Assembly: GCF_000195595.1 (NCBI RefSeq)
Contig: NZ_GL882573.1
Span: 1-64,000 of the forward strand
Direction: 5' to 3'
From: Actinomyces sp. oral taxon 170 str. F0386
GTDB lineage: Bacteria; Actinomycetota; Actinomycetes; Actinomycetales; Actinomycetaceae
DNA length: 64,000 nucleotides
Below are positions 1 through 64,000 of this stretch, in pieces (position 1 is the first letter of the stretch; each line of letters opens with the position of its first letter). The notes under the pieces were generated by a model. That model was given only the letters and a program-made list of their open reading frames with translations. It was not told the origin of the DNA and did not search any database. The position numbers and the translations under genes are program-made.

Positions 1-466
1 CGTCCGGCCCGACGTCGGGCTCGGCCCAGGGCTCGGTGCGCACCCAGGCCAGGTCGGCGGGCAGGTCGACCCCGCGGGCCGCCACCTGGGCCGCCGCCCT
101 CGGATCGCCGACCGGCACACCGAGGTTGCGGGCCGCCAGGTTCGCCGTGCCCAGGGGGACGATGCCCATCTGGGCGCCGGTGCCGGCCAGGCCGGCCGCC
201 ACCGAGCGCACGGTTCCGTCCCCGCCCGCGGCCACCACCAGCCGGGCTCCGGCGGCCAGGGCCAGGCGCGCCTGCATCGTGCCGGGCTCGGAGACGCTCG
301 TCTCCAGCCACACGGGTCCGGTGTAGCCGGCCCCTCGCAGCTCGCGCTCCAGCAGGCCCCGCACCACCGCGGTGGCGCGCGGCTTGGAGGGATTGACGAC
401 GACGCAGGCCAACGGCTGCCCGGGGCGCGTCGTCGCTCGGGTCCCGCCGTCGGTGGAGCCGGTCAT
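1..466 (-). CDS. Diacylglycerol kinase family protein, N-terminal part (runs off the left edge)
   Basis: The reading frame opens at the ATG at 466 and stays open to the window edge, giving about 155 residues. Residues 20-26 read CVVVNPS, the usual first strand of the diacylglycerol kinase catalytic fold. Residues 76-90 carry the GGDGT nucleotide-binding motif followed by VRSVA, and GIVPLGTANLAARNLG follows, as in DAGK/YegS/BmrU lipid kinases. The family phosphorylates diacylglycerol or sphingoid-type lipids with ATP at the membrane. The C-terminal half lies outside the window, so the exact substrate class cannot be judged. No neighbour suggests an operon; oxyR downstream is on the same strand but ends at 571, about 100 bases away. 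Confidence 0.85.
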   Translation of the reverse strand, partial: MTGSTDGGTRATTRPGQPLACVVVNPSKPRATAVVRGLLERELRGAGYTGPVWLETSVSEPGTMQARLALAAGARLVVAAGGDGTVRSVAAGLAGTGAQMGIVPLGTANLAARNLGVPVGDPRAAAQVAARGVDLPADLAWVRTEPWAEPDVGPD

Positions 467-570
467 AGGGGCAGGTTAGCCGCCTGTGCGGCCTCGGTCA
501 CGACCCGGGAGGGGCGTAGGAACGTACAGGAGGGCGTGAGCCCGGTGCGGGGTGCGTCTCGGAGCGCGGC

Positions 571-1515
571 TCAGGCCGCAGCCAGGGTCTTGATCGGAGT
601 AACGGGCAGGTCGGCCTCGCTCACCAGGCGCGAGATGAGGGAGGCGAGCTGGGCGAAGTCGGCTCCGCGGGAGGAGGAGACCCGGTGGACCAGGCCCATG
701 TGGCGCACCGGCGCCTCGCCGCCGAAACGGGCGACACCGTACTCCGACGACGGGGAGAGCAGCTGCAGGGCGCCCTCGGGAATGATCGTCACGCCGGAGC
801 CGTGGGCGACCATGCGGGTCACCGTGGACAGGGTGGTGGCCACCGCGACCGGCGGCTGAGAGCCGTAGCGCTGGCACAGGGCCAGGGTCTGGTCGCGCAG
901 GCAGTTGCCCTCGTCAAGCAGGAGGAGGGGCTGGTCATCGAGCTCGGTGGGGCTCACGTCCGTGCGCCCCACCCAGGGGTGGTTCGCGGAGGTGAGGATG
1001 ACGAGCTGCTCGTCGAACATCGGGATCGCAGCGGTGCGCTGGAGGTCGTCCTCCAGGGCGATGATCGCGGCGTCCAGGCGGCCCTGGGCGAGCTGGTCGA
1101 GGTTGTCCCCGGTGACCATCTCACGCAGGTCCAGGTCCATCTGGGGCAGGGCCTCGCGCAGGCCGTCGATGAGGACGGGGGCCAGGTAGGGCGCGATGGT
1201 GGGAATGATGCCCAGGCGCATCGTGCCGCTCAGGGCGGCACCCTGGCTGGAGGCGGCCTCGTTGAAGGCCTCGGCGGCCAGGACGGCGTCGCGGGCGAAG
1301 GGGAGCAAGGCCTCGCCCAGGGAGGTCACCAGGACGCGGCGAGTGGTGCGTTCCACCAGCTCGCCGCCGACGCGCTTCTCCAGGGCGGTGATGGCCTGGG
1401 ACAGGCTGGGCTGGCTGACGCCGAGAGCCGTGGCGGCCTCACCGAAGTGCTGGTGATCGCACAGGGCCACGAAGGCCCGCAGCTGGGAGAAGGACGGAGA
1501 TGATGAGATCGGCAT
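571..1515 (-). CDS. oxyR: LysR-family hydrogen-peroxide sensor OxyR
   Basis: A 314-residue LysR-type regulator with its winged helix-turn-helix at residues 8-66 (SQPSLSQAITALEKRVG is the recognition region). The C-terminal sensor domain contains GNCLRDQTLALC. Its cysteines at 205 and 214 are nine residues apart, exactly as the redox pair C199/C208 of E. coli OxyR, so peroxide sensing by disulfide formation is well supported. In the family the oxidised protein activates catalase, alkyl hydroperoxide reductase and iron-sequestration genes, and usually represses itself. No obvious target gene is adjacent. An AT-rich palindrome lies about 190 bases upstream of the start in the long leader region and may be an operator. 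Confidence 0.9.
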   Translation of the reverse strand: MPISSSPSFSQLRAFVALCDHQHFGEAATALGVSQPSLSQAITALEKRVGGELVERTTRRVLVTSLGEALLPFARDAVLAAEAFNEAASSQGAALSGTMRLGIIPTIAPYLAPVLIDGLREALPQMDLDLREMVTGDNLDQLAQGRLDAAIIALEDDLQRTAAIPMFDEQLVILTSANHPWVGRTDVSPTELDDQPLLLLDEGNCLRDQTLALCQRYGSQPPVAVATTLSTVTRMVAHGSGVTIIPEGALQLLSPSSEYGVARFGGEAPVRHMGLVHRVSSSRGADFAQLASLISRLVSEADLPVTPIKTLAAA

Positions 1516-2018
1516 GAGTTGTGGTCCTGTGGTCGGGGGCCCGCATCACTGCGATCGGCGAGCCTGATATGACGGAGTGACAGAAAGTCGTGGACAGACG
1601 ACTGGCCGGGAAGAGTGGGGAGAGTGGTGCAGGAGGCGGCGCAGGCAGGTCTCCAACGTGGCGGCCCGGGAACACCGTCGGGAACTATAGGGTACACCGA
1701 TTGAAATAGATTCTATTCACAGGTGGATTACGTTGGTAGTAGGAAGTGGGTCACGTTCGCCGCTCAGGCCTGGTGTGCACAGGCGCGAGCGTGTTTGAAT
1801 CGCACGTCTGTCATTCGAGCGCACTTTTCGGCCGATCCACTGGTTGATTCATGGGTCGAGGGGCCTGTGGGCCGTCGCGAGGCGACACTCATCCGACGTC
1901 GGATTGCGGCCGATCCGGCTGGAGTGTCAGGTCCGCCACGTCCCCGGTGACGGCCCGTCTCCGCCGGGACTCAGGAGAGGGTGCGGAGTCGGGCGCCCTC
2001 CTGACTACACTCAGGGGC
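1516..2018. other. Intergenic region between divergent oxyR and serS
   Basis: About 500 bases without a convincing gene. It holds an AT-rich palindrome near 1711 and the serS upstream region. Short open frames on both strands here have no recognisable protein features. The sequence just before serS reads ctgactacactcagggg, in which TACACT could be a -10 element close to the start, suggesting a short or absent leader for serS. Confidence 0.6.
1702..1719. promoter_or_regulatory. AT-rich palindrome, candidate operator upstream of oxyR
   Basis: AATAGA and TCTATT are perfect inverted arms centred on T1711, with a looser outer TGA...TCA. In this GC-rich region the element stands out. The ATAG...CTAT core resembles an OxyR half-site pair, and the overall shape also resembles Fur-family 7-1-7 boxes. 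It lies between oxyR and serS and could serve either, with autoregulation of oxyR the simplest guess. Confidence 0.4.
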
Positions 2019-3299
2019 ATGATCGACCTGCGTGCGCTTCGCGAGAACCCCGAGCCCTTCCGAGCCAGCCAGCGAGCCCGCGGTGCCGACGTCGATCTCG
2101 TTGACCGCGTCATCGCCGCCGACGAGACCCGCCGTCAGGCACTGGCAGCCTTCGAGAACCTCCGCGCCGAGCAGAAGGCCGTCTCCCGGTCCGTGGGGAA
2201 GGCCTCGCCGCAGGAGCGCCCGGCGATCCTCGCCAGCGCCAAGGAGCTGGCCGAGCAGGTCAAGGCCGCCGAGGCCGCCTCCTCGGCCGCAGCCGCCGAC
2301 CTCGACGCCCTGGCCCGCCAGTTCGCCAACCTCATCGAAGGGGCGCCGTCGGGAGGGGAGGAGGACTACGTCGTCCTGCGCCACGAGGGCGGCGAGCCCC
2401 GCGACTTCGCCGCCGAGGGCTTCGAGCCGGCCGACCACCTGGCGATCGGCGAGGGCCTGGACATCATCGACACCCGCCGCGGCGCCAAGGTCTCCGGCGC
2501 CCGCTTCTACTACCTCAAGGGCTGGGGCATGCGCCTGGAGCTGGCGCTCATGACGGCGGCCCTGGAGGCCGCCGTCGCCCACGGCTTCACCCCGATGACC
2601 ACCCCCACCCTCGTGACCCCGCAGGTCATGGGCGGCACCGGCTTCCTGGGCGCGCACAGCGACGAGATCTACTACCTGCCCGCCGACGACCTCTACCTCA
2701 CCGGCACCTCCGAGGTGGCCCTGGCCGGCTACCACGCCGACGAGATCCTCGACCTGTCCGCCGGGCCCAGGCGCTACATGGGCTGGTCCACCTGCTACCG
2801 CCGCGAGGCCGGCGCCGCCGGCAAGGACACCCGCGGCATCATCCGGGTCCACCAGTTCAACAAGGCCGAGATGTTCTCCTACTGCCGCCCCGAGGACGCC
2901 GAGGCCGAGCACGCCCGGCTCCTGGCCATGGAGGAGGAGATGCTGGCCCTGGTCGAGCTGCCCTACCGGGTCATCGACACCGCCGCCGGGGACCTGGGCT
3001 CTTCGGCCGCCCGCAAGTTCGACTGCGAGGCCTGGCTGCCCACCCAGCAGCGCTGGATGGAGGTCACCTCCACCTCCAACTGCACCACCTACCAGGCCCG
3101 CCGCCTGGCCGTGCGCGAGCGCCGGGAGGGTGGCACGAGCCCCGTGGCCACCCTCAACGGGACCCTGGCCACCACCCGCTGGATGGTCGCCATCCTGGAG
3201 AACCACCAGCAGGCCGACGGCTCGGTGCGCGTACCCGCGGGCCTGCGCCCCTACCTGGGCGGCCTGGAGGTCATCGAGCCCGTCGGCGCCACCGCCTGA
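2019..3299 (+). CDS. serS: Seryl-tRNA synthetase
   Basis: A 426-residue class II synthetase that charges tRNA-Ser with serine, in the cytoplasm. The N-terminal residues ([18 protein letters not shown]) and the coiled-coil arm (about 30-105) are typical. The class II core includes [16 protein letters not shown], the motif 2 region with [22 protein letters not shown], and a C-terminal motif 3 with [18 protein letters not shown]. The frame is open further upstream to 1851, but the canonical MIDL start at 2019 matches family length and is preferred. The HAD gene follows after 11 bases, so the two are probably co-transcribed. Two tRNA-Ser genes lie elsewhere in the window. Confidence 0.96.
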
Positions 3300-3310
3300 G
3301 GGTCGGTCCC

Positions 3311-4489
3311 ATGAGCCCCACGCCATCGCCCACCTCGTCGACGACGCCGGAGCCCCTGCCTGAGGCCGCCGGTGCTGCCGATGCCGCAAGCGGCACCGGC
3401 AGCACGGAGCCCACCGGCAACGGCCCGGCCATCAACCCCGCCACCGGGATCGCCCCGGCCGGCCAGCCCCTGACCCACCTGGGCGGCTCCGCGGAGTACC
3501 TCGAGCAGCTCGACGGCGTCGAGAGCGGCTCCGAGTCCGCCGGAGAGGCCGGCTCCGGGGCTGGAAGGCGCGTGCTGCGTCGTCGGGCCCTGAACCACGA
3601 GGAGTACCACGCCCTCGTCCAGGACCGGATGTGGGACCTCGACGCCCTGGAGGCCGCCGGCGGCGCCCGGCTCGCTCCGGGTGACGGGCTCGTCGTGGCC
3701 CTTGACGTCGACGGCACTATCCTCGACATGGACGGGTGCGTCTCGGAGCGGGTCATGGCCTCCATCGCCCGCCTGCGCGCCCACAAGGTGCCCGTGGTCA
3801 TCTCCACCGGGCGCGGGATCGCCGCCGCCATGCCGGTGGTACGCCACCTGGGGCTGTCCACCGGCTGGATGGTGTGCGCCAACGGCGCCCTGACCCTGCG
3901 GCTCGACCCGGACGCCCCCGGCGGCTACGAGGTGGTCGACTCGCGCACCTTCGACCCGCGCACCGCCATTGAGACCCTGCACGCCGCCGTGCCCGACGGG
4001 ATCATCGCCGTCGAGGATCCCGGCGTCGGGTTCAAGGTCTCCCGGCTCTTCCCCGACGGCGAGCTCATCGAGGACCAGCGGGTCGTCACCTTCGACGAGC
4101 TCGTCTCCCAGCCCGTCACCCGCGTGGTCCTGCGGGCGCCGGGCATGTCCGTGGAGCGCTTCTCCGAGATCGTGGCCGACTCCGGGCTGCACTCGGTGGA
4201 GTACGCCATCGGCTGGACGGCCTGGCTCGACGTCGCCCCCGAGGGAGTCACCAAGGCCTCCGCCCTCGAGGCGCTCGCCGCCCGCCTGGGCGCCGACCCC
4301 GCCCGTACCCTCGCGGTCGGGGACGGCTCCAACGACGTCGAGATGATCGAGTGGGCCGGGGCCGGAGTCGTCATGGGCAGCGCGCCCCCGTGGGTGCGCG
4401 ACCGCGGCGATATCCTGACCGAGCCCGTGTGGCGGGACGGCTGCGCCGCCGTCCTGGACGCCCTCATAGAACGAGTAAGGCACCCCTGA
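3311..4489 (+). CDS. HAD-superfamily (Cof-type) phosphatase with long N-terminal extension
   Basis: A 392-residue protein. Residues 1-120 form a low-complexity Pro/Ser/Gly-rich region followed by a short helical segment, which is unusual for the family. The Cof-type HAD core starts near residue 128 with DVDGTILDMDG (nucleophile D132, acid D134), continues with the STGRG threonine/serine motif, and ends with VGDGSNDVEMIEWAGAGVVMGS, the metal-binding motif IV. Members dephosphorylate sugar phosphates or nucleotides; the exact substrate cannot be read from sequence. It starts 11 bases after serS, and its stop codon overlaps the start of the next gene, so a three-gene transcript is likely. Confidence 0.85.
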   Translation: MSPTPSPTSSTTPEPLPEAAGAADAASGTGSTEPTGNGPAINPATGIAPAGQPLTHLGGSAEYLEQLDGVESGSESAGEAGSGAGRRVLRRRALNHEEYHALVQDRMWDLDALEAAGGARLAPGDGLVVALDVDGTILDMDGCVSERVMASIARLRAHKVPVVISTGRGIAAAMPVVRHLGLSTGWMVCANGALTLRLDPDAPGGYEVVDSRTFDPRTAIETLHAAVPDGIIAVEDPGVGFKVSRLFPDGELIEDQRVVTFDELVSQPVTRVVLRAPGMSVERFSEIVADSGLHSVEYAIGWTAWLDVAPEGVTKASALEALAARLGADPARTLAVGDGSNDVEMIEWAGAGVVMGSAPPWVRDRGDILTEPVWRDGCAAVLDALIERVRHP

Positions 4490-6120
4490 TGCGACAGTCC
4501 CCCCTCCCTGTCTCCCACCACAACGTCATCCGTGAGAACTCCACCGACGATGCCGGTCGGTCCGGTCGGTCCGGTCGGTCCGACGGGCCGGCCGCCGCGG
4601 GCCGACGACGCGGTACCGGCCGACTGCGACGGACCGGTCGACTTCTCGCGGCCACCAGCGCCCTGACCCTGGCGGCCGCTGCCAGTGCCGCCTGCTCGGC
4701 CGGCGGGGCCGGCTCGGCGTCGGCTTCGGGCTGCGCCGCCTACAAGGCCTACCAGGGGCACGAGGGCGCCACCGTCACCGTCTCCAGCGGCCTGACCGGC
4801 ACCGAGGCCGAGCGCTTCGAGGCCTCCGTGGCCGAGTTCGAGAAGTGCACGGGCATCGACGTCGAGCACACCGGCACCACCGAGCTGCGCTCGCAGCTGC
4901 TCAACGGCTCGGGCGCGGACCTGTCCTCCAGCAGGGGGGCCTCGCCGTCGAGCCAGGACGATCCTGAGAACCTGCCCGACCTGGCGATCGTGCCGCAGCC
5001 GGGGATGGTGGCCGAGCTCGTCGACACCGGTGTGGTCCACCCGCTGCCGAACACGGTCAACAGCAACGTGGAGGCCGGCTGGGACCGGCACTGGATCCAG
5101 GTCGGCATCCACGCCTCCGTGCCGTACGCCGCCCCGCTCATGGCCTCGGTGAAGTCCCTCGTGTGGTACTCGCCGGACGCCTTCGCCAAGGCCGGCTACA
5201 AGGTGCCCGGCACCTGGGCCGAGCTGGAGGCCCTGACCCGCAAGGTCCGCGCCGATCACCCCGACGGCTCCGTGACGCCCTGGTGTGTGGGCGCCTCCGA
5301 CGGGGAGTCCACCGGCTGGGTCATGACCGACTGGCTCGAGGATGTCATGCTCTCCACCCAGGGGTCCGGCGCCTACGAGACCTGGGCCTCGCACCGGGTG
5401 CCCGTGGACTCCTCGGGCGCCGTGGAGGCGCTCGACGCCGTCAGCTCCCTGGTCCTGGCCGACGGGAACGTGGCCGGCGGGCGCGGCTCGATCATCTCCC
5501 GGAGCCCTGAGCAGGCCGGGGCCGACCTGGTCAAGGGCAGTTGCCTCATGCTGCACGCCTCTTCCTCCTTCGAGAGCCGCTTCCCGGAGGGCACCGCCAT
5601 CACCGACGCCGACGGCGCGAACCCGGTGGCGGTCCAGGCGCCCACCGCCACCGGGAGCGTCGCCGCCGAGGGCGGCGGCAAGACGGCCGGGCCGACGGCG
5701 TCGTCGACGTCGAGTGGCACCAAGGTCTCGGCCTTCGTCACCCCGGCGATGGACCGTGGCTCGGACGCCGTGCTGGTGGGCACCGACTATCTCGTGGCCT
5801 TCACCAGCTCGGACGCGGCCAACGCGGTCATGGCCTACCTGACCTCCCGGGACTGGGCCCGCACCCGGATGGCGATGGGCGGGGTGGCGACCGCCTACCA
5901 GGGCGTCGACCCGGACCTGGCTCCCAGCGACGTCGGCCGGCGTGCCACCACACTGCTCCAGTCGCGTCAGACAACCGTGGAGATGGACGCCTCCGACTCG
6001 ATGCCCGTGGGCGTGGGCAGCAGTGCCCTGTGGCTGGCGCTGAGCCGTTGGTCGACCGGGGCGATGACCTCCCAGGAGGCGCTCACGCAGGCCGAGTCGG
6101 CCTGGCCGAAGCAGAAGTAG
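4489..6120 (+). CDS. ABC-type extracellular (sugar-type) solute-binding lipoprotein
   Basis: A 543-residue exported protein. The start is chosen at the ATG overlapping the upstream stop (TGATG), although the frame is open from 4351. Residues 45-69 form a basic then hydrophobic signal ending ASAAC with C69 as probable lipid-modified cysteine; the lipobox is not perfect. The mature part matches family 1 solute-binding proteins (TVTVSSGLTGTEAERFEASVAEFEKCTGIDV; later YLVAFTSSDAANAVMAYLTSRDWA). It contains a Gly/Thr/Ser insert near 380-405. No permease or ATPase genes are adjacent, so its transporter must be encoded elsewhere or lost. A sugar isomerase follows after about 95 bases. Confidence 0.85.
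   Translation: MRQSPLPVSHHNVIRENSTDDAGRSGRSGRSDGPAAAGRRRGTGRLRRTGRLLAATSALTLAAAASAACSAGGAGSASASGCAAYKAYQGHEGATVTVSSGLTGTEAERFEASVAEFEKCTGIDVEHTGTTELRSQLLNGSGADLSSSRGASPSSQDDPENLPDLAIVPQPGMVAELVDTGVVHPLPNTVNSNVEAGWDRHWIQVGIHASVPYAAPLMASVKSLVWYSPDAFAKAGYKVPGTWAELEALTRKVRADHPDGSVTPWCVGASDGESTGWVMTDWLEDVMLSTQGSGAYETWASHRVPVDSSGAVEALDAVSSLVLADGNVAGGRGSIISRSPEQAGADLVKGSCLMLHASSSFESRFPEGTAITDADGANPVAVQAPTATGSVAAEGGGKTAGPTASSTSSGTKVSAFVTPAMDRGSDAVLVGTDYLVAFTSSDAANAVMAYLTSRDWARTRMAMGGVATAYQGVDPDLAPSDVGRRATTLLQSRQTTVEMDASDSMPVGVGSSALWLALSRWSTGAMTSQEALTQAESAWPKQK
4555..4581 (+). repeat. Three tandem copies of a 9-bp repeat
   Basis: GGTCGGTCC occurs three times in a row inside the N-terminal coding part of the solute-binding protein and encodes GRS three times. 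It is in frame and lies before the signal peptide, so copy-number change would alter only the N-terminal cytoplasmic tail. Confidence 0.85.
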
Positions 6121-6214
6121 CCGGGGCGGGGCGTGTCATCGGGCTCAGCCTGGAGCATTGATCCGCGCGAGACGGGTCGATAGCCTTGAATCCCCAGCGG
6201 ATCAAGGAGGACTC

Positions 6215-7564
6215 ATGGGACTGGGATGGTTCGGCGCCCCCGAGCACAAGCGTTGGCTGGCCTACGAGACGCATGCCCTGCTGCACTACGCGCGCGCTGC
6301 GAAGGTGCCCACCGGGTTCGGGTGGATCGGCCAGGACGGCGAGGTGGACCCCTCCCATCCGGTCGAACTGTGGATCACCGGTCGCATGACCTTCGCCTTC
6401 TCCCTGGGGGCGCTCATGGGCATCCCTGGCTGCCGCCGCTACGCCGACCACGGCGTGCGCGCCCTGAACGGCCCTCTGCGCGACCCGGTCAACGGCGGCT
6501 GGTACTCGGCGATCGGCCTCGAGCCCGACGCCGATGGGCGTGGCGTCCCGATCGACCCCGAGGCCCGTAAGGAGTGCTACCAGCACGCCTTCGTGCTCCT
6601 GGCCGCGGCCACCGCAACAGCCGCCGACCGGCCCGGCGCCCATGAGCTGCTGCGCGATGCCATCGCGATCCAGGACCGCCACTGGTGGGACGAGGCGCAG
6701 CAGATGCCGGTCGAGTCCTACGCCGCCGACTTCACCGACCCCGAGGACTACCGGGGTATCAACGCCGCCATGCACACGGTGGAGGCCTACCTGGCCACCG
6801 CCGACGTCACCGGGGAGGTGCGCTGGCTGGAGCGGGCGCTGAAGATCGTCGACTTCGCAGTCAACGTCCAGGCCCGCCAGCACGGCTGGCGCCTGCCCGA
6901 GCACTACAGCACCTCCTGGGAACCGCGGCTCGACTACAACCACGACGAGCCGGCTCATCCCTTCCGGCCCTACGGCGTCACGCCGGGCCACGGCCTGGAG
7001 TGGGCGCGACTGACCGTGCAGCTGCGTGGGGCCCTCATCAACCGCTCCATGAGTGCGCCGGACTGGATGCTGGATGCTGCCGAGCACATCTTCGAGCAGG
7101 CCCGCACCGACGGCTGGCGCGTCGGCGGCGCCCCCGGCTTCGTCTACACCACGGACTTCGACGGCAAGCCGATGGTCCATGAGCGCATGCACTGGGTGGT
7201 CTGCGAGGGCATCTCGGCCTCGGCCGCCATCCGTCGGGCTCTGCTCGACGACGGGCACGGGGAGATCGATGTCGAGCACTACGAGCACTGCTACCGGGCC
7301 TGGATCGACTACGCCGAGGAGTTCCTCATCGAGGCGCCCGGCGTGTGGACCCACGAGCTCGACCGCGACAACCAGCCCTCGACCCGTACCTGGGCCGGGC
7401 ACCCGGACATCTACCACGCCCTGCAGGCCACGCTCATGGCGCGTCTGCCGGTGTGGCCGGCGATCGGGCAGGCCCTGGCCGAGGGGCGGCTCGACGAACC
7501 GGACTCGCCGCTGCCGGCGCGCGCCAGCAAGCCGCACCGGCGAGGGTTCTTCAGTAGGTCCTGA
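6215..7564 (+). CDS. AGE-family sugar isomerase/epimerase (N-acylglucosamine 2-epimerase or YihS-like)
   Basis: A 449-residue (alpha/alpha)6-barrel enzyme. ATG at 6215 is chosen because AAGGAGGA sits seven bases before it. Family signatures include ELWITGRMTFAFSLGAL near 51-67, NAAMHTVEAYL with H187, GHGLEWARL with H259, and the C-terminal HERMHWVVCEG. These histidines correspond to the general acid/base residues of AGE and of YihS-type aldose-ketose isomerases. The length and the GHxxEW pattern favour a YihS/mannose-isomerase-like role over N-acetylglucosamine 2-epimerase, but the substrate is not decided. The location next to a sugar-binding lipoprotein and a HAD phosphatase suggests a small sugar-use group. 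Confidence 0.85.
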   Translation: MGLGWFGAPEHKRWLAYETHALLHYARAAKVPTGFGWIGQDGEVDPSHPVELWITGRMTFAFSLGALMGIPGCRRYADHGVRALNGPLRDPVNGGWYSAIGLEPDADGRGVPIDPEARKECYQHAFVLLAAATATAADRPGAHELLRDAIAIQDRHWWDEAQQMPVESYAADFTDPEDYRGINAAMHTVEAYLATADVTGEVRWLERALKIVDFAVNVQARQHGWRLPEHYSTSWEPRLDYNHDEPAHPFRPYGVTPGHGLEWARLTVQLRGALINRSMSAPDWMLDAAEHIFEQARTDGWRVGGAPGFVYTTDFDGKPMVHERMHWVVCEGISASAAIRRALLDDGHGEIDVEHYEHCYRAWIDYAEEFLIEAPGVWTHELDRDNQPSTRTWAGHPDIYHALQATLMARLPVWPAIGQALAEGRLDEPDSPLPARASKPHRRGFFSRS

Positions 7565-7665
7565 CGTCGCTGGGTGCCCTGAGCGGGCCGCCGGTGGGCC
7601 CGGTGGACCGTGGGGCTCGCAGGGATGGTAGGGTCTATGCCTGTCGCGCCCCGAGGGCGCGGCCT

Positions 7666-7753
7666 GGAGAGGTGACAGAGCGGCCGAATGTGGCGGTCTT
7701 GAAAACCGCTGTGCGCCTGGCGCACCGGGGGTTCGAATCCCTCCCTCTCCGCT
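7666..7753 (+). tRNA. tRNA-Ser (anticodon TGA)
   Basis: An 88-nt tRNA with a long variable arm. The acceptor GGAGAGG pairs with CCTCTCC; the anticodon loop sequence cttgaaa presents TGA; the T-loop is TTCGAAT. The CCA end is not encoded. It forms the left boundary of a lower-GC patch. Confidence 0.95.
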
Positions 7754-7805
7754 CAAGCAACGCAATCACCTTCCGTGATACCGAGTTTGCGAACGAGGGG
7801 AAGAC

Positions 7806-9221
7806 GTGACGGAAGATTCCCTAGCCATAACAGTCAACGCTCGGCAGTGGATCGGGCTGTGCGCGTTGGCTGGTGGGTACTTCATTGCTCTCCTCGATCT
7901 GACAATTATCAACCTCGCAGTTCCCTCGCTGACACGGGACTTAGGCGCGTCCACAGCCCAGGTGTTCTGGGCGGTCAACAGCTACGGTCTCGTTCTCGCA
8001 CTGGCGATCATCCCGTCAGGTCGTTTAGGTGATCGATTCGGGCACCGACGCCTCTTCCACCTTGGGACGATCATCTTGGCAGCTGCCAGCCTCGCCTGCG
8101 GTGTTGCGACCTCTCCGTTCGTCTTGATCGTCGGCCGGTTCCTTCAGGGACTCGGTGCCGGCATGCTGGTGCCACAGACTCTCACGCTCATCGGTGTCAC
8201 CTTCCCTGAAAAGATTCGTGGGCGCGCAGTCGGCATCTGGGGATCAATTGCAGGAACTGCATCCATCATCGGTCCCCTGGCCGGCGGAGTGTTGATTGAC
8301 GGTCTCAGTTGGCGATGGGTCTTCCTCATCAACCTTCCGATTGCGGCTCTCGTCGTGGTTCTAGGTCTGCGAAGCCTTCCAATCGAGATGGCCCGTTCCG
8401 TGAGACTTGATCTCGTGGGCACCTTTCTCGCAGGCATCGGCCTTGTGGCACTTCTCTATGGATGTCTGCAAGGTCCCCATGCGGGCTGGGACCTGTTAAC
8501 CATTGCTTGCCTGCCGTTTGCTGTGTTCTGCCTGTTTGTGTTCTTCCGGTATGAACGTCGGATAGATCCGGCGCACGCAGTTTTTCCACAGTCTCTTCGC
8601 AGAAATCCACGGTTCCTCGTTGCCGCTTTGTTCGGGCTCTTTGCGGCCCTTGGTGTATTCGCCTTGACGTTTCTCGTATCGAACTACATCCAGTCCGTGC
8701 TGGGGCAAACGGCGTTCTGGGCGGGCTTTGTTCTCGCGCCAGCGTCGATTGCGTCTGTGGTCACAGCACCTATTGCGGGTCGCTGGGTTGATGAGGGGGA
8801 AGCTCGCCTCGTTCTACAGATCGGCTTCGGGGCCTCCGCGGTGGGAACCGCCCTGAGTATGCTGATCGCCGCTATGGGGGGTTCTTGGGTGTGGTTCTTG
8901 GGGGCGACCGTCGTTTTCGGTATAGGAAACGGGTTTGTGATGGCGCCACTGACGACAGTAGGTATGACTGCGCTGAGGGGTGACGAGTTCGGTGCTGCGT
9001 CATCTCTCCTCAATGTCCTTCGTCAAGCCGGCCCTGTGTTAGGGGGAGCCGTTGTCGGACTCTTGATGCAGATGCTCGCCGCTATGCCTACCGAAGTCGA
9101 CCCCCTGGGGATTTCGAGTTCGGTCGTTGCGTGGGTATTGGGCGTTCCCTTGCTGCTATTTATTGTCGGTCTCTTTGTGTATTCGCTCGTTCCGAGGTCG
9201 CTGGTGTCAGCAATTGATTGA
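7806..9221 (+). CDS. MFS drug-efflux transporter, DHA2/14-TM (EmrB/QacA-like)
   Basis: A 471-residue membrane protein with about 14 hydrophobic segments. The early segment LDLTIINLAVPSL matches DHA2-family motif D1 (LDxTIVNVALP), followed by GRLGDRFGHRRLF (motif A) and GRFLQGLGAGMLVPQTLTLI with GSIAGTASIIGPLAGGVLID (motif C, antiporter signature). The start is a GTG at 7806. The family exports cationic dyes, antiseptics and antibiotics using the proton gradient. Codon use is visibly less GC-biased than its neighbours (many tt/at third positions), which suggests transfer from another actinobacterium. No adjacent TetR or MarR regulator is seen. Confidence 0.92.
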   Translation: MTEDSLAITVNARQWIGLCALAGGYFIALLDLTIINLAVPSLTRDLGASTAQVFWAVNSYGLVLALAIIPSGRLGDRFGHRRLFHLGTIILAAASLACGVATSPFVLIVGRFLQGLGAGMLVPQTLTLIGVTFPEKIRGRAVGIWGSIAGTASIIGPLAGGVLIDGLSWRWVFLINLPIAALVVVLGLRSLPIEMARSVRLDLVGTFLAGIGLVALLYGCLQGPHAGWDLLTIACLPFAVFCLFVFFRYERRIDPAHAVFPQSLRRNPRFLVAALFGLFAALGVFALTFLVSNYIQSVLGQTAFWAGFVLAPASIASVVTAPIAGRWVDEGEARLVLQIGFGASAVGTALSMLIAAMGGSWVWFLGATVVFGIGNGFVMAPLTTVGMTALRGDEFGAASSLLNVLRQAGPVLGGAVVGLLMQMLAAMPTEVDPLGISSSVVAWVLGVPLLLFIVGLFVYSLVPRSLVSAID

Positions 9222-9288
9222 GGTGGTTCCGCGGCAGAGTTCCGCCGTGCATGCTGTCGTTGATTTAAAAAGACGTGTCCCACGGAGG

Positions 9289-9399
9289 TTACGTGAGTTC
9301 TTCCGCTCGCTGGATGTACTTGCCGACTATGCTTGGTGCCACATCGTGCTTCTCGGCGATCTCCGTGTAAATCAGGCCACGGTTGAGGTGGTCGGTCAC
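9289..9399 (-). pseudogene. Helix-turn-helix fragment, probable recombinase or transposase remnant
   Basis: Read on the minus strand from a GTG at 9399, 36 codons encode VTDHLNRGLIYTEIAE followed by a second helix and end at a TAA. This has the spacing of a helix-turn-helix such as the C-terminal DNA-binding part of serine recombinases or transposases. Upstream sequence is interrupted by stops in this frame, so it is read as a decayed fragment rather than a gene. It lies just after the foreign-looking efflux gene, consistent with past mobility. Confidence 0.4.
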
Positions 9400-9580
9400 T
9401 ATCTAGTCGACGCCTCGCTGTCTGAATCACACCAGAAGGCTGCGCTGCTTGACTTCTGATCTTTGTTCGGACTGTCTGCCACCAGCCAGCGCAGTTTCCA
9501 GCGCGCGTCGGGTCACCACTAGCGTGTAGCTGTATCTGGAGCAGGCCTGCAAGATCTCCGCTCAGGAACTTGATAACCTA

Positions 9581-9620
9581 CTTGAGCCCTCGGCAGCCGA
9601 TGCGCTGCCGAGGGCTCAAG
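9581..9620. terminator. Perfect 17-bp stem hairpin, probable terminator of the small secreted-protein gene
   Basis: CTTGAGCCCTCGGCAGC pairs perfectly with its complement at 9604-9620 around a 6-base loop. The secreted-protein gene on the minus strand ends at 9695, so this stem lies 75 bases past its stop. Read from the minus strand it is followed by TAGGTTATC, a weak T-rich tail. Confidence 0.7.
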
Positions 9621-9694
9621 TGTTGCGGGAGTGGGGAGATGGGAATGGTAACTATGCTGCGATCCTCAGGGTCGTGCCTCCGAATGTGCTCGGG

Positions 9695-10048
9695 TCAGCT
9701 GTAGAAGTCGACTGGTTCGTGGCCACCCACTTGGTAATAGTAACGACTGTCTTCGTAAGCTCGTGCCAAGCTGACGCACTTTGTTTGTCCTTGATAGACT
9801 TTGAAAAAGTGGCTTGGGCCGCGTCCGCTGGATGGCCCAATATAAATGTAACTCTGGGTAAGGAGGCCATTATTTGTGATGCAGAATCGGTCGGCGCCAT
9901 CGTCGTAACTGACCATTGCTTGGCCGCCGGTACCGTAGTCTGTCGGTCCGAAGGAGTTGGCGGAAGCCGGTGCAGCTACGGCAACTGCTCCTAGAAGTGC
10001 TGAACCGACTGCTGCGGTCTTGATGAGGTTTCTCTTTGTGAATTGCAT
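9695..10048 (-). CDS. Small secreted protein of unknown function
   Basis: A 117-residue preprotein with a clean Sec signal: basic start MQFTKRNLIK, hydrophobic core to about residue 26, and APASA cleavage site after residue 30. The mature 87 residues have two cysteines (C56 and C91), likely one disulfide, and are rich in Gly, Tyr and Ser. AAGGAG sits seven bases before the ATG. I do not recognise the family. Size, secretion, single disulfide and stand-alone location would fit a secreted antagonist or inhibitor, but that is a guess. Base composition is lower in GC than the region, like the efflux gene beside it. Confidence 0.75.
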   Translation of the reverse strand: MQFTKRNLIKTAAVGSALLGAVAVAAPASANSFGPTDYGTGGQAMVSYDDGADRFCITNNGLLTQSYIYIGPSSGRGPSHFFKVYQGQTKCVSLARAYEDSRYYYQVGGHEPVDFYS

Positions 10049-10415
10049 GCGAATCTCCTTCTTTGGATGGGCATTGAAGTCGGGGTGACTTCGCGTTTGC
10101 TGCCGTACAACTATGGGACCTCGAAATCTGTTTTCACGGTAGGGGGATCAATCTCCTGTGGTGTATGCACAAAGAAAACGGGGTGGTGAGTGCATGTTTC
10201 GCATGCGCGTTGTACATGGTCCACACATGCCTGGGCGACCCGTCGTCCTGGCCGCCCAGAGAGGCGATCCACAGTGGCCTCGGCATCTTCATCGTCGGTC
10301 GTTGACGGCCCGCGCGACGCTCGCGCTTCAGCGCGCCACTCCTGCGGTTTGCTCGCGGGGGCGTCCTCCCGGTAGGCTGCCCGTGCGCCCTGCGGCAGAG
10401 CCGTGGGAAGGCGAT
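10049..10415. other. Intergenic region upstream of tRNA-Ser(GCT)
   Basis: About 370 bases with no supported gene. The left part (to about 10200) is lower in GC and contains the promoter of the secreted-protein gene on the minus strand. The right part returns to normal GC and leads into the tRNA. Confidence 0.5.
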
Positions 10416-10505
10416 GGAGATGTCGCATAGTGGCCTAGTGCGCCTCCCTGCTAAGGAGGTTGGGGTGGAAGCCCCTCGGGAGTTCGAATCTCCCCATCTC
10501 CGCCA
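10416..10505 (+). tRNA. tRNA-Ser (anticodon GCT), CCA encoded
   Basis: Acceptor GGAGATG pairs with CATCTCC; anticodon loop ctgctaa presents GCT; long variable arm; T-loop TTCGAAT. A genomic CCA follows the discriminator G at 10502. Together with tRNA-Ser(TGA) at 7666 it brackets a lower-GC patch of about 2.4 kb. Confidence 0.95.
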
Positions 10506-10511
10506 GAGCAA

Positions 10512-10543
10512 GAGCCCCGGCGCGCAGCAGCGCGCCGGGGCTC
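10512..10543 (+). terminator. GC-rich hairpin after tRNA-Ser(GCT)
   Basis: GAGCCCCGGCGCG pairs perfectly with CGCGCCGGGGCTC around a CAGCAG loop, seven bases after the encoded CCA. There is no T-run, so it may terminate weakly or act as a 3' processing barrier. Confidence 0.65.
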
Positions 10544-10777
10544 CGCCGTCGGCGCCATCGGTCCGCCGGTGATGTTCGTCGGGGTCGCCTGCCGGCGGTA
10601 CTGGACGTCCCGGAACGTGCCGGGTGCCCACGAGCCCGTTGCGGCCGCGTCCCACTGACCGACTCCCCACGAATCAAGGCCGATCGGGGCGTTCGCCTCT
10701 GGCCGATCGGGGTGCCTGTGTGTCGTCTCGAGCCGATCCGGGATAGCGTGATGCTGTACTCGACTGAGAGGGACCTC

Positions 10778-12073
10778 ATGTCTGACCACGACGCAACCCA
10801 GCCTCCGGCCTCCGGAACGCCCCGACCCGGTCAGGGGGACGAGTTCAACGCCCGGACCGTCCTCATCAACCAGGAGCTGCTCGACGCCGCACGCGCCGAG
10901 TCGCAGCAGGCCGCCGGGCAGGTGCCCGGCTCTGCATCTGGTGCGGTGCCTGGAGCCCACGCCCAGGCCGGATCGTGGCGCCCCGTGCAGCCCGACCTTC
11001 CCGCCGGGCCTCCCCCCGAGGAACAGACGCGCGCCTACCCCGCAGGTGCCGGAGCAGCGGCGGCCCAGCAGGCATCCGCCCCGGCCGACCCCTACGCTCA
11101 GGGCAATCCTTACGTCCAGCAGAGCGGGGCCGATCCACTCGGATCACAGAGCCCACAGCCCCAGCCCGGTCAGCCGACCCAGTTCGGTCAGCCCGACCCG
11201 GCCGCAGGCGCTGGATTCGGCGGCTCCGGCGCCTCCCCCTTCCAGACCGGGCAGCCCCCCGCTCAGGCAGCCGGCCAGCCGGCGCCCTACAACAACCAGC
11301 CGGATCAGCCCGCCTGGAGAGCGCTCCAGGCCGACGACGGCGCCGCGGCTGCGGCCTCGCCCTTCGCCCAGTCTGCGCCCGTAACCCCCTCGGCGCCCGG
11401 ATCTGCTTCCGGTCAGGAGACCCTGAACTGGCAGGACCAGCAGGCTCCGGCTCAGCCGGCGATTCCCCAGGACCAGCAGACCTTTGCTCAGCAGCCCGCC
11501 CCGCACTCGCACCCCTTCAGTGGGGGCCGCCACGACGGTGACGTCGGTATGTCCTCGGTCTTCCCGACGGCAACCGCGCGCGCCGAGGCCGAGCAGGCGG
11601 CGGAGGCCTTCGCCGCCCCCGCGGCGGCGCAGCCTGGCGCCCAGTCCGCGCCGTCGTCGGCCCCGTCCGTCCCTTCGCAGGGATCGGCGCCCCAGTGGGG
11701 CTCGGCCCCCTCCTCCGACGCCGCAGCCGGGCAGGTCCCCGCCTTCTCCGACGTGGTTCCCCCCGCCGCGGGGGCGTCATTCGGGCAGTCGACAGGTGGT
11801 GGCGCGCTGGCGCAGCCCTACGATGAGGGCGCGGACTCCGTCGGCAGCTGGATGCTGACGATGTTCCTGGCCGCCATTCCGTTGTTTGGACTCATTTACC
11901 TGCTGATGCTCGCCTTCGGCGACGGCCGCTCGGTCGCTAGGAAGAACTGGGCCAGGGCCGCTCTCATCTGGATGGTGATCGGTGTCGTTCTGAGCATCAT
12001 CCTCGTCGTGGTGCTCGGCGCGCTTGGCCTCTCGATGTGGTCTTTCAACACCGGGAGTACCAGCGTCGGGTAG
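10778..12073 (+). CDS. Pro/Gln/Ala-rich protein with two C-terminal membrane segments
   Basis: A 431-residue protein, starting at ATG 10778 behind GAGAGGGA; an in-frame ATG at 10751 is possible but has no ribosome site. Residues 1-345 are low complexity, rich in Pro, Gln, Ala and Ser, and probably disordered. Residues about 355-380 and 392-417 are two hydrophobic helices (MFLAAIPLFGLIYLLMLAFG and a second), separated by a basic loop GRSVARKNWARA, followed by a short tail. This is a common actinobacterial layout of unknown role, with the disordered tail on the cytoplasmic side if the positive-inside rule holds. No family name is assigned. Confidence 0.8.
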   Translation: MSDHDATQPPASGTPRPGQGDEFNARTVLINQELLDAARAESQQAAGQVPGSASGAVPGAHAQAGSWRPVQPDLPAGPPPEEQTRAYPAGAGAAAAQQASAPADPYAQGNPYVQQSGADPLGSQSPQPQPGQPTQFGQPDPAAGAGFGGSGASPFQTGQPPAQAAGQPAPYNNQPDQPAWRALQADDGAAAAASPFAQSAPVTPSAPGSASGQETLNWQDQQAPAQPAIPQDQQTFAQQPAPHSHPFSGGRHDGDVGMSSVFPTATARAEAEQAAEAFAAPAAAQPGAQSAPSSAPSVPSQGSAPQWGSAPSSDAAAGQVPAFSDVVPPAAGASFGQSTGGGALAQPYDEGADSVGSWMLTMFLAAIPLFGLIYLLMLAFGDGRSVARKNWARAALIWMVIGVVLSIILVVVLGALGLSMWSFNTGSTSVG

Positions 12074-12232
12074 GGACCCAGTGGCTCGCAGACGAGCACC
12101 GCTGTCATGACAGCGCGCACAGGGTTGGACTCCCGCCGTCGGCGGGGCTCCGGCCCTGTGCCCATCCTCACGAGGTGCGGATTTGTCCCCTGGGTGGACG
12201 CTGAGTAGTCTTCTATCCGTCGGCAACGACGA

Positions 12233-12308
12233 GCGCCTGTAGCTCAACGGATAGAGCATCTGACTACGGATCAGAAGGTTGGGGGTTCGAATCCCTTCGG
12301 GCGCACCA
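12233..12308 (+). tRNA. tRNA-Arg (anticodon ACG), CCA encoded
   Basis: Acceptor GCGCCTG pairs with CGGGCGC (one G-T pair). Anticodon stem TCTGA/TCAGA with loop CTACGGA presents ACG; T-loop TTCGAAT; CCA at 12306-12308. A34 is presumably deaminated to inosine to read CGN codons. Confidence 0.96.
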
Positions 12309-12350
12309 ACACCCCGCCCTCGGCTGAATGAGTCGGAGCCGGGGTGTTTT
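12308..12350 (+). terminator. Rho-independent terminator after tRNA-Arg
   Basis: AACACCCCG (12308-12316) pairs with CGGGGTGTT (12340-12348), with extra pairing inside the loop, and is followed by a run of T. The left arm begins at the last base of the encoded CCA. Confidence 0.85.
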
Positions 12351-12413
12351 CCATTTCTGGGATTCCCCGGCTTCGACGGCGCGGCTCAGCTGAGTCGCTG
12401 CTGAATCTCCACG

Positions 12414-14198
12414 TCAGTCTTTCTCACCCCCAGCCCGGGGCTCCGGGTCGGCCGCGCAGACCTCGCCGTTAGAGGGAAGCGTTCCGTTGACGAGGAAGTC
12501 GCTGACCTTCGCGCTCGTGCAGGCATTGCGACCGGTGGCTCCGTGCCCGTACATGTCCACGCTCAGCAGATGGCTGTTGCGGATTCTCGACACCAGTGCC
12601 TGGGACCACGGGTAGGGGGTGGTCGGGTCATGCAGGATGCCGACGACGAGCACCGGGTTCGTGGCCTCGACGTCGACGTCGACGGCCTCGGTCTTGCTGG
12701 TGTGTCCCCAGCCGTGGCAGAAGGCGTCGATCTGGGGGACAGTGCTGTGGAAGACCGGGTAGTCACGATGGTAGGAGACCAGTGCCGTATCCCAGCTCGC
12801 CTCATTCCCGGTGTCGGGGAAGTCGAGGCAGCGGTTGGCCGAGAAGACCTTGAAAGCTTGGAGCCGCTCGACGACCTGCTTCTCGGTCGTGGGAGGCGCG
12901 CTACTGCTCGGGAGGGAGGCGGCGTTCTTCGCCAGTGCGGTGCCGTCGTGCGCGTTCATGGCCTGGGTCAGTCCCTCGTTGAGCAGCGGCCACTGATCGG
13001 GCGAGGAGTTGACCAGCGTACTGATGGCGTCAACGGCCTTGGTGCGGTTCAGGGATGTTCCGGCGTCGGAGACTGTCAGCGGGTTGGCGTCCAGACCGTC
13101 GAGGAAGGCCGCGAGCTGGGCGACCGCCTCATCCGTTGTCCCGCTCAGGGGGAACCCGGCCTGGCCCTGCTGGGACTCGATATAGGTGCGCAGCGCCTGC
13201 TCCGCGGCTGCGGCATCACCTTCCGTCGGCTCCTGACGAGACATGGTGGGGTCCATGGCGCTGTCCAGGACGACGCGTCCGATATTGTCCGGGAAGAGCT
13301 CGGCGTAGACCGCGCCCAGGTAGGTCCCGTAGGAGTAGCCGAGGTAGTTCAGGTCCTTGTCCCCTACCAGCGCCCGCATGACATCCATGTCGCGGGCCAC
13401 CGAACGGGTGTCCGCGTGATCGAGGATCTCGGGGACCTCCGTGTGCTCCTGGCAGGCCGCGGCCGCGCGCGAGCCCTGGGCGACGATGTCGGCGGCGCTT
13501 CCCGGTGTCGAGAGGGAGGGCATCTCCGCCTGTCCGGCCAGAATCGCCTGGACGTCCTCGGGGGTCCAGCAAGTGATGGGAGTGGACTGGCCGACGCCGC
13601 GAGGGTCGAAGCCGATGACGTCGTAGTTCGCCAGGACCTCCGACAGGTCACCGCTCTTGTAGAGCTCGGCCTGCGACTCGATGGTGGAGATGCCACTTCC
13701 CCCGGGGCCGCCGGGGTTGAGGAACACCGATCCCCGAGGGGAGGAGCTCGTCGAGGGCAGCTTCTTGAGAGCCACTGTGATGGTCTTCCCCTGCGGGTTG
13801 TCATAGTCCAGGGGAACGGTCACGGTGGCGCACTGGAAGGCGGTGCCGGTGGCGTCGTCGGTGCAGTCGGTCCAGGTGAGGTCCTGATTGTAGAAGGACT
13901 CCAGGCCCTCGGGGACGCCCGCCCCCGTGGACCCGGTGGATCCCGTGGATCCTCCGGAACCGTTTGAGCCGTTACTGTCGGTGGCCTGAGACGTGCCGGC
14001 GGTGCTGCTCGAGGCTGCGCTGCTGTCCAGGACGACACCGGTCTGATGGGAGTCGTGCGCGGGTGGGCTCACAGCGGCTGCGGTGTTGGCACCGAGCATG
14101 CTGCAGGCAGTGAGCGTACCGAGCAGGGTGAGGACGGCGAGGGTTGAGGTGGCGTGCGATGGTGAGGTCGTTCGTAGGCGTCTCATGGTGACGAGCAT
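12414..14198 (-). CDS. Secreted alpha/beta-hydrolase lipoprotein, TAP-like (tripeptidyl aminopeptidase family)
   Basis: A 594-residue lipoprotein. The signal ends LLGTLTAC, a good lipobox, with a cysteine near residue 32. A Ser/Gly/Thr-rich linker (GSNGSGGSTGSTGSTG) follows. The alpha/beta-hydrolase core has the oxyanion region LNPGGPGGSG, the nucleophile GYSYGTYLG (Ser289), an Asp in GILHDPTTPYPWSQ and a C-terminal His in DMYGHGATGRNAC, the usual TAP-like C-terminal cap arrangement. Homologues in Streptomyces and other actinobacteria are secreted tripeptidyl or prolyl aminopeptidases; this one may trim peptides at the cell surface. It lies 81 bases downstream of the cystathionine lyase-like gene on the same strand. 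Confidence 0.88.
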   Translation of the reverse strand: MLVTMRRLRTTSPSHATSTLAVLTLLGTLTACSMLGANTAAAVSPPAHDSHQTGVVLDSSAASSSTAGTSQATDSNGSNGSGGSTGSTGSTGAGVPEGLESFYNQDLTWTDCTDDATGTAFQCATVTVPLDYDNPQGKTITVALKKLPSTSSSPRGSVFLNPGGPGGSGISTIESQAELYKSGDLSEVLANYDVIGFDPRGVGQSTPITCWTPEDVQAILAGQAEMPSLSTPGSAADIVAQGSRAAAACQEHTEVPEILDHADTRSVARDMDVMRALVGDKDLNYLGYSYGTYLGAVYAELFPDNIGRVVLDSAMDPTMSRQEPTEGDAAAAEQALRTYIESQQGQAGFPLSGTTDEAVAQLAAFLDGLDANPLTVSDAGTSLNRTKAVDAISTLVNSSPDQWPLLNEGLTQAMNAHDGTALAKNAASLPSSSAPPTTEKQVVERLQAFKVFSANRCLDFPDTGNEASWDTALVSYHRDYPVFHSTVPQIDAFCHGWGHTSKTEAVDVDVEATNPVLVVGILHDPTTPYPWSQALVSRIRNSHLLSVDMYGHGATGRNACTSAKVSDFLVNGTLPSNGEVCAADPEPRAGGEKD

Positions 14199-14279
14199 TG
14201 TCCTTCCACAGCACGATGGCCCCCGCCTGAAGCACAGCAGTGCCTGTCCGTATGGACAGTTCGGGCTCTGAACGAACTC

Positions 14280-15488
14280 TCAGACGCCGGCGGCCTCGAA
14301 TGCCTGGGTCAGGTCCGCGATGAGGTCGTCGACGTGCTCGATCCCCACGCTCAGGCGCATGAGCCGGTCGCTCAACCCGTAGGAGGCGCGCACCTCGGCG
14401 GGCACGTCCGCGTGCGTCTGCACCGACGGACAGGTCACCAGCGACTCCACACCCCCCAGGGACTCGGCGAAGGTGAACACCCGCACCGAATTCAGGAAGC
14501 GGGCCACATCCACCGACTCGGCCAGGTCGAAACTCACCATGCCCGACCGCCCCGGGTAGAGCACGTGCGTCACATACCGGCTGGAGCGCAGGAACTCCGC
14601 GATCGCGGTGGCGTTGGCCTCGTGGCGCTCCATGCGCAGCGCCAGGGTCTTGAGCCCGCGCAGCAGCAGGAAGCAGTCGAAGGGCCCAAGCGTCGCGCCG
14701 GTCGTGTTGAGCCGGTAGCTCAGCCGCTCGGCCAGGACGTCGTCGGCCACTACCGCCACGCCGGCCATGACGTCGTTGTGCCCGCCCAGGTACTTCGTGC
14801 CCGAGTGGACGACGACGTCGGCCCCCAGCTCCAGGGGCCGCTGCACCACCGGGGTGTAGAAGGTGTTGTCCACCACCAGTCTCGCCCCGGCGGCGCGGGC
14901 CAGCTCGGCCGCCTCGTGGATCGGGATCTCCTCCATCATCGGGTTCGTGGGCGTCTCGATGACGACCAGGTCGGCCGGGGAGGCCAGTGCCTCACGCAGA
15001 CCCTCGAGGCCCAGGACGAAGTCGACGCGCGCGGCGCCCTCCTCGGCCAGGACCTCCAGGAAGCGGAAGGAGCCGCCGTACAGGTCTCGCAGCGCCACGA
15101 TCCGGCTGCCGTGCGGCGCCAGCGTGCGGGTCACCAGCTCCAGGGCCGCCATCCCCGAGGACAGGGCGAAGGCCGCTGTCCCGCCCTCCAGACGGGCCAG
15201 GGCGTCCTGCAGGACATCGCGGGTGGGGCTGGCCGTGCGCGTGTAGTCGTAACCCGTCGACTCGCCCAGACCCGGGTGACCGTAGGCGGTCGACAGATGA
15301 ATCGGCGTCGTGATCGCGCCCGTGGCCGGGTCGGTGCCGGTTCCGGCGCGCACCAGCAGCGTCTCCAGGCGGACCTGCGGGGTCGGGGACGACGACGTCG
15401 GGTGGTGGTGGACGGGGAAGGTACGGGCGGCCGGCGGCTCGGGACACTCGGGGCGGCCGGTGGGCTGGGTGGCGGACTGGCTGGTCAT
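14280..15488 (-). CDS. PLP-dependent trans-sulfuration enzyme (cystathionine gamma-synthase / beta- or gamma-lyase)
   Basis: A 402-residue Cys/Met metabolism PLP enzyme. The first 35 residues are a nonconserved His/Pro/Ser-rich extension. The core includes TPIHLSTAYG, ALSSGMAALELV, VIETPTNPMM, VVDNTFYTPV, and the PLP lysine K232 in HSGTKYLGGHND. The C-terminal end SVGIEHVDDLIADL is typical. Sequence alone does not separate cystathionine gamma-synthase, beta-lyase and gamma-lyase. GAGGAG lies 11 bases before the ATG. It follows the MalY/PatB-type lyase on the same strand, so the locus groups two carbon-sulfur lyases and probably serves methionine synthesis or cysteine/homocysteine breakdown. 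Confidence 0.88.
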   Translation of the reverse strand: MTSQSATQPTGRPECPEPPAARTFPVHHHPTSSSPTPQVRLETLLVRAGTGTDPATGAITTPIHLSTAYGHPGLGESTGYDYTRTASPTRDVLQDALARLEGGTAAFALSSGMAALELVTRTLAPHGSRIVALRDLYGGSFRFLEVLAEEGAARVDFVLGLEGLREALASPADLVVIETPTNPMMEEIPIHEAAELARAAGARLVVDNTFYTPVVQRPLELGADVVVHSGTKYLGGHNDVMAGVAVVADDVLAERLSYRLNTTGATLGPFDCFLLLRGLKTLALRMERHEANATAIAEFLRSSRYVTHVLYPGRSGMVSFDLAESVDVARFLNSVRVFTFAESLGGVESLVTCPSVQTHADVPAEVRASYGLSDRLMRLSVGIEHVDDLIADLTQAFEAAGV

Positions 15489-15628
15489 GGGCGGTTTCTC
15501 CTCGGGCTGGCGGGGCGGAAGGAATGATGGCTGAGGGGCGGCGGCGGTGCGGCCGGTGACCGGTGGCTGGACGCCGGTCAGCCGGTCCGGTTGGCGGGAC
15601 GTGGGCGAGTCTGCTCGGGCGATCCGGC

Positions 15629-17047
15629 TCAGGCGGACAGGGCGACGCGGCCGCGCCCGGCTCGCTCAGCGGCCCGAGCGGTCACGGCGGCGACGGCCGC
15701 CTCCAGCCGGTCCAGGGCGGCGTCGAGCGTGGCGCGGGGGCAGGCGACGTTGATGCGGGTGAAGCCCTCGCCGCCGGCCCCGAAGATCCGGCCGTCGTCG
15801 AGCCAGAGCCCGGCCTCGTGCAGCATGACGTCGTCGAGCTCGTCGGGCGTGAGCCCGGCGGTCTGAAGAAAGCCGGAGCAGTCCAGCCACAGCAGGTAGG
15901 TGCCCTCACAGGGCGCCGCCTCCACGCCCTCGATCCGCTCCAGGCGCGCCTCGACGTGGGCGCGGGCCGCCGCGATGTGCTCGCGCAGGGCGTCGAGCCA
16001 GGCCTCGCCGCCCTCGTACGCGGCCCGGCAGGCCGTCAGGCCCAGGACATTGGGCTGGGAGTAGCCGGTGGTCGCCAGCTCGCGGCGGAAGGCCTCGCGC
16101 AGGTGCGCATCGGCGATGAGGATGTTGGCGACCTGCAGACCCGCCAGGTTGAAGGACTTCGACGGCGAGGTGCAGGTGATCGTGCGGGCGGCGGTGGCCC
16201 TGCCCAGGGAGGCGAAGGGCGTCGTCGCGAAACCCGGCAGGGCCAGGTCGGCGTGGATCTCATCGGACACGACGACGACGCCGTGGCGGGCCGCCACCTC
16301 GTCCAGGGCGGCGAGCTCATCGCGGCTCCAGACCCGACCGACCGGGTTGTGCGGGTTGCACAGGAGCAGCAGGCGCGAGCCGGTGGCCTCGATCGTGGAC
16401 TCCAGGGCGGCCAGGTCACGGCGGTAGACGCCGTTGGCGTCACGCACCAGGGGGACGGCGGCCACGGTGCGCCCGTTGTCCTCGACCACCTCGCGGAAGG
16501 GGTAGTAGACGGGCTCCTCGATGAGGACCGCCTCGCCCGGCGCGGTCAGCGCACGCACGGCCAGGGCCAGGGCCGGGACGACGCCGGGGGTCACGGTGTT
16601 CCAGGCCGCCTCCACCTGCCAGCCGTAGCGGCGGGAGAACCAGCCGGTCAGGGCGGCGTTGTAGGCGTCGTCGGGCTCGGAGTAGCCGAAGATGCCGTGG
16701 CGGGTGCGCCACAGCAGGGCGCTGGTGACCGCCGGTGCGGTGGCGTGGTCCATGTCCGCCACCCACAGGGGCAGGACGCCTTCGGGCCGGCCGCGCTCGA
16801 CGGCGAAGTCCCACTTGAGGCTGGCGGTGCCGCGGCGGTCGGGGACGACGTTGAAGGAGGAGGCCTCGACGGCGGGTGCGGTGGAGAAGGGGGAACGACC
16901 GGTCGAGGAGAAGGCGGCTGCGGGGGAGGAGGCGGCCGCTGGGGCCGACGTTGACGCGAGAGCGGGGCGGCCGGGACAGGCGTCGTCGAGGTCGGCGGAT
17001 CGGCGGGAGTCGCTGGTGGTCGTGACGGGGGTGAGGTGGGCGTGCAT
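15629..17047 (-). CDS. MalY/PatB-type carbon-sulfur lyase (aminotransferase class I/II fold)
   Basis: A 472-residue PLP enzyme when started at ATG 17047, which has GAGAGGACC upstream; the frame extends to 17245 but without a better start. Residues 1-60 are a low-complexity Ala/Ser extension. The fold-type I core has LPLWVADMDHATAPAV, GIFGYSEPDDAY, LLLLCNPHNPVGRVWS, VVSDEIHADLAL, and the Schiff-base lysine K297 in SPSKSFNLAGLQ, all typical of MalY/PatB cystathionine beta-lyases. These enzymes release homocysteine, pyruvate and ammonia, or hydrogen sulfide from cysteine; oral bacteria use such enzymes to make sulfide. A 140-base gap with GC-rich inverted repeats separates it from the next lyase gene. 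Confidence 0.88.
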   Translation of the reverse strand: MHAHLTPVTTTSDSRRSADLDDACPGRPALASTSAPAAASSPAAAFSSTGRSPFSTAPAVEASSFNVVPDRRGTASLKWDFAVERGRPEGVLPLWVADMDHATAPAVTSALLWRTRHGIFGYSEPDDAYNAALTGWFSRRYGWQVEAAWNTVTPGVVPALALAVRALTAPGEAVLIEEPVYYPFREVVEDNGRTVAAVPLVRDANGVYRRDLAALESTIEATGSRLLLLCNPHNPVGRVWSRDELAALDEVAARHGVVVVSDEIHADLALPGFATTPFASLGRATAARTITCTSPSKSFNLAGLQVANILIADAHLREAFRRELATTGYSQPNVLGLTACRAAYEGGEAWLDALREHIAAARAHVEARLERIEGVEAAPCEGTYLLWLDCSGFLQTAGLTPDELDDVMLHEAGLWLDDGRIFGAGGEGFTRINVACPRATLDAALDRLEAAVAAVTARAAERAGRGRVALSA

Positions 17048-17610
17048 GGCTGGGGTCCTCTCAGGTCCCCGGGTGCGGCGATGTGCGTCAGCGCAAGGTG
17101 CGTGGATGCAGCGCGTCGGCTCGGCGCTCCGGGGCGGCCGGCGTGCGGGCCGGCCGAGGTGGCGGGTTGCTGGAGGGATGAACACGGGGGCGGCAGGGCC
17201 TCCGCGGAGTGCGACGAGCCGGTCTCTATCGGCTCGGACTCTCACCGTTACGTGTCAGACAGCGACGGCTGGCGCTGTCAGCGCATGCACATTCGACCCT
17301 CGCCAAGGGTGCGCACCATCATCGTGCGGGCCTGGGGCGAAAGAGTCGTCATGACCGCGAGCATAGCGGGAGCGTCGCCGCCGGCGCCACCTCGCTGGTC
17401 GTCGCCGTGATCTCGCCCTGCTGGGCGACGTATGTCAAGACGGGGAGCCTTATCCACACTTTCTACCGATCAATAACGATAGTGTCGGTGCTGGTCGTGC
17501 CGTCTTGGCAGGTTCACGGCCACCGCCGCAGCCATCACCCAGTGGAGGCGGCCCGGGGGAGGGGTCTCCCTCCTTCACCATCACCGACGCAGCAAGGAGC
17601 TGTACATCCC
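17048..17610. other. Intergenic region between divergent lyase and esterase genes
   Basis: About 560 bases. The minus-strand half is a GC-rich leader of the lyase gene and contains a perfect hairpin GAGCCG/CGGCTC near 17217-17236. I looked for SAM-type riboswitch signatures there and did not find a convincing one. The plus-strand half leads to the esterase with an AT-richer stretch at 17451-17490 (ccgatcaataacgatagtg) where its promoter probably lies. Confidence 0.5.
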
Positions 17611-18624
17611 ATGACTCAGAAACCTGACCACCCGATGACCCTGGATCCGCCTCGTCCTCCGGCCCGCCCCGCACGCAGCCGGGGGATCAACCGACGCAGC
17701 ATGCTCAAGGGGGTGGGCGGGGCTGCCGCCCTCGCCGCCGTGGGCGCCGGCGTGTCCGTGGCCGGTGCGGCTCCCGCCCAGGCCGCGGGCCTGAGCGTCG
17801 TCGAGCACCAGGACGGCGGCCGCATGCAGTACTACCGGTTCTCCACGCCGTCCATCGCCTGGAACCCGGCCGTCAATGTGCTTCTGCCTGACGGCTACAC
17901 CCCCGCTCGCCGCTACCCGGTGCTCTACCTCCTCCACGGAGGGGGCGGCGACAACGATTTCAGGATCTTCGACAAACTGGGCATTCGGGACTATACCGTG
18001 GGCCGCGAGCTCATCGTCGTCATGCCCGATGGAGGAACCGCCGGCTGGTACTCCAACCCGGTGAGCTCCCACGTGGGGCCCCGCAACTGGGAGACCTTCC
18101 ACGTGGGCGAGCTCATCCCGTGGGTGGACGCCACCTTCAGCACCATCGCGGAGTTCGCCGGGCGTGCCGTCTCCGGGTTCTCCATGGGAGGCCTCGGGGC
18201 CCTGAAGTACACCGCCAAGTACTACGGGCACTTCGCCTCCGTCTCCTGTCACTCGGGGCCCGCCGACCTGCGCGGGACGGACGGCGCCGCGATCACCCAC
18301 TGGGCGAATCTGACCTCGATGGTCGAGCTCGGGGGCGGCATGGTCTACGGGTCCCCGTGGGACGAGGCGCGCGTGAGCGCGGACAACCCCATGGAGCACA
18401 TCGAGAACTACCGGGGCAAGCGCATCTTCCTCGTCTGCGGAACGGATCCCGTCGACCAGAACGAGAAGCATGTCCTGCCGACGCAGCGGACCTTCGGCGG
18501 TGCCCTGGCGGCTGCCGGCATTCCTCACGAGCGCTATGAGGACGCGGGAGGCCACCTTGTGCGCCCGGAGCGGCTGCAGCAGGATATCGACGGCATTATC
18601 GCCCATCTGACCAAGGCCGGTTGA
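17611..18624 (+). CDS. Tat-exported esterase of the antigen-85/esterase D-like family
   Basis: A 337-residue preprotein; ATG 17611 is preceded by AAGGAG at a spacing of 12. Residues 26-33 give INRRSMLK, a twin-arginine motif, and a hydrophobic stretch ends in APAQA near residue 58, so Tat export is likely. The mature part is a putative-esterase fold: YPVLYLLHGGGGDNDF (oxyanion loop), the nucleophile SGFSMGGLGAL with S191, CGTDPVDQNE and the late His in EDAGGHLVRPE. Relatives include mycolyltransferases and feruloyl/acetyl esterases. A mycolyl role is unlikely to be inferred here; a secreted carboxylesterase acting on sugar or phenolic esters is the safe call. Confidence 0.85.
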   Translation: MTQKPDHPMTLDPPRPPARPARSRGINRRSMLKGVGGAAALAAVGAGVSVAGAAPAQAAGLSVVEHQDGGRMQYYRFSTPSIAWNPAVNVLLPDGYTPARRYPVLYLLHGGGGDNDFRIFDKLGIRDYTVGRELIVVMPDGGTAGWYSNPVSSHVGPRNWETFHVGELIPWVDATFSTIAEFAGRAVSGFSMGGLGALKYTAKYYGHFASVSCHSGPADLRGTDGAAITHWANLTSMVELGGGMVYGSPWDEARVSADNPMEHIENYRGKRIFLVCGTDPVDQNEKHVLPTQRTFGGALAAAGIPHERYEDAGGHLVRPERLQQDIDGIIAHLTKAG

Positions 18625-18693
18625 GGGCCTTCCCGTCGTTCTACGGCCCCTGAGGCCCACTGACACGGAGCCGGCGTGGCCGGCCCGGGAGCT

Positions 18694-18732
18694 CGGCGTC
18701 GAGAATCGTGGTGTCAGCGGTTCTCGACGCCG
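18694..18732. terminator. 12-bp inverted repeat spanning the copA stop codon, between convergent genes
   Basis: CGGCGTCGAGAA and TTCTCGACGCCG are perfect inverted arms around a 15-base loop that contains the copA stop codon. The esterase gene on the plus strand ends at 18624 and copA on the minus strand at 18714, so the hairpin can act on transcripts from both sides. No T-run follows. Confidence 0.5.
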
Positions 18733-21566
18733 AACCCGGACGTACTCCTCGCCGTCCCAGCCTGCTCCCCGGCCGTCGGCCAGCCGGCCCGGCGCAGGCG
18801 CAGGGAGTTGGTGACCACGATGACGCTGGAGGCAGCCATGGCGGCCCCCGCGATCATCGGGTTGAGCAGCCCCGCGGCCGCCAGCGGGATCGCGGCCACG
18901 TTGTAGGCGAAGGCCCAGAACAGGTTCTGGCGGATGATCCGCAGGGTCGCCCGCGACACCCGCACCGCCGCCACCGCAGCGTCCAGGTCCGTGCGCACCA
19001 GGGTGATGTCGGCGGCCTCGATGGCCACGTCCGCCCCCGAGCCCATGGCGAGGCCCAGCCCCCGAGTCCCGGCCTGGGCCAGGGCCGCAGCATCGTTGAC
19101 CCCGTCGCCCACCATGCCCACCACTGCGCCCTCGGCCTGCAGGGCGGCGACGACGTCCCGCTTATCAGCGGGCAGCACCTCGGCGCGCACGTCGACGGCG
19201 TCGATCCCCACCTGAGCCGCCACGTGCTCGGCGGCCCGGACGTTGTCCCCGGTCAGCAGCACTGGGCGGATCCCCAGCTCCCGCAGCGCGGCCACCGCCG
19301 CCCGCGAGGAGGACCGCACGGTGTCTCGCACCACGAGGACCGCCACCGCCCGCAGCGGCTGAGCGTCCGCAGTGCCTGAGCCCACGGCGTTGTCTGCGAC
19401 GGCATCGGCGCCAGCGGCATGATCGACGCCGGTGGTCCCGGCGCTGTCCTCAGCGCTCGCGGCCGCACCGACGGCGCTGCCCACAGCCAGGACGACGGCG
19501 GTCGCCCCGGACCCCTGCGCCTCCTCCACGGCGGAGCGCACCGCCTCGGGAACCTCGACGCCCAGCTCTCCCGTGAGCCAGCCCGGCCGGCCCACCGCTA
19601 CCCGGTGGCCCTCCACCGTTCCCGACACGCCGCGGCCCTCGTGGTTGGAGAAGCCGGCCGGTGCCGGCAGGTCGCCCAGGCGCTCGCGGGCGGCCGTCGT
19701 GATCGCCGCGGCCACCGGGTGCTCTGAGGCCGACTCGACCGCCCCCGCCAGGCGCAGCGCCTCGTCCCCGAGCGGGCTCAGGCTTGCGGGGGCGTCCGCC
19801 TGGCTGCTTGCGCCGGCGCCAACCTCGCCGCTGCCGGCCGAGTCCGGGGCCTGCGCGGCCCGGTCCGGGTGCTGCCCGCCGATCTCGCGGCAGGCCTCGG
19901 TATCCAGGCTCATGCGCCCCTGGGTGACCGTGCCGGTCTTGTCCACGACCATCGTGTCCAGCGCCCGCGTCGACTCCAGCACCTCCGGGCCCTTGATGAC
20001 CACGCCCAGCTGGGCGGCCCGGCCCGAGCCGACCAGTAGCGCCGTCGGCGTGGCCAGCCCCAGCGCGCAGGGACAGGCGATGACGAGCACGGCCACCGCC
20101 GCGGTGAAGGCCGCCTGCGGGCTGTGCCCGGTGAGCAGCCAGCCCGCCAGGGTCGCGGCCGACAGCATCAGGACGATCGGTACGAACACCCCCGAGACCC
20201 GGTCCGCCAGGCGCTGGATGGGTGCCTTGCCCGCCTGCGCGGCGGTCACCATCTGGCCGATCCGGGCCAGCGTCGTCCCCTCGCCCACGGCCGTGGCTCG
20301 CACCAGCAGCGCGCCGGAGGTGTTGACGGTCGCCCCGGTGACGGCCTGCCCGGCCTCCACCTCGGTGGGCACTGACTCGCCGGTGAGCAGCGAGGCGTCC
20401 ACCGCCGAGCGGCCCTCGACGACGACGCCGTCGGTGGCCACCTTCTCGCCCGGCCGCACGAGGAACAGGTCTCCGACCGCCAGCTCCTCGATGCTGATGC
20501 GCTCCTCGGTGCGGGTGGTCTCGGCCCGGGGTGAGCCGTCCCCGTCCAGGACGTCGATGGCGTCGCGGCTGCCCGACGGCGAGGTGAGGACCACGCGGGT
20601 CACCTCCTTGGCGCCCAGCTCCAGCAGGGCGCGCAGGGCGTCGCCGGAGCGGTACTTGGCGCGCGCCTCCGCGTAGCGGCCCGCCAGGAGGAAGGTGGTC
20701 ACCCAGGCGGCCGACTCGAAGTACATGTGAGCGGCGTGCCCCTGGGAGCGGGGCAGCAGCTCCATGCTCATCCGCATGCCGATGTGCCCGGCGCCGCCGA
20801 GCACCAACGCCCACAGGCTCCAACCGGTCGCTGCAATGACCCCCAGCGACACGAGCGTGTCCATGGTGAAGGCCCCGTGGCGCAGTGCCCGGAAGGCCGC
20901 CTTGTGGAAGGGCCAGGCCCCCCAGACCGCCACCGGCAGCGCCATGAGAGCCACCGTCCACTGCCAGCCGGGCAGCTGAAGGGCCGGCACCATGGAGATC
21001 GCCATGATCGGTACCGACAGGATGAGGCAGTAGATGAGCCGTAGCCGCAGGTCGGCGGCCCGCTCCACGTGCGAGGCGCCCAGGGTCGGTGCGGACGTCG
21101 CGGAGGCGGGGCGGGGGCCGACGTCGCCGGAGAGCGTCGTTGACGTGCTCGCCGCGGTGGCCGGCTCCGCGGCCGCCACCGATAGTGTCGCGCGGCCTGG
21201 TCTGCCCCCGGCGCTGCGTTCGGCGCCGGCCGAACCGGCCGGTCCCCGTGTGGATGCCGACGTCGCCGATGCTGCTGACGTCGAGGCTGCCTCACCGGCC
21301 GGCGACTCCTCAGGTGAGGCGGTTCCCAGCAGGGCGCCGGAGTACCCGGCGCGGGCGACAGTGGCCAGGAGGTCATCGACGCTCACCGTGCTCGGGGCGG
21401 TGACCCGGGCCGACTCGGTGGCGAGATTGACCGAGGCGCTCACGCCGTCGAGCTTGTTCAGCTTCTTCTCCACCCGGGCCACGCAGCTGGCGCAGGTCAT
21501 GCCCCCGATGGACAGGCTGACGGTGCGCAGCTGCTCGCCGGGTTCCCGAGTGGTCGGTGCGCTCAT
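18714..21566 (-). CDS. copA: Copper-exporting P1B-type ATPase
   Basis: A 950-residue heavy-metal P-type ATPase that exports Cu(I) across the membrane. It has one N-terminal HMA domain with GMTCASC (C25, C28), a low-complexity Ala/Thr/Ser linker (about 85-170) absent from most homologues, and eight predicted membrane helices. The transport motif CPC is in VIACPCALGLATP (near residue 500), the phosphorylated aspartate in DKTGTVTQG (near 543), and the hinge in GDGVNDAAALAQA. Two more low-complexity inserts occur in the ATP-binding domain (about 575-610 and 705-735). AAGGAG precedes the ATG by seven bases. It is the last gene of csoR-copZ-copA and should be induced by copper through CsoR. Confidence 0.96.
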   Translation of the reverse strand: MSAPTTREPGEQLRTVSLSIGGMTCASCVARVEKKLNKLDGVSASVNLATESARVTAPSTVSVDDLLATVARAGYSGALLGTASPEESPAGEAASTSAASATSASTRGPAGSAGAERSAGGRPGRATLSVAAAEPATAASTSTTLSGDVGPRPASATSAPTLGASHVERAADLRLRLIYCLILSVPIMAISMVPALQLPGWQWTVALMALPVAVWGAWPFHKAAFRALRHGAFTMDTLVSLGVIAATGWSLWALVLGGAGHIGMRMSMELLPRSQGHAAHMYFESAAWVTTFLLAGRYAEARAKYRSGDALRALLELGAKEVTRVVLTSPSGSRDAIDVLDGDGSPRAETTRTEERISIEELAVGDLFLVRPGEKVATDGVVVEGRSAVDASLLTGESVPTEVEAGQAVTGATVNTSGALLVRATAVGEGTTLARIGQMVTAAQAGKAPIQRLADRVSGVFVPIVLMLSAATLAGWLLTGHSPQAAFTAAVAVLVIACPCALGLATPTALLVGSGRAAQLGVVIKGPEVLESTRALDTMVVDKTGTVTQGRMSLDTEACREIGGQHPDRAAQAPDSAGSGEVGAGASSQADAPASLSPLGDEALRLAGAVESASEHPVAAAITTAARERLGDLPAPAGFSNHEGRGVSGTVEGHRVAVGRPGWLTGELGVEVPEAVRSAVEEAQGSGATAVVLAVGSAVGAAASAEDSAGTTGVDHAAGADAVADNAVGSGTADAQPLRAVAVLVVRDTVRSSSRAAVAALRELGIRPVLLTGDNVRAAEHVAAQVGIDAVDVRAEVLPADKRDVVAALQAEGAVVGMVGDGVNDAAALAQAGTRGLGLAMGSGADVAIEAADITLVRTDLDAAVAAVRVSRATLRIIRQNLFWAFAYNVAAIPLAAAGLLNPMIAGAAMAASSVIVVTNSLRLRRAGWPTAGEQAGTARSTSGFGVENR

Positions 21567-21637
21567 GTGAGTCTCCTTGTCTGTGCTGCCGCTCCACGGC
21601 GCCCGGGCGCCGGGCGTCGACGTTGAGACTCCCGGAC

Positions 21638-21907
21638 TCAGCCCTCGCGGACGTCGCGCTCGACGGCGTCGAGCGTGTAGTCCCCGGCCTCATCAATGGC
21701 CTCAGCCAGGGCCGCGTCCTCGAGGCGGACGTCGGAGAGCACGGTGACGGTGGACTGCCCGCCCTTGTTGAGCAGGACAGAGACGTCCTTGACGCCGTCG
21801 AGGGCCTCGAGCTCCTCGGTGACGTGGGCGACGCAGTGGCCGCAGGTGAGTCCGGAGACCTTGAGGGTGGTGGTGCGGTCGACGCCGTCGGCGGTGAACT
21901 CAGTCAT
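21638..21907 (-). CDS. copZ: CopZ-like copper chaperone (HMA domain)
   Basis: An 89-residue single HMA domain with GLTCGHC (cysteines at 22 and 25), the Cu(I)-binding MxCxxC-type loop with Leu in place of Met. It presumably binds cytoplasmic Cu(I) and hands it to CopA, whose gene starts 71 bases downstream. It is somewhat longer than the typical 68-70 residues owing to an N-terminal MTEFTADGVDR and an acidic C-terminal tail. Confidence 0.93.
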   Translation of the reverse strand: MTEFTADGVDRTTTLKVSGLTCGHCVAHVTEELEALDGVKDVSVLLNKGGQSTVTVLSDVRLEDAALAEAIDEAGDYTLDAVERDVREG

Positions 21908-21988
21908 CTCTCACTCCTTGGGTTGTGAAGGAAACGGGTGGATCGGAACGGGAACGAGGCGACCCCGGGTGCCCGGGTCGCGCGGCGC

Positions 21989-22270
21989 TCAGGACCGTAC
22001 GAGCCGGGCGATGGCGTCGGAGGCCTCGCGGATCTTGACCATGCCCTCCTCGTCGCCGGCCTGGGCGGCGTGCAGGACGCAGTGGCTCATGTGGTCCTCC
22101 AACAGGCCGAGGCTCACGGCCTGGAGGGCCTTGGTGGCTGCGGAGATCTGGGTGAGGACGTCGATGCAGTAGGTGTCCTCCTCAACCATGCGGGAGATGC
22201 CCCGCACCTGCCCCTCGATGCGGCGCAGGCGCTTGAGGTAGTCCTCCTTGGTCCCGGTGTAGCCGGCCAT
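21989..22270 (-). CDS. csoR: Copper-sensing repressor CsoR
   Basis: A 93-residue DUF156/CsoR-FrmR family all-helical regulator. The Cu(I) ligands C35, H60 and C64 (TYC, DHMSHC) correspond to the C36-H61-C65 set of M. tuberculosis CsoR, so copper rather than formaldehyde or nickel sensing is expected. N-terminal YLKRLRRIEGQVRGISRMVEED is the family signature. Copper binding releases it from DNA. Its own start is about 40 bases from two near-identical palindromes that match CsoR operators, so the operon is autoregulated. Confidence 0.95.
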   Translation of the reverse strand: MAGYTGTKEDYLKRLRRIEGQVRGISRMVEEDTYCIDVLTQISAATKALQAVSLGLLEDHMSHCVLHAAQAGDEEGMVKIREASDAIARLVRS

Positions 22271-22306
22271 CTCTCCTCCGTGCCTTCCTCTCGTTCGACG
22301 ACGAAC

Positions 22307-22350
22307 ATACCCCTGGGGGGTAGATGAGTCAAGTACCCCAGGGGGGTATA
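22307..22350. promoter_or_regulatory. Two CsoR operators in tandem
   Basis: TACCCCTGGGGGGTA (22308-22322) and TACCCCAGGGGGGTA (22334-22348) are near-copies of the CsoR box, each a TACCCC/GGGGTA inverted repeat, with centres 26 bases apart. They lie upstream of csoR on the minus strand and also about 90 bases upstream of the vLRR gene on the plus strand, so both could be copper controlled. Confidence 0.85.
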
Positions 22351-22434
22351 GGTGTCTTTCGTCCCCGGCGTCCGGTCCGTCCCGGTGGGCACGGACCCGG
22401 GACAGGGAGTGGGACGGCGTGGGATGCTCGTGCT

Positions 22435-23466
22435 ATGACCACCGTTGCGAATGCCGCCCCTGGCTCGGCCGGCCGCGGGGCGAGGACTGAGGCGACCACG
22501 ACGTCGGAGACGCCCGCAGACCCCGACCTCCAGCTCGCCAGGGACCCGAAGGCGGGCGCCGGGCGGCTCATGGTACTGGCCGGCAACCGCCCCGACCTGC
22601 GCGGTGTCATCGTCGACAATCCGGGCTGCTCTCCGGAGCTGCGCACCTGGGTCGGTCGGATGGGAACCGCCTCCGGCGGTCCCGGCCGCGGCGGGCGCCC
22701 CGGCGTCGAGGCTGATTCGGTCCGGGCGGACAGCGCTGACGACGTCGACGACGCAGACGACTCCCTGTCCCTGGCGCCCACGGGCTGGGAGCCCTCGGAC
22801 ATCGGCCTGGGTGACGACCCCTTCGGATCCGTCCTGGGTGACCCGCTCATGGGCTCCCCGCTCTTCGACGACGCCCACCACGGTGATGATGCCGGAGCCT
22901 CCGGCGATGCCGACGACGCTGATGGTGCCAATGATGGTGGCGCCGCCGATTCCACCGGCAGGGTCGACGGCGGAACCGGTCGGACTGGGCGAGGGCGACG
23001 GCCGCGATCGTCGAGCCGGCGCACTGCCGCGTCACGCACCGCCGCCGCCCGCACCGCCTCCCGAACGGCTGCGCCCCGGACCTCGCCGTCGCGCACCTCG
23101 TCCCCGCGGACGATAGCGCCACGCACGGCACCGTACCAGCGGGTGCCGGCGCCGGTGCCGCCCGGCCCCTACGCGCAGCCGGGTGGGTATCCGGCGCCTG
23201 ACTTCGGCCGGCCGGCTGGGCCCGTTGGACCAGTCGGGGGCGGCCCGGCTGCTCCGCCCCCCGGATTCCCGGGAGGGGTGCCGGGCTACCCCGGCGGTGC
23301 GCAGTCGACCGTGCCCCCGGCTCCCGGTCCTGGCGCAGGGCCCCACGCCTCGCACCGGCAGGCCGGGCCGGCGCCCTCCTCGGGCTCCAGCACGAGCTCG
23401 GTCAAGGTCGTGGGGTGGATCCTCTTCGTCATCCTCTTCATCATCCTGCGGGCCTTCACCGGCTGA
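22435..23466 (+). CDS. vLRR-domain protein with Arg-Thr repeats and a C-terminal membrane anchor
   Basis: A 343-residue protein. Residues about 28-75 match the variant leucine-rich repeat domain (LQLARDPKAGAGRLMVLA ... RPDLRGVIVDNPGCSPEL) found in many Actinomyces and Bifidobacterium proteins. It is followed by an acidic Asp/Gly-rich stretch, then a basic segment (about 180-235) made of repeats of the type RTAAS, RTAAP, RTSPS and RTIAP. A Pro/Gly-rich region comes next, and finally a single hydrophobic helix VVGWILFVILFIILRAF at the very C-terminus, typical of a tail anchor. The function of this family is unknown. Start ATG 22435 is chosen by length; the frame runs into the CsoR operators upstream. 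Confidence 0.8.
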   Translation: MTTVANAAPGSAGRGARTEATTTSETPADPDLQLARDPKAGAGRLMVLAGNRPDLRGVIVDNPGCSPELRTWVGRMGTASGGPGRGGRPGVEADSVRADSADDVDDADDSLSLAPTGWEPSDIGLGDDPFGSVLGDPLMGSPLFDDAHHGDDAGASGDADDADGANDGGAADSTGRVDGGTGRTGRGRRPRSSSRRTAASRTAAARTASRTAAPRTSPSRTSSPRTIAPRTAPYQRVPAPVPPGPYAQPGGYPAPDFGRPAGPVGPVGGGPAAPPPGFPGGVPGYPGGAQSTVPPAPGPGAGPHASHRQAGPAPSSGSSTSSVKVVGWILFVILFIILRAFTG

Positions 23467-23486
23467 GATGACTGATTCCGGGGCTG

Positions 23487-24215
23487 CTACTCGGCGGGCG
23501 GCGAGCTCGGGCCGGGGCTGCTGGGAGCGCTGGCGGCGGGGATCGTGAAGGGGCTGTTGGAGGCGTAGCCGTGCTTGAAGGCCCACACCACGATCTCCAG
23601 GCGCGATGCCGCCCCCGTCTTGTGGAACAGGCCGGTGATGTGCGACTTGACCGTCGCCTCGGCGATGGCCAGCAGCGAGGCGATCTTGCGGTTCGAGGCG
23701 CCCTCGCACAGGAGGTGGAGCACGTCGCGCTCCCTCTCCGAGAGGTGGACGCTGCCATCCGCGCCGCGCACGGAGGCCAGGGCGTAGTCGATGAGGCGTG
23801 ACGTCGGCGTGGGGGCCACGACCTTCGCCCCGGAGTGGACCGTGCGCACCGCCGCGATGATCTCCTCGGCGGGGGCGCTCTTGAGCAGGAAGCCGCTGGC
23901 GCCCGCCCCCAGCCCCTGAAGAAGGTCCTCGTCGGAGTTGACGGTTGTCAGGAGAATGACTCGGGTCGACGGCGAGGTGCGGATCACCTCCCTGGTCATC
24001 TCCACGCCGTCCATGTTCTCCATGTGGACATCGGTGATGAGGACATCGATCTGATGCGACTGAAGAAACCGCAGGACGGCGCGGGGTGAGCGCGTCGCTG
24101 TGAGGACAGTGAGGTCCTTGACGTCGGAAAAATAGGACTCCAGATGGGCCAGGGCCATCGCGTCGTCGTCAACCAGGGCGAGGCTGACGCGATCGGGAGA
24201 AATCTGGGAAGACAT
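23487..24215 (-). CDS. NarL/FixJ-type response regulator, possible regulator of the RiPP cluster
   Basis: A 242-residue two-domain regulator; ATG 24215 is preferred because AAGGAGACAC lies just upstream. The receiver domain has acidic DDD at 16-18, phospho-acceptor D62 in LITDVHM, T90 and K112. The C-terminal LuxR-type HTH (about 165-225) reads LSERERDVLHLLCEGASNRKIA and TVKSHITGLF. No histidine kinase gene is adjacent, so it is an orphan here. It is transcribed divergently from the RiPP operon, with 266 bases between, and is the only regulator near that operon, so local control is a reasonable inference. It ends 20 bases from the convergent vLRR gene. Confidence 0.9.
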   Translation of the reverse strand: MSSQISPDRVSLALVDDDAMALAHLESYFSDVKDLTVLTATRSPRAVLRFLQSHQIDVLITDVHMENMDGVEMTREVIRTSPSTRVILLTTVNSDEDLLQGLGAGASGFLLKSAPAEEIIAAVRTVHSGAKVVAPTPTSRLIDYALASVRGADGSVHLSERERDVLHLLCEGASNRKIASLLAIAEATVKSHITGLFHKTGAASRLEIVVWAFKHGYASNSPFTIPAASAPSSPGPSSPPAE

Positions 24216-24277
24216 GTGTCTCCTTGGGCAGATGTGTGCAGGCCGCGGAAGTGGGGGTCGCGGACTGCTGGGAACAG

Positions 24278-24306
24278 TGAACAAACTACCTGAAGAAACA
24301 CGTCAA
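24278..24306 (-). promoter_or_regulatory. Candidate promoter of the response-regulator gene
   Basis: On the minus strand TTGACG (24306-24301), a 17-base spacer and TGTTCA (24283-24278) form a plausible sigma-70-like promoter about 60 bases upstream of the start codon. The -35 overlaps a partly palindromic stretch (cgtcaaccgtgttaacg). The -10 match is weak. Confidence 0.4.
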
Positions 24307-24481
24307 CCGTGTTAACGCTCCCGGGACGCGCCCCGACGAAAGGACGGGTAGAACTATCCAAACAGCGGAGCGGGCAGTAGATCAAAGGGCGATGTGAAGG
24401 CCACGCGACCTCGGGCAGGCTCTTCGCCAACGGCACTTCCCCCAAGTGTGCCTCCTCTGTCGTTCCCAGGAAGGAGGGTCC

Positions 24482-25855
24482 GTGTACCGCTCTGCGCTCA
24501 TTGAGGGTGTGGCGCCATCACTGGCTCGCGCTGCGTCCCTCGAGTCGCCCTTCGGCCTGGTTTCCCGTTCCACCGAGCTGCCCCAAGCGGCCGGAGAGCC
24601 GGTCTTCGCGATCTGGACCGGTCTTCTGGGTGATCCGTCTGAGGCGCTGAGGTCACAGCGCACCTGGAATCACCGTGCCGAGGCGGGCAACTTCGACGGG
24701 GCCGGCGGGGCCATCGACGCCGATCGCGCCAGACACATCGCGATCGTGGAGACGATGGAACGCTACTCCAGCTGCTCATGGACGGAGGAGGAGCTGGTGT
24801 GGGACACCCCCGCCGGTCTCGGCGAGGCCGCGATCGGACCGGAGCGCTGGCCGGCGTGCTCGGCCGCCGAGCTGGCGGACCCCGACTGCGGGCTCATCGC
24901 CTCAGACCCCCGCGTCCCCATGCGGTGGGTGCGCGGCTGGTCCCTGACCCGCGGCCGGGAGGTCTTCGTCCCGGCCGTCCTGACATACCTCAACTTCCCG
25001 GTACGCACCCCCTCCGAGCAGTTCGTCAACCCCATCTCCACCGGTACCGCCGCCCACTCCGACCTGCGCGAGGCGGTCCTGGGCGGCCTGCTCGAGGTCA
25101 TTGAGCGCGACTCCATCGCCCTGACCTGGCTGCAGCGCCTGCGCCTGCCGGCGGTCGCCGTCGATCCGTCCGCCCTGGGTGAGGTGGCCGCCGAGTACCA
25201 CCGGGTGGGCACCTCCACCGAGCTGGAGACCCACCTGTTCGACGCCACCACCGACTACGGCGTCCCCACCCTCTACGCCGTCCAGACCTCCCAGGTCGAC
25301 CCCGAGCTGGCCCAGGTGGTGGCCGCCACCTGCGACATCGACCCGCAGCGGGCGCTGGCCAAGATCCACCGCGAGCTCGCCTCCCTGCGCATCGCCCTGC
25401 GCAGCCACGCCCGCGGTCCGCGTGCCCAGGAGATCAAGGGCCAGGACCTCACCGTGGTCGGCGGCGCCCTGGCTGACGCCGAGCTGTCCATGCGCCACGT
25501 CTTCGACTTCCTCCTTCAAGGTGAGCGGCCCGTCCACGCCCTGGACGAGATCGGCGCCCTCGGGGCGTCGTCGGCCGGCACTGACGGCAGTAATGGTCCT
25601 GACCCGCTCGAGCAGGTCGTCGCCAACCTGGAGCGGGCCGGTGCCGAGGCGGTCGTCGTCGACATCACCACCGACGAGGCTCGCCAGGTCGGCATGCACG
25701 TCGTCAAGGCCCTCATCCCCGAGGCCATGCCCCTGTCCTTCAGCCACCACGCCCGCTACCTGGCCACGCCCCGCCTCTACGAGGCGCCCCGGGCGATGGG
25801 CCTGACCGTCCACGACGAGGCGGGGATCAACCCCGTCCGCCAGCCCTTCGCCTGA
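24482..25855 (+). CDS. YcaO cyclodehydratase (azoline-forming, TOMM/thiopeptide-type)
   Basis: A 457-residue YcaO-domain protein starting at GTG 24482, four bases after AGGAGGGTCC. It uses ATP to cyclise Cys, Ser and Thr side chains onto the backbone, giving thiazolines and oxazolines. ATP/Mg-binding glutamates are seen in IAIVETMERYS (E90, E93) and EAVLGGLLEVIERDS (E197, E205, E208). It ends in NPVRQPFA, a proline-containing tail as expected for azoline-forming YcaO proteins. The next gene starts three bases after the stop. It needs a partner (E1-like/F-protein) to bind the precursor leader; two candidates follow directly. Confidence 0.93.
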   Translation: MYRSALIEGVAPSLARAASLESPFGLVSRSTELPQAAGEPVFAIWTGLLGDPSEALRSQRTWNHRAEAGNFDGAGGAIDADRARHIAIVETMERYSSCSWTEEELVWDTPAGLGEAAIGPERWPACSAAELADPDCGLIASDPRVPMRWVRGWSLTRGREVFVPAVLTYLNFPVRTPSEQFVNPISTGTAAHSDLREAVLGGLLEVIERDSIALTWLQRLRLPAVAVDPSALGEVAAEYHRVGTSTELETHLFDATTDYGVPTLYAVQTSQVDPELAQVVAATCDIDPQRALAKIHRELASLRIALRSHARGPRAQEIKGQDLTVVGGALADAELSMRHVFDFLLQGERPVHALDEIGALGASSAGTDGSNGPDPLEQVVANLERAGAEAVVVDITTDEARQVGMHVVKALIPEAMPLSFSHHARYLATPRLYEAPRAMGLTVHDEAGINPVRQPFA

Positions 25856-25858
25856 GCC

Positions 25859-26656
25859 ATGACCCCGATGCCCATCACGCCGCCCACGCCACCGACCGAC
25901 TTCCAGGAGCCTCGCCCCGCCATGAGTACGACGCCGTCTGCACCGGCCACGCAGCCGGTACCGCAGGCCCCCACGGGGCCAGTGACGGTCTACCTGCCCC
26001 AGGGCGGGTTCGCGCGCGCCGTCGCCGCGCGGCTCGCCGGGGAGGGCGACGTCGTCGTCCCGGTCGACCAGGGGCTGGTCAGCGCCTACATCCCCTACGC
26101 CGACCGCGCGGTCCTCATCGCCGACCCCGACCAGTCCGGCCTGCGCGAGGACCTCGACACCCTGTCCTTCACCCGGTCCATGCCCTCCCTCGGCCTGGAG
26201 CTCTTCCCCACCGAGCTGCGTTGCGGGCCGCTCGTGGTCCCCGGTCGCAGCGCCTGCTACCGCTGCTACGACCGGCGCCGCCGCCAGCACGGCTACCGTC
26301 CGCTGCCGGAGGAGGTCATCACTGAGCACGGCCCGCTGGAGCAGGCCTACGCCCACCACCACGTGCTTCTGGGCGCCGGCCTCATCTCGCTGGCCCTCCA
26401 GGCCCTCGACCACCCGGAGGCGGCAGTGGAGAACGCCGACGACGTCCCGCGGATCGGCGGTCAGGTGTGGACCATCGACCTCGTCTCCGGGGTCACCACC
26501 TGCGCGAGGACCGTGGCCGTGGACCGCTGCGAGACCTGCTCGGGCCGTTACGAGGGCCGCCGTGACGGCCTGCCGGAGCTCGCGGCCCTCCTGCCCGGAC
26601 GGCGCACGAGCGGACGCACCTCACATGATCCCGATCGCCGCGGGGAGGTGGCCTGA
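25859..26656 (+). CDS. Small E1-like TOMM leader-binding/cyclodehydratase partner protein
   Basis: A 265-residue protein. ATG 25859 lies directly after the YcaO stop; ATG 25922 is an alternative that drops a Pro-rich 21-residue start. Two CxxC pairs, C133/C136 (CYRC) and C224/C227 (CETC), form the zinc tetracysteine seen in E1-like (ThiF/Ocin-ThiF-like) cyclodehydratase partners, with conserved PLVVPGRSACYRCYDRRR between fold elements. The nucleotide-binding half of a true E1 enzyme is reduced, which is normal for this group. It probably docks YcaO and precursor. Its last codons overlap the ribosome site of the next gene. Confidence 0.8.
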   Translation: MTPMPITPPTPPTDFQEPRPAMSTTPSAPATQPVPQAPTGPVTVYLPQGGFARAVAARLAGEGDVVVPVDQGLVSAYIPYADRAVLIADPDQSGLREDLDTLSFTRSMPSLGLELFPTELRCGPLVVPGRSACYRCYDRRRRQHGYRPLPEEVITEHGPLEQAYAHHHVLLGAGLISLALQALDHPEAAVENADDVPRIGGQVWTIDLVSGVTTCARTVAVDRCETCSGRYEGRRDGLPELAALLPGRRTSGRTSHDPDRRGEVA

Positions 26657-26657
26657 G

Positions 26658-28463
26658 ATGGCCGGGGACTCCCTCATGCGCGCCGGCGACGTCAGCCGCG
26701 CCGCCCGCCGCGACCTGCAGTTCCGCATCCCCCGCAAGCCCGTGGTCCGGCTCGGCCTGCGCGCCCGGCCCGATGAGAACGGCTGGATCGTCGACGGCGC
26801 CCGCAAGAGCCAGGTCCTGGGCGGGGCCTTCGCCCGCGAGCACATGGGCCCCCTGCTCAAGGCCTGTGACGGCACCCGCACCCTCGACGAGATCGGCGAG
26901 GTCACCGGCATCGGCCCCCAGGCCGCCTTCGAGGCCGTCTCCCTGCTGTGGACCGGCGGCATCGTCGAGGAGGGCGACACCGAGCCCGCCCCCCGCGATC
27001 CGGCGCCCGAGCTGGCGCGGTTCCTCTCCCGCCTGGGCGACTCCACCGGCGTCAACGACTCCTGGCAGGACGCCGCCCGCCGCCTGGCCGCCGCCCGGGT
27101 CGCCGTCGTCGGGGACGCTGAGCTCGCGGGCGAGATGGTCGCCGCCCTGGAGCCCACCCTGCCCGAGGTGCGGCTCGACGGCGCACCCCGGGCAGGGGAC
27201 ACGCTCACCGTCCTCATCGAGACCCAGGCCTCCGCAGGCCGCTCCGAGGAGGTGGCTCGCCGCTGCCGCGAGACCGCCATCCCGTTGCTGCGGGTGCGCG
27301 CCGAGCAGGAGGCGGTGACGGTCGGCCCCTACGTCGACGAGACCTTCTCACCCTGTCTGGCCTGCGCCAGCGCCGACGAACCCGAGCTCGGCCCCCGTCC
27401 CGACGCCGCGCGCCGCGACATCGTCATCGGCCTGGCCGCCCGGGCCGTGGCCGCGCTCATCGCCCGAGCCACCGTCACCCACCTGCCCGGGGACGCCCGG
27501 CGCACGGACCTGGCCACCTTCACCTACTCCGACCGTCCGGTCGTCTCCCGGCCCGGATGTCCCGTCTGCTCCGTGGCGGGGCAGAGCGCCGAGCAGGCGC
27601 CCGGTGAGGCCCCGGTGCCGGTGGCGCCGTCGGCCCCCGTGGGGGCCCGCTATGAGCAGTCCGTGGCCATCCCGCCGGCGGCCTTCGTGGACTCCAAGGG
27701 CCACCAGCAGCACTACAAGCCCTCCAACCTGCGCCTCCAGCGCGAGTTCCGCGACTGGCCGGTCTGTCGGCGCACACCTCTGCCGCCCGCCGACCTGGAG
27801 CGCCTCGACCAGCCCTGGCCCGTCGTGCACCCGCTGACCGACGACGGCTCCGAGCCCGACGTCGTCGCCCGCCCCACCCTGGGTGAGCTCGCCACGATCC
27901 TGGCGCTGTCGGTCGGCGTGCGCGAGCCGCTCGGCGCCGCGCCCGCCGACGAGGGGCCGGCAGATGCCGACCAGACCCCGCTGAGCGCCAAGCTGCGCCG
28001 CTGGACGGCGGCCGGCGGCAACATCGGCTCGGTGACCGCCTACGTCCTCGTCCCCGCAGCAGGATCCGCCGGGGAGGCCGGTAGGGGAGTGGACGGGGAT
28101 CGACTGGCCCCGGGTACCTACGTCTACATCGAGCGCGACCACGCCCTGGCCCTCATCGGACCGGCCCCCGGCGAGCAGGCCGGGCTGCAGGAGGCCGTGC
28201 CCGACGGCGTCGGAGCCCGGATCGTCCTGACCGGCAACGTGGACAAGGTGGCCCGTAAGTACTTCTCCTTCGCGCTGCGCATCGCCGTCCAGGACTGCGG
28301 CTGCTCCTTCGAGGTCATCCGCCTCGTCGCCGACGCCCTGGGAGTGACGCTGCGCGCCCGGGCCCGCTGGGACGAGCAGCTCATCGCCCGGGCGCTGGGC
28401 ACCGACCCGGCCCGCGAACCGGCCTGCATCGTCGTCGACCTGGGAGGCAGCCGTGCGCACTGA
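26658..28463 (+). CDS. Fusion of RRE, E1-like and SagB-type azoline dehydrogenase domains
   Basis: A 601-residue protein; ATG 26658 follows GGGGAGGTGG and touches the previous stop. Residues 28-105 look like a winged-helix RiPP recognition element (GAFAREHMGPLLKACDGTRTLDEIGEVTG). Residues 140-310 form an E1-like region with zinc cysteines C233/C236 (SPCLACAS) and C301/C304 (PGCPVCS). Residues about 345-601 match the SagB nitroreductase-like fold: RDWPVCRRTPLPPADLERL, SVTAYVLVPAAG, APGTYVYIERDHALALIG, RIVLTGNVDKVARKYFSFALRIAVQDCG, and a closing CIVVDLG. SagB enzymes use FMN to oxidise azolines to azoles. The fusion ties leader binding to oxidation. Confidence 0.82.
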   Translation: MAGDSLMRAGDVSRAARRDLQFRIPRKPVVRLGLRARPDENGWIVDGARKSQVLGGAFAREHMGPLLKACDGTRTLDEIGEVTGIGPQAAFEAVSLLWTGGIVEEGDTEPAPRDPAPELARFLSRLGDSTGVNDSWQDAARRLAAARVAVVGDAELAGEMVAALEPTLPEVRLDGAPRAGDTLTVLIETQASAGRSEEVARRCRETAIPLLRVRAEQEAVTVGPYVDETFSPCLACASADEPELGPRPDAARRDIVIGLAARAVAALIARATVTHLPGDARRTDLATFTYSDRPVVSRPGCPVCSVAGQSAEQAPGEAPVPVAPSAPVGARYEQSVAIPPAAFVDSKGHQQHYKPSNLRLQREFRDWPVCRRTPLPPADLERLDQPWPVVHPLTDDGSEPDVVARPTLGELATILALSVGVREPLGAAPADEGPADADQTPLSAKLRRWTAAGGNIGSVTAYVLVPAAGSAGEAGRGVDGDRLAPGTYVYIERDHALALIGPAPGEQAGLQEAVPDGVGARIVLTGNVDKVARKYFSFALRIAVQDCGCSFEVIRLVADALGVTLRARARWDEQLIARALGTDPAREPACIVVDLGGSRAH

Positions 28464-29193
28464 CTTCGAGACGTTGCGAGAGCTCGTCGCCGGCTTCTCC
28501 TCCGGATCGGGACGCCGCCCGGGCGAGGAGCCCACCTCCGACGGCCTGGCCGGGAGCCGCCCGCGCCCGCCGCTGGACTGCCGGGCGCCGGACGTACTCG
28601 TCCCCGGCCCCCAGGGCGCCTACCCCTACGACCTGCACCAGACCTTCGAGCGCCGCTCGTCGTCGACCAGCTATGGCGCCGAGCCGCTTGAGGCCGAGCC
28701 CCTCCTGACCATGGTCCGCGACGCCCTGGCCGATGACGTGCGCACCTGGGGTGAGGACGCGCAGGCTTGCCCCCTGGAGCCCTTCATCCTCCTCCTGCGC
28801 CCGAGCGGTGCCGAGCCGGGCATCTACCGGGTGCGGCTCGACGGCGTCGACCTCGTCCGCCCCCTGCCGGATGCGGAGGTCATCGAGGGCATGACGGTGC
28901 AGAAGGAGTTCGCCCGCGCCGGCGCCATCGTCTCGGTGGCCGCCAACCTCGATGAAGCCGACTCCTGGGGCGGGGCGTCCGGCTACCGGTTCGCCATGAG
29001 CCGCAGCGCGGCCCTCATCTACTCGCTGCACCTGCGCGCCGTCGCCCGTGGGCTGGTGGGGACGGTCTTCGCCGGCTTCGCCACCTCGGCGGTGCGCCAC
29101 CTGCTGGACTCCGACGGTGTCAGCCGCCACCAGATGTTCGCCGTCACCATCGCCAGCCCGCAGGAGGCCCCACCCGACCAGAGGGCCGGCTAG
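28453..29193 (+). CDS. Second SagB-like nitroreductase-family dehydrogenase
   Basis: A 246-residue protein starting with GTG 28453, inside the last codons of the fusion gene, so translation is probably coupled. The pattern matches the SagB/nitroreductase fold: YPYDLHQTFERRSSSTSYGAEPL at the start, PFILLLRPSGAEPGIYRVRLDG, then GAIVSVAANLDEADSWGGASGYRFAMSRSAALIYSLHLRAVARGL and GFATSAVRHLL at the end. It is shorter than the SagB domain of the previous gene. It could be a second azoline oxidase, or form a heterodimer with the first. The N-terminal Arg and Ser residues expected to hold the FMN phosphate are plausible but not proven. Confidence 0.75.
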   Translation: MRTDFETLRELVAGFSSGSGRRPGEEPTSDGLAGSRPRPPLDCRAPDVLVPGPQGAYPYDLHQTFERRSSSTSYGAEPLEAEPLLTMVRDALADDVRTWGEDAQACPLEPFILLLRPSGAEPGIYRVRLDGVDLVRPLPDAEVIEGMTVQKEFARAGAIVSVAANLDEADSWGGASGYRFAMSRSAALIYSLHLRAVARGLVGTVFAGFATSAVRHLLDSDGVSRHQMFAVTIASPQEAPPDQRAG

Positions 29194-29281
29194 CCCTGGC
29201 CACCACCCGCGAGCGCCGCTGGACCAGCGGCGGCCAGACGGACCCAGAACTCCATACCGCGCCAGAGCGCCACGCAGACCA

Positions 29282-29345
29282 CCCCGTTCGCGGGGTTTGG
29301 GGTCCGGTCCCGGCAGACCGGACCCCCGGGGCCCGATCGGGCCCC
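29282..29345 (+). promoter_or_regulatory. Three consecutive hairpins upstream of the precursor gene
   Basis: First CCCCG-TTCG-CGGGG (29282-29295) with a UUCG tetraloop and a short TTT after it; then a 10-bp stem GGGGTCCGGT/ACCGGACCCC (29299-29326); then the 18-base perfect palindrome GGGGCCCGATCGGGCCCC (29328-29345). They lie between the last dehydrogenase stop (29193) and the precursor ribosome site (29371). They may attenuate read-through, protect the precursor mRNA 5' end after processing, or mark a separate promoter region. Confidence 0.7.
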
Positions 29346-29389
29346 GCTCCTGCCCACAAGACATCTGAGAGGAAGGAGGTGAACAGCAT

Positions 29390-29566
29390 ATGACGAACAG
29401 CGCAATTGATCTCACCCTCGCCGACAGTGACTTCGGCGTCGAGGAGCTGCCCGAGGGCAACGCCCTGGGTTGCGCCTTCAGCCACGCCAGCGCGTCCTGC
29501 CCGGCCAGCGCGGCCTCGGCCTCGTGCCCGGCCTGCGCCGCCAGCGCGTCGACGACGTCCTGCTGA
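29390..29566 (+). CDS. RiPP precursor peptide (azole/dehydroamino-acid peptide), 58 residues
   Basis: ATG 29390 follows the strong ribosome site GGAAGGAGGTGA (29371-29382) at a good distance; the stop is TGA at 29564. The acidic leader MTNSAIDLTLADSDFGVEEL with PEGNALG after it resembles thiopeptide leaders, which end around LPE-x-A. The core from about residue 28 contains five Cys, nine Ser and two Thr, with Ala and Pro between. Residues 33-58 are three tandem 9-residue units: ASASCPASA, ASASCPACA, ASASTTSC (last unit one short). Cys residues are obvious YcaO substrates and Ser/Thr are substrates for either azoline formation or LanB dehydration. It sits between the azole-forming genes and the protease/dehydratase genes. 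Confidence 0.9.
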   Translation: MTNSAIDLTLADSDFGVEELPEGNALGCAFSHASASCPASAASASCPACAASASTTSC

Positions 29567-29575
29567 CGACCCCAC

Positions 29576-29613
29576 GGTGGCGGGCGGGGGACCGGGGTCT
29601 CCTGCCCGCCACC
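29576..29613 (+). terminator. 10-bp stem hairpin just after the precursor gene
   Basis: GGTGGCGGGC (29576-29585) pairs perfectly with GCCCGCCACC (29604-29613), ten bases past the precursor stop, with no T-run. Such hairpins often stabilise or partly terminate RiPP precursor mRNA so that precursor exceeds enzymes. The protease gene follows 50 bases later without an evident new promoter. Confidence 0.65.
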
Positions 29614-29663
29614 AGCGGTACCCGGATCCCCGCCAACCGATCTGAGGGAGCCATGACCCCACG

Positions 29664-30878
29664 ATGAGCACGGTGATGAGTACGGCGATGAGCAGCACGA
29701 GCACCCCGACGAGTCCGATTCCGCGCCTGCGCCGTGGCGTGAGCCTCATCGTCGGGATGGACAACCAGCCGATGCTGTTCGACTCCGACTCGGGCAAGTA
29801 CCACCGGCTCGGGGCGGCCGCAGCCTTCATCGTGAACCAGTTCGACGGGGTGCGTTCCCTGCCGACCATCATCGAGGAGCTGCCGCAGGACATCGACGAG
29901 GCCGGTGCCAGACGCATCACCGGCCTCGTCGACAACCTGCGTGAGAAGAGCCTCCTGGTGGGCAGTGAGCCCGCTCCCGCCGCCTCCGCCGTCCCGGCGG
30001 CTCCTGCACGCACCAGACGCGTCCGTGGACGCCACACCGCCCAGCCCCGTCAGGCCCGCCACCTCAAGGTCGAGAAGCCCCGCCGCAGCGGGGGCTGGTG
30101 GCTGCCCCGCATCATCATCGCCCGCAAGTACCACCGGATCGTCGCCCCGATCGTCACCCTGCTCCAGCGCCTACCGGCCCGCGCGCTCAGCTGGGTCTTC
30201 CTGGCGCTGGCCGTCTGCGGGTACGCGGCCGGGGCGATGGCTCTGAGCTCCCTGGCCGGGGGGCCCCGTCCCGGTGCCTTGGTCCTCATCATGGCGGTGG
30301 CGATCCAGCTGGTGAGCATCCTGCTGCACGAGTCCTGGCACGCCATCGTCGCCGGCTATCTGGGCACCCCCATCCGCGGGCTGGGAGTGGCGCTCATGTT
30401 CTGGGCGATCCCCATCGCCTATGTCGACCGCACCGACTCCTACCGGGTGCGCTCCCGGCGCGGGTTGACGATGCTCGCGCTCGCGGGCATCTTCTCCGAC
30501 GGCGTCGTTTGCGGCCTGGAGGCGGCTGTCGCCTGGGCCTCCTCGGGGACGGCGCGGCAGGTGGCCCTCACCCTGTGCGCCTTTCAGCTCACGATGCTCA
30601 TCACCAATCTCAACCCCCTCACCCAGTCCGACGGTGTCGCCGCGGTCGAGGCGGCCACCGGCTCGGTCAACCTGCGCGGGCGCTCCATGTTCGTCCTGCG
30701 CCGCGTCCTGTCCCGTCAGCCTCTGCCGCCGGCCCTGGCCGTCATGCGGCCCGCGGTGCGATGGGGCTACTTCGTCTACGGGCTTCTGTGCTCTCTTCTC
30801 GGTCTCCTGGCCTTCGGGATGAGCGTTGTATGGATAGGCTATTGGCTGTACGCCCTCGTGAAAGGTTTCCTCCTATGA
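29664..30878 (+). CDS. PqqD/RRE-like domain fused to M50-family membrane metalloprotease
   Basis: A 404-residue membrane protein. Residues about 22-100 resemble a PqqD-type peptide-binding winged helix (VSLIVGMDNQPMLFDSDSGKYHRLG ... DGVRSLPTIIEEL, then LVDNLREKSLLVG). A basic linker follows, then about six membrane helices. The zinc motif HESWH (H222, E223, H226) and the second site-2-protease motif NPLTQSDG (317-324, with D323) are present, as in peptide zinc metalloproteases of RiPP clusters. Within the cluster the likely role is leader recognition and cleavage at the membrane, perhaps with release of product. ATG 29664 is chosen; ATG 29676 is possible. Its stop overlaps the next start (ATGA). 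Confidence 0.82.
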   Translation: MSTVMSTAMSSTSTPTSPIPRLRRGVSLIVGMDNQPMLFDSDSGKYHRLGAAAAFIVNQFDGVRSLPTIIEELPQDIDEAGARRITGLVDNLREKSLLVGSEPAPAASAVPAAPARTRRVRGRHTAQPRQARHLKVEKPRRSGGWWLPRIIIARKYHRIVAPIVTLLQRLPARALSWVFLALAVCGYAAGAMALSSLAGGPRPGALVLIMAVAIQLVSILLHESWHAIVAGYLGTPIRGLGVALMFWAIPIAYVDRTDSYRVRSRRGLTMLALAGIFSDGVVCGLEAAVAWASSGTARQVALTLCAFQLTMLITNLNPLTQSDGVAAVEAATGSVNLRGRSMFVLRRVLSRQPLPPALAVMRPAVRWGYFVYGLLCSLLGLLAFGMSVVWIGYWLYALVKGFLL

Positions 30879-33511
30879 CGCAGCCGGTTCTCTCCCGTGC
30901 CGGTGCCTCCCCATCCCGCCAGCCACAGCCGTCCTCCACATCCGCCGTGACCCCCGGGGAGCCCGTCCCGTCCGCTCCATCTCCTGCCGCACCAGCGTCG
31001 GTGGCGGCACCGGATCCGGAGCCCCCGGCCCTGGCCCAGCCCGCCGTTGCCCTGCCCACCCTCGTGCGTCTGGGCGGGCTCCCCGTGCGGGCCGTTCCCG
31101 AGACCACCGCCGCCGTCACCGGCAACCTGGAGTACTTGCGCCGGCTCGATGAGGTTCTCGACGGCGCCGCGAACCAGCTGCTCGACCCGCTCTACGAGCT
31201 CATCCCCACCCTGGCCAAGACCGAGCGCCGCCTGGTCCTGCGCGCCAAGCGCCGAGTCTTCCAGGGGCGCGCCACCGGCTTGTCCGACGAGGTGCTCCAG
31301 GGCCTGCCGGCTGAGCTTCGCGCTCTCCTGGAGCGCTGGGACGCCCTGGTAGCCCGCAAGGAGGAGACCCGCGCGCGCCTGGCCGTCCTCGTCGACGTCG
31401 ACCTGGACCGCAGCCGCGAGCTGCTGGCGGCCGGCCTTGACGAGCCCGGCTATCAGGAGTCCCTGGCGATCGCCGCCCCGGCCCTCATCTCCACCCTGAC
31501 CACCCGCGGCCGCAGGCTCGAGGACCCCCGCGTCCTGCGCACCCTCTACACCCTGGCCACCCGAGCCGCCCTCAAGACCAGCCCCTTCTCGGGACTGACC
31601 ACCGTCAACGAGGCGGGTCAGCCCGCTGCCGGGCGCAGCTACCGGATGGTGGCGACCCATCTGGCCTACCGCATCCTGAGCGTCACCGCCCAGGAACTGG
31701 CTCCCGACGGCGCCCTCTACCTCGAGCCCGCCCCTGTGCGCCGGGCCTACAGCTCCAGCGCGGGCTCGGCCGGTGCCTACGGCCAGTACCCGCCAGGTGA
31801 GGCCGAGGCGGAGGCACTGACAGTCGTCGGCGAGCACGAGTACGGCAACGGCATGGTCTTCCGCCAGGAGACCGTTCAGCCCGCCCGCTGGCTCCAGGAG
31901 ACCCATGACGCCCTGACCGGCGGCGGCATGCACGCCGTGCTCAGCGTGCGCGACGCCTGCGAGCGGGTGGGTGGCGCCGACCCGCGCCTGCGCCTGGAGC
32001 GGCAGCTGGCCTCGGGCGCCGTCGTGCCGCGCGTGCCCTGGTACCGCGGGGAGAACCCCTTCCCGCTGCTGGCCGCCACGCTCTCACCGGACCAACAGCA
32101 CCGGTGGGGCCGGGACCTGGCCTGGCTGGCCCGGCTCGATGAGGCCGTCGGCGCTGCCGACGGGCCCACGCGGGCCGATCTCCTCAACCGCACGGTGCGC
32201 TTGGCCGAGCGCGTCTTCCCCGACGGCGAGCTCGGCGAGCGCCCCAGCGGCTTCCTCTACGAGGACCGTGAGTCGGCCCGCAGCTGGGCCGATCCCCTCG
32301 ATGACGCCCCCTTCGCTCAGGACGTGCAGATCCTGGGCGAGCTCGCCGACCCCTGGGTGGCCCGCTCCCACATCTACGACCTCATGGTGGCCCGGTTCGT
32401 CTCACTGTTCGGAAGTGGTGGGGTGTGCAAGGACCCCCTCGCCTTCTTCATGACCATCGCCCACGCCCCCGACGGTGACGAGGAGATGCTGCGCGCCGCC
32501 GGACTCGACTACGCCGCCGGCCCCGACACGGAGCGCGCCGCCATGCCCGGCGGGCTCTCCGGCTCGCCCAGGCACCTGGGCGCCTTCCTCCAGCCGGTGG
32601 CCCCCAGCGCCCGGACCTACGCCGCCGGTGGGGGGCTCACCGTCGTCAACGCCTTCACCAATGCCAACGGCTCTCTCCAGGCCCGCTTCCACCGGCTCCT
32701 GGGCTCCGGCTTCCGGGAGCGCCTGGCCTCGCGGATCCGTACCGCCTGGGGCACCGAGCGGGTCCTGGAGATTCAGGCCAGCACCGAGTGCAATACCGGC
32801 CAGGCCGTCTCCTGCGGGCTCCTGCCGCCGCTGGGCCTGCCCGACGAACCGGGGGCACCGGACGCGGTCCCTCTCAGTTCCCTGCGGCTCGTCCACGACC
32901 CGGCCACGAGCACCCTGTTCCTGGCCGACGACGCCGGCCCCGTGGGATTGGCCTATCTGGGCCTGACCCCCCAGTACCTCCTGGGCGGCTACCTGTCCTG
33001 GCTGGTGCTGCTGAGCGACCCGTGGTCCCGGCTGCCCCCGTTCGCGGACCACTGGACCAGCCGCCGTCGGGACCTGAACGGGCCCCTGCCCGACGAGGTG
33101 CTGCACTCCGAGCGCGCCGTGGCCGGCCGGCTGGTGACGCGCCGCGAGTCCTGGACCTTCCCGGCCGCGCAGATCGCCCCACTCATGGATCGCGACCTGA
33201 CCACGACCCTGCTGCACATGGACGACCTGCGCAAGCAGTGGGGGATGCCGGTGGAGGTATTCGTCCACCAGCACATGCCCTCCCAGGGCGCCACCTTCGA
33301 CCAGCACAAGCCGCGCTACGTGGACCTCACCTCACCGGTCTCGCTGCTGGCGCTGCGGGGCTGGATCGATCCCAACGCCGCCCACATCAGCTTTGTCGAG
33401 GCCCTCCCGGCCCGCGGCGAGGCCCTGGGGCTCACGCAGGACGGTGAGGCGACGGTGGCCGAGTACTTGGTGGGACTCCAGTGGTCCAAGAACCTGGAAG
33501 GCATGGCATGA
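30875..33511 (+). CDS. LanB-type dehydratase, glutamylation (N-terminal) protein of a split pair
   Basis: An 878-residue protein starting at ATG 30875 that overlaps the protease stop. Residues 1-60 are Pro/Ala/Ser low complexity. The rest matches lantibiotic dehydratase N-terminal domains: LYTLATRAALKTSPFSGLTTVNEAG, LYDLMVARFVSLFGSGGVCKDPLAFF, LEIQASTECNTGQAVSCG, and a C-terminal part ending QHKPRYVDLTSPVSLLALRGWI, in which the last segment is typical. In split systems this protein attaches glutamate from glutamyl-tRNA to Ser and Thr side chains of the precursor. It lacks the SpaB_C elimination domain, which is supplied by the next gene. Size and split arrangement are as in thiopeptide and goadsporin clusters. 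Confidence 0.88.
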   Translation: MTQPVLSRAGASPSRQPQPSSTSAVTPGEPVPSAPSPAAPASVAAPDPEPPALAQPAVALPTLVRLGGLPVRAVPETTAAVTGNLEYLRRLDEVLDGAANQLLDPLYELIPTLAKTERRLVLRAKRRVFQGRATGLSDEVLQGLPAELRALLERWDALVARKEETRARLAVLVDVDLDRSRELLAAGLDEPGYQESLAIAAPALISTLTTRGRRLEDPRVLRTLYTLATRAALKTSPFSGLTTVNEAGQPAAGRSYRMVATHLAYRILSVTAQELAPDGALYLEPAPVRRAYSSSAGSAGAYGQYPPGEAEAEALTVVGEHEYGNGMVFRQETVQPARWLQETHDALTGGGMHAVLSVRDACERVGGADPRLRLERQLASGAVVPRVPWYRGENPFPLLAATLSPDQQHRWGRDLAWLARLDEAVGAADGPTRADLLNRTVRLAERVFPDGELGERPSGFLYEDRESARSWADPLDDAPFAQDVQILGELADPWVARSHIYDLMVARFVSLFGSGGVCKDPLAFFMTIAHAPDGDEEMLRAAGLDYAAGPDTERAAMPGGLSGSPRHLGAFLQPVAPSARTYAAGGGLTVVNAFTNANGSLQARFHRLLGSGFRERLASRIRTAWGTERVLEIQASTECNTGQAVSCGLLPPLGLPDEPGAPDAVPLSSLRLVHDPATSTLFLADDAGPVGLAYLGLTPQYLLGGYLSWLVLLSDPWSRLPPFADHWTSRRRDLNGPLPDEVLHSERAVAGRLVTRRESWTFPAAQIAPLMDRDLTTTLLHMDDLRKQWGMPVEVFVHQHMPSQGATFDQHKPRYVDLTSPVSLLALRGWIDPNAAHISFVEALPARGEALGLTQDGEATVAEYLVGLQWSKNLEGMA

Positions 33512-34692
33512 GCACGCACGACGACGCCCGGTCCAGCCGGCGCGAGCAGCGCAACCAGCCCAGCCGGCTCACCCGCTCCCGGCGGCTGCGCTGGCTCGGC
33601 GGGCGATCCCGGGTCGGAGAGCAGGCCGAGCCGTCGGGACAGGCCGGCCAGCAGAGCAGTCGGGGCAGCCAGGGCGGTCAGGGCGACGCGGCCCCGCAGG
33701 TGGGGGCCTCGATCCCTGGGATCCAGCCCCTGGAGATGGCGGCCGCCGACTTCGGCAGCCTGCGCGCCCAGCACAGCTCGGTGCGTCAGCGGGGCTCGGC
33801 GCTGGTCAATCAGGCCGAGGACGTCGGCTGGTTGTACGCGCGGATCTACTGCGCCGGCGGGGACGACACCGACGAGCTGCTGCCTGAGATCGCCCAGTGG
33901 CTGGCCCGGGCTCGCGGCCAGTGGGACATCCGCTCGGCGCACTTCCTGCGCTTCGTGGACCTGCGCGGGCACCACATTCGGCTGCGGCTCAAGGCCGTCC
34001 AGGGCGTCCTGGACGAGGCCTACGCGAGCATGCGCGAGCTGGGGGCCGTCGCCCGACGGACCGAGGTGAGCACGGTCGAGCGCCTGGTCTTCGACCCCAT
34101 GACCGGAGGCATCGGCGCCAGCCGGCCGGGGATCGCCTTCGGTGTCTACGGCCCCGAGTACGACAAGTACGGGGGCGTGGCCGGCGTCGAGGAAGCCGAG
34201 CGCCACTTCTACGTCTCCAGCCGGTGGTGCCTGGACCACCGGATCTGGCAGATTCCGCGTTCGGTGCCGCGAGCGGCCCTGGCGGCGCGGTTCCTGGCGC
34301 TGGCGGCCCGCAGCGCGCCACTGCCCGAGGCCGAGCTGCTCTCCGCGCACCTGCGGATGTGGGGCTCGCGCCTGCCCGCGCACCTGCGCGACGGCAGCGC
34401 CCTGGGACCGATCGTCCAGCAGCTGCTGGAGGTCATCGAGTTCCAGTTCGACGAGATCCCCTCCTGGGGCCAGGCGGCCGGGGCCATTGGCGAGCTGGCC
34501 GACGACGCCGGGCGCGCCATCGGCGTCATGGGGGCGGGAACCGGTGGGCGCCGTGCCCTGGACCTGCTGCACATCGACGTCAACCGGCTCGGGCTCAACC
34601 CGGCCGAGGAGTGTATCGCCGGGCTGTGCGCCCGCCAGCTCCTGGCCGGAGGCGCTGTGCCCCCGGCCCAGCCCTCCGCCGCCGCCGGATAG
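33508..34692 (+). CDS. SpaB_C-type elimination-domain protein (thiopeptide-type biosynthesis)
   Basis: A 394-residue protein overlapping the previous stop (ATGA at 33508). Residues 1-80 are a basic, Gln/Gly-rich low-complexity start. The SpaB_C domain begins with DVGWLYARIYCAGGDDTDELLPEI, has the basic signature HFLRFVDLRGHHIRLRLK, and FGVYGPEYDKYGGVAGVEEAERHF, the counterpart of YxxEVERYGG. In NisB the RxR and the ERYGG arginine bind glutamylated substrate; here RLR is kept but the latter is Lys. It most likely eliminates glutamate to give dehydroalanine/dehydrobutyrine. The same fold makes the pyridine in thiopeptides, so a cyclase role cannot be fully excluded, but a dehydratase partner is needed and only one SpaB_C protein is present. 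Confidence 0.82.
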   Translation: MSTHDDARSSRREQRNQPSRLTRSRRLRWLGGRSRVGEQAEPSGQAGQQSSRGSQGGQGDAAPQVGASIPGIQPLEMAAADFGSLRAQHSSVRQRGSALVNQAEDVGWLYARIYCAGGDDTDELLPEIAQWLARARGQWDIRSAHFLRFVDLRGHHIRLRLKAVQGVLDEAYASMRELGAVARRTEVSTVERLVFDPMTGGIGASRPGIAFGVYGPEYDKYGGVAGVEEAERHFYVSSRWCLDHRIWQIPRSVPRAALAARFLALAARSAPLPEAELLSAHLRMWGSRLPAHLRDGSALGPIVQQLLEVIEFQFDEIPSWGQAAGAIGELADDAGRAIGVMGAGTGGRRALDLLHIDVNRLGLNPAEECIAGLCARQLLAGGAVPPAQPSAAAG

Positions 34693-34720
34693 CCAGGAGC
34701 GTCGCTTTGTCCACGAAGCG

Positions 34721-34740
34721 CACCTCGTTTTCATGAGGTG
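34721..34740. terminator. Hairpin between convergent RiPP cluster and purB
   Basis: CACCTC and GAGGTG are perfect 6-bp arms around GTTTTCAT, 29 bases after the elimination-protein stop and 39 bases before the purB stop. The motif tgtccacgaag occurs twice around it. A modest terminator at best. Confidence 0.4.
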
Positions 34741-34778
34741 TCGATGAAGGACGTCATGTGTCCACGAAGGAGCTGCCG

Positions 34779-36233
34779 TCAGTCGTCCAGGTGGGCGACC
34801 AGCTCGGTGGCCAGACCCGTGTAGGTGGCGGGCGTCAGGGCGAGCAGGCGAGCCTCAACGTCGTCGGGCATGCCGAGCCCGGAGATGAACTCGCGCATGG
34901 CCTCACGCGTGACCTTCTTGCCGCGAGTGAGCTCCTTGAGGCGCTCGTACGGGTCGGCCATACCGGTGGCCCCGGCGACGGCGGCCGCCCGCATCGCCTG
35001 CTGGACGGGCTCGCCGAGCACCTCCCAGGTGGCGTCGAGGTCCTCGTCCAGGCGGTCACGGTCGACGTCGAGCCCGGCCAGGCCGCGGCGGATGTTGTCG
35101 ACGGCCAGCAGCGAGTGCCCCAGGGCCACGCCCACGTTGCGCTGCGTGGTGGAGTCGGTGAGATCGCGCTGGAGGCGGGAGGTGACGAGCGTGGCGGCCA
35201 GCGTGTCCAGCAGCGAGCAGGAGATCTCCAGGTTGGCCTCGCCGTTCTCGAAGCGGATCGGGTTGACCTTGTGCGGCATGGTCGACGAGCCGGTGGAGCC
35301 CTGCGCGCTCAGGCGCTGGTGGAAGTAGCCCAGGGAGATGTAGGTCCACACGTCGGTGGCCAGGTTGTGGGCGATCCGGTTGAAGCGGGCGACGTCGGAG
35401 TAGAGCTCGGCCTGCCAGTCGTGGGACTCGATCTGGGTGGTCAGCGGGTTCCAGCTCAGGCCCAGGTGCTCGACGAAGCCGCGGCCCACGGCCTGCCAGT
35501 CGGCGCCCGGCACGGAGACGACGTGCGCGCCGAAGGTGCCGGTGGCGCCGTTGATCTTGCCCAGGTACTCGGTGACCTCGACGCGGTGCACCTGGCGGCG
35601 CAGGCGGTGGGCCAGGACCGCCAGCTCCTTGCCGAGCGTGGTGGGGGTGGCCGGCTGGCCGTGGGTGCGGGCCAGCATGGCGGCGTCGGCGTACTCGTGG
35701 GCCATGGCGGCCAGGTCCTCGACCAGGCCGCGGGCGGCCGGCAGCCAGACCTGCTCGATCGCGGCGCGGATGGCCAGGGCGTAGGAGAGGTTGTTGATGT
35801 CCTCGCTGGTACAGAAGATGTGGACGATCTCGCCGACTGTGGGCAGCACGGTGGGGCCGCCGTCGACGCCGACGACGTCGGGGGACTGGGCGGCCGCGGC
35901 CAGGCGCCGCTTGAGGAGGTACTCGACGGCCTTGACGTCATGGCGGGTCTCCGCCTCGATGGCACCGAGCTCGGCGATCTCCTCGGCCCCGAAGTTCTCG
36001 ACGACGCCGCGCAGGTAGGCCTTCTCGGAGTCACTCAGGCGGGGGGCGCCGGGCAGGACGCCGCCATCGGTGAGGTGGATGAGCCACTCGACCTCGACCT
36101 GCAGGCGGGCCCGGTTGAGGGCGGCCTCGGAGAGGTGGTTGACCAGCGGGGCGGCGACGGCGCGGTAGCGGCCGTCCAGGGGACCCAGGGCAATGGCGGG
36201 GGAGACGGTGGAGAGATCGACCATGCCGCTCAT
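34779..36233 (-). CDS. purB: Adenylosuccinate lyase
   Basis: A 484-residue fumarase/aspartase-superfamily enzyme. It cleaves SAICAR to AICAR and adenylosuccinate to AMP in purine synthesis. PLDGRYR at the start, ETRHDVKAVEYLLKRRL, HIFCTSEDINNLSYAL, and the signature GSSTMPHKVNPIRFENGEANLE are diagnostic of the E. coli-type PurB. Start 36233 is chosen because it overlaps the stop of the upstream small membrane protein (ATGA); a second Met lies three codons on. It is therefore probably co-translated with that gene. Confidence 0.96.
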   Translation of the reverse strand: MSGMVDLSTVSPAIALGPLDGRYRAVAAPLVNHLSEAALNRARLQVEVEWLIHLTDGGVLPGAPRLSDSEKAYLRGVVENFGAEEIAELGAIEAETRHDVKAVEYLLKRRLAAAAQSPDVVGVDGGPTVLPTVGEIVHIFCTSEDINNLSYALAIRAAIEQVWLPAARGLVEDLAAMAHEYADAAMLARTHGQPATPTTLGKELAVLAHRLRRQVHRVEVTEYLGKINGATGTFGAHVVSVPGADWQAVGRGFVEHLGLSWNPLTTQIESHDWQAELYSDVARFNRIAHNLATDVWTYISLGYFHQRLSAQGSTGSSTMPHKVNPIRFENGEANLEISCSLLDTLAATLVTSRLQRDLTDSTTQRNVGVALGHSLLAVDNIRRGLAGLDVDRDRLDEDLDATWEVLGEPVQQAMRAAAVAGATGMADPYERLKELTRGKKVTREAMREFISGLGMPDDVEARLLALTPATYTGLATELVAHLDD

Positions 36234-36640
36234 TGTGGCAGGTTGCCGCCGATCTCTGCGAGGGGAGCCTCCGGGGTGGTGATGAAGACGGGCTGCGGGG
36301 CGGGCTTGCGCTGGCGGTAGGCGTTGACGAGGACGTAGAGCAGGATCCCGGCCGCCGGCAGATTGACGGCGGCGACGGCGTCATGATTGTAGAGGCCGTA
36401 GCCGAGCAGGGCGATCGCCAGTCCGAGGCCGATGGCGCTCAGTACCGGGATCGGTGGCCCGGGGATGGGACGAGCCGGCTCGGCCTGCTGCACGTGCTGG
36501 GCCTGGAGCATGATGAGGCTGACCGTCAGCAGGCTCAAAGGCGTCAGAAGGGAGGTCTCCCAGCCGAAGAAGGCGCTGCCGAAGGTGAGGACCAGAACGG
36601 TGGTGGCAAGAGTGGAGACGAGAGGAGGGAGGAGTCGCAT
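36230..36640 (-). CDS. Small four-helix membrane protein, paralog of the 37489-37860 gene
   Basis: A 136-residue protein starting MRLLPPLVSTLATTVLVL. It has about four hydrophobic segments and a Pro-rich C-terminal tail. The pattern LTPLSLLTVSLIMLQAQ near 32-48 aligns with LTGPLSALMVGLILLRAQ of the second protein at 37489-37860, so the two are paralogs. Function is unknown; no domain is recognised. It overlaps purB by four bases, so it may be expressed with purine synthesis without sharing a function. Confidence 0.75.
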   Translation of the reverse strand: MRLLPPLVSTLATTVLVLTFGSAFFGWETSLLTPLSLLTVSLIMLQAQHVQQAEPARPIPGPPIPVLSAIGLGLAIALLGYGLYNHDAVAAVNLPAAGILLYVLVNAYRQRKPAPQPVFITTPEAPLAEIGGNLPQ

Positions 36641-36889
36641 ACTAGTGACCTCGTGGGCGGATATCGTGGGGAGTGGTACGACCGGGCAAAATCCTGCCGG
36701 ATTCTTGTGGTGTTTTCAACAAGCGGCCCGTCATCGTTGATGGGGAGTGCTGCCCGGGGTGCCGTCAACCTACACGGCAGGTCGGTCCTGTATCCCTAAA
36801 ATTGGCTCTGACCAGCGAAAATGCAATGGCTCTGTGATGCCATAGGTGCTGTGCCGCCCAGATATCACGAGCCCGTGGAGGGAGTGCGG
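36641..36889. other. Intergenic region between divergent small-membrane-protein and GNAT genes
   Basis: About 250 bases with no supported gene or hairpin. It is less GC-rich than the genes and presumably holds the promoters for the membrane protein-purB pair and the acetyltransferase. Confidence 0.5.
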
Positions 36890-37315
36890 ATGTCGACGAG
36901 GCCGACGGTCAGACGGCTGGTGGGGGAAGACCTGGCCAGTGAGCAGATGCTGGCGCTCATGCGCGAGGCCGCGGGACTGCCCGTCGTCGAGCTGCGCAGG
37001 ATCATTGCTGAGGAGCTGGCGCTCATGGAGGTCGTGGGCACGGGTCCGCAGGGTGCGCCCACGTCGGTGGCCGCCTACGTGTCTCGACCCGATGGCGTCG
37101 TGCTGGAGTACATCGCCGTGGCTCCGGAGCTGCGCGGCGGCGGGGTTGGGCGGGTGCTCGTCGATGCCCTGGCCGGTGGGGCTGAGCCGGTCATCGCCGA
37201 GACCGACGACGACGCCGTCGGCTTCTACCGGGCGCTCGGCTTCGATATCGGCCCTGCGCCGTCGGACCCGCGCTGGCCGGGGCGCCGCCGCTACCGATGC
37301 GTGCGGCGGTCCTGA
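36890..37315 (+). CDS. GNAT-family N-acetyltransferase
   Basis: A 141-residue protein; ATG 36890 follows GGAGGGAG at a spacing of six and is preferred to 36821. The GNAT acetyl-CoA motif A reads LEYIAVAPELRGGGVGRVLVDAL (RxxGxG with R-G-G-G-V-G), followed by AETDDDAVGFYRALGF, the usual last strand-helix. The N-terminal half (MREAAGLPVVELRRIIAEEL) is not typical of a named subfamily. Substrate unknown. The gene lies between two paralogous membrane-protein genes and ends just before a large inverted repeat. Confidence 0.85.
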   Translation: MSTRPTVRRLVGEDLASEQMLALMREAAGLPVVELRRIIAEELALMEVVGTGPQGAPTSVAAYVSRPDGVVLEYIAVAPELRGGGVGRVLVDALAGGAEPVIAETDDDAVGFYRALGFDIGPAPSDPRWPGRRRYRCVRRS

Positions 37316-37335
37316 TCCTGAACGGCACATGTCGG

Positions 37336-37440
37336 GGGACTGCGTTTCACCCCGAGGACGTACTTCTCCCGTAGATGACTGAGAGCAGACCTCAGTCATC
37401 TACGGGAAGACGCAGTCCTCGCCGGGGAAGTACGTCCTCG
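37336..37440. repeat. Large inverted repeat, copy 1 of a repeat family
   Basis: The inner stem TCCCGTAGATGACTGAG (37367-37383) pairs perfectly over 17 bases with 37391-37407 around a 7-base loop. Outer arms CGAGGACGTACTT (37353-37365) and its complement (37428-37440) add 13 bp, and GGACTGCGT occurs once on each arm in different positions. It lies between convergent genes, so it can act as a bidirectional terminator. A related element is at 50234-50344. Confidence 0.85.
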
Positions 37441-37488
37441 ATCGACGTCGTCGCAGGGCTCGGGCGACTGGAGCTTGGGCGGGGATCC

Positions 37489-37860
37489 CTATCGGGACGA
37501 GGGGATGCCGGCGGGGCCCGCTTTTGCTCGCCGGTCCCTCAGGCTGCGAACCAGGACATGGCCCAGCAGCGCCAGGGCCGGCAGGCTGGCAAGGGCCATG
37601 ACGACGTCGGACCTGTAGAGAGCGAGTACAAGGGTCGCCGCCGAGATGAGGGTCAGGATAATTCCCAGGACGAGAATCAGGTTTGGTGGGAAAGTGCGAT
37701 TGGGGCTCGCGAACTGTGCACGAAGTAGGATGAGGCCCACCATCAGGGCGCTCAGTGGCCCAGTGAGGTTGCTGACCGACCAGTTGAACAGCAGTCCCCC
37801 GATCGAGGTGGTCAGGACGATCAGGGCGAGGACAAGGACAGCGGGCTTGATGAGTCGCAT
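37489..37860 (-). CDS. Small four-helix membrane protein, paralog of the 36230-36640 gene
   Basis: A 123-residue protein. ATG 37860 (MRLIKPAVLVLALIVL) is chosen over 37869 because it matches the start MRLLPP of the paralog. Four hydrophobic segments and a basic tail (RSLRDRRAK). Function unknown. The short distance between the two paralogs, with a GNAT gene and a repeat between them, suggests a local duplication followed by divergence. Confidence 0.72.
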   Translation of the reverse strand: MRLIKPAVLVLALIVLTTSIGGLLFNWSVSNLTGPLSALMVGLILLRAQFASPNRTFPPNLILVLGIILTLISAATLVLALYRSDVVMALASLPALALLGHVLVRSLRDRRAKAGPAGIPSSR

Positions 37861-38013
37861 GGTGAGCACCCCGTTGAACGGATCGCGACGACGAACGTCT
37901 TCAGCCTAACGCGGCGTCCCGGTTCGCGCGCTGCTGCGAGTTCAGCAACCGCGCCGTCAGGCATGGTTGTGAGGGCATGAAGGCCGTGCCGGATCGACGT
38001 CGGCGAGTGGCAC

Positions 38014-38772
38014 TCAGGCCTCGGAGGCCACGCCCATGGCGCGACCGTGGATCCAGTAGGCCTGGTGCTGGATGCTGCGCCGGCTCATGCCGGAGGCGAC
38101 CAGGTGATGCCGTACGGCCTTGGTCGCGCTGCTCTCCAGGGCGATCCAGACCCAGTCGAGCGCCACGTCCCCGGTGTCCGCCCACAGGGTGCGGTCGACG
38201 GCGGCCAGCAGCCTGTCCTCGGAGATCTGTGGATCCAAGCGGATCAGCCGGTGGTCGCGTGCGGCCAGGGGCAGGTATCCGGTCTCGGGCGCCAGCATGA
38301 TGACCGTGGCCAGGCTGCCCGCCGGGGTTGCGTTGACGGCGTCGGCGAGAGCAGGTGCAGAGGCGCGGTCCCCCACGAGGAGCAGCCGATCGCCGTGGGA
38401 CGGCGGACGGTAGCTGGTACCGCCCATGACCTGCGCGGACACGGTGGCCCCCGGCCTCACCTGGCTCGACCACCGCGACGCCGGCCCGGCCGGCTCATGG
38501 TGCAGGAACAGGATGATGGCGCTGGCCTGCGCGCGGTTGATGCGGGTGAGTGTGTAGGCGCGCTGGTACTCGCGGCCGTTCTCGGGGATCCACATCCGCA
38601 CCCAGGTGGTGGGCGGTAGCGCAGCGGCCCTGGCGCCCAGCAGGCTCGGACACTGGACGGTCAGCTCCGTGTAGGGTGGGATCTCGCGCACCCCGGTGAC
38701 CGTGAGCTTGTGCTCCGGCACGCGCAGTGCCTTGAGCACCGTGCCCTGGAATCCCCGTCCTCCGCGTGCCAT
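38014..38772 (-). CDS. Siderophore-interacting FAD reductase (SIP/ViuB family)
   Basis: A 252-residue protein. RAYTLTRI is the RxYT FAD-binding motif, HHEPAGPASRWSSQVRPGATVSA follows as in SIP proteins, and the C-terminal NAD(P)H-side region ends ATKAVRHHLV...GMSRRSIQHQAYWIHGRAM, close to the ViuB/SIP consensus (R-x-x-x-Y-W-x-x-G). Family members reduce ferric siderophores in the cytoplasm and release iron. No siderophore transporter is adjacent. A half-match to an iron box lies about 35 bases upstream, in line with iron control. Confidence 0.88.
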   Translation of the reverse strand: MARGGRGFQGTVLKALRVPEHKLTVTGVREIPPYTELTVQCPSLLGARAAALPPTTWVRMWIPENGREYQRAYTLTRINRAQASAIILFLHHEPAGPASRWSSQVRPGATVSAQVMGGTSYRPPSHGDRLLLVGDRASAPALADAVNATPAGSLATVIMLAPETGYLPLAARDHRLIRLDPQISEDRLLAAVDRTLWADTGDVALDWVWIALESSATKAVRHHLVASGMSRRSIQHQAYWIHGRAMGVASEA

Positions 38773-38804
38773 CTGCGTGTCCGTCTCCTGGTGGTCCGAT
38801 CTCT

Positions 38805-38822
38805 TTCCAAGGCGAACCTTAA
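38805..38822 (-). promoter_or_regulatory. Weak DtxR/IdeR-like half site upstream of the SIP gene
   Basis: AAGGCGAACCTTAA at 38809-38822 matches the half GGCTAACCTAA of the DtxR/IdeR consensus at most positions; the other half is not conserved. Its place just upstream of an iron gene is the main support. Confidence 0.3.
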
Positions 38823-38893
38823 CCGGAGCAGGTGTGAGCTTGCTTGGGACCGCCTGCCCAGAAGGGCCGGGCCGACGCCGGTAGGCTCGTATT

Positions 38894-39565
38894 ATGACGC
38901 AGTCCTCTCAACGCTCCGGCCCGCAGTCCGACGCCCTCAACCGGGCCGCGCGCTGGGAGGAGCGCTACGCCTCGGTCGAGCAGCTCTGGTCGGGCCGCCC
39001 CAACGACTGGCTGCCCGAGCTGGCCGCCGACTGGGTGCCCGGTGCCGCCCTGGAGATCGGCTGCGGTGAGGGCGCCGACGTCCTGTGGCTGGCCGAGCGC
39101 GGCTGGCAGGTGACCGGGCTGGATCTGTCCGCCACCGCCGTCGGGCGCCTGAGCCGCGAGGCCGCGCGCCGTGGACTGACCGCGCGGGTGAGCGGCCGGG
39201 TGCACGATGCCGGAGACGGTCTGCCGGAGGGGTCCTTCGACCTGGTGACGAGCTTCTACGTCCACGGCGGATCCGAGGGGGGCTCGCTCGACCTCGTGGC
39301 GCTTCTGTCCGACGCCGCTGCCCGCGTCGCCCCCGGTGGGCGCCTGCTCACGGCTGTGCATGCGGTCAACCCGCCCTGGCACACGCACCACGCCCGGACC
39401 TACACGGCCGGTGAGCTGGTCGAGGGCCTGGCCGAGGCGACGGCCGGCTGGGAGGTCGTCGTCGCCGAGGAGCGCTGGCGGCAGGTGACGGGACCCGATG
39501 GTCAGGAGGGGCGCCGGGCCGACGCCGTCGTATGCCTGCGCAGACCGGAGTCCCCAGCGTCCTGA
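38894..39565 (+). CDS. Class I SAM-dependent methyltransferase
   Basis: A 223-residue protein. Motif I LEIGCGEGADVLWLAERGW (53-71), an acidic residue in VTGLDLSATAV that would bind the ribose of SAM, and the DLVTSFYVHGG motif IV region. WEERYASVEQLWSGRPNDWLPELAA at the start is typical of small TehB/Methyltransf_25-type proteins, often preceding a cysteine-independent detoxification or small-molecule role. Substrate unknown. Confidence 0.85.
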   Translation: MTQSSQRSGPQSDALNRAARWEERYASVEQLWSGRPNDWLPELAADWVPGAALEIGCGEGADVLWLAERGWQVTGLDLSATAVGRLSREAARRGLTARVSGRVHDAGDGLPEGSFDLVTSFYVHGGSEGGSLDLVALLSDAAARVAPGGRLLTAVHAVNPPWHTHHARTYTAGELVEGLAEATAGWEVVVAEERWRQVTGPDGQEGRRADAVVCLRRPESPAS

Positions 39566-40129
39566 CAAGACGCGAACACAGGCCTGAAAACATCCTTGCG
39601 GCCACGTCACCGAAGACTGGGATGTGGTGCAAGCAACGTGAAAACGGCGGAATGGTGCCCATTTCTCAGCATGTTCATAGGAGTTTTCGGGGGGTCCGCT
39701 CAGGATCGGTGGGTTACATAGTTACTGCCGCCGGACGGAACCGGTCACGAGGGTTGGGGAGCCCGATGACTGGCAGGTCTTCGAGTTCGGAACGGGTCTT
39801 AGGGAGCCCGGACCGAGCGCTCTGGCGAAGGAGGTTCTACCTCCCCGGCCTTATGGGAAGCCGGGTAGCAGGAGAACCTCGCGAGGCTTGGGCCCGCGGT
39901 CCGGGAAACCGGACCGCGGGCCGAGTCCTTTCCGGAGTGCAGGTCGTTTCCTGAGCGGGGTGCGCGCTGATAGATCGCGGTGCTGCGCTGGCCGCTGCCA
40001 GTGCACCGAGGCCCTCGCCGCACCCCGGCACACGGTCCGCCGGGGGCCACAGGTGCCGGCATGCAGCTCGGATCCACAGGGCTGCTCATGGGCGCTGCGG
40101 CCGCCTCGGGGGAGCCCTACCGTCGAGTC
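39566..40129. other. Intergenic region with structured GC-rich element, possible non-coding RNA
   Basis: About 560 bases with no supported protein gene. The part 39720-39922 is dense in hairpin-forming sequence: GGAGGttctaCCTCC near 39830-39845, CCGGCCttatgggaaGCCGGG near 39845-39865, and a 14-bp stem with a GAAA tetraloop at 39891-39922. The motif GGGAGCCCG occurs twice (39758 and 39803 regions). This resembles a structured RNA or riboswitch-like leader ending in a terminator, but I could not match it to a known class. Confidence 0.5.
39891..39922 (+). terminator. 14-bp perfect stem with GAAA tetraloop
   Basis: GGCCCGCGGTCCGG pairs perfectly with CCGGACCGCGGGCC around GAAA and is followed by gagtcctttcc. 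It is the strongest hairpin in the region and would end a transcript coming from the methyltransferase gene or from the structured element just upstream. Confidence 0.7.
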
Positions 40130-40357
40130 ATGTCCTTCTCACTGTTCCTCTCCAAAACGGACTACGACACCGCCGTCACCCAGTTCCCCACCTCGGTCCC
40201 CGCCAGCTGGGTGAGCGTGGCCTCCACCGCCTGCCAGACAGCACTCGACAACGCCTCCGGGCTCCTGACCGCACTGGAATCGCGCTATGAGACGGCGTCC
40301 TCCAACGTCAGTGTCATCGAGTCACGCGGCTCATCGACCGGAACGAGCCCCTCATGA
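40130..40357 (+). CDS. Small helical protein, possible WXG100-like partner
   Basis: A 75-residue protein (MSFSLFLSKTDYDTAVTQF...) when started at ATG 40130; the frame is open further upstream and the start is uncertain. The region VPASWVSVASTACQTALDNASGLLTALESRYETASSNVSVI looks like two amphipathic helices around a Trp-containing turn, reminiscent of WXG100 proteins but without a strict WxG. Its end overlaps the start of the next gene (ATGA), so the two are probably a co-translated pair. I do not recognise a defined family. Confidence 0.55.
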   Translation: MSFSLFLSKTDYDTAVTQFPTSVPASWVSVASTACQTALDNASGLLTALESRYETASSNVSVIESRGSSTGTSPS

Positions 40358-42396
40358 GCTCCGAACCCACCGGAGGATCCCAGGACGATGAGGTGTCGTC
40401 GGAGGACTCGGGCCACCCGTGGCACATCTGGGGACAGTCCACACCGACGCTGATAGAGGGCGGAGCCGTCTCGGTGGACACGGATGACCTGGACGCCTTG
40501 GCCGCCGGCCTCACCTCGGCGGCTGGATCACTCGATGATGCGCGAGTACTCGTCGCCAACGCGGTCACCGAGGTGGAGATGGCACCGCCTCCGCCGCTGC
40601 CCCCGGCGTCCCCTCTGGAGCCGCGGAGCCTGTTCAACCCGCAGGGAACCTGGGATGACGTGAACGGTCAGTGCGTTCCCGCTCCTGATCCCGCCATCCG
40701 TCCCTCCTTTCCCACGTCGGGCTTCGGAACGAGCATCCAGGTCTACCCGTTCGGCCTCGACCTGGAGAAGTCCGCCGCTCTTCACTCTCTGGACGTCTTG
40801 AGCACAGGACCCGGATCGCTCCAGGACGTCGCGGACACCCTGCGCAGCATCGCCTCTGACGTCACCGCCTGCTCCCAGGCCCACACACTCGCCGAAGGCG
40901 GCGCCGCACCCGGTCCCGGCCTCATGGGGCCCGTGGACATCCGGGCCTTCGACGGCGGCCTGGTCTACCAGGCGCTGGGAAGCGGTGTCGTCGCAGCGGT
41001 TTCGGGCCCCACCGGCCTGGCGGCGCTGGCGACGACCCCCGGCAGCCCGCTCTACACGAAGCTGGCGGAGAGTGAGGGCGGTCAGGCCGTCGCCGAGGCC
41101 CTCCACCTCCTGCTCGCGGACCCGGCCACCGCCCAGTGGGTCAAGGACGACGCCGTGCGGATCGTCCTGCTGACGCTCTGGCTCCAGAAGGCCGGGACCG
41201 GGCGAGAGGCCGCCACGATCCAGGACTACCTCAAGCAGGTCTCCGAGCGCCTCGACCCCTGGGTGACGCAGCACCTCCCCGGCCAGGTGCCCGTGGGCAC
41301 GCAGACAGTGGACACCAGCAGCCTCACGCCCATGCAGCGCGTTACCACGTACCTGGGGATGAACGCGACGGCACTGGGCGCCGGGCTCTACGGGCGCCAG
41401 ACCGGTATCACGGTCACCCCCGTGGGCGGCAGCGGATCGACTGTGCTTCCGCCCGCCACCAAGGACCCTCTGGGGCTCGGCAGCCCGGTGCAGGCAGGCA
41501 TGACCGGCAAGGGCGAGGACTCCAGGTCCCCGGGGAGCATCTCCGAGGCGATCGCCCACTGCCAGGAGGTGCAGTCCTCCAAGAGCTCCCTGGGGCAGGA
41601 CTACGAGGAGGCCGGCGTCATCTCCATCCAACGGATCGAGCATGCCGACGGCCGTACCTCCTGGGTCGTCTACGTCCCCGGAACCACCGACTGGACCGTC
41701 GGCGACGGCGAGCCGCAGGACCTGCTCACCAACCTCGAGGGCGTGGGCGGCACTCCCACGGTCATGGAGAGCGCCGTCGTCACCGCCATGCGCCAGGCCG
41801 GCATCCGGTCCGGTGACGAGGTCGCCCTCTACGGCCACTCCCAGGGCGGGATCACCGTGTCCAACATCGCCGCGGACCCGGCGATCCAGGACCGGTACAA
41901 CATCACCACGGTCCTCACCGCCGGGGCGCCCACCGCGGGCGCCGACATCCCCGACGACGTCCACGCCCTGCACGTGGAGAACACCGGTGATGCCGTCCCC
42001 GGGCTCGACGCCGCCCCCACACCCACCGGTCCCCACCGGCAGGTCGCCATGATCGACACCCATCAGATGGGCATGGGCGGCTACCCCCACGCCTCGGGCG
42101 TCTACGCACAGGCCACCGAGGGCCTCGAGGAGCGGGCCCCCGAGCTGACCGACTGGAGCACGTCCTTCTCCCGCGCCACAGGTGCCGGTGAGCAAGGGAC
42201 GACCACCACCGAGTACACCTTCGCGATCCGGCGCGACACCGACTCCAGCGGGGTGTATCAGGACGGTGCGGGCTACCGGGGCAGGGCACCGACGTCGGCA
42301 CCCTCCTACGAGCGACCAACCCCACCGCCGTCATCCCAGCCGTCAGGTGGGCGCTGGAGCGGATCCGGACCGGGTGGTGGTACCGGCGACGGGTGA
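40354..42396 (+). CDS. Large alpha/beta-hydrolase (lipase-like), possible secretion-system effector
   Basis: A 680-residue protein with no signal peptide. The N-terminal 190 residues are helical and Ala/Ser/Pro-rich, with DTDDLDALAAGLTSAAGSLDDA resembling WXG/ESX-type helices. The C-terminal catalytic region contains VVYVPGTTDW, the nucleophile elbow YGHSQGGITVS (S496), and LTAGAPTAGADIPDDVHALHVENTGDAVPGLD with the probable Asp and downstream DTHQMGMGGYPHASGVY with the probable His. The last 50 residues are Pro/Ser/Gly-rich. The layout, helical start plus lipase at the end and a small helical partner encoded just before, suggests a type VII-like effector or surface hydrolase; this is inference. 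Confidence 0.75.
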   Translation: MSSEPTGGSQDDEVSSEDSGHPWHIWGQSTPTLIEGGAVSVDTDDLDALAAGLTSAAGSLDDARVLVANAVTEVEMAPPPPLPPASPLEPRSLFNPQGTWDDVNGQCVPAPDPAIRPSFPTSGFGTSIQVYPFGLDLEKSAALHSLDVLSTGPGSLQDVADTLRSIASDVTACSQAHTLAEGGAAPGPGLMGPVDIRAFDGGLVYQALGSGVVAAVSGPTGLAALATTPGSPLYTKLAESEGGQAVAEALHLLLADPATAQWVKDDAVRIVLLTLWLQKAGTGREAATIQDYLKQVSERLDPWVTQHLPGQVPVGTQTVDTSSLTPMQRVTTYLGMNATALGAGLYGRQTGITVTPVGGSGSTVLPPATKDPLGLGSPVQAGMTGKGEDSRSPGSISEAIAHCQEVQSSKSSLGQDYEEAGVISIQRIEHADGRTSWVVYVPGTTDWTVGDGEPQDLLTNLEGVGGTPTVMESAVVTAMRQAGIRSGDEVALYGHSQGGITVSNIAADPAIQDRYNITTVLTAGAPTAGADIPDDVHALHVENTGDAVPGLDAAPTPTGPHRQVAMIDTHQMGMGGYPHASGVYAQATEGLEERAPELTDWSTSFSRATGAGEQGTTTTEYTFAIRRDTDSSGVYQDGAGYRGRAPTSAPSYERPTPPPSSQPSGGRWSGSGPGGGTGDG

Positions 42397-42407
42397 TGCG
42401 GCCGGCG

Positions 42408-42815
42408 TCAGTCGTCGCGGTCGACGAGCATCGCGGCGATGATCGAGGAGATCACCGAGATGATGATCGAGCCGACCACCGCGGCACCGAAGGTGGAGAC
42501 CTCCAGCCCCAGCGGTACCGAGCCGCCGGCACCCAGCGCCCCAATACGGTTGGTCAACCAGCCGGCCAGCAACAGCATCGCACCGTTGACCACCAGGGCG
42601 AACAGCCCGAAGGTGATGATGTAGAGCGGAAAGGTCAGGACCTTCGCCACGGGCTTGACCAGCGAGTTCACCAGCGCCAGCACCAGGCCCAGGACCGCGA
42701 GGTTCAGCCACATCGGGCCGGCCCCCGCCCCCTCGGGCACGCTCAGCCCGGACAAGATACGCGTGGCCAGCCACAGACCGGCCGCGTTTCCGATGGTTCG
42801 TGCCACGATCTCCAT
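42408..42815 (-). CDS. Phage holin family 4 (PF04020-like) membrane protein
   Basis: A 135-residue protein; ATG 42815 (MEIVARTIGNAAGLWLATRIL) is chosen as in family members. It has four membrane segments with the pattern LVLALVNSLVKPVAKVLTFPLYIITFGLFALVVNGAMLLLAGWL, diagnostic of this widespread bacterial family. Despite the name these are chromosomal proteins of unknown function, not evidence of a prophage. Confidence 0.88.
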   Translation of the reverse strand: MEIVARTIGNAAGLWLATRILSGLSVPEGAGAGPMWLNLAVLGLVLALVNSLVKPVAKVLTFPLYIITFGLFALVVNGAMLLLAGWLTNRIGALGAGGSVPLGLEVSTFGAAVVGSIIISVISSIIAAMLVDRDD

Positions 42816-42861
42816 AGGCTCATTGTGCCTGGGCAACCTGTGCCGGTGCCAGGATGGGACC

Positions 42862-44019
42862 ATGACTTCCTCAGCGACCCCGCCGACCGGTCAGCCGGAC
42901 CAGACGGCCCCGGCTCCCGGCCCGGACAACGAGCCCACGACGACGGTCCGCATCCGCCCCGACGTCGCCGCCCTGCCCGCCTACGTGCCAGGGGCCCGGC
43001 CCGATGCCGCCGGCGCGGTGAAGATCGCCAAGCTCTCCTCCAACGAGCTGCCCTTCCCTCCGCAGGACGCGGTCGTTGAGGCCATCACCCGCGCCGTGGC
43101 CGGAGTCAACCGTTACCCCGAGATGACCGGTGAGACCCTGACACAGGCACTCGCACACCGGTGGGACGTGGAGGTCGAGCAGGTCGTCGTCGGCAACGGG
43201 TCAGTCGCCCTCATCCAGCATCTCCTCGACGCCGTCTGCCAGCCCGGCGACGAGGTCGTCATCCCCTGGCGCTCCTTCGAGGCCTACCCGATCTGCGTCG
43301 CAGTCGCCGGCGCCAGGGCGGTGCGCGTCCCGCTGACCCCCGATGCCCGCCACGACGTGCCCGCCATGCTGGCGGCCATCACACCCCGCACCCGCGTGGT
43401 CATGGCCTGCACCCCCAATAACCCCACCGGGACGATCCTGACCGCCCGCGAGCTGGCCGAGCTCGTGGCCGGGGTGCCGCGCGACGTCGTCGTCCTCGTC
43501 GACGAGGCCTACCTGGACTTCGTCACCGCCCCCGAGGTCGGCGACGCACTCACTCTGCTGGCCGGGGCCCCCAACCTCGTGGTCTCACGGACCTTCTCCA
43601 AGGCCCATGCCCTGGCCGGGATGCGCGTGGGCTATCTCGTCTGCGAGCCGGGACTGGCCGCCGCCATCCGCTCCGTGGCCACGCCCTTCGGGGTCAACCT
43701 GCCCGCGCAGACCGCCGCCGTCGCCGCCCTGGGGCAGACCGAGTTAGGCCGCACGGCCGAGCGTTCGGCCGCCGTCGCCGCCGAACGCGACCGGGTGGTG
43801 GCCTCCCTGCGCACCCAGGGCTGGGAGGTGCCAGAGGCCCATGGCAACTTCTTCTGGCTCGGCGTGGGCGAGGAGACGATGGCGCTGGCCGAGCACTTCC
43901 GCGCCGCCGGCATCCTCGTGCGCCCCTTCGCCGGTGAGGGCGTGCGGGTCTCGATCGGGACGACGTCGGACAACGAGAGGGTTCTGGCCGCCGCGGCAGC
44001 CTGGCACGGCGCGCACTGA
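42862..44019 (+). CDS. Histidinol-phosphate aminotransferase-like (HisC/Pat) enzyme
   Basis: A 385-residue fold-type I PLP enzyme, ATG 42862. AKLSSNELPFPPQDAVVEAI, NRYPEMTGETL, GNGSVALIQHLLDAVCQPGDEVV, ACTPNNPTGTIL, VLVDEAYLDF and the Schiff-base lysine K247 in SRTFSKAHALAGMRVGY are HisC-type motifs. It can catalyse the histidinol-phosphate or aromatic aminotransferase step; in actinobacteria a second copy often serves as phenylalanine/tyrosine aminotransferase. No other his gene is nearby, which favours the stand-alone aromatic (Pat) form, but the sequence does not decide. Confidence 0.88.
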   Translation: MTSSATPPTGQPDQTAPAPGPDNEPTTTVRIRPDVAALPAYVPGARPDAAGAVKIAKLSSNELPFPPQDAVVEAITRAVAGVNRYPEMTGETLTQALAHRWDVEVEQVVVGNGSVALIQHLLDAVCQPGDEVVIPWRSFEAYPICVAVAGARAVRVPLTPDARHDVPAMLAAITPRTRVVMACTPNNPTGTILTARELAELVAGVPRDVVVLVDEAYLDFVTAPEVGDALTLLAGAPNLVVSRTFSKAHALAGMRVGYLVCEPGLAAAIRSVATPFGVNLPAQTAAVAALGQTELGRTAERSAAVAAERDRVVASLRTQGWEVPEAHGNFFWLGVGEETMALAEHFRAAGILVRPFAGEGVRVSIGTTSDNERVLAAAAAWHGAH

Positions 44020-44084
44020 GTCCGGTTGGGCCAGGCGGCCCTGAGCGAATGAGCCAGGTGGCGCGGGGTCGTCGTACCGACTCG

Positions 44085-45272
44085 TCAGACCGAGACGGTC
44101 ACCAGGAAGGCCACGCACATGACGACCTCGACGATACCCATCGTGCCCGGCCGCAGCGGACGGTGGCGCCGGCGCACCAGGCTCCACTGCCACAGCGGCA
44201 TGACCAGCGAGCGCACGGTCAGCACCACCCAGAGCACGGCGTGCCCCCACGGCAGCATCCCCCGCGACGCCAGCCATAGCGACACCACCGCGACCGCCGC
44301 GTGCGCCGCCACCGTGCCGGCCAGCAGCACGTAGTTGAAGCGCTCGCGGATCATCGACTTGATGTAGGGAACCGTTCCGCAGAAGTAGGCGGCGGTCAGC
44401 GCCGTCACCAGCCACATCCAGGACCAGCCCGTCAGCGCGCCGTTGGGGGAGGTCCCCGGCAAGGGGGTACTCGGAGTCCCCAGGCCCAGGAACCCGCCGT
44501 CGCCGCGCACCGCCAGGCTGTAGGTGACGGCTGCCATGAGGGAGGCGGCCGTCGTCGTCGACAGCCCCGAGATCAGCGAGCGCTCGTGCCCGCGCCACAC
44601 CTGGTGCAGCGCGACGGCGAACAGCGGCAGCAGCGGCACCACCCACTGGATGAGGTAGGGCGCCGCGAGCAGGGTGATGAGGGCCAGGGCCGCCGTCCAC
44701 CCGGTGTAGACCAGGAGCGGCAGCATGATGAGGGCGCGCTTGCGGGCCGAGCGGGTGCGCAGCCACTGCGACCACGACCAGTAGGTGAGGTAGCTGCCCC
44801 ACCACGTCGGCAGGAACAGGAGATTCACCCAGCTGAAGCCGCCCACCACCCAGCCGACGATCGGCGGCAGCACCAGCATCGACCAGGCCCCGTGCTGGTT
44901 GGGGACCCAGGCCTTGCGGCCGGGCTGGCGGCGGATCTGCTCCTGGGTGGGGGGCTTGGGGCGCTCGGCCTGTCGGGGCTTGCCGGTGGCCAGCATGATG
45001 TCGTCCTGCGGGCCCGGCCGGGACTGCTGGGAGGGGGCGCGGCGCGGCAGGTCGGTGCTATTCGACGTCGCGGCGGTGCCTTGTGGTGTTGGGGCGGCGT
45101 CGTCGGCCGAGGCGGCCGCTGGGCTCTCAGGGGAGGTGATGAGCTGGGGAGACGCAGGGGACCCCGCCGATCCGGCGGCCTCCGTGGGGCCTGCGGGGTC
45201 GGCGGGCGTGGACGAGTGCTCGACGTGGTGCTTGGACGGCCTCGACGGGCGGGACTGGCTCACACCCATCAC
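44085..45272 (-). CDS. YwiC-like membrane protein
   Basis: A 395-residue protein. The first 125 residues are disordered, rich in Pro, Ser, Ala and Gln. Then VPNQHGAWSMLVLPPIVGWV begins the YwiC-like domain (the PxxHGAW motif is its signature), with about eight membrane helices, including LLFLPTWWGSYLTYWSWSQWL and TVPYIKSMIRERFN. The family is linked to nitrate-respiration loci in Bacillus but its function is unknown; there are no such genes here. Confidence 0.85.
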   Translation of the reverse strand: MMGVSQSRPSRPSKHHVEHSSTPADPAGPTEAAGSAGSPASPQLITSPESPAAASADDAAPTPQGTAATSNSTDLPRRAPSQQSRPGPQDDIMLATGKPRQAERPKPPTQEQIRRQPGRKAWVPNQHGAWSMLVLPPIVGWVVGGFSWVNLLFLPTWWGSYLTYWSWSQWLRTRSARKRALIMLPLLVYTGWTAALALITLLAAPYLIQWVVPLLPLFAVALHQVWRGHERSLISGLSTTTAASLMAAVTYSLAVRGDGGFLGLGTPSTPLPGTSPNGALTGWSWMWLVTALTAAYFCGTVPYIKSMIRERFNYVLLAGTVAAHAAVAVVSLWLASRGMLPWGHAVLWVVLTVRSLVMPLWQWSLVRRRHRPLRPGTMGIVEVVMCVAFLVTVSV

Positions 45273-45460
45273 CCTAGTCGTTCGCCCTTCGGTGTGGCCG
45301 GGGACACCCTGTGCCGGCGGAGGTGTTCGACGTCGGTGGGTGCCGTCGGCGCGTTCGGGGGCATCTTCTTACGTGCGGGGACGTTCCACGTGTGCGGGTG
45401 CAGGACTTCCGTCCCCGACGGCGTCGAGTGTCCCCGCCCAGAGGTTGGGCGTGTGGCCGG

Positions 45461-45991
45461 TCAGGCCAGGGCGAGTCGCATCTGGTGCCAGGGCACGCCG
45501 CCGTGGTTCGAGGCGGACAGGCCTTCGTCGACGAAGCCGAGACGCGCGTAGAAGGAGATGAGGTCGTCGAGGCACGTGAGCACCAGGCCCCGGCGGCCAT
45601 GGGTGCGCGTCGTCTCGATGACGGTGCGCAGCAGGCGGGTGGCCAGCCCCTGTCCCTGGGCGGCAGGCGCCGTGGCGACGCCGAAGATCATCTGCCAGGC
45701 GCCGTCGGGGTCGTGCATCGTGGGCGACTCGTACATCTCATCGCTCAGATCGGGCTCGTTGGTGCACAGGCCGTTGACCAGCGCCAGCAGCGTGCCGCCC
45801 TCGTCCTCGATGAGCCAGAAGTGATCGGCGTAGTGCGTCATCCGCTCGGCGATCGTCATCGGGCTGGCGGCCTGCTCGGGCGGGAAGCAGATGGCCTCCA
45901 GGGCGGCCGCCATGGCCGCGTCCTGAGTCTGCTCCGCCGGGGCCGACCGGGCCGTGCGGATGTGGAGAACCGTGGAGTCGGTGGTGTCCAT
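45461..45991 (-). CDS. GNAT-family N-acetyltransferase (AANAT-like)
   Basis: A 176-residue protein; ATG 45991 (MDTTDSTVLHIRTA) is preferred to 46030. FPPEQAASPMTIAERM and LSDEMYE match arylalkylamine-type GNATs; motif A is IFGVATAPAAQGQGLATRLLRTVIE, and LISFYARLGFVDEGLS closes the fold. Acceptor unknown. It sits between the YwiC-like gene and pgm, all on the minus strand but without overlap. Confidence 0.85.
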   Translation of the reverse strand: MDTTDSTVLHIRTARSAPAEQTQDAAMAAALEAICFPPEQAASPMTIAERMTHYADHFWLIEDEGGTLLALVNGLCTNEPDLSDEMYESPTMHDPDGAWQMIFGVATAPAAQGQGLATRLLRTVIETTRTHGRRGLVLTCLDDLISFYARLGFVDEGLSASNHGGVPWHQMRLALA

Positions 45992-46093
45992 ACCCGCATT
46001 CTGGCCAGTCGGCTGCCCGACGTCGAGCACTCACCAGTGCCTCCGCACGCCCCGACGCAGCGGCCGGGGACGTGCCGGTGGCCCGTGCCTGCG

Positions 46094-47776
46094 TCAGCCG
46101 CCGAGGGCCGCGGAGACCACCTGCTTGGCCTCCTCCTGGACCTGGGCCAGGTGGTCGGCGCCCTTGAAGGACTCGGCGTAGATCTTGTAGACGTCCTCCG
46201 TGCCCGAGGGGCGGGCGGCGAACCAGGCATCCTCGGTGGTGACCTTGAGCCCGCCGATGGCGGCGCCGTTTCCGGGCGCATCGACCAGCCGGGCCGTGAT
46301 CTCCTGGCCGGCCAGCTCGGTGGCGGTCACGTCCTCGGCAGCCAGGGCGGCGAGCTTGGCCTTCTCCTCCTTAGTGGCGGCGGCGTCGATGCGCGCGTAG
46401 GCGCTGGCGCCGAAGCGCTCCACCTGCTCCTCGTGCAGCCGGGAGGGGGACTTGCCGGCGACGGCGATGATCTCGCTGGCCAGCAGGGCCAGGATGATGC
46501 CGTCCTTGTCCGTGGTCCACACGGTGCCGTCCTTGCGCAGGAAGGAGGCTCCAGCGCTCTCCTCGCCGCCGAAGCCGATCGAGCCGTCGAGCAGACCGGG
46601 CACGAAGTGCTTGAATCCCACCGGCACCTCGATGAGGGTGCGGCCGATGGCGGCGGCCACCCGGTCGATGAGGCTGGAGGAGACCAGCGTCTTGCCCACG
46701 GCGGCGTCGGCGGGCCAGCCGGGCCGGTGGGTGAAGAGGTACTCGATGGCCACGGCCAGGAAGTGGTTGGGGTTCATGAGCCCGCCGTCAGGGGTGACGA
46801 TGCCGTGGCGGTCGGAGTCGGCGTCGTTGCCGGTGGCGACGTCGTAGGGGGTCCTGCCCTCGGCGTCGGGCGTCATCGTCGAGCGCAGCGAGGCCATGGC
46901 GTTGGGGGAGGAGCAGTCCATACGGATCTTGCCGTCCCAGTCCAGGGTCATGAAGTGCCAGGCCGGGTCCACCTCGGGGTTGACCACCGTGAGCTCCAGA
47001 CCGTAGCGCTCGCCGATCGCGCCCCAGTAGTCCACGGAGGCGCCGCCCAGCGGGTCGGCCCCGATGCGCACGCCGGCCTCGCGGATCGCGTCGAGGTCGA
47101 TGACGTTCTCCAGGTCGGCGACGTAGGTCTCCAGGTAGTCGTGCTTGATGACGTAGGGGCCGTCGAGTGCCTCAGCGATCGGGACTCGGGGGACGTTCTG
47201 CCAGCCCGAGGCGAGCAGCTCGTTGGCGCGGTCGGCGATCCAGCTGGTGGCGTCCGAGCCGGCCGGGCCGCCGGTGGGCGGGTTGTACTTGAAGCCGCCG
47301 TCGCGCGGCGGGTTGTGGGAGGGCGTCACCACGATGCCGTCGGCCAGGCCCGGCCCGGTGGTGCGCACGCCGGCGGCAGTGCCGGCGCCGTTGGCGAGGA
47401 GGATGGAGTGCGAGACGGCCGGCGTGGGCGTGTAGGAGCCGCGCGCGTCGACGGCGGTCATGACGCCGGCGCCCGAGAGCACCTCGATGGCGGTGCGCCA
47501 GGCCGGCTCGGACAGGGCATGGGTGTCGCGCCCCAGGTAGAGAGTGCCGTCGGTGCCCTGGGAGCGGCGGTACTCCACGATGGCGGCGGTCGTGGCCACG
47601 ATGTGGGCCTCGTTGAAGGCTGTGTCCAGTGAGGAGCCGCGGTGCCCGGAGGTACCGAAGACGACCTTCTGGGCCGGGACGGCGGGGTCGGGAACGAGGT
47701 CGTAGTAGGCGGAGACGACCTCGTCGACGTCGATGAGGTCTTCGGGCTGTGCTGGCTGTCCTGCGCGTGCGTGCAT
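46094..47776 (-). CDS. pgm: Phosphoglucomutase (alpha-D-glucose phosphate-specific)
   Basis: A 560-residue phosphohexomutase. It interconverts glucose 1- and 6-phosphate for glycogen and envelope sugars. [18 protein letters not shown] at the start, [15 protein letters not shown] with the phosphoserine, DSDRHGIV as metal-binding loop, [15 protein letters not shown] as sugar loop and [14 protein letters not shown] as phosphate loop are all present. ATG 47776 matches the usual start; it lacks a clear ribosome site. The AT-rich gene upstream ends only 14 bases before it, so its normal promoter may be displaced. Confidence 0.95.
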
Positions 47777-47789
47777 GGGGCTCAGTGTG

Positions 47790-49883
47790 TCACGTGCCAC
47801 TGGTTGAATCAGCCCGTTTCGCTGTGCGAAACATTGTCAGACATGGAGCCACCCAGTTCACCAACGAGGAAGATGCCAGGAAAAGGAGACTATGAGCCAA
47901 TCCTATCGGTAAAATATTGGGCGATCGTATTTCATTATCTATGAAAAATAGACATAGAATTGGTGCTGCGGAAACTAGAAACAGAACGACTTTTTTGGGT
48001 TTGTAATTGGATGCAAGGATGGCAGCCCAAATGAGGTGAATGAAAGAGACAGCTAAAAATAAAAATGGAGTAAGAGAGAAAGGAAGATATTTTGCATCAA
48101 TAAGCAACTTCCACTGAAAGCCGCCTAATAATCCAAGTCCACCTGAAATCAGTAACGGTATCACACTAAAGTAGAAAACTGCCGATGAAGGCGGAAATAC
48201 GTTCTTCCCCCTCTCCGTGGCGTGCCGTATATCTGCTTCCCGTCTTAGATGATTCACTACGTACTGTCCGAATCGCAATGGGATTGATATGAAGCAGAAT
48301 AACATAGAGGTGAATATTAATATTGCAATATTTGGAGGAAGCATTGACATGACAAGAATAAATGGAAATGTTGCTCCCAGAGAAATAAAAGACACCAACC
48401 TCCAGCGTTTTCGTGTTATTTCTAAGAAAGATTTGGAAACTGACTCGTACCTAGATATGCCATCGTCGATAGAGAGAATTCCTAGATCACTGAGTGTCGA
48501 AGCTGCGATGATACGAGGAACGAGAGCGCCCCTCTTGAAGTAGTGGGTATGATCGAAAAGCGGATTTCCTTCTGAAGGAACGATAATCTCTCGTACTCTT
48601 GAAGGTAAAGGCGGGAAAGCGAAACGACCCACAATATCGTGGGGGGTTGTGATCTCTACCCACTCAATGTTGGGGATGTCGTCAATATGTCTTGTATGTG
48701 CCTTTAATTTACGCGAAGCGATTACAATGCCGGTTATCGAAATAAAGAACACTATAACCAGAGCAGGGGAGATAGAACTAAAGTTAAAAATATCCAATAG
48801 TCTTGGTTTTGGCAGTTGAGATAACGTCTCTAAGTACAGCTCAGTGGGGATTTTTCGCATTGTGAGAAACGACAAATCTGCGAGCGCTGATAGTCTCAGG
48901 ACGACTAGCAACAACTGCGGAACATGAGGAGTATAGAATATGATCTGAAGTAAGGGAAAGGTGGAAAGTGCAAGTAAAGACCAGCACCATAGAAACATAA
49001 TTCCAGGCCAATTTTTGAGCACTCGGAAGAGTGTGATCGGACGTATGCCGGAACCAATACCAAAGAGACGTAGGTGGGAGGTCTCGGCGTCGCTGTTGTG
49101 AGCGAGTGCATCATGGGATAATAGGCCACCTTGAGAATGCGCCACAATATTAGCATTAAGTGATTGAAGACGTGTAGTCTCGATTTTGTTTCGCACTATT
49201 TCAGTGATTCTGCTGGCCTCTTTTGAATTGAGGTCGGAAGCTACCTTGACATGGCCAGCGAAATTCCAATGTGAATGGAATGTAAAACCAAGTGATAAAA
49301 TTACTAAACCTAGCACACATAATGCAATATATCCAATTGTGTTGTGCGAAATGCTGTTAAGCGCCCAAGCTGCCCAGGAAATTATTCCAACAAACAAAAA
49401 TAGTCGAATTATGAAATTGGCTGCAAGTCGAATATTTGAGACGATATCACTGTTGCCAAGTAAGTTATTGAAGTCCCGGCTGTCAGGTAGCAATAGTAAT
49501 AAAAGTGCAGGTAACCTTCCTAGGATCCAGGAGGCCATTTCCCTACGTTCGGGTCTTTTGAACTTGTTGGACCAAATGCATTCTGACAATGAGATTGTGT
49601 AAGAATTTTCGTTCTTCGTTAGAGAAATTACTGTGGTTTCGTTAATAATCTGCGAATCACATTTCCATCCCTTTTGTGAACTTAGATAGTTGATTTCTTT
49701 AAGTATAGACTCTCCCCACTTGTCGAGCAGCTCACTCGGTTTTTGGTTCCCTATCCCATGAACAAGCAATATGGAGGCGTTAAACGGTTTGTTCTCTGCT
49801 TTTGTGGAGTTGGTAGATTGATCGTGGTGATGCTTGCGTTGCCTCTTTCGTTTTGCCTTCTGAATTGCATGCTGACTGCGCAT
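47790..49883 (-). CDS. AT-rich gene for a membrane-embedded alpha/beta hydrolase
   Basis: A 697-residue protein of unknown family. After a basic start ([12 protein letters not shown]) comes [18 protein letters not shown], then [15 protein letters not shown] with S250, TPHDIVGRF with D416 and [14 protein letters not shown] with H445 or H447, which together give a Ser-Asp-His triad in normal order. At least eight hydrophobic segments surround and interrupt the hydrolase parts. GC is close to 40%, far from the roughly 70% of neighbours, with many ATA and AGA-type codons, so recent transfer is clear. Lipase-like or defence-type membrane hydrolase roles are possible but not shown. It ends immediately upstream of pgm. 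Confidence 0.8.
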
Positions 49884-50564
49884 TTTAGCTCCGTTCTTCG
49901 AGGTGGCAGATAAATGCCAATACCTTGAGGTGCAGATGTCAAAAACTCACTTGAAATCTCTAACTGAAGTGAACGTCAATCTTTCAAGTGTTGCGCCATG
50001 AACTGTCTTCAGTCTCAGGCACCTAAGTATAGTTCATGCGCGGCGTTGTTGGGAGTTTGAAATCCATGAATACTGAAATTGTTGGATCGTTCGGCGTATA
50101 TGGAAGTTCTTTTAGTCTTAGGTGGTGGATCTTGAGGGGGATTGATGTTACTTGACTGTTGTAGGGCGAGGAACGAGGAGCTCAGCGGAGTGAGGTGGAC
50201 CAACGGTGACGCCGGGCCGCGCTGGATCTGGTCAGGAACGTACTTTCGCCGCGAGGACTGCGCTTTGGCGCAAACTACTACGGCCCACCGTCAGTCATCT
50301 GCGGGAACACGCATTCCTCGATGTGAAGGTACCTTCTCGATCGGCTTGGTCCAGGTCCGGCGTCGGCTCCGACGCCTCGATTGGTTGTCTGGCCGGTTGC
50401 CTTTGCCGTTGTAAGGCGGCACGGCTTGCCGGTGCCGATGGATGGGGCGCGTGGGTAGTCTGGCCCGGGCGCTCGTCGCCGTGCTGCTGCGCGGCCCTAG
50501 CGCTGCCCGCAGCAACGACCCAGCAACGCGACCGGACTCCGGCGCCCAGGAGGAACGAGGAACC
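49884..50564. other. Intergenic junction between the AT-rich insert and ridA
   Basis: About 680 bases. The left 250 bases are AT-rich and hold the promoter of the membrane hydrolase gene on the minus strand; GC rises sharply near 50150. The right part contains copy 2 of the inverted repeat (50234-50344) and then normal leader sequence for ridA. No protein gene is supported. Confidence 0.55.
50234..50344. repeat. Degenerate inverted repeat, copy 2 of the repeat family
   Basis: The left arm has GGAACGTACTTTCGCC then GCGAGGACTGCGCTTTG; the right arm has CAGTCATCTGCGGGAACACGCATTCCTCG and ends CTCGATCG. These match, in the same order, the arm at 37392-37445 (CAGTCATCTACGGGAAGACGCAGTCCTCG ... CTCGATCG) at about four of five bases. 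The family is likely a small non-autonomous or structural intergenic repeat. Confidence 0.7.
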
Positions 50565-50963
50565 ATGACCGTCAGCCGTATCGCCACCACCAGCGCCCCC
50601 GCCGCCGTCGGCCCCTACTCCCAGGGCGTCTCGACCGGTCAGGAGGCCGGCTCGCTCGTCTTCGTCTCCGGTCAGGTGCCGCTCGACCCGGCCACCGGCG
50701 CCCTCGTCGAGGGTGACATCCAGGCCCAGGCCGAGCAGGTCCTCAAGAACGTGGGTGCCATTCTGGCCGAGGCCGGACTCGGGTACGACGACGTCGTCAA
50801 GACCACGGTCCTACTCGCCGACATCGCCGACTTCGCCGCCGTCAACGAGGTCTACGCCCGCTACTTCACCGGCGAGACCCTCCCGGCCCGGGCCGCCTTC
50901 GGTGTCGCCGCCCTCCCGCTGGGGGCCGGGGTCGAGATCGAGGCCATCGCCGCCCGGGCCTGA
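50565..50963 (+). CDS. ridA: RidA/YjgF/UK114 family enamine deaminase
   Basis: A 132-residue protein; ATG 50565 follows GAGGAACGAGGAA. APAAVGPYSQGV, LVFVSGQVPLDPATG, and the C-terminal PARAAFGVAALPLGAGVEIEAIA with the conserved Arg and Glu are the RidA signature. It hydrolyses reactive enamines/imines released by PLP enzymes and so protects PLP-dependent enzymes; several such enzymes are encoded in this window. It stands alone upstream of the TPM-family array. Confidence 0.92.
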   Translation: MTVSRIATTSAPAAVGPYSQGVSTGQEAGSLVFVSGQVPLDPATGALVEGDIQAQAEQVLKNVGAILAEAGLGYDDVVKTTVLLADIADFAAVNEVYARYFTGETLPARAAFGVAALPLGAGVEIEAIAARA

Positions 50964-51283
50964 GCTTGTCCCGAGTCGATCCGCCCCGGACCCACCGCTG
51001 AGAGCCGTCGCGGTCGACGCCGGCTGTACGTGCAGAGGCCGGCCTGTCCGTCTGAACGGGGCGCCACCCCTTCCGGTGTAGGGCGTTGGACCCTCCCACT
51101 GGGCCGTCCCGTTCACTAGGCTCTCTCACGGTTCCGCTTCCACGGGGCGTTCTCTTCACGGGGGCGCCCCGTGTTGCTCTCCCCATGGCAGGTGGCGTGG
51201 CCGAGAGGAAGGATGGGCCACGCCGGGTGGCCACCCAGATGCCGGCCGGCCACAACACTGCTTCGATGCGCCATGAGAGGAAG
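50964..51283. other. Intergenic region upstream of the TPM-family array
   Basis: About 320 bases. It contains a hairpin of CACGGGGCG/CGCCCCGTG with an inner direct repeat (near 51139-51171) and no supported gene. The first array gene has an open frame running back to 51086 but without family-like sequence there. Confidence 0.5.
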
Positions 51284-52273
51284 ATGATGCCGAGCACGCA
51301 CCTGCCCCTCATCGTTCGCCTCGGCGGGATCCGCTCGCTGCTGACCTTCGGTGTCATCATGACCGTCAGTGCGGCAGCGATACTCTCACCGGTGGCCGTG
51401 GTGCTCTGGGCTCCCGTTCTTCTACCTGCCTCGATGCTGCTGGCCTTCTCGGGTGCCGGCGGGATCGCCTACTACCTGTGGCGTGGCTTCTCCGCGCGCC
51501 GCCTGCTCGAGCGAGCTCGGCACCACTACTCGCAGGTCACCCACGACTACGAGGCCACCGAGCTCCAGGCCCGCCTCATCCCGGAGGACGAGTCCCATGG
51601 TGCTCGGGTCATGGCCCACTACCACTGGTTCCGTGACGAGTACGAGAGCCTGACCCGCTCCTGGCAGGATCTTGGCAGCCCTCGGGGTGTCCAGTGGTTC
51701 GATCCGGGGATGCTTAAGCGAGTCACCGAGCTCGAGCGGCGCTCGGTCGCGCTGGACTCGACTGATGACGTCATTGCCGGCAACGCCGCCTTCCTCACCC
51801 TGTCCTCCAGATGGGAGCGGCTCTGGCACGCCGAGCAGCGGCCGGTCCTTCGCGATCTCGACCTGCTACTGGGACTGTGTCAGCAGATCGACTTCCACGC
51901 CTTTGCGCCCGGTGGCACGGTCGAGGCGCGCGAACAGGTCCGGGCCCACCACCAGCGTCTCACCGAGATGACCGCCGAGTTGTCCTCCGGCCGGTTGCAG
52001 CCCTCGGCGGCACTTGATGAGCTCAGCTGGATTGCGGCCGACGTCCACCGGTCGGTGAGCGGCCTGTCGCTCCGCGCGGCCGGTGCGGGGCCGCCCTTCA
52101 ACGCTCTCGACGTCGGAGCGCCCCGCCGGCCGAGTGCCCGCAGCTTGCCGGGCGTCATCGGATCTGGGAGGAACGCCGGCTACTGGCACCCGGCTGGCGT
52201 TCGCACCGGTCCCCGTTCGTATGCGACGGCCCGCGTGAGCTTCCTCGGGGACGGGACGTTCCCAGGCTCCTGA
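51284..52273 (+). CDS. TPM-less paralog in the DUF5129-like array (member 1)
   Basis: A 329-residue protein; start near 51284 (tandem ATGATG after GAGAGG). It begins RLGGIRSLLTFGVIMTVSAA like the other members, then goes straight to the second membrane segment LLAFSGAGGIAYYLWRGFSARRLLERA, skipping the entire extracytoplasmic TPM domain. The cytoplasmic-type helical domain is kept (YSQVTHDYEATELQARLIPEDESHGARVMAHYHWF ... LSSGRLQPSAALDEL). The C-terminal end differs: no Gly/Ser tail and no SSSSF terminus. It looks like an in-frame deletion product with its own function, or a decaying copy. Confidence 0.75.
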   Translation: MMPSTHLPLIVRLGGIRSLLTFGVIMTVSAAAILSPVAVVLWAPVLLPASMLLAFSGAGGIAYYLWRGFSARRLLERARHHYSQVTHDYEATELQARLIPEDESHGARVMAHYHWFRDEYESLTRSWQDLGSPRGVQWFDPGMLKRVTELERRSVALDSTDDVIAGNAAFLTLSSRWERLWHAEQRPVLRDLDLLLGLCQQIDFHAFAPGGTVEAREQVRAHHQRLTEMTAELSSGRLQPSAALDELSWIAADVHRSVSGLSLRAAGAGPPFNALDVGAPRRPSARSLPGVIGSGRNAGYWHPAGVRTGPRSYATARVSFLGDGTFPGS

Positions 52274-52426
52274 TACTCGGTGCGACTGCACGTCAGGAGT
52301 CCAACCCCACGAATCCCAGAAACGAATACAACCGATGAATATTACAGAAGTGAATACAGAACTGAATAATCGGCGGGGATCCCAACATGTTGGCTCGCGA
52401 TGGCATCGTCATCCGCTTGAAAAGAG

Positions 52427-54067
52427 ATGAATGTGTTGAGATCGATTGTCCGGGTTCTGAAGGCGTTTACCTCTTCTTTGAATTTTATTCTCAATGTGAC
52501 GGTGTTTCTTGCCCTCATCCTGTCCCTTCCAGTGATGTGGTTCTGGCCGTTCGGTAGAACACACAACCCGACGGTGGAGGTGTACGATAAGGCTCATATC
52601 CTTTCGTCTGACACGGTTGCGGAGAAGATACAGGACATAGGTTTTCGTCAAGACGTTCACGTCGTTGTTGTCTCAGTGCCCGGGTACATGATTGAGAACC
52701 TCAATGCCGAGGTGCTCAAGTATGCGCGCACCCATCAGGATGCTCCGAGACCGTGGATCTCCTCATCCAACTCCAACTACTGGAGTGACGGCACTGTCAT
52801 TCTTGCAGTTGCGCCCGATTCCAGGAAGGTGGGGTGCTATTTCGGGCAGGATGTACGCCTGTCCTTGAGTAATCAGGCGTCGATCCAGAGCGCCGCGAAA
52901 AAGCAATTCAACAACCGTGATTGGGGCGATGGGGTCGTGGCGATGACGGAGAAGGCGGCTGACCTCATGGGGCGCCCTGCTGAAGGGAGCTGGTTGACCA
53001 CCTTGATCGTCCCGGCTCCGGTCGCCATGATAGGAGCTTGGTTGCTCCAGAAGTATCTGCGCCGCGGACTGCGTGCAAGAGCTGTTGGGAAGGAAGTGAC
53101 GGAGAGCTACTCTCGGGTTGCTTTTGGTTATGATGAGACCGAACTGAACGCGCGCACCATTCCTGAAACCGAACCGTATGGTGCGCAGGTGAGGATGCGA
53201 TACCGATGGTACTGTCAGGAGTACGTGAGCATCACCAAGGATCTGCAAGCCTTCGGAAGTCCTCGCGGTCCTCAGTGGTTCTCCTGGAGAATGCTGAGGC
53301 GTGTATCGGAATTGAAAAAGCGCTCTGCCGCGCTGGAGTCTCTTAGTGAGACAATCTCCAACACTGCGTCTCTCCTGAACATGTCATCCACCTGGGAGAA
53401 GGCTTGGGAGAATGAGCAGGGGCCGGTGCTGGAGGACCTGCAGGCGCTGAGAAAACTCTGCGACACGATCTCCGCGTCTCGGGACGTGCCTTTGAGTGTG
53501 AGGAAGGAACGTGAGTGGGTCAGGGATCAGCGCGCGCGCCTGGATGATATGGGGATAGAGTTGGCAACTGGCAGGATGAATCCTTCTGCTGCGCTCGACG
53601 AGCTGGAGAGCATAGCGCAATCAATTCAGGACAAGGCTCTGGATCTGACGCGCCGTGCAGTGAATGCCGATACATCCAAGTATGCTAAAAAACGTAGGCG
53701 GCGTTACCTCTCATCATTGTCTTCACAACATGATTCTGCCTATGCAGGGCAGTGGTTGTTATCTGGTGACAGCGGTAGCTACAACCCTCACTCAACAATT
53801 CGCCTCTTCTCCGACTCTCCGGCCGCATCTGCTGTTGATGACAGTGCATCCTCGTCGGACTGGGGCGGTGCGGGATCCTTCAGTGCCTTCACCCCAGTGT
53901 CTGATCTGGTCGTGGGGTACACATCCGCAGTGTCCTATGCACCTGCGTCCTCGGAGTCCTCGTCGTTCTCGGGCGGAGACGGGTCATCAGGATACTCAGG
54001 AAGCAGCTTCTCCGGAGGGTATGACGGAGGTGGGTTCTCAGGAGCCGGCTCGTCATCCAGCTTCTGA
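52427..54067 (+). CDS. TPM-domain membrane protein, DUF5129-like (array member 2)
   Basis: A 546-residue protein. TM1 lies near 12-40, ending FWPFG. Residues 48-180 are a TPM/YgcG-type domain (VEVYDKAHILSSDTVAEKIQDI, VHVVVVSVPGY, WSDGTVILAVAPDSRKVGCYFGQDV), TM2 is near 190-215, residues 220-440 are helical, and the tail is Gly/Ser-rich, ending FSGAGSSSSF. TPM domains occur in envelope proteins of stress or photosystem-repair function; this family's role is unknown. GC is clearly below the genome level in this copy, unlike members 5 and 6. Confidence 0.8.
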   Translation: MNVLRSIVRVLKAFTSSLNFILNVTVFLALILSLPVMWFWPFGRTHNPTVEVYDKAHILSSDTVAEKIQDIGFRQDVHVVVVSVPGYMIENLNAEVLKYARTHQDAPRPWISSSNSNYWSDGTVILAVAPDSRKVGCYFGQDVRLSLSNQASIQSAAKKQFNNRDWGDGVVAMTEKAADLMGRPAEGSWLTTLIVPAPVAMIGAWLLQKYLRRGLRARAVGKEVTESYSRVAFGYDETELNARTIPETEPYGAQVRMRYRWYCQEYVSITKDLQAFGSPRGPQWFSWRMLRRVSELKKRSAALESLSETISNTASLLNMSSTWEKAWENEQGPVLEDLQALRKLCDTISASRDVPLSVRKEREWVRDQRARLDDMGIELATGRMNPSAALDELESIAQSIQDKALDLTRRAVNADTSKYAKKRRRRYLSSLSSQHDSAYAGQWLLSGDSGSYNPHSTIRLFSDSPAASAVDDSASSSDWGGAGSFSAFTPVSDLVVGYTSAVSYAPASSESSSFSGGDGSSGYSGSSFSGGYDGGGFSGAGSSSSF

Positions 54068-54111
54068 GTCGATTCGGAACCAGCTTCTATCAGTGAAAGG
54101 ATGCACTGGCG

Positions 54112-55713
54112 GTGCGATCATCGATGCTGAGCAAGATTGGAGGGCTAAGAGCGACTGTGGCATTCGTGACCAATATCGTCCTGTGCCTGGTGCTTGTCTC
54201 ATTGCTTCCGATCATGTGGTTCTGGCCGTTCGGGGGAAGTTATCATCCGACAGTAGATGTTCGCGATGATGCTCATCTCTTCCAGGTTGCTCCACTGGTG
54301 ACGGAGATCCAGAAGATGGAGTTCCGAAAAGAAGTGCATATCGTTGTGGTCACCATTCCCAAAATGAATGAGGCGTCTCTTAATGAGGCAGTTCTGACAT
54401 ATGCTCGACAGCACGGCGGGGGCGCGTCGGAGTGGATATCAAAATCAAATCCGAATCATTGGGCTGATGGAATCATGATTCTCGCAGTCGCTCCTGGCCC
54501 AAGACAAGTGGGTTGCTACTTCGGAGAGGACGTTAAAGTGTCACTGACTCAGCAGGACGTGATTCGCGCTGCTGGCGGGGATGGATTCTCCGAATCCGAT
54601 TGGTATGGAGGGATGATCTCCATGGCGGAGACGTCATCTGACCTGATTGGGAGGCCTCCTGGCGGCCTATTGACGAAGATCGTGATCCCGGGTGCGTTGT
54701 CAGTGTGTGGAGCGGTGTGGTTCGTCTACTACATGCGACGAGGGCTCATGGCTCGCCGTTTTGCGAAGGAGGCGCTGCGCAGCTACTCGAACACGACCCA
54801 CGATTATGATGCGACTGAGCTGCGTGCGTCAATGATCCCTGACGGGGAGGATCATGGGGCTCAGATTTTGACCAGGTATCGCTGGTTCTGCGACGAGTAT
54901 GAGGATGTCACTCGTGCCTGGAACGACTTCGGCTCTCCTGCGGGAGCACAGTGGTTCCAGACGGGTACGGTAAAGCAGGCGCTTTCCCTGAGGACTCGGT
55001 CCCGTGATCTTGAATCCCTCGAGAACGCGGTATCCAACGGAGCATGTTTTCTAACGATGTCTCCAGGGTGGGAGGACGTCTGGGACAATGAGATCGGGCC
55101 ACTGATGGAGGATCTGCAGTCGCTTGAGCGGATGTGCGCGAAAATCGACTCCTCACGGGTGAAGGTGGATACCTCTCAGACTCGTGACTGGATCCGCTGG
55201 TGGCGCCTGCGTGTTGCCCAGGTGACGTCTGAAATGGAAAGCGGATCATGCTCGCCGTCGGCTGCGCTTGATGAGCTGACGATCATGTCGAATGCTTCCA
55301 AGGCGGAGGCTCGCAGCCTGGCCAGAGAGGCCTTGAAGGCGAAGGCGTCTCGGCGTGCTTCCTCTCGGATTCAGCATTTCAATAAGCGGCAGCGTTCGAG
55401 GTCGGGAAAGGCTTACGGTGGCTCATGGGCCGTTGACAACGCTTTTCGACGCTACGATGCTGCGTCCACGATCTGTGTGAACGCGGACTCGCCGGGAGCG
55501 TGCGCCATCAGCTCAGACGATGAAACTCCCTTCGATGCTGTGGTATCCGTGGCTCATCTGTTGTCGGATTATGTCGCCTCATCGAGGTATGTCCAGGTTC
55601 TGAGTGGCGGTGCGGGAGGAGCGAGCGATTTCTCCGGTGGAAGTGGTTCGAGCGTTACCGGTTACGGTTCTGGTAGCGGCTTTTCCGGAGCAGGTTCTTC
55701 GTCGAGTTTCTGA
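54112..55713 (+). CDS. TPM-domain membrane protein, DUF5129-like (array member 3)
   Basis: A 533-residue protein starting at GTG 54112 (ATG 54124 is possible). The layout follows member 2: FWPFGGSYHPTVDVRDDAHLF, VHIVVVTIPKMNE, WADGIMILAVAPGPRQVGCYFGEDV, a second membrane segment near 190-212 and a helical domain with ATELRASMIPDGEDHGAQILTRYRWF. The Gly/Ser tail is shorter and ends FSGAGSSSSF. It begins 44 bases after member 2. Lower GC than members 5 and 6. Confidence 0.8.
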   Translation: MRSSMLSKIGGLRATVAFVTNIVLCLVLVSLLPIMWFWPFGGSYHPTVDVRDDAHLFQVAPLVTEIQKMEFRKEVHIVVVTIPKMNEASLNEAVLTYARQHGGGASEWISKSNPNHWADGIMILAVAPGPRQVGCYFGEDVKVSLTQQDVIRAAGGDGFSESDWYGGMISMAETSSDLIGRPPGGLLTKIVIPGALSVCGAVWFVYYMRRGLMARRFAKEALRSYSNTTHDYDATELRASMIPDGEDHGAQILTRYRWFCDEYEDVTRAWNDFGSPAGAQWFQTGTVKQALSLRTRSRDLESLENAVSNGACFLTMSPGWEDVWDNEIGPLMEDLQSLERMCAKIDSSRVKVDTSQTRDWIRWWRLRVAQVTSEMESGSCSPSAALDELTIMSNASKAEARSLAREALKAKASRRASSRIQHFNKRQRSRSGKAYGGSWAVDNAFRRYDAASTICVNADSPGACAISSDDETPFDAVVSVAHLLSDYVASSRYVQVLSGGAGGASDFSGGSGSSVTGYGSGSGFSGAGSSSSF

Positions 55714-55810
55714 GTGAAGGGGAGCCGGTTATTCATCTATTTTCACTCGATAGTGACGGTCTTCGTTGTGCCGTTCGTTGATAGTGCGACTTGACGAAAG
55801 TAGGATAGCG

Positions 55811-57454
55811 ATGCGGAATGCGGTGGGAGTTGGTCTCGGTGGATTTCGGGCAGTTCTGTCATTTTTTATTCATGTCGGTGTGGCGTCGATTCTCGTGGCC
55901 TCTCCGTTCGTTGTGGACAACTGGTACTCTCAAAAACATGCGCCACGTTACGAGCCAGTTGTTGAGATTCATGATGAAGCGAATGCTCTTGACGTTGATG
56001 ATCTTGAGGCGGATCTGAAGGAAGTACGCTTCAGAAAGAAGACCCATTTTGCCGTTCTCACAGTTCCTGGACAGAATGTGGTGAACCTCAATGCGGAGGT
56101 CCTTAAGTACGCGGAGACTCAGATGGCTGGCAGTCCGTGGATATCTAAGGACAATCCGAACTACTGGCGCGACGGTTTGCTGATCCTTGCTGTTGCTCCG
56201 GATGGCCGCAAAGTGGGGTGCTATGTTGGTGAGGATCTCAAAATTTCGCAAGAGTCGCAGGCCGATATTCAGGATTCAGCAAAGGATCACTTCCGTGCCA
56301 AGGATTGGAATGGCGGTGTCAAGTCGATGGCGGAGCGAAGTGCTGATCTTATTGCGAACGGCAACACCCCGCAAAGGACTGTCTTCTTGCTGACGTTGCT
56401 TGGTGTCGGAGGCGTTGCGACTGTTTGGCTCATTTGGTATGTGTGGAGCGGGCCCAATACCAGTAAGAAGTATATGATTGCCCGTCGGACCTTCTCCCGG
56501 GTGGTGTATGGTTACGAAGAAACGATCTCACGCGCTGCACTCGTTCCCGATGATAATACTCATGGCGCTCTGATTCTGTCTCGGTGTCGATGGTTCGACA
56601 GTGAGTACACAGAGGTCAGCCGGATGTGGAATGAGCTGCCCGAACCTTATGGTTTCCAGTGGTACGTCGGAGCGACTCGACGCAGTGTCAATGACCTGAA
56701 GGAACGGTCGGAAGCATTGCAGTTGTTTGAGACCATCGTCTCACACGCCGCGATCTTGTTCTCAAGGGCATCGGACTGGCCTGCTGTGTGGGATAACGAG
56801 TGCGGTCCGGTCATGGAGGACATTCAGGCCCTCGTGCATCTGTGCCGGGAGGTTCAGAGGTCGAAGGTGGCTGTGGACGGAGATGAGGAGCGAGAGTGGG
56901 CGGCTCTCTGCCTGCAGCATTTGAGAAGACTACCTGCGTGTCTCAGGGAGGGGAGCGTTACTCCGTCGCAGGCGCTCAGCGAGTTAGACAAAATTTCTGA
57001 TGGTGTGCGCGTCCGAGTGGACAGCTTGATGGCCAGGATAGTTGAGAGTGATGGGTCGAGAGGGTCTTCAAGGCGCCGGCGTCGATACGAGAAGATGAAG
57101 TCAGAGCCGCCAGCAAATACTATGTCTCGTTATGAAGGTAAGTGGGAGATCGCTGGTAGCAAGGGAGAGTATGATCCCAGGACAACGATTCGCGTTAATC
57201 CCGGAACTCCTGACGTGGCCGTATTAATGGGAGTTGATGGCGGTGCTGGTGATGTGACCGACGGTGTCGTACGGCATCAGTTCTCGAGCTCAGGAGGACC
57301 TATATGTCATACGCCGGTGTCCAGTCTCATCGTCGGTTACTCGGCCGCAATTCCTTCGGATATCAGTGCCGGCTCCGGATCAAGTGGCTCGTCCAGCAGC
57401 GGTGGCTATGACGGAGGCGGCTTCTCCGGAACTGGATCGTCGTCCAGCTTCTGA
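55811..57454 (+). CDS. TPM-domain membrane protein, DUF5129-like (array member 4)
   Basis: A 547-residue protein; ATG 55811 follows AGGATAGCG and is preferred to 55766. It is the most diverged full-length copy: TM1 FFIHVGVASILVASPFVV lacks the FWPFG motif, the TPM part reads VEIHDEANALDVDDLEADL and WRDGLLILAVAPDGRKVGCYVGEDL, and the helical domain keeps DDNTHGALILSRCRWF. The tail is Gly/Ser-rich, ending FSGTGSSSSF. GC is low as in members 2 and 3. Confidence 0.8.
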   Translation: MRNAVGVGLGGFRAVLSFFIHVGVASILVASPFVVDNWYSQKHAPRYEPVVEIHDEANALDVDDLEADLKEVRFRKKTHFAVLTVPGQNVVNLNAEVLKYAETQMAGSPWISKDNPNYWRDGLLILAVAPDGRKVGCYVGEDLKISQESQADIQDSAKDHFRAKDWNGGVKSMAERSADLIANGNTPQRTVFLLTLLGVGGVATVWLIWYVWSGPNTSKKYMIARRTFSRVVYGYEETISRAALVPDDNTHGALILSRCRWFDSEYTEVSRMWNELPEPYGFQWYVGATRRSVNDLKERSEALQLFETIVSHAAILFSRASDWPAVWDNECGPVMEDIQALVHLCREVQRSKVAVDGDEEREWAALCLQHLRRLPACLREGSVTPSQALSELDKISDGVRVRVDSLMARIVESDGSRGSSRRRRRYEKMKSEPPANTMSRYEGKWEIAGSKGEYDPRTTIRVNPGTPDVAVLMGVDGGAGDVTDGVVRHQFSSSGGPICHTPVSSLIVGYSAAIPSDISAGSGSSGSSSSGGYDGGGFSGTGSSSSF

Positions 57455-57549
57455 ATCGGCTCGATAGGATCAGTCTTCTACCTCGGTGGCCCCGCCAGGA
57501 TATCGCGGCCTTCAACACCCTACTTCCGCAGAAAGAAAGGAAAGTGTGG

Positions 57550-59169
57550 ATGAATCACATGAAACAGTCTTGTAGAGGCGGTTTAGGCGGAATCCGGTCA
57601 GTGACGGCCTTCATCGCCAATATCGCGGTGAGCCTTGCCCTCATCGCCGTACTGCCGATCATGGTGATCTGGCCCTTCGGCGGGAGCCATCGCCCCGCCG
57701 TGGAGGTCCACGACGAGGCCGGAATACTCCGGACCGAGCCGCTGGCCAAGAAGATCCAGGAGATGCGATTCCGTCAGGACCTCCACGTCGCCGTGCTCAC
57801 GGTTCCGGGCTGGGACGTTACCAACCTCAATGACTCGGTGCTGGAGTACGCCCGTTCGCACGCGAGCGACACTGACGTACCGTGGATCTCGACGTCGAAC
57901 CCCAACTACTGGAGCGACGGCCTGGTGATCCTGGCGGTCGCCCCCGACTCACGCAAGGTGGGCTGCTACTTCGGTGAGGATGTCGCGGTCACCCTGGATC
58001 AGCAGGCAGCCATCCAGGACGCCGCCAAGGACCAGTACCGCCGGGCCGACTGGTACGGGGGCACCGTCTCCATGGCGGCCAAGACCGCGGACGTCGTCGG
58101 CCGGGTCGGTGGCGGTGGCATCGTCATGACCTACATCCTGCCCGGAATCTCAGCGCTTGCAGGCGTCACCTGGCTCGTGTACTACCTGTGGCGTGGCGTC
58201 ACGGCGCGACGTCGGGCGCGTGAGGCGCTGCGCCACTACTTGCAGGTCACCCACGACTACGAGACCACCGAGCTCATGGCCGGCACGATCCCTGAGGATG
58301 AGCCGCACGGCGCCCAGGTCATGGCCCGATACCGGTGGTTCCTCGATGAGTATGAGGAGGTCACCCGCTCCTGGGCGGAGTTCGGCAACCCCCATGGCAC
58401 CCAGTGGTTCGGCACGTCGTCGTTCAAACGGGCCACCGAGCTGGAGAAGCGCTCCGAGGGTCTGGACTCCCTCGACGACGTCATCGCCAACACCGCGACC
58501 TTCCTGAGCCTGTCGCGCGGCTGGGACCGCGTCTGGAGCAACGAGCGGGGGCCGGTCCTGGAGGACCTGCAGTCGCTGCGGCGGCTGTGCCACGAGATCG
58601 ACAGCTCCGACGTCGCCGAGAACGGTTCGATCGCCGAACGCACCAAGGAGGAGCGGGAGTGGGTCCGCTCCCGCAAGCAGCGCCTGGACGACATGACCTC
58701 CGAGCTGGAGGACGGATCGCTCCGGCCCTCGGCCGCGCTCGATGAGCTCGATGAGCTCGCCAGTCAGACGAGGACGAAGGCCAACCGACTCGCGCGTGAG
58801 GCCATTGACGCGGACACCTCCAGGTACGCCACCGAGCGCCGTCGGCGTTACGACGACTCGGACTCGACCAAGGAAGCCGCTTACGCCGGCTACTGGTACC
58901 TGGGCGGGGGACACGGCAGCTATAACCCGCACTCGACGATTCGCCTCAACCCCTCCTCCCCGGCGATCTCCGCCATCGACTCGTCCGGCTCGGGCTCCGG
59001 GGCCGGTGGGTCCTTCAGCTCCTTCACCCCGGTCTCCGACCTGGTGGTGGGCTACAGCTCGGCCTCCTCCTACACGCCGTCGAGCAGCTCCGGCTCCTCG
59101 GGAAGCAGCTTCTCCGGCGGCTACAGCGGCGGCGGCTTCTCCGGGTCCGGTTCCTCCTCGAGCTTCTGA
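57550..59169 (+). CDS. TPM-domain membrane protein, DUF5129-like (array member 5)
   Basis: A 539-residue protein; ATG 57550 is preferred to GTG 57544 because of GAAAGGAAA upstream. IWPFGGSHRPAVEVHDEAGILRTEPLAKKI begins the TPM domain, with WSDGLVILAVAPDSRKVGCYFGEDV; TM2 is near 200-222; the helical domain has ATTELM-type repeats and ELEDGSLRPSAALDEL. The tail ends FSGSGSSSSF. GC is at genome level. A stretch of about 160 bases in the TPM-coding part is nearly identical to member 6. Confidence 0.82.
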   Translation: MNHMKQSCRGGLGGIRSVTAFIANIAVSLALIAVLPIMVIWPFGGSHRPAVEVHDEAGILRTEPLAKKIQEMRFRQDLHVAVLTVPGWDVTNLNDSVLEYARSHASDTDVPWISTSNPNYWSDGLVILAVAPDSRKVGCYFGEDVAVTLDQQAAIQDAAKDQYRRADWYGGTVSMAAKTADVVGRVGGGGIVMTYILPGISALAGVTWLVYYLWRGVTARRRAREALRHYLQVTHDYETTELMAGTIPEDEPHGAQVMARYRWFLDEYEEVTRSWAEFGNPHGTQWFGTSSFKRATELEKRSEGLDSLDDVIANTATFLSLSRGWDRVWSNERGPVLEDLQSLRRLCHEIDSSDVAENGSIAERTKEEREWVRSRKQRLDDMTSELEDGSLRPSAALDELDELASQTRTKANRLAREAIDADTSRYATERRRRYDDSDSTKEAAYAGYWYLGGGHGSYNPHSTIRLNPSSPAISAIDSSGSGSGAGGSFSSFTPVSDLVVGYSSASSYTPSSSSGSSGSSFSGGYSGGGFSGSGSSSSF

Positions 59170-59280
59170 GCCGGGGCGGCCGGGCTCCTGTCTGCGCTGT
59201 CTCTGCCCGGCTCCGGGGTCGCCGGGACCTCGCTACTATCGGTACTGAAAACTGCCAGTCAGTAGGGAGGTGAGGCTCGG

Positions 59281-60882
59281 ATGGAGCAGCTGGAGCAGAA
59301 CCCCGCCACAGGCTCGGGCGGAACCCGTTCGGTGGTGGCCTTCACCGCCGTCATGGTTCTGGGCCTGACACTGGTCCTCTCACCGCTGATCGTGTTGCTC
59401 TGGCCGTCGAAGAAGGAGGCGGTGGCCACCTACCGGCCCACGGTCGAGGTCCAGGACGAGGCGGGGGTGCTTGACAGCACAGCGCTGAGCGACAGGCTCA
59501 AGAACCTGGAGTTCCGCAAGCAGGTCCACGTGGCCGTCCTGACGGTGCCGGGTGAGGACGTCTCCAACCTCAATGACTCGGTGCTGGAGTACGCCCGTTC
59601 GCATGAGGGTGACACTGACGTCCCGTGGATCTCGGCGTCGAACCCCAAGTACTGGAGTGACGGCCTGGTGATCCTGGCGGTCGCCCCCGACTCGCGCAAG
59701 GTGGGCTGCTACTTCGGTGAGGACGTCAAGGTGATGAGCAGCCAGGAGACCGGCATCCAGGACGCCGCCAAGTCCCAGTTCCAGCAGGAGGACTGGGCCG
59801 GGGGCCTGTTCTCCATGGGGAGTAAGTCCACGGAGTACGTCGGTAGGCCTCGCAGCGACTTGAGAGCCTTCTTCCTGCAGCTGTCCTTCCCGGTCGCCGG
59901 GATCGGTGCCGCCGGTGTCGGTGTCTACCTGTGGCGAGGGCTCACGGCCCGCCGTCGGGCCGGCGAGGCGCAGCGCCACTACTCGCAGGTCGCCCATGAC
60001 TACAGGGCCACTGAACAGCACGCCCAGCGGATCCCTGCCGAGGAGTCCCACGGGGCGCAGGTCATGGCCCGCTACCGCTGGTTCCGCGGCGAGTACGAGA
60101 GCCTGGCCCGGTCCTGGCAGGACTTCGGCCGCCCCCGGGGCACCCAGTGGTTCGGTCTCTCCATGCTCCAGAGAGCGACCGACCTGCGAAGACGTTCGGC
60201 CGCGCTGGACACGCTCGACGACGTCGTCGCCAACACCGCGACCTTCCTCAATCAGGACCGCGGCTGGGAGCAGGCCTGGTACAACGAGCAGGGCCCGGTC
60301 CTGGAGGATCTCCAGGCGCTCACCACCCTGTGCCAGCAGATCGACTCCTCCGGGAGGCTGCCGGTCAACACGATGGGCACGCGGGAGAAGGTTCGCTGGT
60401 TTCATGAGCGCCTCTACCACATGACCATGGACCTCTCGGCGGGCAGGCTCCAGCCGTCTCAGGCTCTCGACGAGCTCGACCGGATCGCCGACGCCACCCA
60501 TGGGGAGGCCGATGGCCTGGCTCGCTATGCCATCGACGTCGATACCTCGCGGTACGCCGATGAGCGTCGTCGCCGTTTCGACAGCTACCGCAGCTCCGGT
60601 CAGTACGCGGCCTACAGCGGCTCCTGGTCCCTGGGCGGTAGCTACGGCAAGTACGACCCCCATGCCACGATCCGCGTCAACTCGGCGTCGCCGGCGATCG
60701 CCGGCCTCAGTGGCTTCGGCAATGTGGCTTTCCGTTCCTTCGCCCCGGTCTCGTCCCTGGTGACGGGCTACAGCTCGGCGTCAACCTTCACCCCGAGTGG
60801 CGGATTCTCGGGAGGAGGCGGCTTCTCCGGCGGCTACAGCGGCGGCGGCTTCTCCGGGGCGGGCTCCTCCTCGAGCTTCTGA
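59281..60882 (+). CDS. TPM-domain membrane protein, DUF5129-like (array member 6)
   Basis: A 533-residue protein; GGGAGGTGAGG precedes ATG 59281. TM1 is near 20-42 ([16 protein letters not shown]). The TPM domain has VEVQDEAGVLDSTALSDRL and WSDGLVILAVAPDSRKVGCYFGEDV; TM2 is near 203-225; the helical domain has QHAQRIPAEESHGAQVMARYRWF; the tail GGGFSGGYSGGGFSGAGSSSSF is the longest Gly run. It closes the array; the next gene encodes DUF5926. Confidence 0.82.
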   Translation: MEQLEQNPATGSGGTRSVVAFTAVMVLGLTLVLSPLIVLLWPSKKEAVATYRPTVEVQDEAGVLDSTALSDRLKNLEFRKQVHVAVLTVPGEDVSNLNDSVLEYARSHEGDTDVPWISASNPKYWSDGLVILAVAPDSRKVGCYFGEDVKVMSSQETGIQDAAKSQFQQEDWAGGLFSMGSKSTEYVGRPRSDLRAFFLQLSFPVAGIGAAGVGVYLWRGLTARRRAGEAQRHYSQVAHDYRATEQHAQRIPAEESHGAQVMARYRWFRGEYESLARSWQDFGRPRGTQWFGLSMLQRATDLRRRSAALDTLDDVVANTATFLNQDRGWEQAWYNEQGPVLEDLQALTTLCQQIDSSGRLPVNTMGTREKVRWFHERLYHMTMDLSAGRLQPSQALDELDRIADATHGEADGLARYAIDVDTSRYADERRRRFDSYRSSGQYAAYSGSWSLGGSYGKYDPHATIRVNSASPAIAGLSGFGNVAFRSFAPVSSLVTGYSSASTFTPSGGFSGGGGFSGGYSGGGFSGAGSSSSF

Positions 60883-61029
60883 GCCGGGGGAGTGCCTCAG
60901 TTGTCTGATGGCCGTCGTCGGCCCTCGACGGGGATGAGCAGCCACCGGCGGTCGTGAGGCGCGTCATGGGGCGCCGACGGGCCGTCGTCGGCCTGGGAGC
61001 GGCGCGGGCCGGCCGGTAGGCTGGCGGAC

Positions 61030-61920
61030 ATGTCGAAGAAGAAGCGCCACGGGCGCCGTCCGGCCGCCAAGTCGGCCAAGCCCCGCAAGCAGAGCATTGA
61101 ATTCGTCGCCCGCCCTTTCGCCGCCCTCCCGGGGGAGGAGGACCTCGTGGCGATGGCCCAGATCATCCCGGCCGCCACGGCCACGGTGCGCCTGACCGAG
61201 GAGTACGGCGGCGGGCAGATCCAGCTCGTCACGCTCCTGCCCGAGTTCGTCCAGGGGCTCAAGCGCTCCGACGGCGAGGTCCTCGTGGCCATGCAGACCT
61301 CCATGCACTCCGGGGACGCCTCCCGCGACGTCGCCGCCGCGCTCCTGGCCACCCTCGAGCTGCCCGAGGGACAGGCGCTGCGTGCCGACGGCTTGCCCGA
61401 GCCCGGCCCGCGCCTTCAGGACATCCTCGACACCAGCGAGCCGCCGGCCGTCTCCGTGCGCGAGACCTTCGACTTCTGGGTCGACCCCGAGGCCGCCGGC
61501 GACAATGAGCAGGCCCGCCAGATCATTGAGGACGCCATCGCCAAGGCCAAGGACGAGATCGCCCCGACTCGGCCGGTGCCCGGCGTCGAGCACGCCTACT
61601 GGTGCCGACTGGGCGCCAAGGAGTTTGTGCGCTGGGTGCGTGGGGAGGACGAGGACGAGTTCTTCAACGCCTTCGCCCGCATCTACGCCGCGCGCGAGTC
61701 CGACCTGGAGGAGGGGGCGCGCTTTGTCGGTGCCTTCCGGGCCAACGGTGTGGCCATCCCCGTGTGGGAGCTCGTGCCGGGTACGGAGGCCGAGGAGCTC
61801 ACCGAGCCGCTGCAGGCCATGGGCAAGCGCCTGGACGCCGCGCTGGCGGATGAGAGCCCCCTGAGCCCCGAGGTCCGCCGCGCCAGGGCCGGCATCATCT
61901 CCCGCCAGGTCAACCTCTGA
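61030..61920 (+). CDS. DUF5926 family protein
   Basis: A 296-residue cytoplasmic protein. The basic start MSKKKRHGRRPAAKSAKPRK is followed by FVARPFAALPGEEDLVAMAQIIPAATATV, as in the DUF5926 family conserved in actinobacteria. ARIYAARESDLEEGARFVGAFRANGVAIPVWELV and EVRRARAGIISRQVNL close it. The role is unknown; the basic N-terminus suggests nucleic-acid or ribosome contact. Its last 87 bases are duplicated near 62.9 kb. Confidence 0.88.
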   Translation: MSKKKRHGRRPAAKSAKPRKQSIEFVARPFAALPGEEDLVAMAQIIPAATATVRLTEEYGGGQIQLVTLLPEFVQGLKRSDGEVLVAMQTSMHSGDASRDVAAALLATLELPEGQALRADGLPEPGPRLQDILDTSEPPAVSVRETFDFWVDPEAAGDNEQARQIIEDAIAKAKDEIAPTRPVPGVEHAYWCRLGAKEFVRWVRGEDEDEFFNAFARIYAARESDLEEGARFVGAFRANGVAIPVWELVPGTEAEELTEPLQAMGKRLDAALADESPLSPEVRRARAGIISRQVNL

Positions 61921-61940
61921 GCCCTCCCTCGCCTCTCTTT

Positions 61941-62013
61941 CGTCGAACCGGGCATTCTTCGCGTAGCCCTACGGAATTTCTGTTGGGCACCGCGAAGAAT
62001 GCCCGGCTCGACG
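61941..62013. terminator. Long inverted repeat between convergent DUF5926 and DUF817 genes
   Basis: Arms of 23 bases (61941-61963 and 61991-62013; CGTCGAACCGGGCATTCTTCG against its complement, one mismatch) around a 27-base loop. It lies between the two stop codons, so it probably ends transcripts from both sides. Confidence 0.75.
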
Positions 62014-62018
62014 TTGGT

Positions 62019-62876
62019 TCAGGTCTCGGTGATGCGCAGGCTCCGGCGCATCACGCGCGGCAGACCGCGTCCGTAGAGGGTGCCCTCCTTCGCCTTGACG
62101 GCGGCGACGAGCACAAAGCTGAGCGAGATGAGCAGCGCCCAGCTGCCGAACTTGCCGGCATGCACCAGGTGCCAGCCGTCGGCCTGGTCGGGGTAGCGCC
62201 AGGCACTCAGCGCCGTGGCCAGGTTCTCCGCCAGCCAGAGGAATCCCCCGATGAGGATGAAGGCCACCGTCGTCGGCATCCAGTAGCGGTCCCCGCCGAC
62301 AGTGAAGTGGACGGCGCTTCCCCACAGGGCGATGAGGAAACCGGCGGTGATGCCCCAGCGCAGGTCGATGATGACGTGGTGGGTGAAGAAGTTGAGGTAG
62401 GCGGCCACGGCCAACAGGCTCACCGGCCACCACCGAAAGCCGCCCACGTGCAGGTCGAGGCGTCGGAAGGCCTGGCAGATGTAGGAGCCGACGGAGGCGT
62501 ACATGAACCCGGAGAAGACCGGCACCCCGCCGATGCGCACCACCCCGGCGTCCGGATAGGCCCAGGAGCCGGTGTGGACCTTGAATACCTCCAGCGCCAG
62601 CCCGATGAGGTGGAAGGCGCAGATGACGCCGAGCTCGCGCCAGGTCTCCTGCTTCAGGGCGACGAAGGCGATCTGAACAACGACGACGTAGATCAGGAGG
62701 GCGTCGTAGCGGGCGATCGGAGGATCCGCATGGTTCCAGATCAGGGCGCTGACCGCGAGCCCGGCGAAGATGGCGATGGCGAAGGCGCAGCAGGCCAGTT
62801 CCAGGAGGGCGAACTGGACCAGGCGGCGGGGGAGTAGTCGCCACCGACTCCGCGGAAGGCGCGCGGTTTCAGGCAC
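62019..62876 (-). CDS. DUF817 family membrane protein
   Basis: A 285-residue protein with about eight membrane helices. FKVHTGSWAYPDAGVVRIGGVPVFSGFMYASVGSYICQ matches the DUF817 signature, with NFFTHHVIIDLRW and WHLVHAGKFGSWALLI typical as well. Function unknown. The gene and its terminator lie between two copies of the DUF5926 3' end, so it may have arrived or been duplicated as a unit. Confidence 0.88.
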   Translation of the reverse strand: MPETARLPRSRWRLLPRRLVQFALLELACCAFAIAIFAGLAVSALIWNHADPPIARYDALLIYVVVVQIAFVALKQETWRELGVICAFHLIGLALEVFKVHTGSWAYPDAGVVRIGGVPVFSGFMYASVGSYICQAFRRLDLHVGGFRWWPVSLLAVAAYLNFFTHHVIIDLRWGITAGFLIALWGSAVHFTVGGDRYWMPTTVAFILIGGFLWLAENLATALSAWRYPDQADGWHLVHAGKFGSWALLISLSFVLVAAVKAKEGTLYGRGLPRVMRRSLRITET

Positions 62877-62897
62877 GGCCGAAGTATGCCGTACCGT

Positions 62898-62983
62898 GAC
62901 GTCGCCCTGGCGGACGAGAGCCCTGTGGCCCCGAGGTCCGCCGCGCCAGGGCCGGCATCATCTCCCGTCAGGTCAACCTCTGA
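62898..62983 (+). pseudogene. Duplicated 3'-end fragment of the DUF5926 gene
   Basis: 86 bases match 61834-61920 at about 90%, ending with the same GGTCAACCTCTGA. One base is missing near 62923, so the frame is broken. No start or upstream coding region is present. It forms a direct repeat flanking the DUF817 gene. Confidence 0.85.
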
Positions 62984-62993
62984 CCAGTCCCCA

Positions 62994-63749
62994 TCACCGC
63001 CGGATCGAGCGCAGTGCTCGCTTGATGATCCGTTCGGTAGCTGGGCTGGGTGACTCCTCCTGCCAGCGCTCGCAGAGCTCAATGGCCCAGGCGGGCTGTG
63101 TCTTGGAGGCGTCGTGAATCCAGTTCGCCACTGAGTCCTGCACATAGCGGGAGGAGTCGGCGCGCAGTGGCTCGAGTAGTGGAAGCCCCCGCTCGGGCTC
63201 CTTCTTGAGCGCGGGGATGTGCCGTGCCCACACGCCGCGTGGACGTAGCGCCTCGCTGGCGAAGCGCCGAATGCGCTCCGAGGGTTCCGAGGTCCATTGT
63301 CGCAGCGCACGGATCGCCTCGTCGAGCTGGGGCACCAAGTGCGGACGCACTGCCATCCATGACCACTCGCGCACTCCGAAGTGCGGGTCATCCGCGGCTG
63401 GTCGCACCAGGGTCAACAGCGTGTCGACGTCGGCGTCCTTCTCCTGGGAGACCAGGGCGAAGACCGCCCAGCCCCGAACGGTGTCGGCCGGGTGGTCGGC
63501 AAGATCCAGGCAGGCGGAGTGCCCAAGGTGTGTATACAGCGCTTCGCCCATGGTCTGCATACGGGCCAGGATGCCGAGCGAGTCGGCGTGCTTGGCCGCT
63601 TCAAGCAGATCCTCTGGTGCGTCCGGCACTACCTGCGTCAGAAGTGTGGAATGGGTGATGGCCAGGATCTCTGCCAGTGTTCGGGACTCGTCCCGTCCCG
63701 AGTTCAGGCCGACTTGACGTTCTGCGGCGATATCTGCGGTGGGGCTCAT
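62994..63749 (-). CDS. AlkC/AlkD-like DNA-alkylation-repair HEAT protein
   Basis: A 251-residue HEAT-repeat protein. FGVREWSWMAVRPHLVPQLDEAIRALRQW, RIRRFASEALRPRGVWARHIPALKKEPERGLPLLEPL and SRYVQDSVANWIHDASKTQPAWAIELCERW match the AlkC/AlkD-like DNA glycosylase group, which removes N3- and N7-alkyl purines. The lysine/tryptophan residues around RPRGVW and NWIHDASK are those of the family. It follows the oxidoreductase gene on the same strand with a 3-base gap. Confidence 0.8.
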   Translation of the reverse strand: MSPTADIAAERQVGLNSGRDESRTLAEILAITHSTLLTQVVPDAPEDLLEAAKHADSLGILARMQTMGEALYTHLGHSACLDLADHPADTVRGWAVFALVSQEKDADVDTLLTLVRPAADDPHFGVREWSWMAVRPHLVPQLDEAIRALRQWTSEPSERIRRFASEALRPRGVWARHIPALKKEPERGLPLLEPLRADSSRYVQDSVANWIHDASKTQPAWAIELCERWQEESPSPATERIIKRALRSIRR

Positions 63750-63752
63750 GCG

Positions 63753-64000
63753 TCACTTCACCACGAGCCGGGCCACGCGCTTGAGGTGCTTCTTGTGCTG
63801 GCCTCTACTGGCCTTGCCCACCTTGCCGAAGTTGACCCAGGTCCGCCCACTCATGCCCACCTGCTTGAGGGCGGCGCCCAGGAACACCGAGCTCACGTAG
63901 TTGCCGGAGAACCGGCGCAGGAACCAGGTCGGAGAGGTCGAGGTGGTGAGCACCAGGACCCGCTTGATGTGGCCGAGGTGCCCCTTCACCCCGGAGGCCG
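63753..64000 (-). CDS. Flavodoxin-fold NAD(P)H oxidoreductase, C-terminal part (runs off the right edge)
   Basis: The open frame enters from the right edge (GTG 63989 is internal) and gives about 82 residues. KGHLGHIKRVLVLTTSTSPTWFLRRFSGNYVSSVFLGAALKQVGMSGRTWVNFGKVGK is the C-terminal half of NQO1/MdaB-like NAD(P)H dehydrogenases, where the TTS...W-RRF-GNY pattern is typical. The N-terminal flavin-binding part is outside the window. It reads into the alkylation-repair gene, so both may be one stress operon. Confidence 0.8.
   Translation of the reverse strand, partial: ASGVKGHLGHIKRVLVLTTSTSPTWFLRRFSGNYVSSVFLGAALKQVGMSGRTWVNFGKVGKASRGQHKKHLKRVARLVVK

Follow-up and report, generated by a model that had tools for sequence, protein, structure and literature searches.

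An ~11-kb cluster inserted beside purB, composed of a divergent LuxR-type regulator and eight genes, most probably directs the synthesis of a RiPP, a linear azole- and dehydroalanine-containing peptide of the goadsporin–spongiicolazolicin kind. The cluster lies in a 64,000-nucleotide stretch of Actinomyces sp. oral taxon 170 str. F0386, here called the window (Table 1). Azole and dehydroalanine chemistry had been proposed in the initial annotation, and a product without a pyridine ring agrees with the goadsporin-type LanB-N, the single SpaB_C protein and the absence of a match to the NF045556 model, for which the control was weak. Goadsporin-like chemistry is suggested because the register of the core and the pattern of Ser before its sites match the azole and dehydroalanine rules of goadsporin.

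Table 1. Features of the cluster, with coordinates in the window and the evidence for each.
Feature	Position	Strand	Evidence
LuxR-type response regulator	23487..24215	-	Response_reg + GerE; divergent from operon
YcaO cyclodehydratase	24482..25855	+	PF02624 211.9 bits; TIGR03604 420 bits
E1-like protein (TOMM precursor leader peptide-binding family)	25859..26656	+	TIGR03882 40.2 bits, cut-off 36.9
E1-like/SagB fusion	26658..28463	+	TIGR03882 45.7 bits; TIGR03605 47.9 bits, below cut-off 78.4
Second, stand-alone SagB/nitroreductase-like protein	28453..29193	+	TIGR03605 E 0.026
Three consecutive hairpins ahead of precursor gene	29281..29346	+	RNA fold
Precursor, 58 aa	29390..29566	+	Translation; NCBIfam NF033482 'thiocillin family RiPP' 36.4 bits, cut-off 25
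17-bp hairpin 3' of precursor stop codon	29576..29613	+	Folds; kept in relatives
PqqD domain + M50-type membrane protease	29664..30878	+	PqqD 25.4 bits; NF041824 86.3 bits, below cut-off 300
LanB-N, Ser/Thr glutamylation protein, goadsporin type	30875..33511	+	Profile match 9jhq
LanB-C (SpaB_C), glutamate elimination protein	33508..34692	+	PF14028 91.9 bits

The YcaO, precursor, PqqD-M50 and split LanB genes all lie on the plus strand between 24482 and 34692, as first described, but three E1-like/SagB proteins are present where two had been counted. The ends of the enzyme genes overlap or touch, except for gaps of 196 and 97 bases flanking the precursor gene. Both a YcaO protein and a SagB-type dehydrogenase are encoded, the latter scoring below the cut-off of its model. 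We infer an RRE-like winged helix in the N-terminal part of the E1-like/SagB fusion. The second SagB-like protein is weakly recognised by models; its only profile match is the putative nitroreductase 3eo7 (E 0.049), and the gene at this position in Anoxybacillus is annotated as a nitroreductase. The regulator adjoins the YcaO gene in all 21 type I loci that extend that far and probably controls expression of the cluster.

The purB region was compared in ten other Actinomyces genomes, nine of them without a LanB-N match and one a type II carrier (G027), and the site is short and cluster-free in seven. At these seven sites (L096-L101, L103) the counterpart of the gene at 21696-22172 lies ~0.9-1.7 kb from purB, and neither the regulator nor the cluster genes were detected between the flanking genes; in the window, 12.6 kb separate the same pair. 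Longer stretches occupy two of the other sites (L102, L104), and the third (L105) is without the neighbour gene. Because the LRV-repeat gene (22324-23466) was not detected at the comparison sites at E 1e-15, the left border may fall on either side of it, and the inserted DNA would comprise the regulator and the eight genes, perhaps together with the LRV gene. The initial observation that no exporter is visible at the site is borne out, and no recognisable transporter, second SpaB_C protein or acetyltransferase is encoded between the flanking genes.

An Actinomyces origin, also proposed at the outset, is supported and can be narrowed to the oris/naeslundii group: of the seven named loci found with the last gene of the cluster, four belong to A. 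oris and one each to A. naeslundii, A. johnsonii and Actinomyces sp. ZJ308. Among the 49 genomes of the genus, 24 have LanB-N, its own genome counted. A precursor search across the family matched 28 of 213 genomes; these include the 24 genus genomes with LanB-N, and the four further matches (E 0.002-0.01) are probably due to chance. With its own genome again counted, LanB-N was found in 12/394 genomes of the class sample at E 1e-20 (seven others at E 1e-100 or better, four more weakly) and, at E 1e-40, in 6/396 genomes of the order sample and 2/396 of the phylum sample.

The enzyme genes keep the same order over 25 Actinomyces loci, with 31-96% protein identity, which argues that their recurrence is more than chance; in this set L038 is cut off by a contig end within the cluster and is missing the first two genes, and at least two genomes are probably counted twice (L035/L053, L040/L056). 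Type II loci (L042, L043, L044) have four or five precursors each, and genome G044 carries both types. Seven strong outside loci from Actinomycetia (L079-L085) have the seven enzyme genes in the same order and precursor-like ORFs between SagB2 and M50, and gene order differs in two weaker loci (L086, L087). The order is repeated on a plasmid of Anoxybacillus amylolyticus, where genes for an ABC ATPase and a permease come next. LanB-N of the window matched nothing on plasmids at E 1e-5, a search that misses distant relatives, since it was a YcaO search that led to the Anoxybacillus cassette. In a LanB-N tree, types I and II form one Actinomyces group (support 100) nested in an 11-row group with L079 and L080 (support 99); the tree was built from 18 rows by a quick method and has long branches (L087, L086, L109) and unsure deeper branches, and only its Actinomyces part is used here.

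The triplet-register core of the precursor starts at residue 28 and, from its first Cys, reads CAFSHASASCPASAASASCPACAASASTTSC; positions 1, 4, 7 and so on up to 31 are all Cys, Ser or Thr. Across 20 distinct type I cores, every third position is one of these residues (266/266) and 164 of 165 Cys stand in register, the sole exception being C-terminal. Since these cores are related, their 266 sites are not independent, and the independent evidence is the shuffling of the single window core rather than the agreement among cores. A filled register in any phase arose in 3 of 20000 shuffles and all Cys in one phase in 111/20000, but both together in none (0/20000). Type I cores are 40 (12 cores), 31 (4), 37 (2), 39 or 43 residues long and mostly differ by whole 9-residue modules, and Cys and Ser exchange between genomes at register sites.

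A related but broken pattern was found in 38 distinct outside cores, chosen for an SCP or ACP motif and richness in Ser, Cys and Thr. Before the motif the register is kept at 147/152 sites and by 22/22 Cys. Past the motif the best register stands one residue later (147/150 sites, 7/8 Cys), and frequent Ser/Thr pairs in this part leave the unshifted register filled at 127/152 sites, with 1 Cys. These counts leave out one out-of-frame ORF (L079 13927) and the ORFs without either motif (one in L043; two in L106, one of them ending in Cys). When 29 of the 30 typed precursors were shuffled, the count for the unshifted register was 205 against a shuffle mean of 128.7 (sd 6.1), a value reached in 0/5000 shuffles. 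According to the available text of PMC5303826, goadsporin azoles need X1-(S/T/C)-X2 motifs, and its two dehydroalanines arise from Ser residues immediately ahead of an azole and depend on that azole. From the residues named there, the goadsporin azoles can be placed at positions 2, 5, 8, 12, 15 and 18, with the same four-residue step as in the outside cores. Since the outside cores and goadsporin both show this step, the unbroken triplet register is, among the sequences compared, special to type I.

The core had initially been considered unlike any known one. Its letters match no core known to us, but the core obeys goadsporin's X1-(S/T/C)-X2 rule (PMC5303826) and, to judge from the part of PMC11583998 available, resembles the tripeptide pattern of nostatin A. 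The cassette itself occurs widely, and NCBI models already give names to its parts; what is new here is the unbroken triplet register, the difference of mostly nine residues between cores, and the invariant C-terminal Cys.

Dehydroalanine formation is indicated by a second periodicity. Ser precedes 75 of the 76 every-third register sites, that is, every ninth residue, in the type I cores. It is very unlikely that the LanB pair is silent or acts at so few sites that a plain linear azole peptide with no or almost no dehydroalanine is made: although only four in-register sites of the window core follow Ser, and goadsporin itself has only two dehydroalanines (PMC5303826, as available), this Ser is nearly invariant, none of the 25 Actinomyces loci compared lacks LanB-N or LanB-C, and the elimination motifs are kept.

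LanB-N has no Pfam or NCBIfam match on its own and was placed by profile. It matches 9jhq ('Goadsporin biosynthetic protein') over nearly its whole length at 5.9e-67; the next chain is 6ec7 (5.9e-28), which we take to be TbtB. For the LanB-C profile, the matches to 9g04, 5ehk and NisB range from E 2e-6 to 0.006, and among the seven chains listed at E 1, from a database that may lack one, none is named a pyridine synthase. Residues R158, R160, K220 and H355 of LanB-C are invariant in 16/16 relatives (the starts of the L080 and L087 ORFs are uncertain) and align with R784, R786, R826 and H961, presumably the elimination residues of NisB, the equivalence of H355 resting on the weaker 5ehk alignment.

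Automatic annotation will assign the cluster to the thiopeptides, because the precursor matches a 'thiocillin family RiPP' model and LanB-C a 'thiopeptide-type bacteriocin' model. The product would then be a pyritide, with a [4+2] cyclase linking two dehydroalanines; this role would fall to the SpaB_C protein or to an enzyme from another locus. The genome is 99.96% complete and has one PF14028 match and one TIGR03891 match, so that the initial count of a single SpaB_C protein holds genome-wide for these models, which may miss pyridine synthases. The pyridine-synthase model NF045556 matched neither the window LanB-C at E 0.1 nor anything in its genome at E 1, and the result was the same in five Actinomyces genomes, its own included. 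This absence rests on weak controls, since the G550 control, at E 6e-28, reached 98.6 of 325 bits, far below the cut-off; noise below the cut-off appeared in 4/14 control genomes, and none passed it. The L087 protein, at 98.9 of 325 bits also below the cut-off, shares the four elimination residues, with Asn replacing the Arg of FLRF. As three elimination motifs are kept in this sole control protein compared, residues alone do not separate elimination from cyclisation. The family models point one way, away from a putative cyclase function for LanB-C, and by these models only, the SpaB_C protein shows no sign of belonging to the cyclase clade, a placement that, with a second elimination gene elsewhere, the initial annotation had named as speaking against its reading. 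Thiopeptide cores generally start with Ser, and the window core starts with Cys. Given also a LanB-N nearer to the goadsporin protein than to 6ec7, we consider a thiopeptide quite unlikely, no cyclase having been found, though the controls are weak.

The C-terminal Cys bears on a different form of cyclisation. All 20 type I cores end in Cys and none of the 38 counted outside cores does, although one Anoxybacillus precursor-like ORF beyond the 38 also ends in this residue. Because the goadsporin rule wants a residue after the azole site (PMC5303826, in the text available), the C-terminal Cys should not become an azole. Cys thiols could close on LanB-derived dehydroalanines to give a lanthionine- or thioether-bridged azole peptide, with the C-terminal Cys as nucleophile; the only off-register Cys in the 20 cores is a C-terminal one. 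We regard this as unlikely, since no LanC-like gene is found among the cluster genes and the terminal Cys may simply become a thiazole. A broader and equally doubtful proposal is that the Actinomyces C-terminal Cys is spared azole formation and either attacks a dehydroalanine or remains as a reactive or metal-binding terminus. The result would be a hybrid of linear azole peptides and lanthipeptides, an azole ribbon bearing a thioether ring or a free thiol; no dedicated cyclase would be needed for its synthesis, and the PqqD-M50 protease would free it in place of a dedicated exporter.

The M50 protein retains HESWH and N315/P318/S322-D323 in 14/14 relatives. It is probably the leader peptidase and perhaps also releases the peptide. 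An ABC exporter pair directly follows LanB-C in four relatives (L042, L043, L079 and the Anoxybacillus plasmid), those of the first three being ABC-2; none of the three flanking ORFs scanned at L080 and L083 is a transporter. An exporter elsewhere in the genome was also sought with the type II ABC-2 permease, which gave only weak matches (best E 5.3e-8, 25% identity) and pointed to no dedicated exporter.

Both gaps beside the precursor gene fold into strong hairpins, with 29240-29385 reaching -73.3 kcal/mol (z -3.82). The 17-bp hairpin is found in most type I loci and was not seen in L049 and L058, whose precursor-M50 gap is shortened by the assigned start of the gene that follows. Over 11 sequences, the hairpin keeps 99.5% of its 186 pair cells. 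Changes on both sides affect two pairs, a number not beyond shuffles (125/500 reach it); the number of cells so changed is beyond shuffles (0/500 reach it). No T run follows this hairpin, and we therefore read it as a processing or stability element.

For the linear azole/dehydroalanine peptide we propose a pathway whose order draws on homology and sequence pattern. The E1-like proteins would bind the leader, and YcaO would cyclise Cys, Ser and Thr at every third core position. The SagB-type proteins would then oxidise the products to thiazoles, oxazoles and methyloxazoles. LanB-N would glutamylate Ser residues that immediately precede an azole, in the main one in every nine residues, with LanB-C eliminating glutamate to give dehydroalanine. 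The PqqD-M50 membrane protease would finally cut off the leader, and release of the peptide may be a further function of this protein. The hairpins on either side of the precursor gene probably make its mRNA more abundant than that of the enzymes. For the 31-residue window core, 10-11 azoles, 3-4 dehydroalanines and no pyridine ring are predicted. With 10 azoles and 3 dehydroalanines, its computed monoisotopic mass is 2580.81, 2693.89 or 2764.93 for cleavage before GCAF, LGCAF or ALGCAF, less 18.01 for every extra dehydroalanine and 20.03 for every extra azole. The least secure point of this explanation is an antibacterial role, which is assumed by analogy.

About half of the examined Actinomyces genomes (24/49) carry the cluster, A. 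oris, A. naeslundii and A. johnsonii included, and an uncharacterised modified peptide may therefore act in dental plaque. The natural core series, with its 9-residue modules and Cys/Ser exchange at fixed sites, offers a test of azole register and dehydroalanine placement. An M50 protease is suggested here in a group where an ABC transporter-peptidase has been proposed to remove the leader. Among the open-access papers searched, no characterised Actinomyces product of this kind was recognised.

Several known systems resemble the cluster in part. Goadsporin has an Ffh-like self-protection gene. A goadsporin-style second Ffh was rejected for the present genome, which has just two SRP54-domain genes, no third, and none in the insert. 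Thiopeptide clusters of the TbtA-F type share YcaO, SagB, a split LanB and a precursor leader matching NF033482, but have a pyridine synthase of the TbtD/PbtD type, which was not found here with the weak NF045556 controls. Coryneazolisins from Corynebacterium, as described in the available part of PMC4603692, are alike in combining a TOMM cluster with LanB-like dehydratases, no [4+2] cyclase and an unknown product. They have two D proteins/YcaO, whereas one YcaO is present in this cluster, and their core places 10 C/S/T, one Ile and 5-7 C/S/T contiguously rather than at every third residue (PMC4603692).

Nostatin A has blocks of a dehydro residue, an azole and a plain residue and has been likened to spongiicolazolicins and goadsporin, but is classed as a proteusin, unlike the present cluster (PMC11583998, available sections). 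In carnazolamide, a dehydrazole, azoles form first and dehydration occurs only before an azole; dehydrazoles use a LanM-type enzyme and a long proteusin-like leader, according to the accessible text of PMC10676384, whereas the present cluster has a class I split LanB and a short leader.

The closest systems are goadsporin, from Streptomyces sp. TP-A0584 (PMC5303826), and spongiicolazolicins A and B, from Streptomyces sp. CWH03 (PMC8838263, PMC11583998, PMC10676384), both compared from partial texts. Goadsporin shares the split LanB, the X1-(S/T/C)-X2 motifs at which azoles form and the placing of dehydroalanine before an azole, as predicted here; it has no cyclase and is linear, and for the present cluster no cyclase was found under weak controls and a linear product is predicted. 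It differs in having one 19-residue core, where Actinomyces cores have 31-43 residues, and a cyclodehydratase fused in one protein (PMC4603692), where YcaO and the E1-like protein are separate here. It also has GodB, an ABC transporter with a peptidase domain, and the acetyltransferase GodH, neither of which has a counterpart in the insert; the two SagB-like proteins and the PqqD-M50 protease are in turn unlike goadsporin. Spongiicolazolicins A and B are linear peptides of 29 and 28 residues with azoles and dehydro residues, a size approached by the outside multi-precursor cores (e.g. 29 residues from the first register block). Compared by description only, the Actinomyces cores are longer, richer in Cys and without the register step. 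A designed 38-residue tandem goadsporin core yielded 12 azoles and 4 dehydroalanines (PMC5303826); the Actinomyces cores read as a natural counterpart of this artificial core, and the proposed chemistry predicts exact masses. Judged by its genes, the cluster is very probably a relative of goadsporin and spongiicolazolicin rather than a new class, with a core that is unusually long and regular.

Hairpins occur on both sides of the precursor gene. The one downstream of the stop codon has no T run, and it is kept in relatives. Outside the cluster, the heavy-metal P-type ATPase gene is part of a conserved neighbourhood that also occurs beside most of the sites lacking the cluster. By eye, an apparent imperfect inverted repeat was spotted around CGTAGATGACTGAG...CTCAGTCATCTACGG (window 37361-37440), adjoining short sequences that recur in inverse order.

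Hairpins and a neighbouring gene in the window
Feature	Position	Strand	Remarks
Further hairpins	29281-29346		Upstream of precursor
17-bp hairpin, very stable	29576-29613		Ten bases 3' of precursor stop codon
Heavy-metal P-type ATPase	18714-21566	-	HMA domain

The stretch just past one type I cluster (L046:15457-19118) encodes a LuxR-like regulator, flanked on one side by a histidine kinase and on the other by an ABC ATPase/ABC-2 permease pair; these could represent an immunity or export set. The Actinomyces genome G044 harbors clusters of both types, the multi-precursor type II (L044) and type I (L045), which are on the same contig and about 100 kb apart.

A YcaO search also identified a different YcaO gene (31% identity) at 173057-173977 of NZ_CP116225.1, which is catalogued as a plasmid of Actinomyces oris and is 415 kb long. 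Another plasmid locus, from Streptomyces (L110; NZ_CP109471.1 143709-165045), encodes YcaO, an E1-like protein, a long unnamed protein and a nitroreductase in the order seen in the cluster; after these it carries a GNAT gene together with an ABC pair. LanB genes are absent from the annotation of this locus, which is possibly an azole-only relative.
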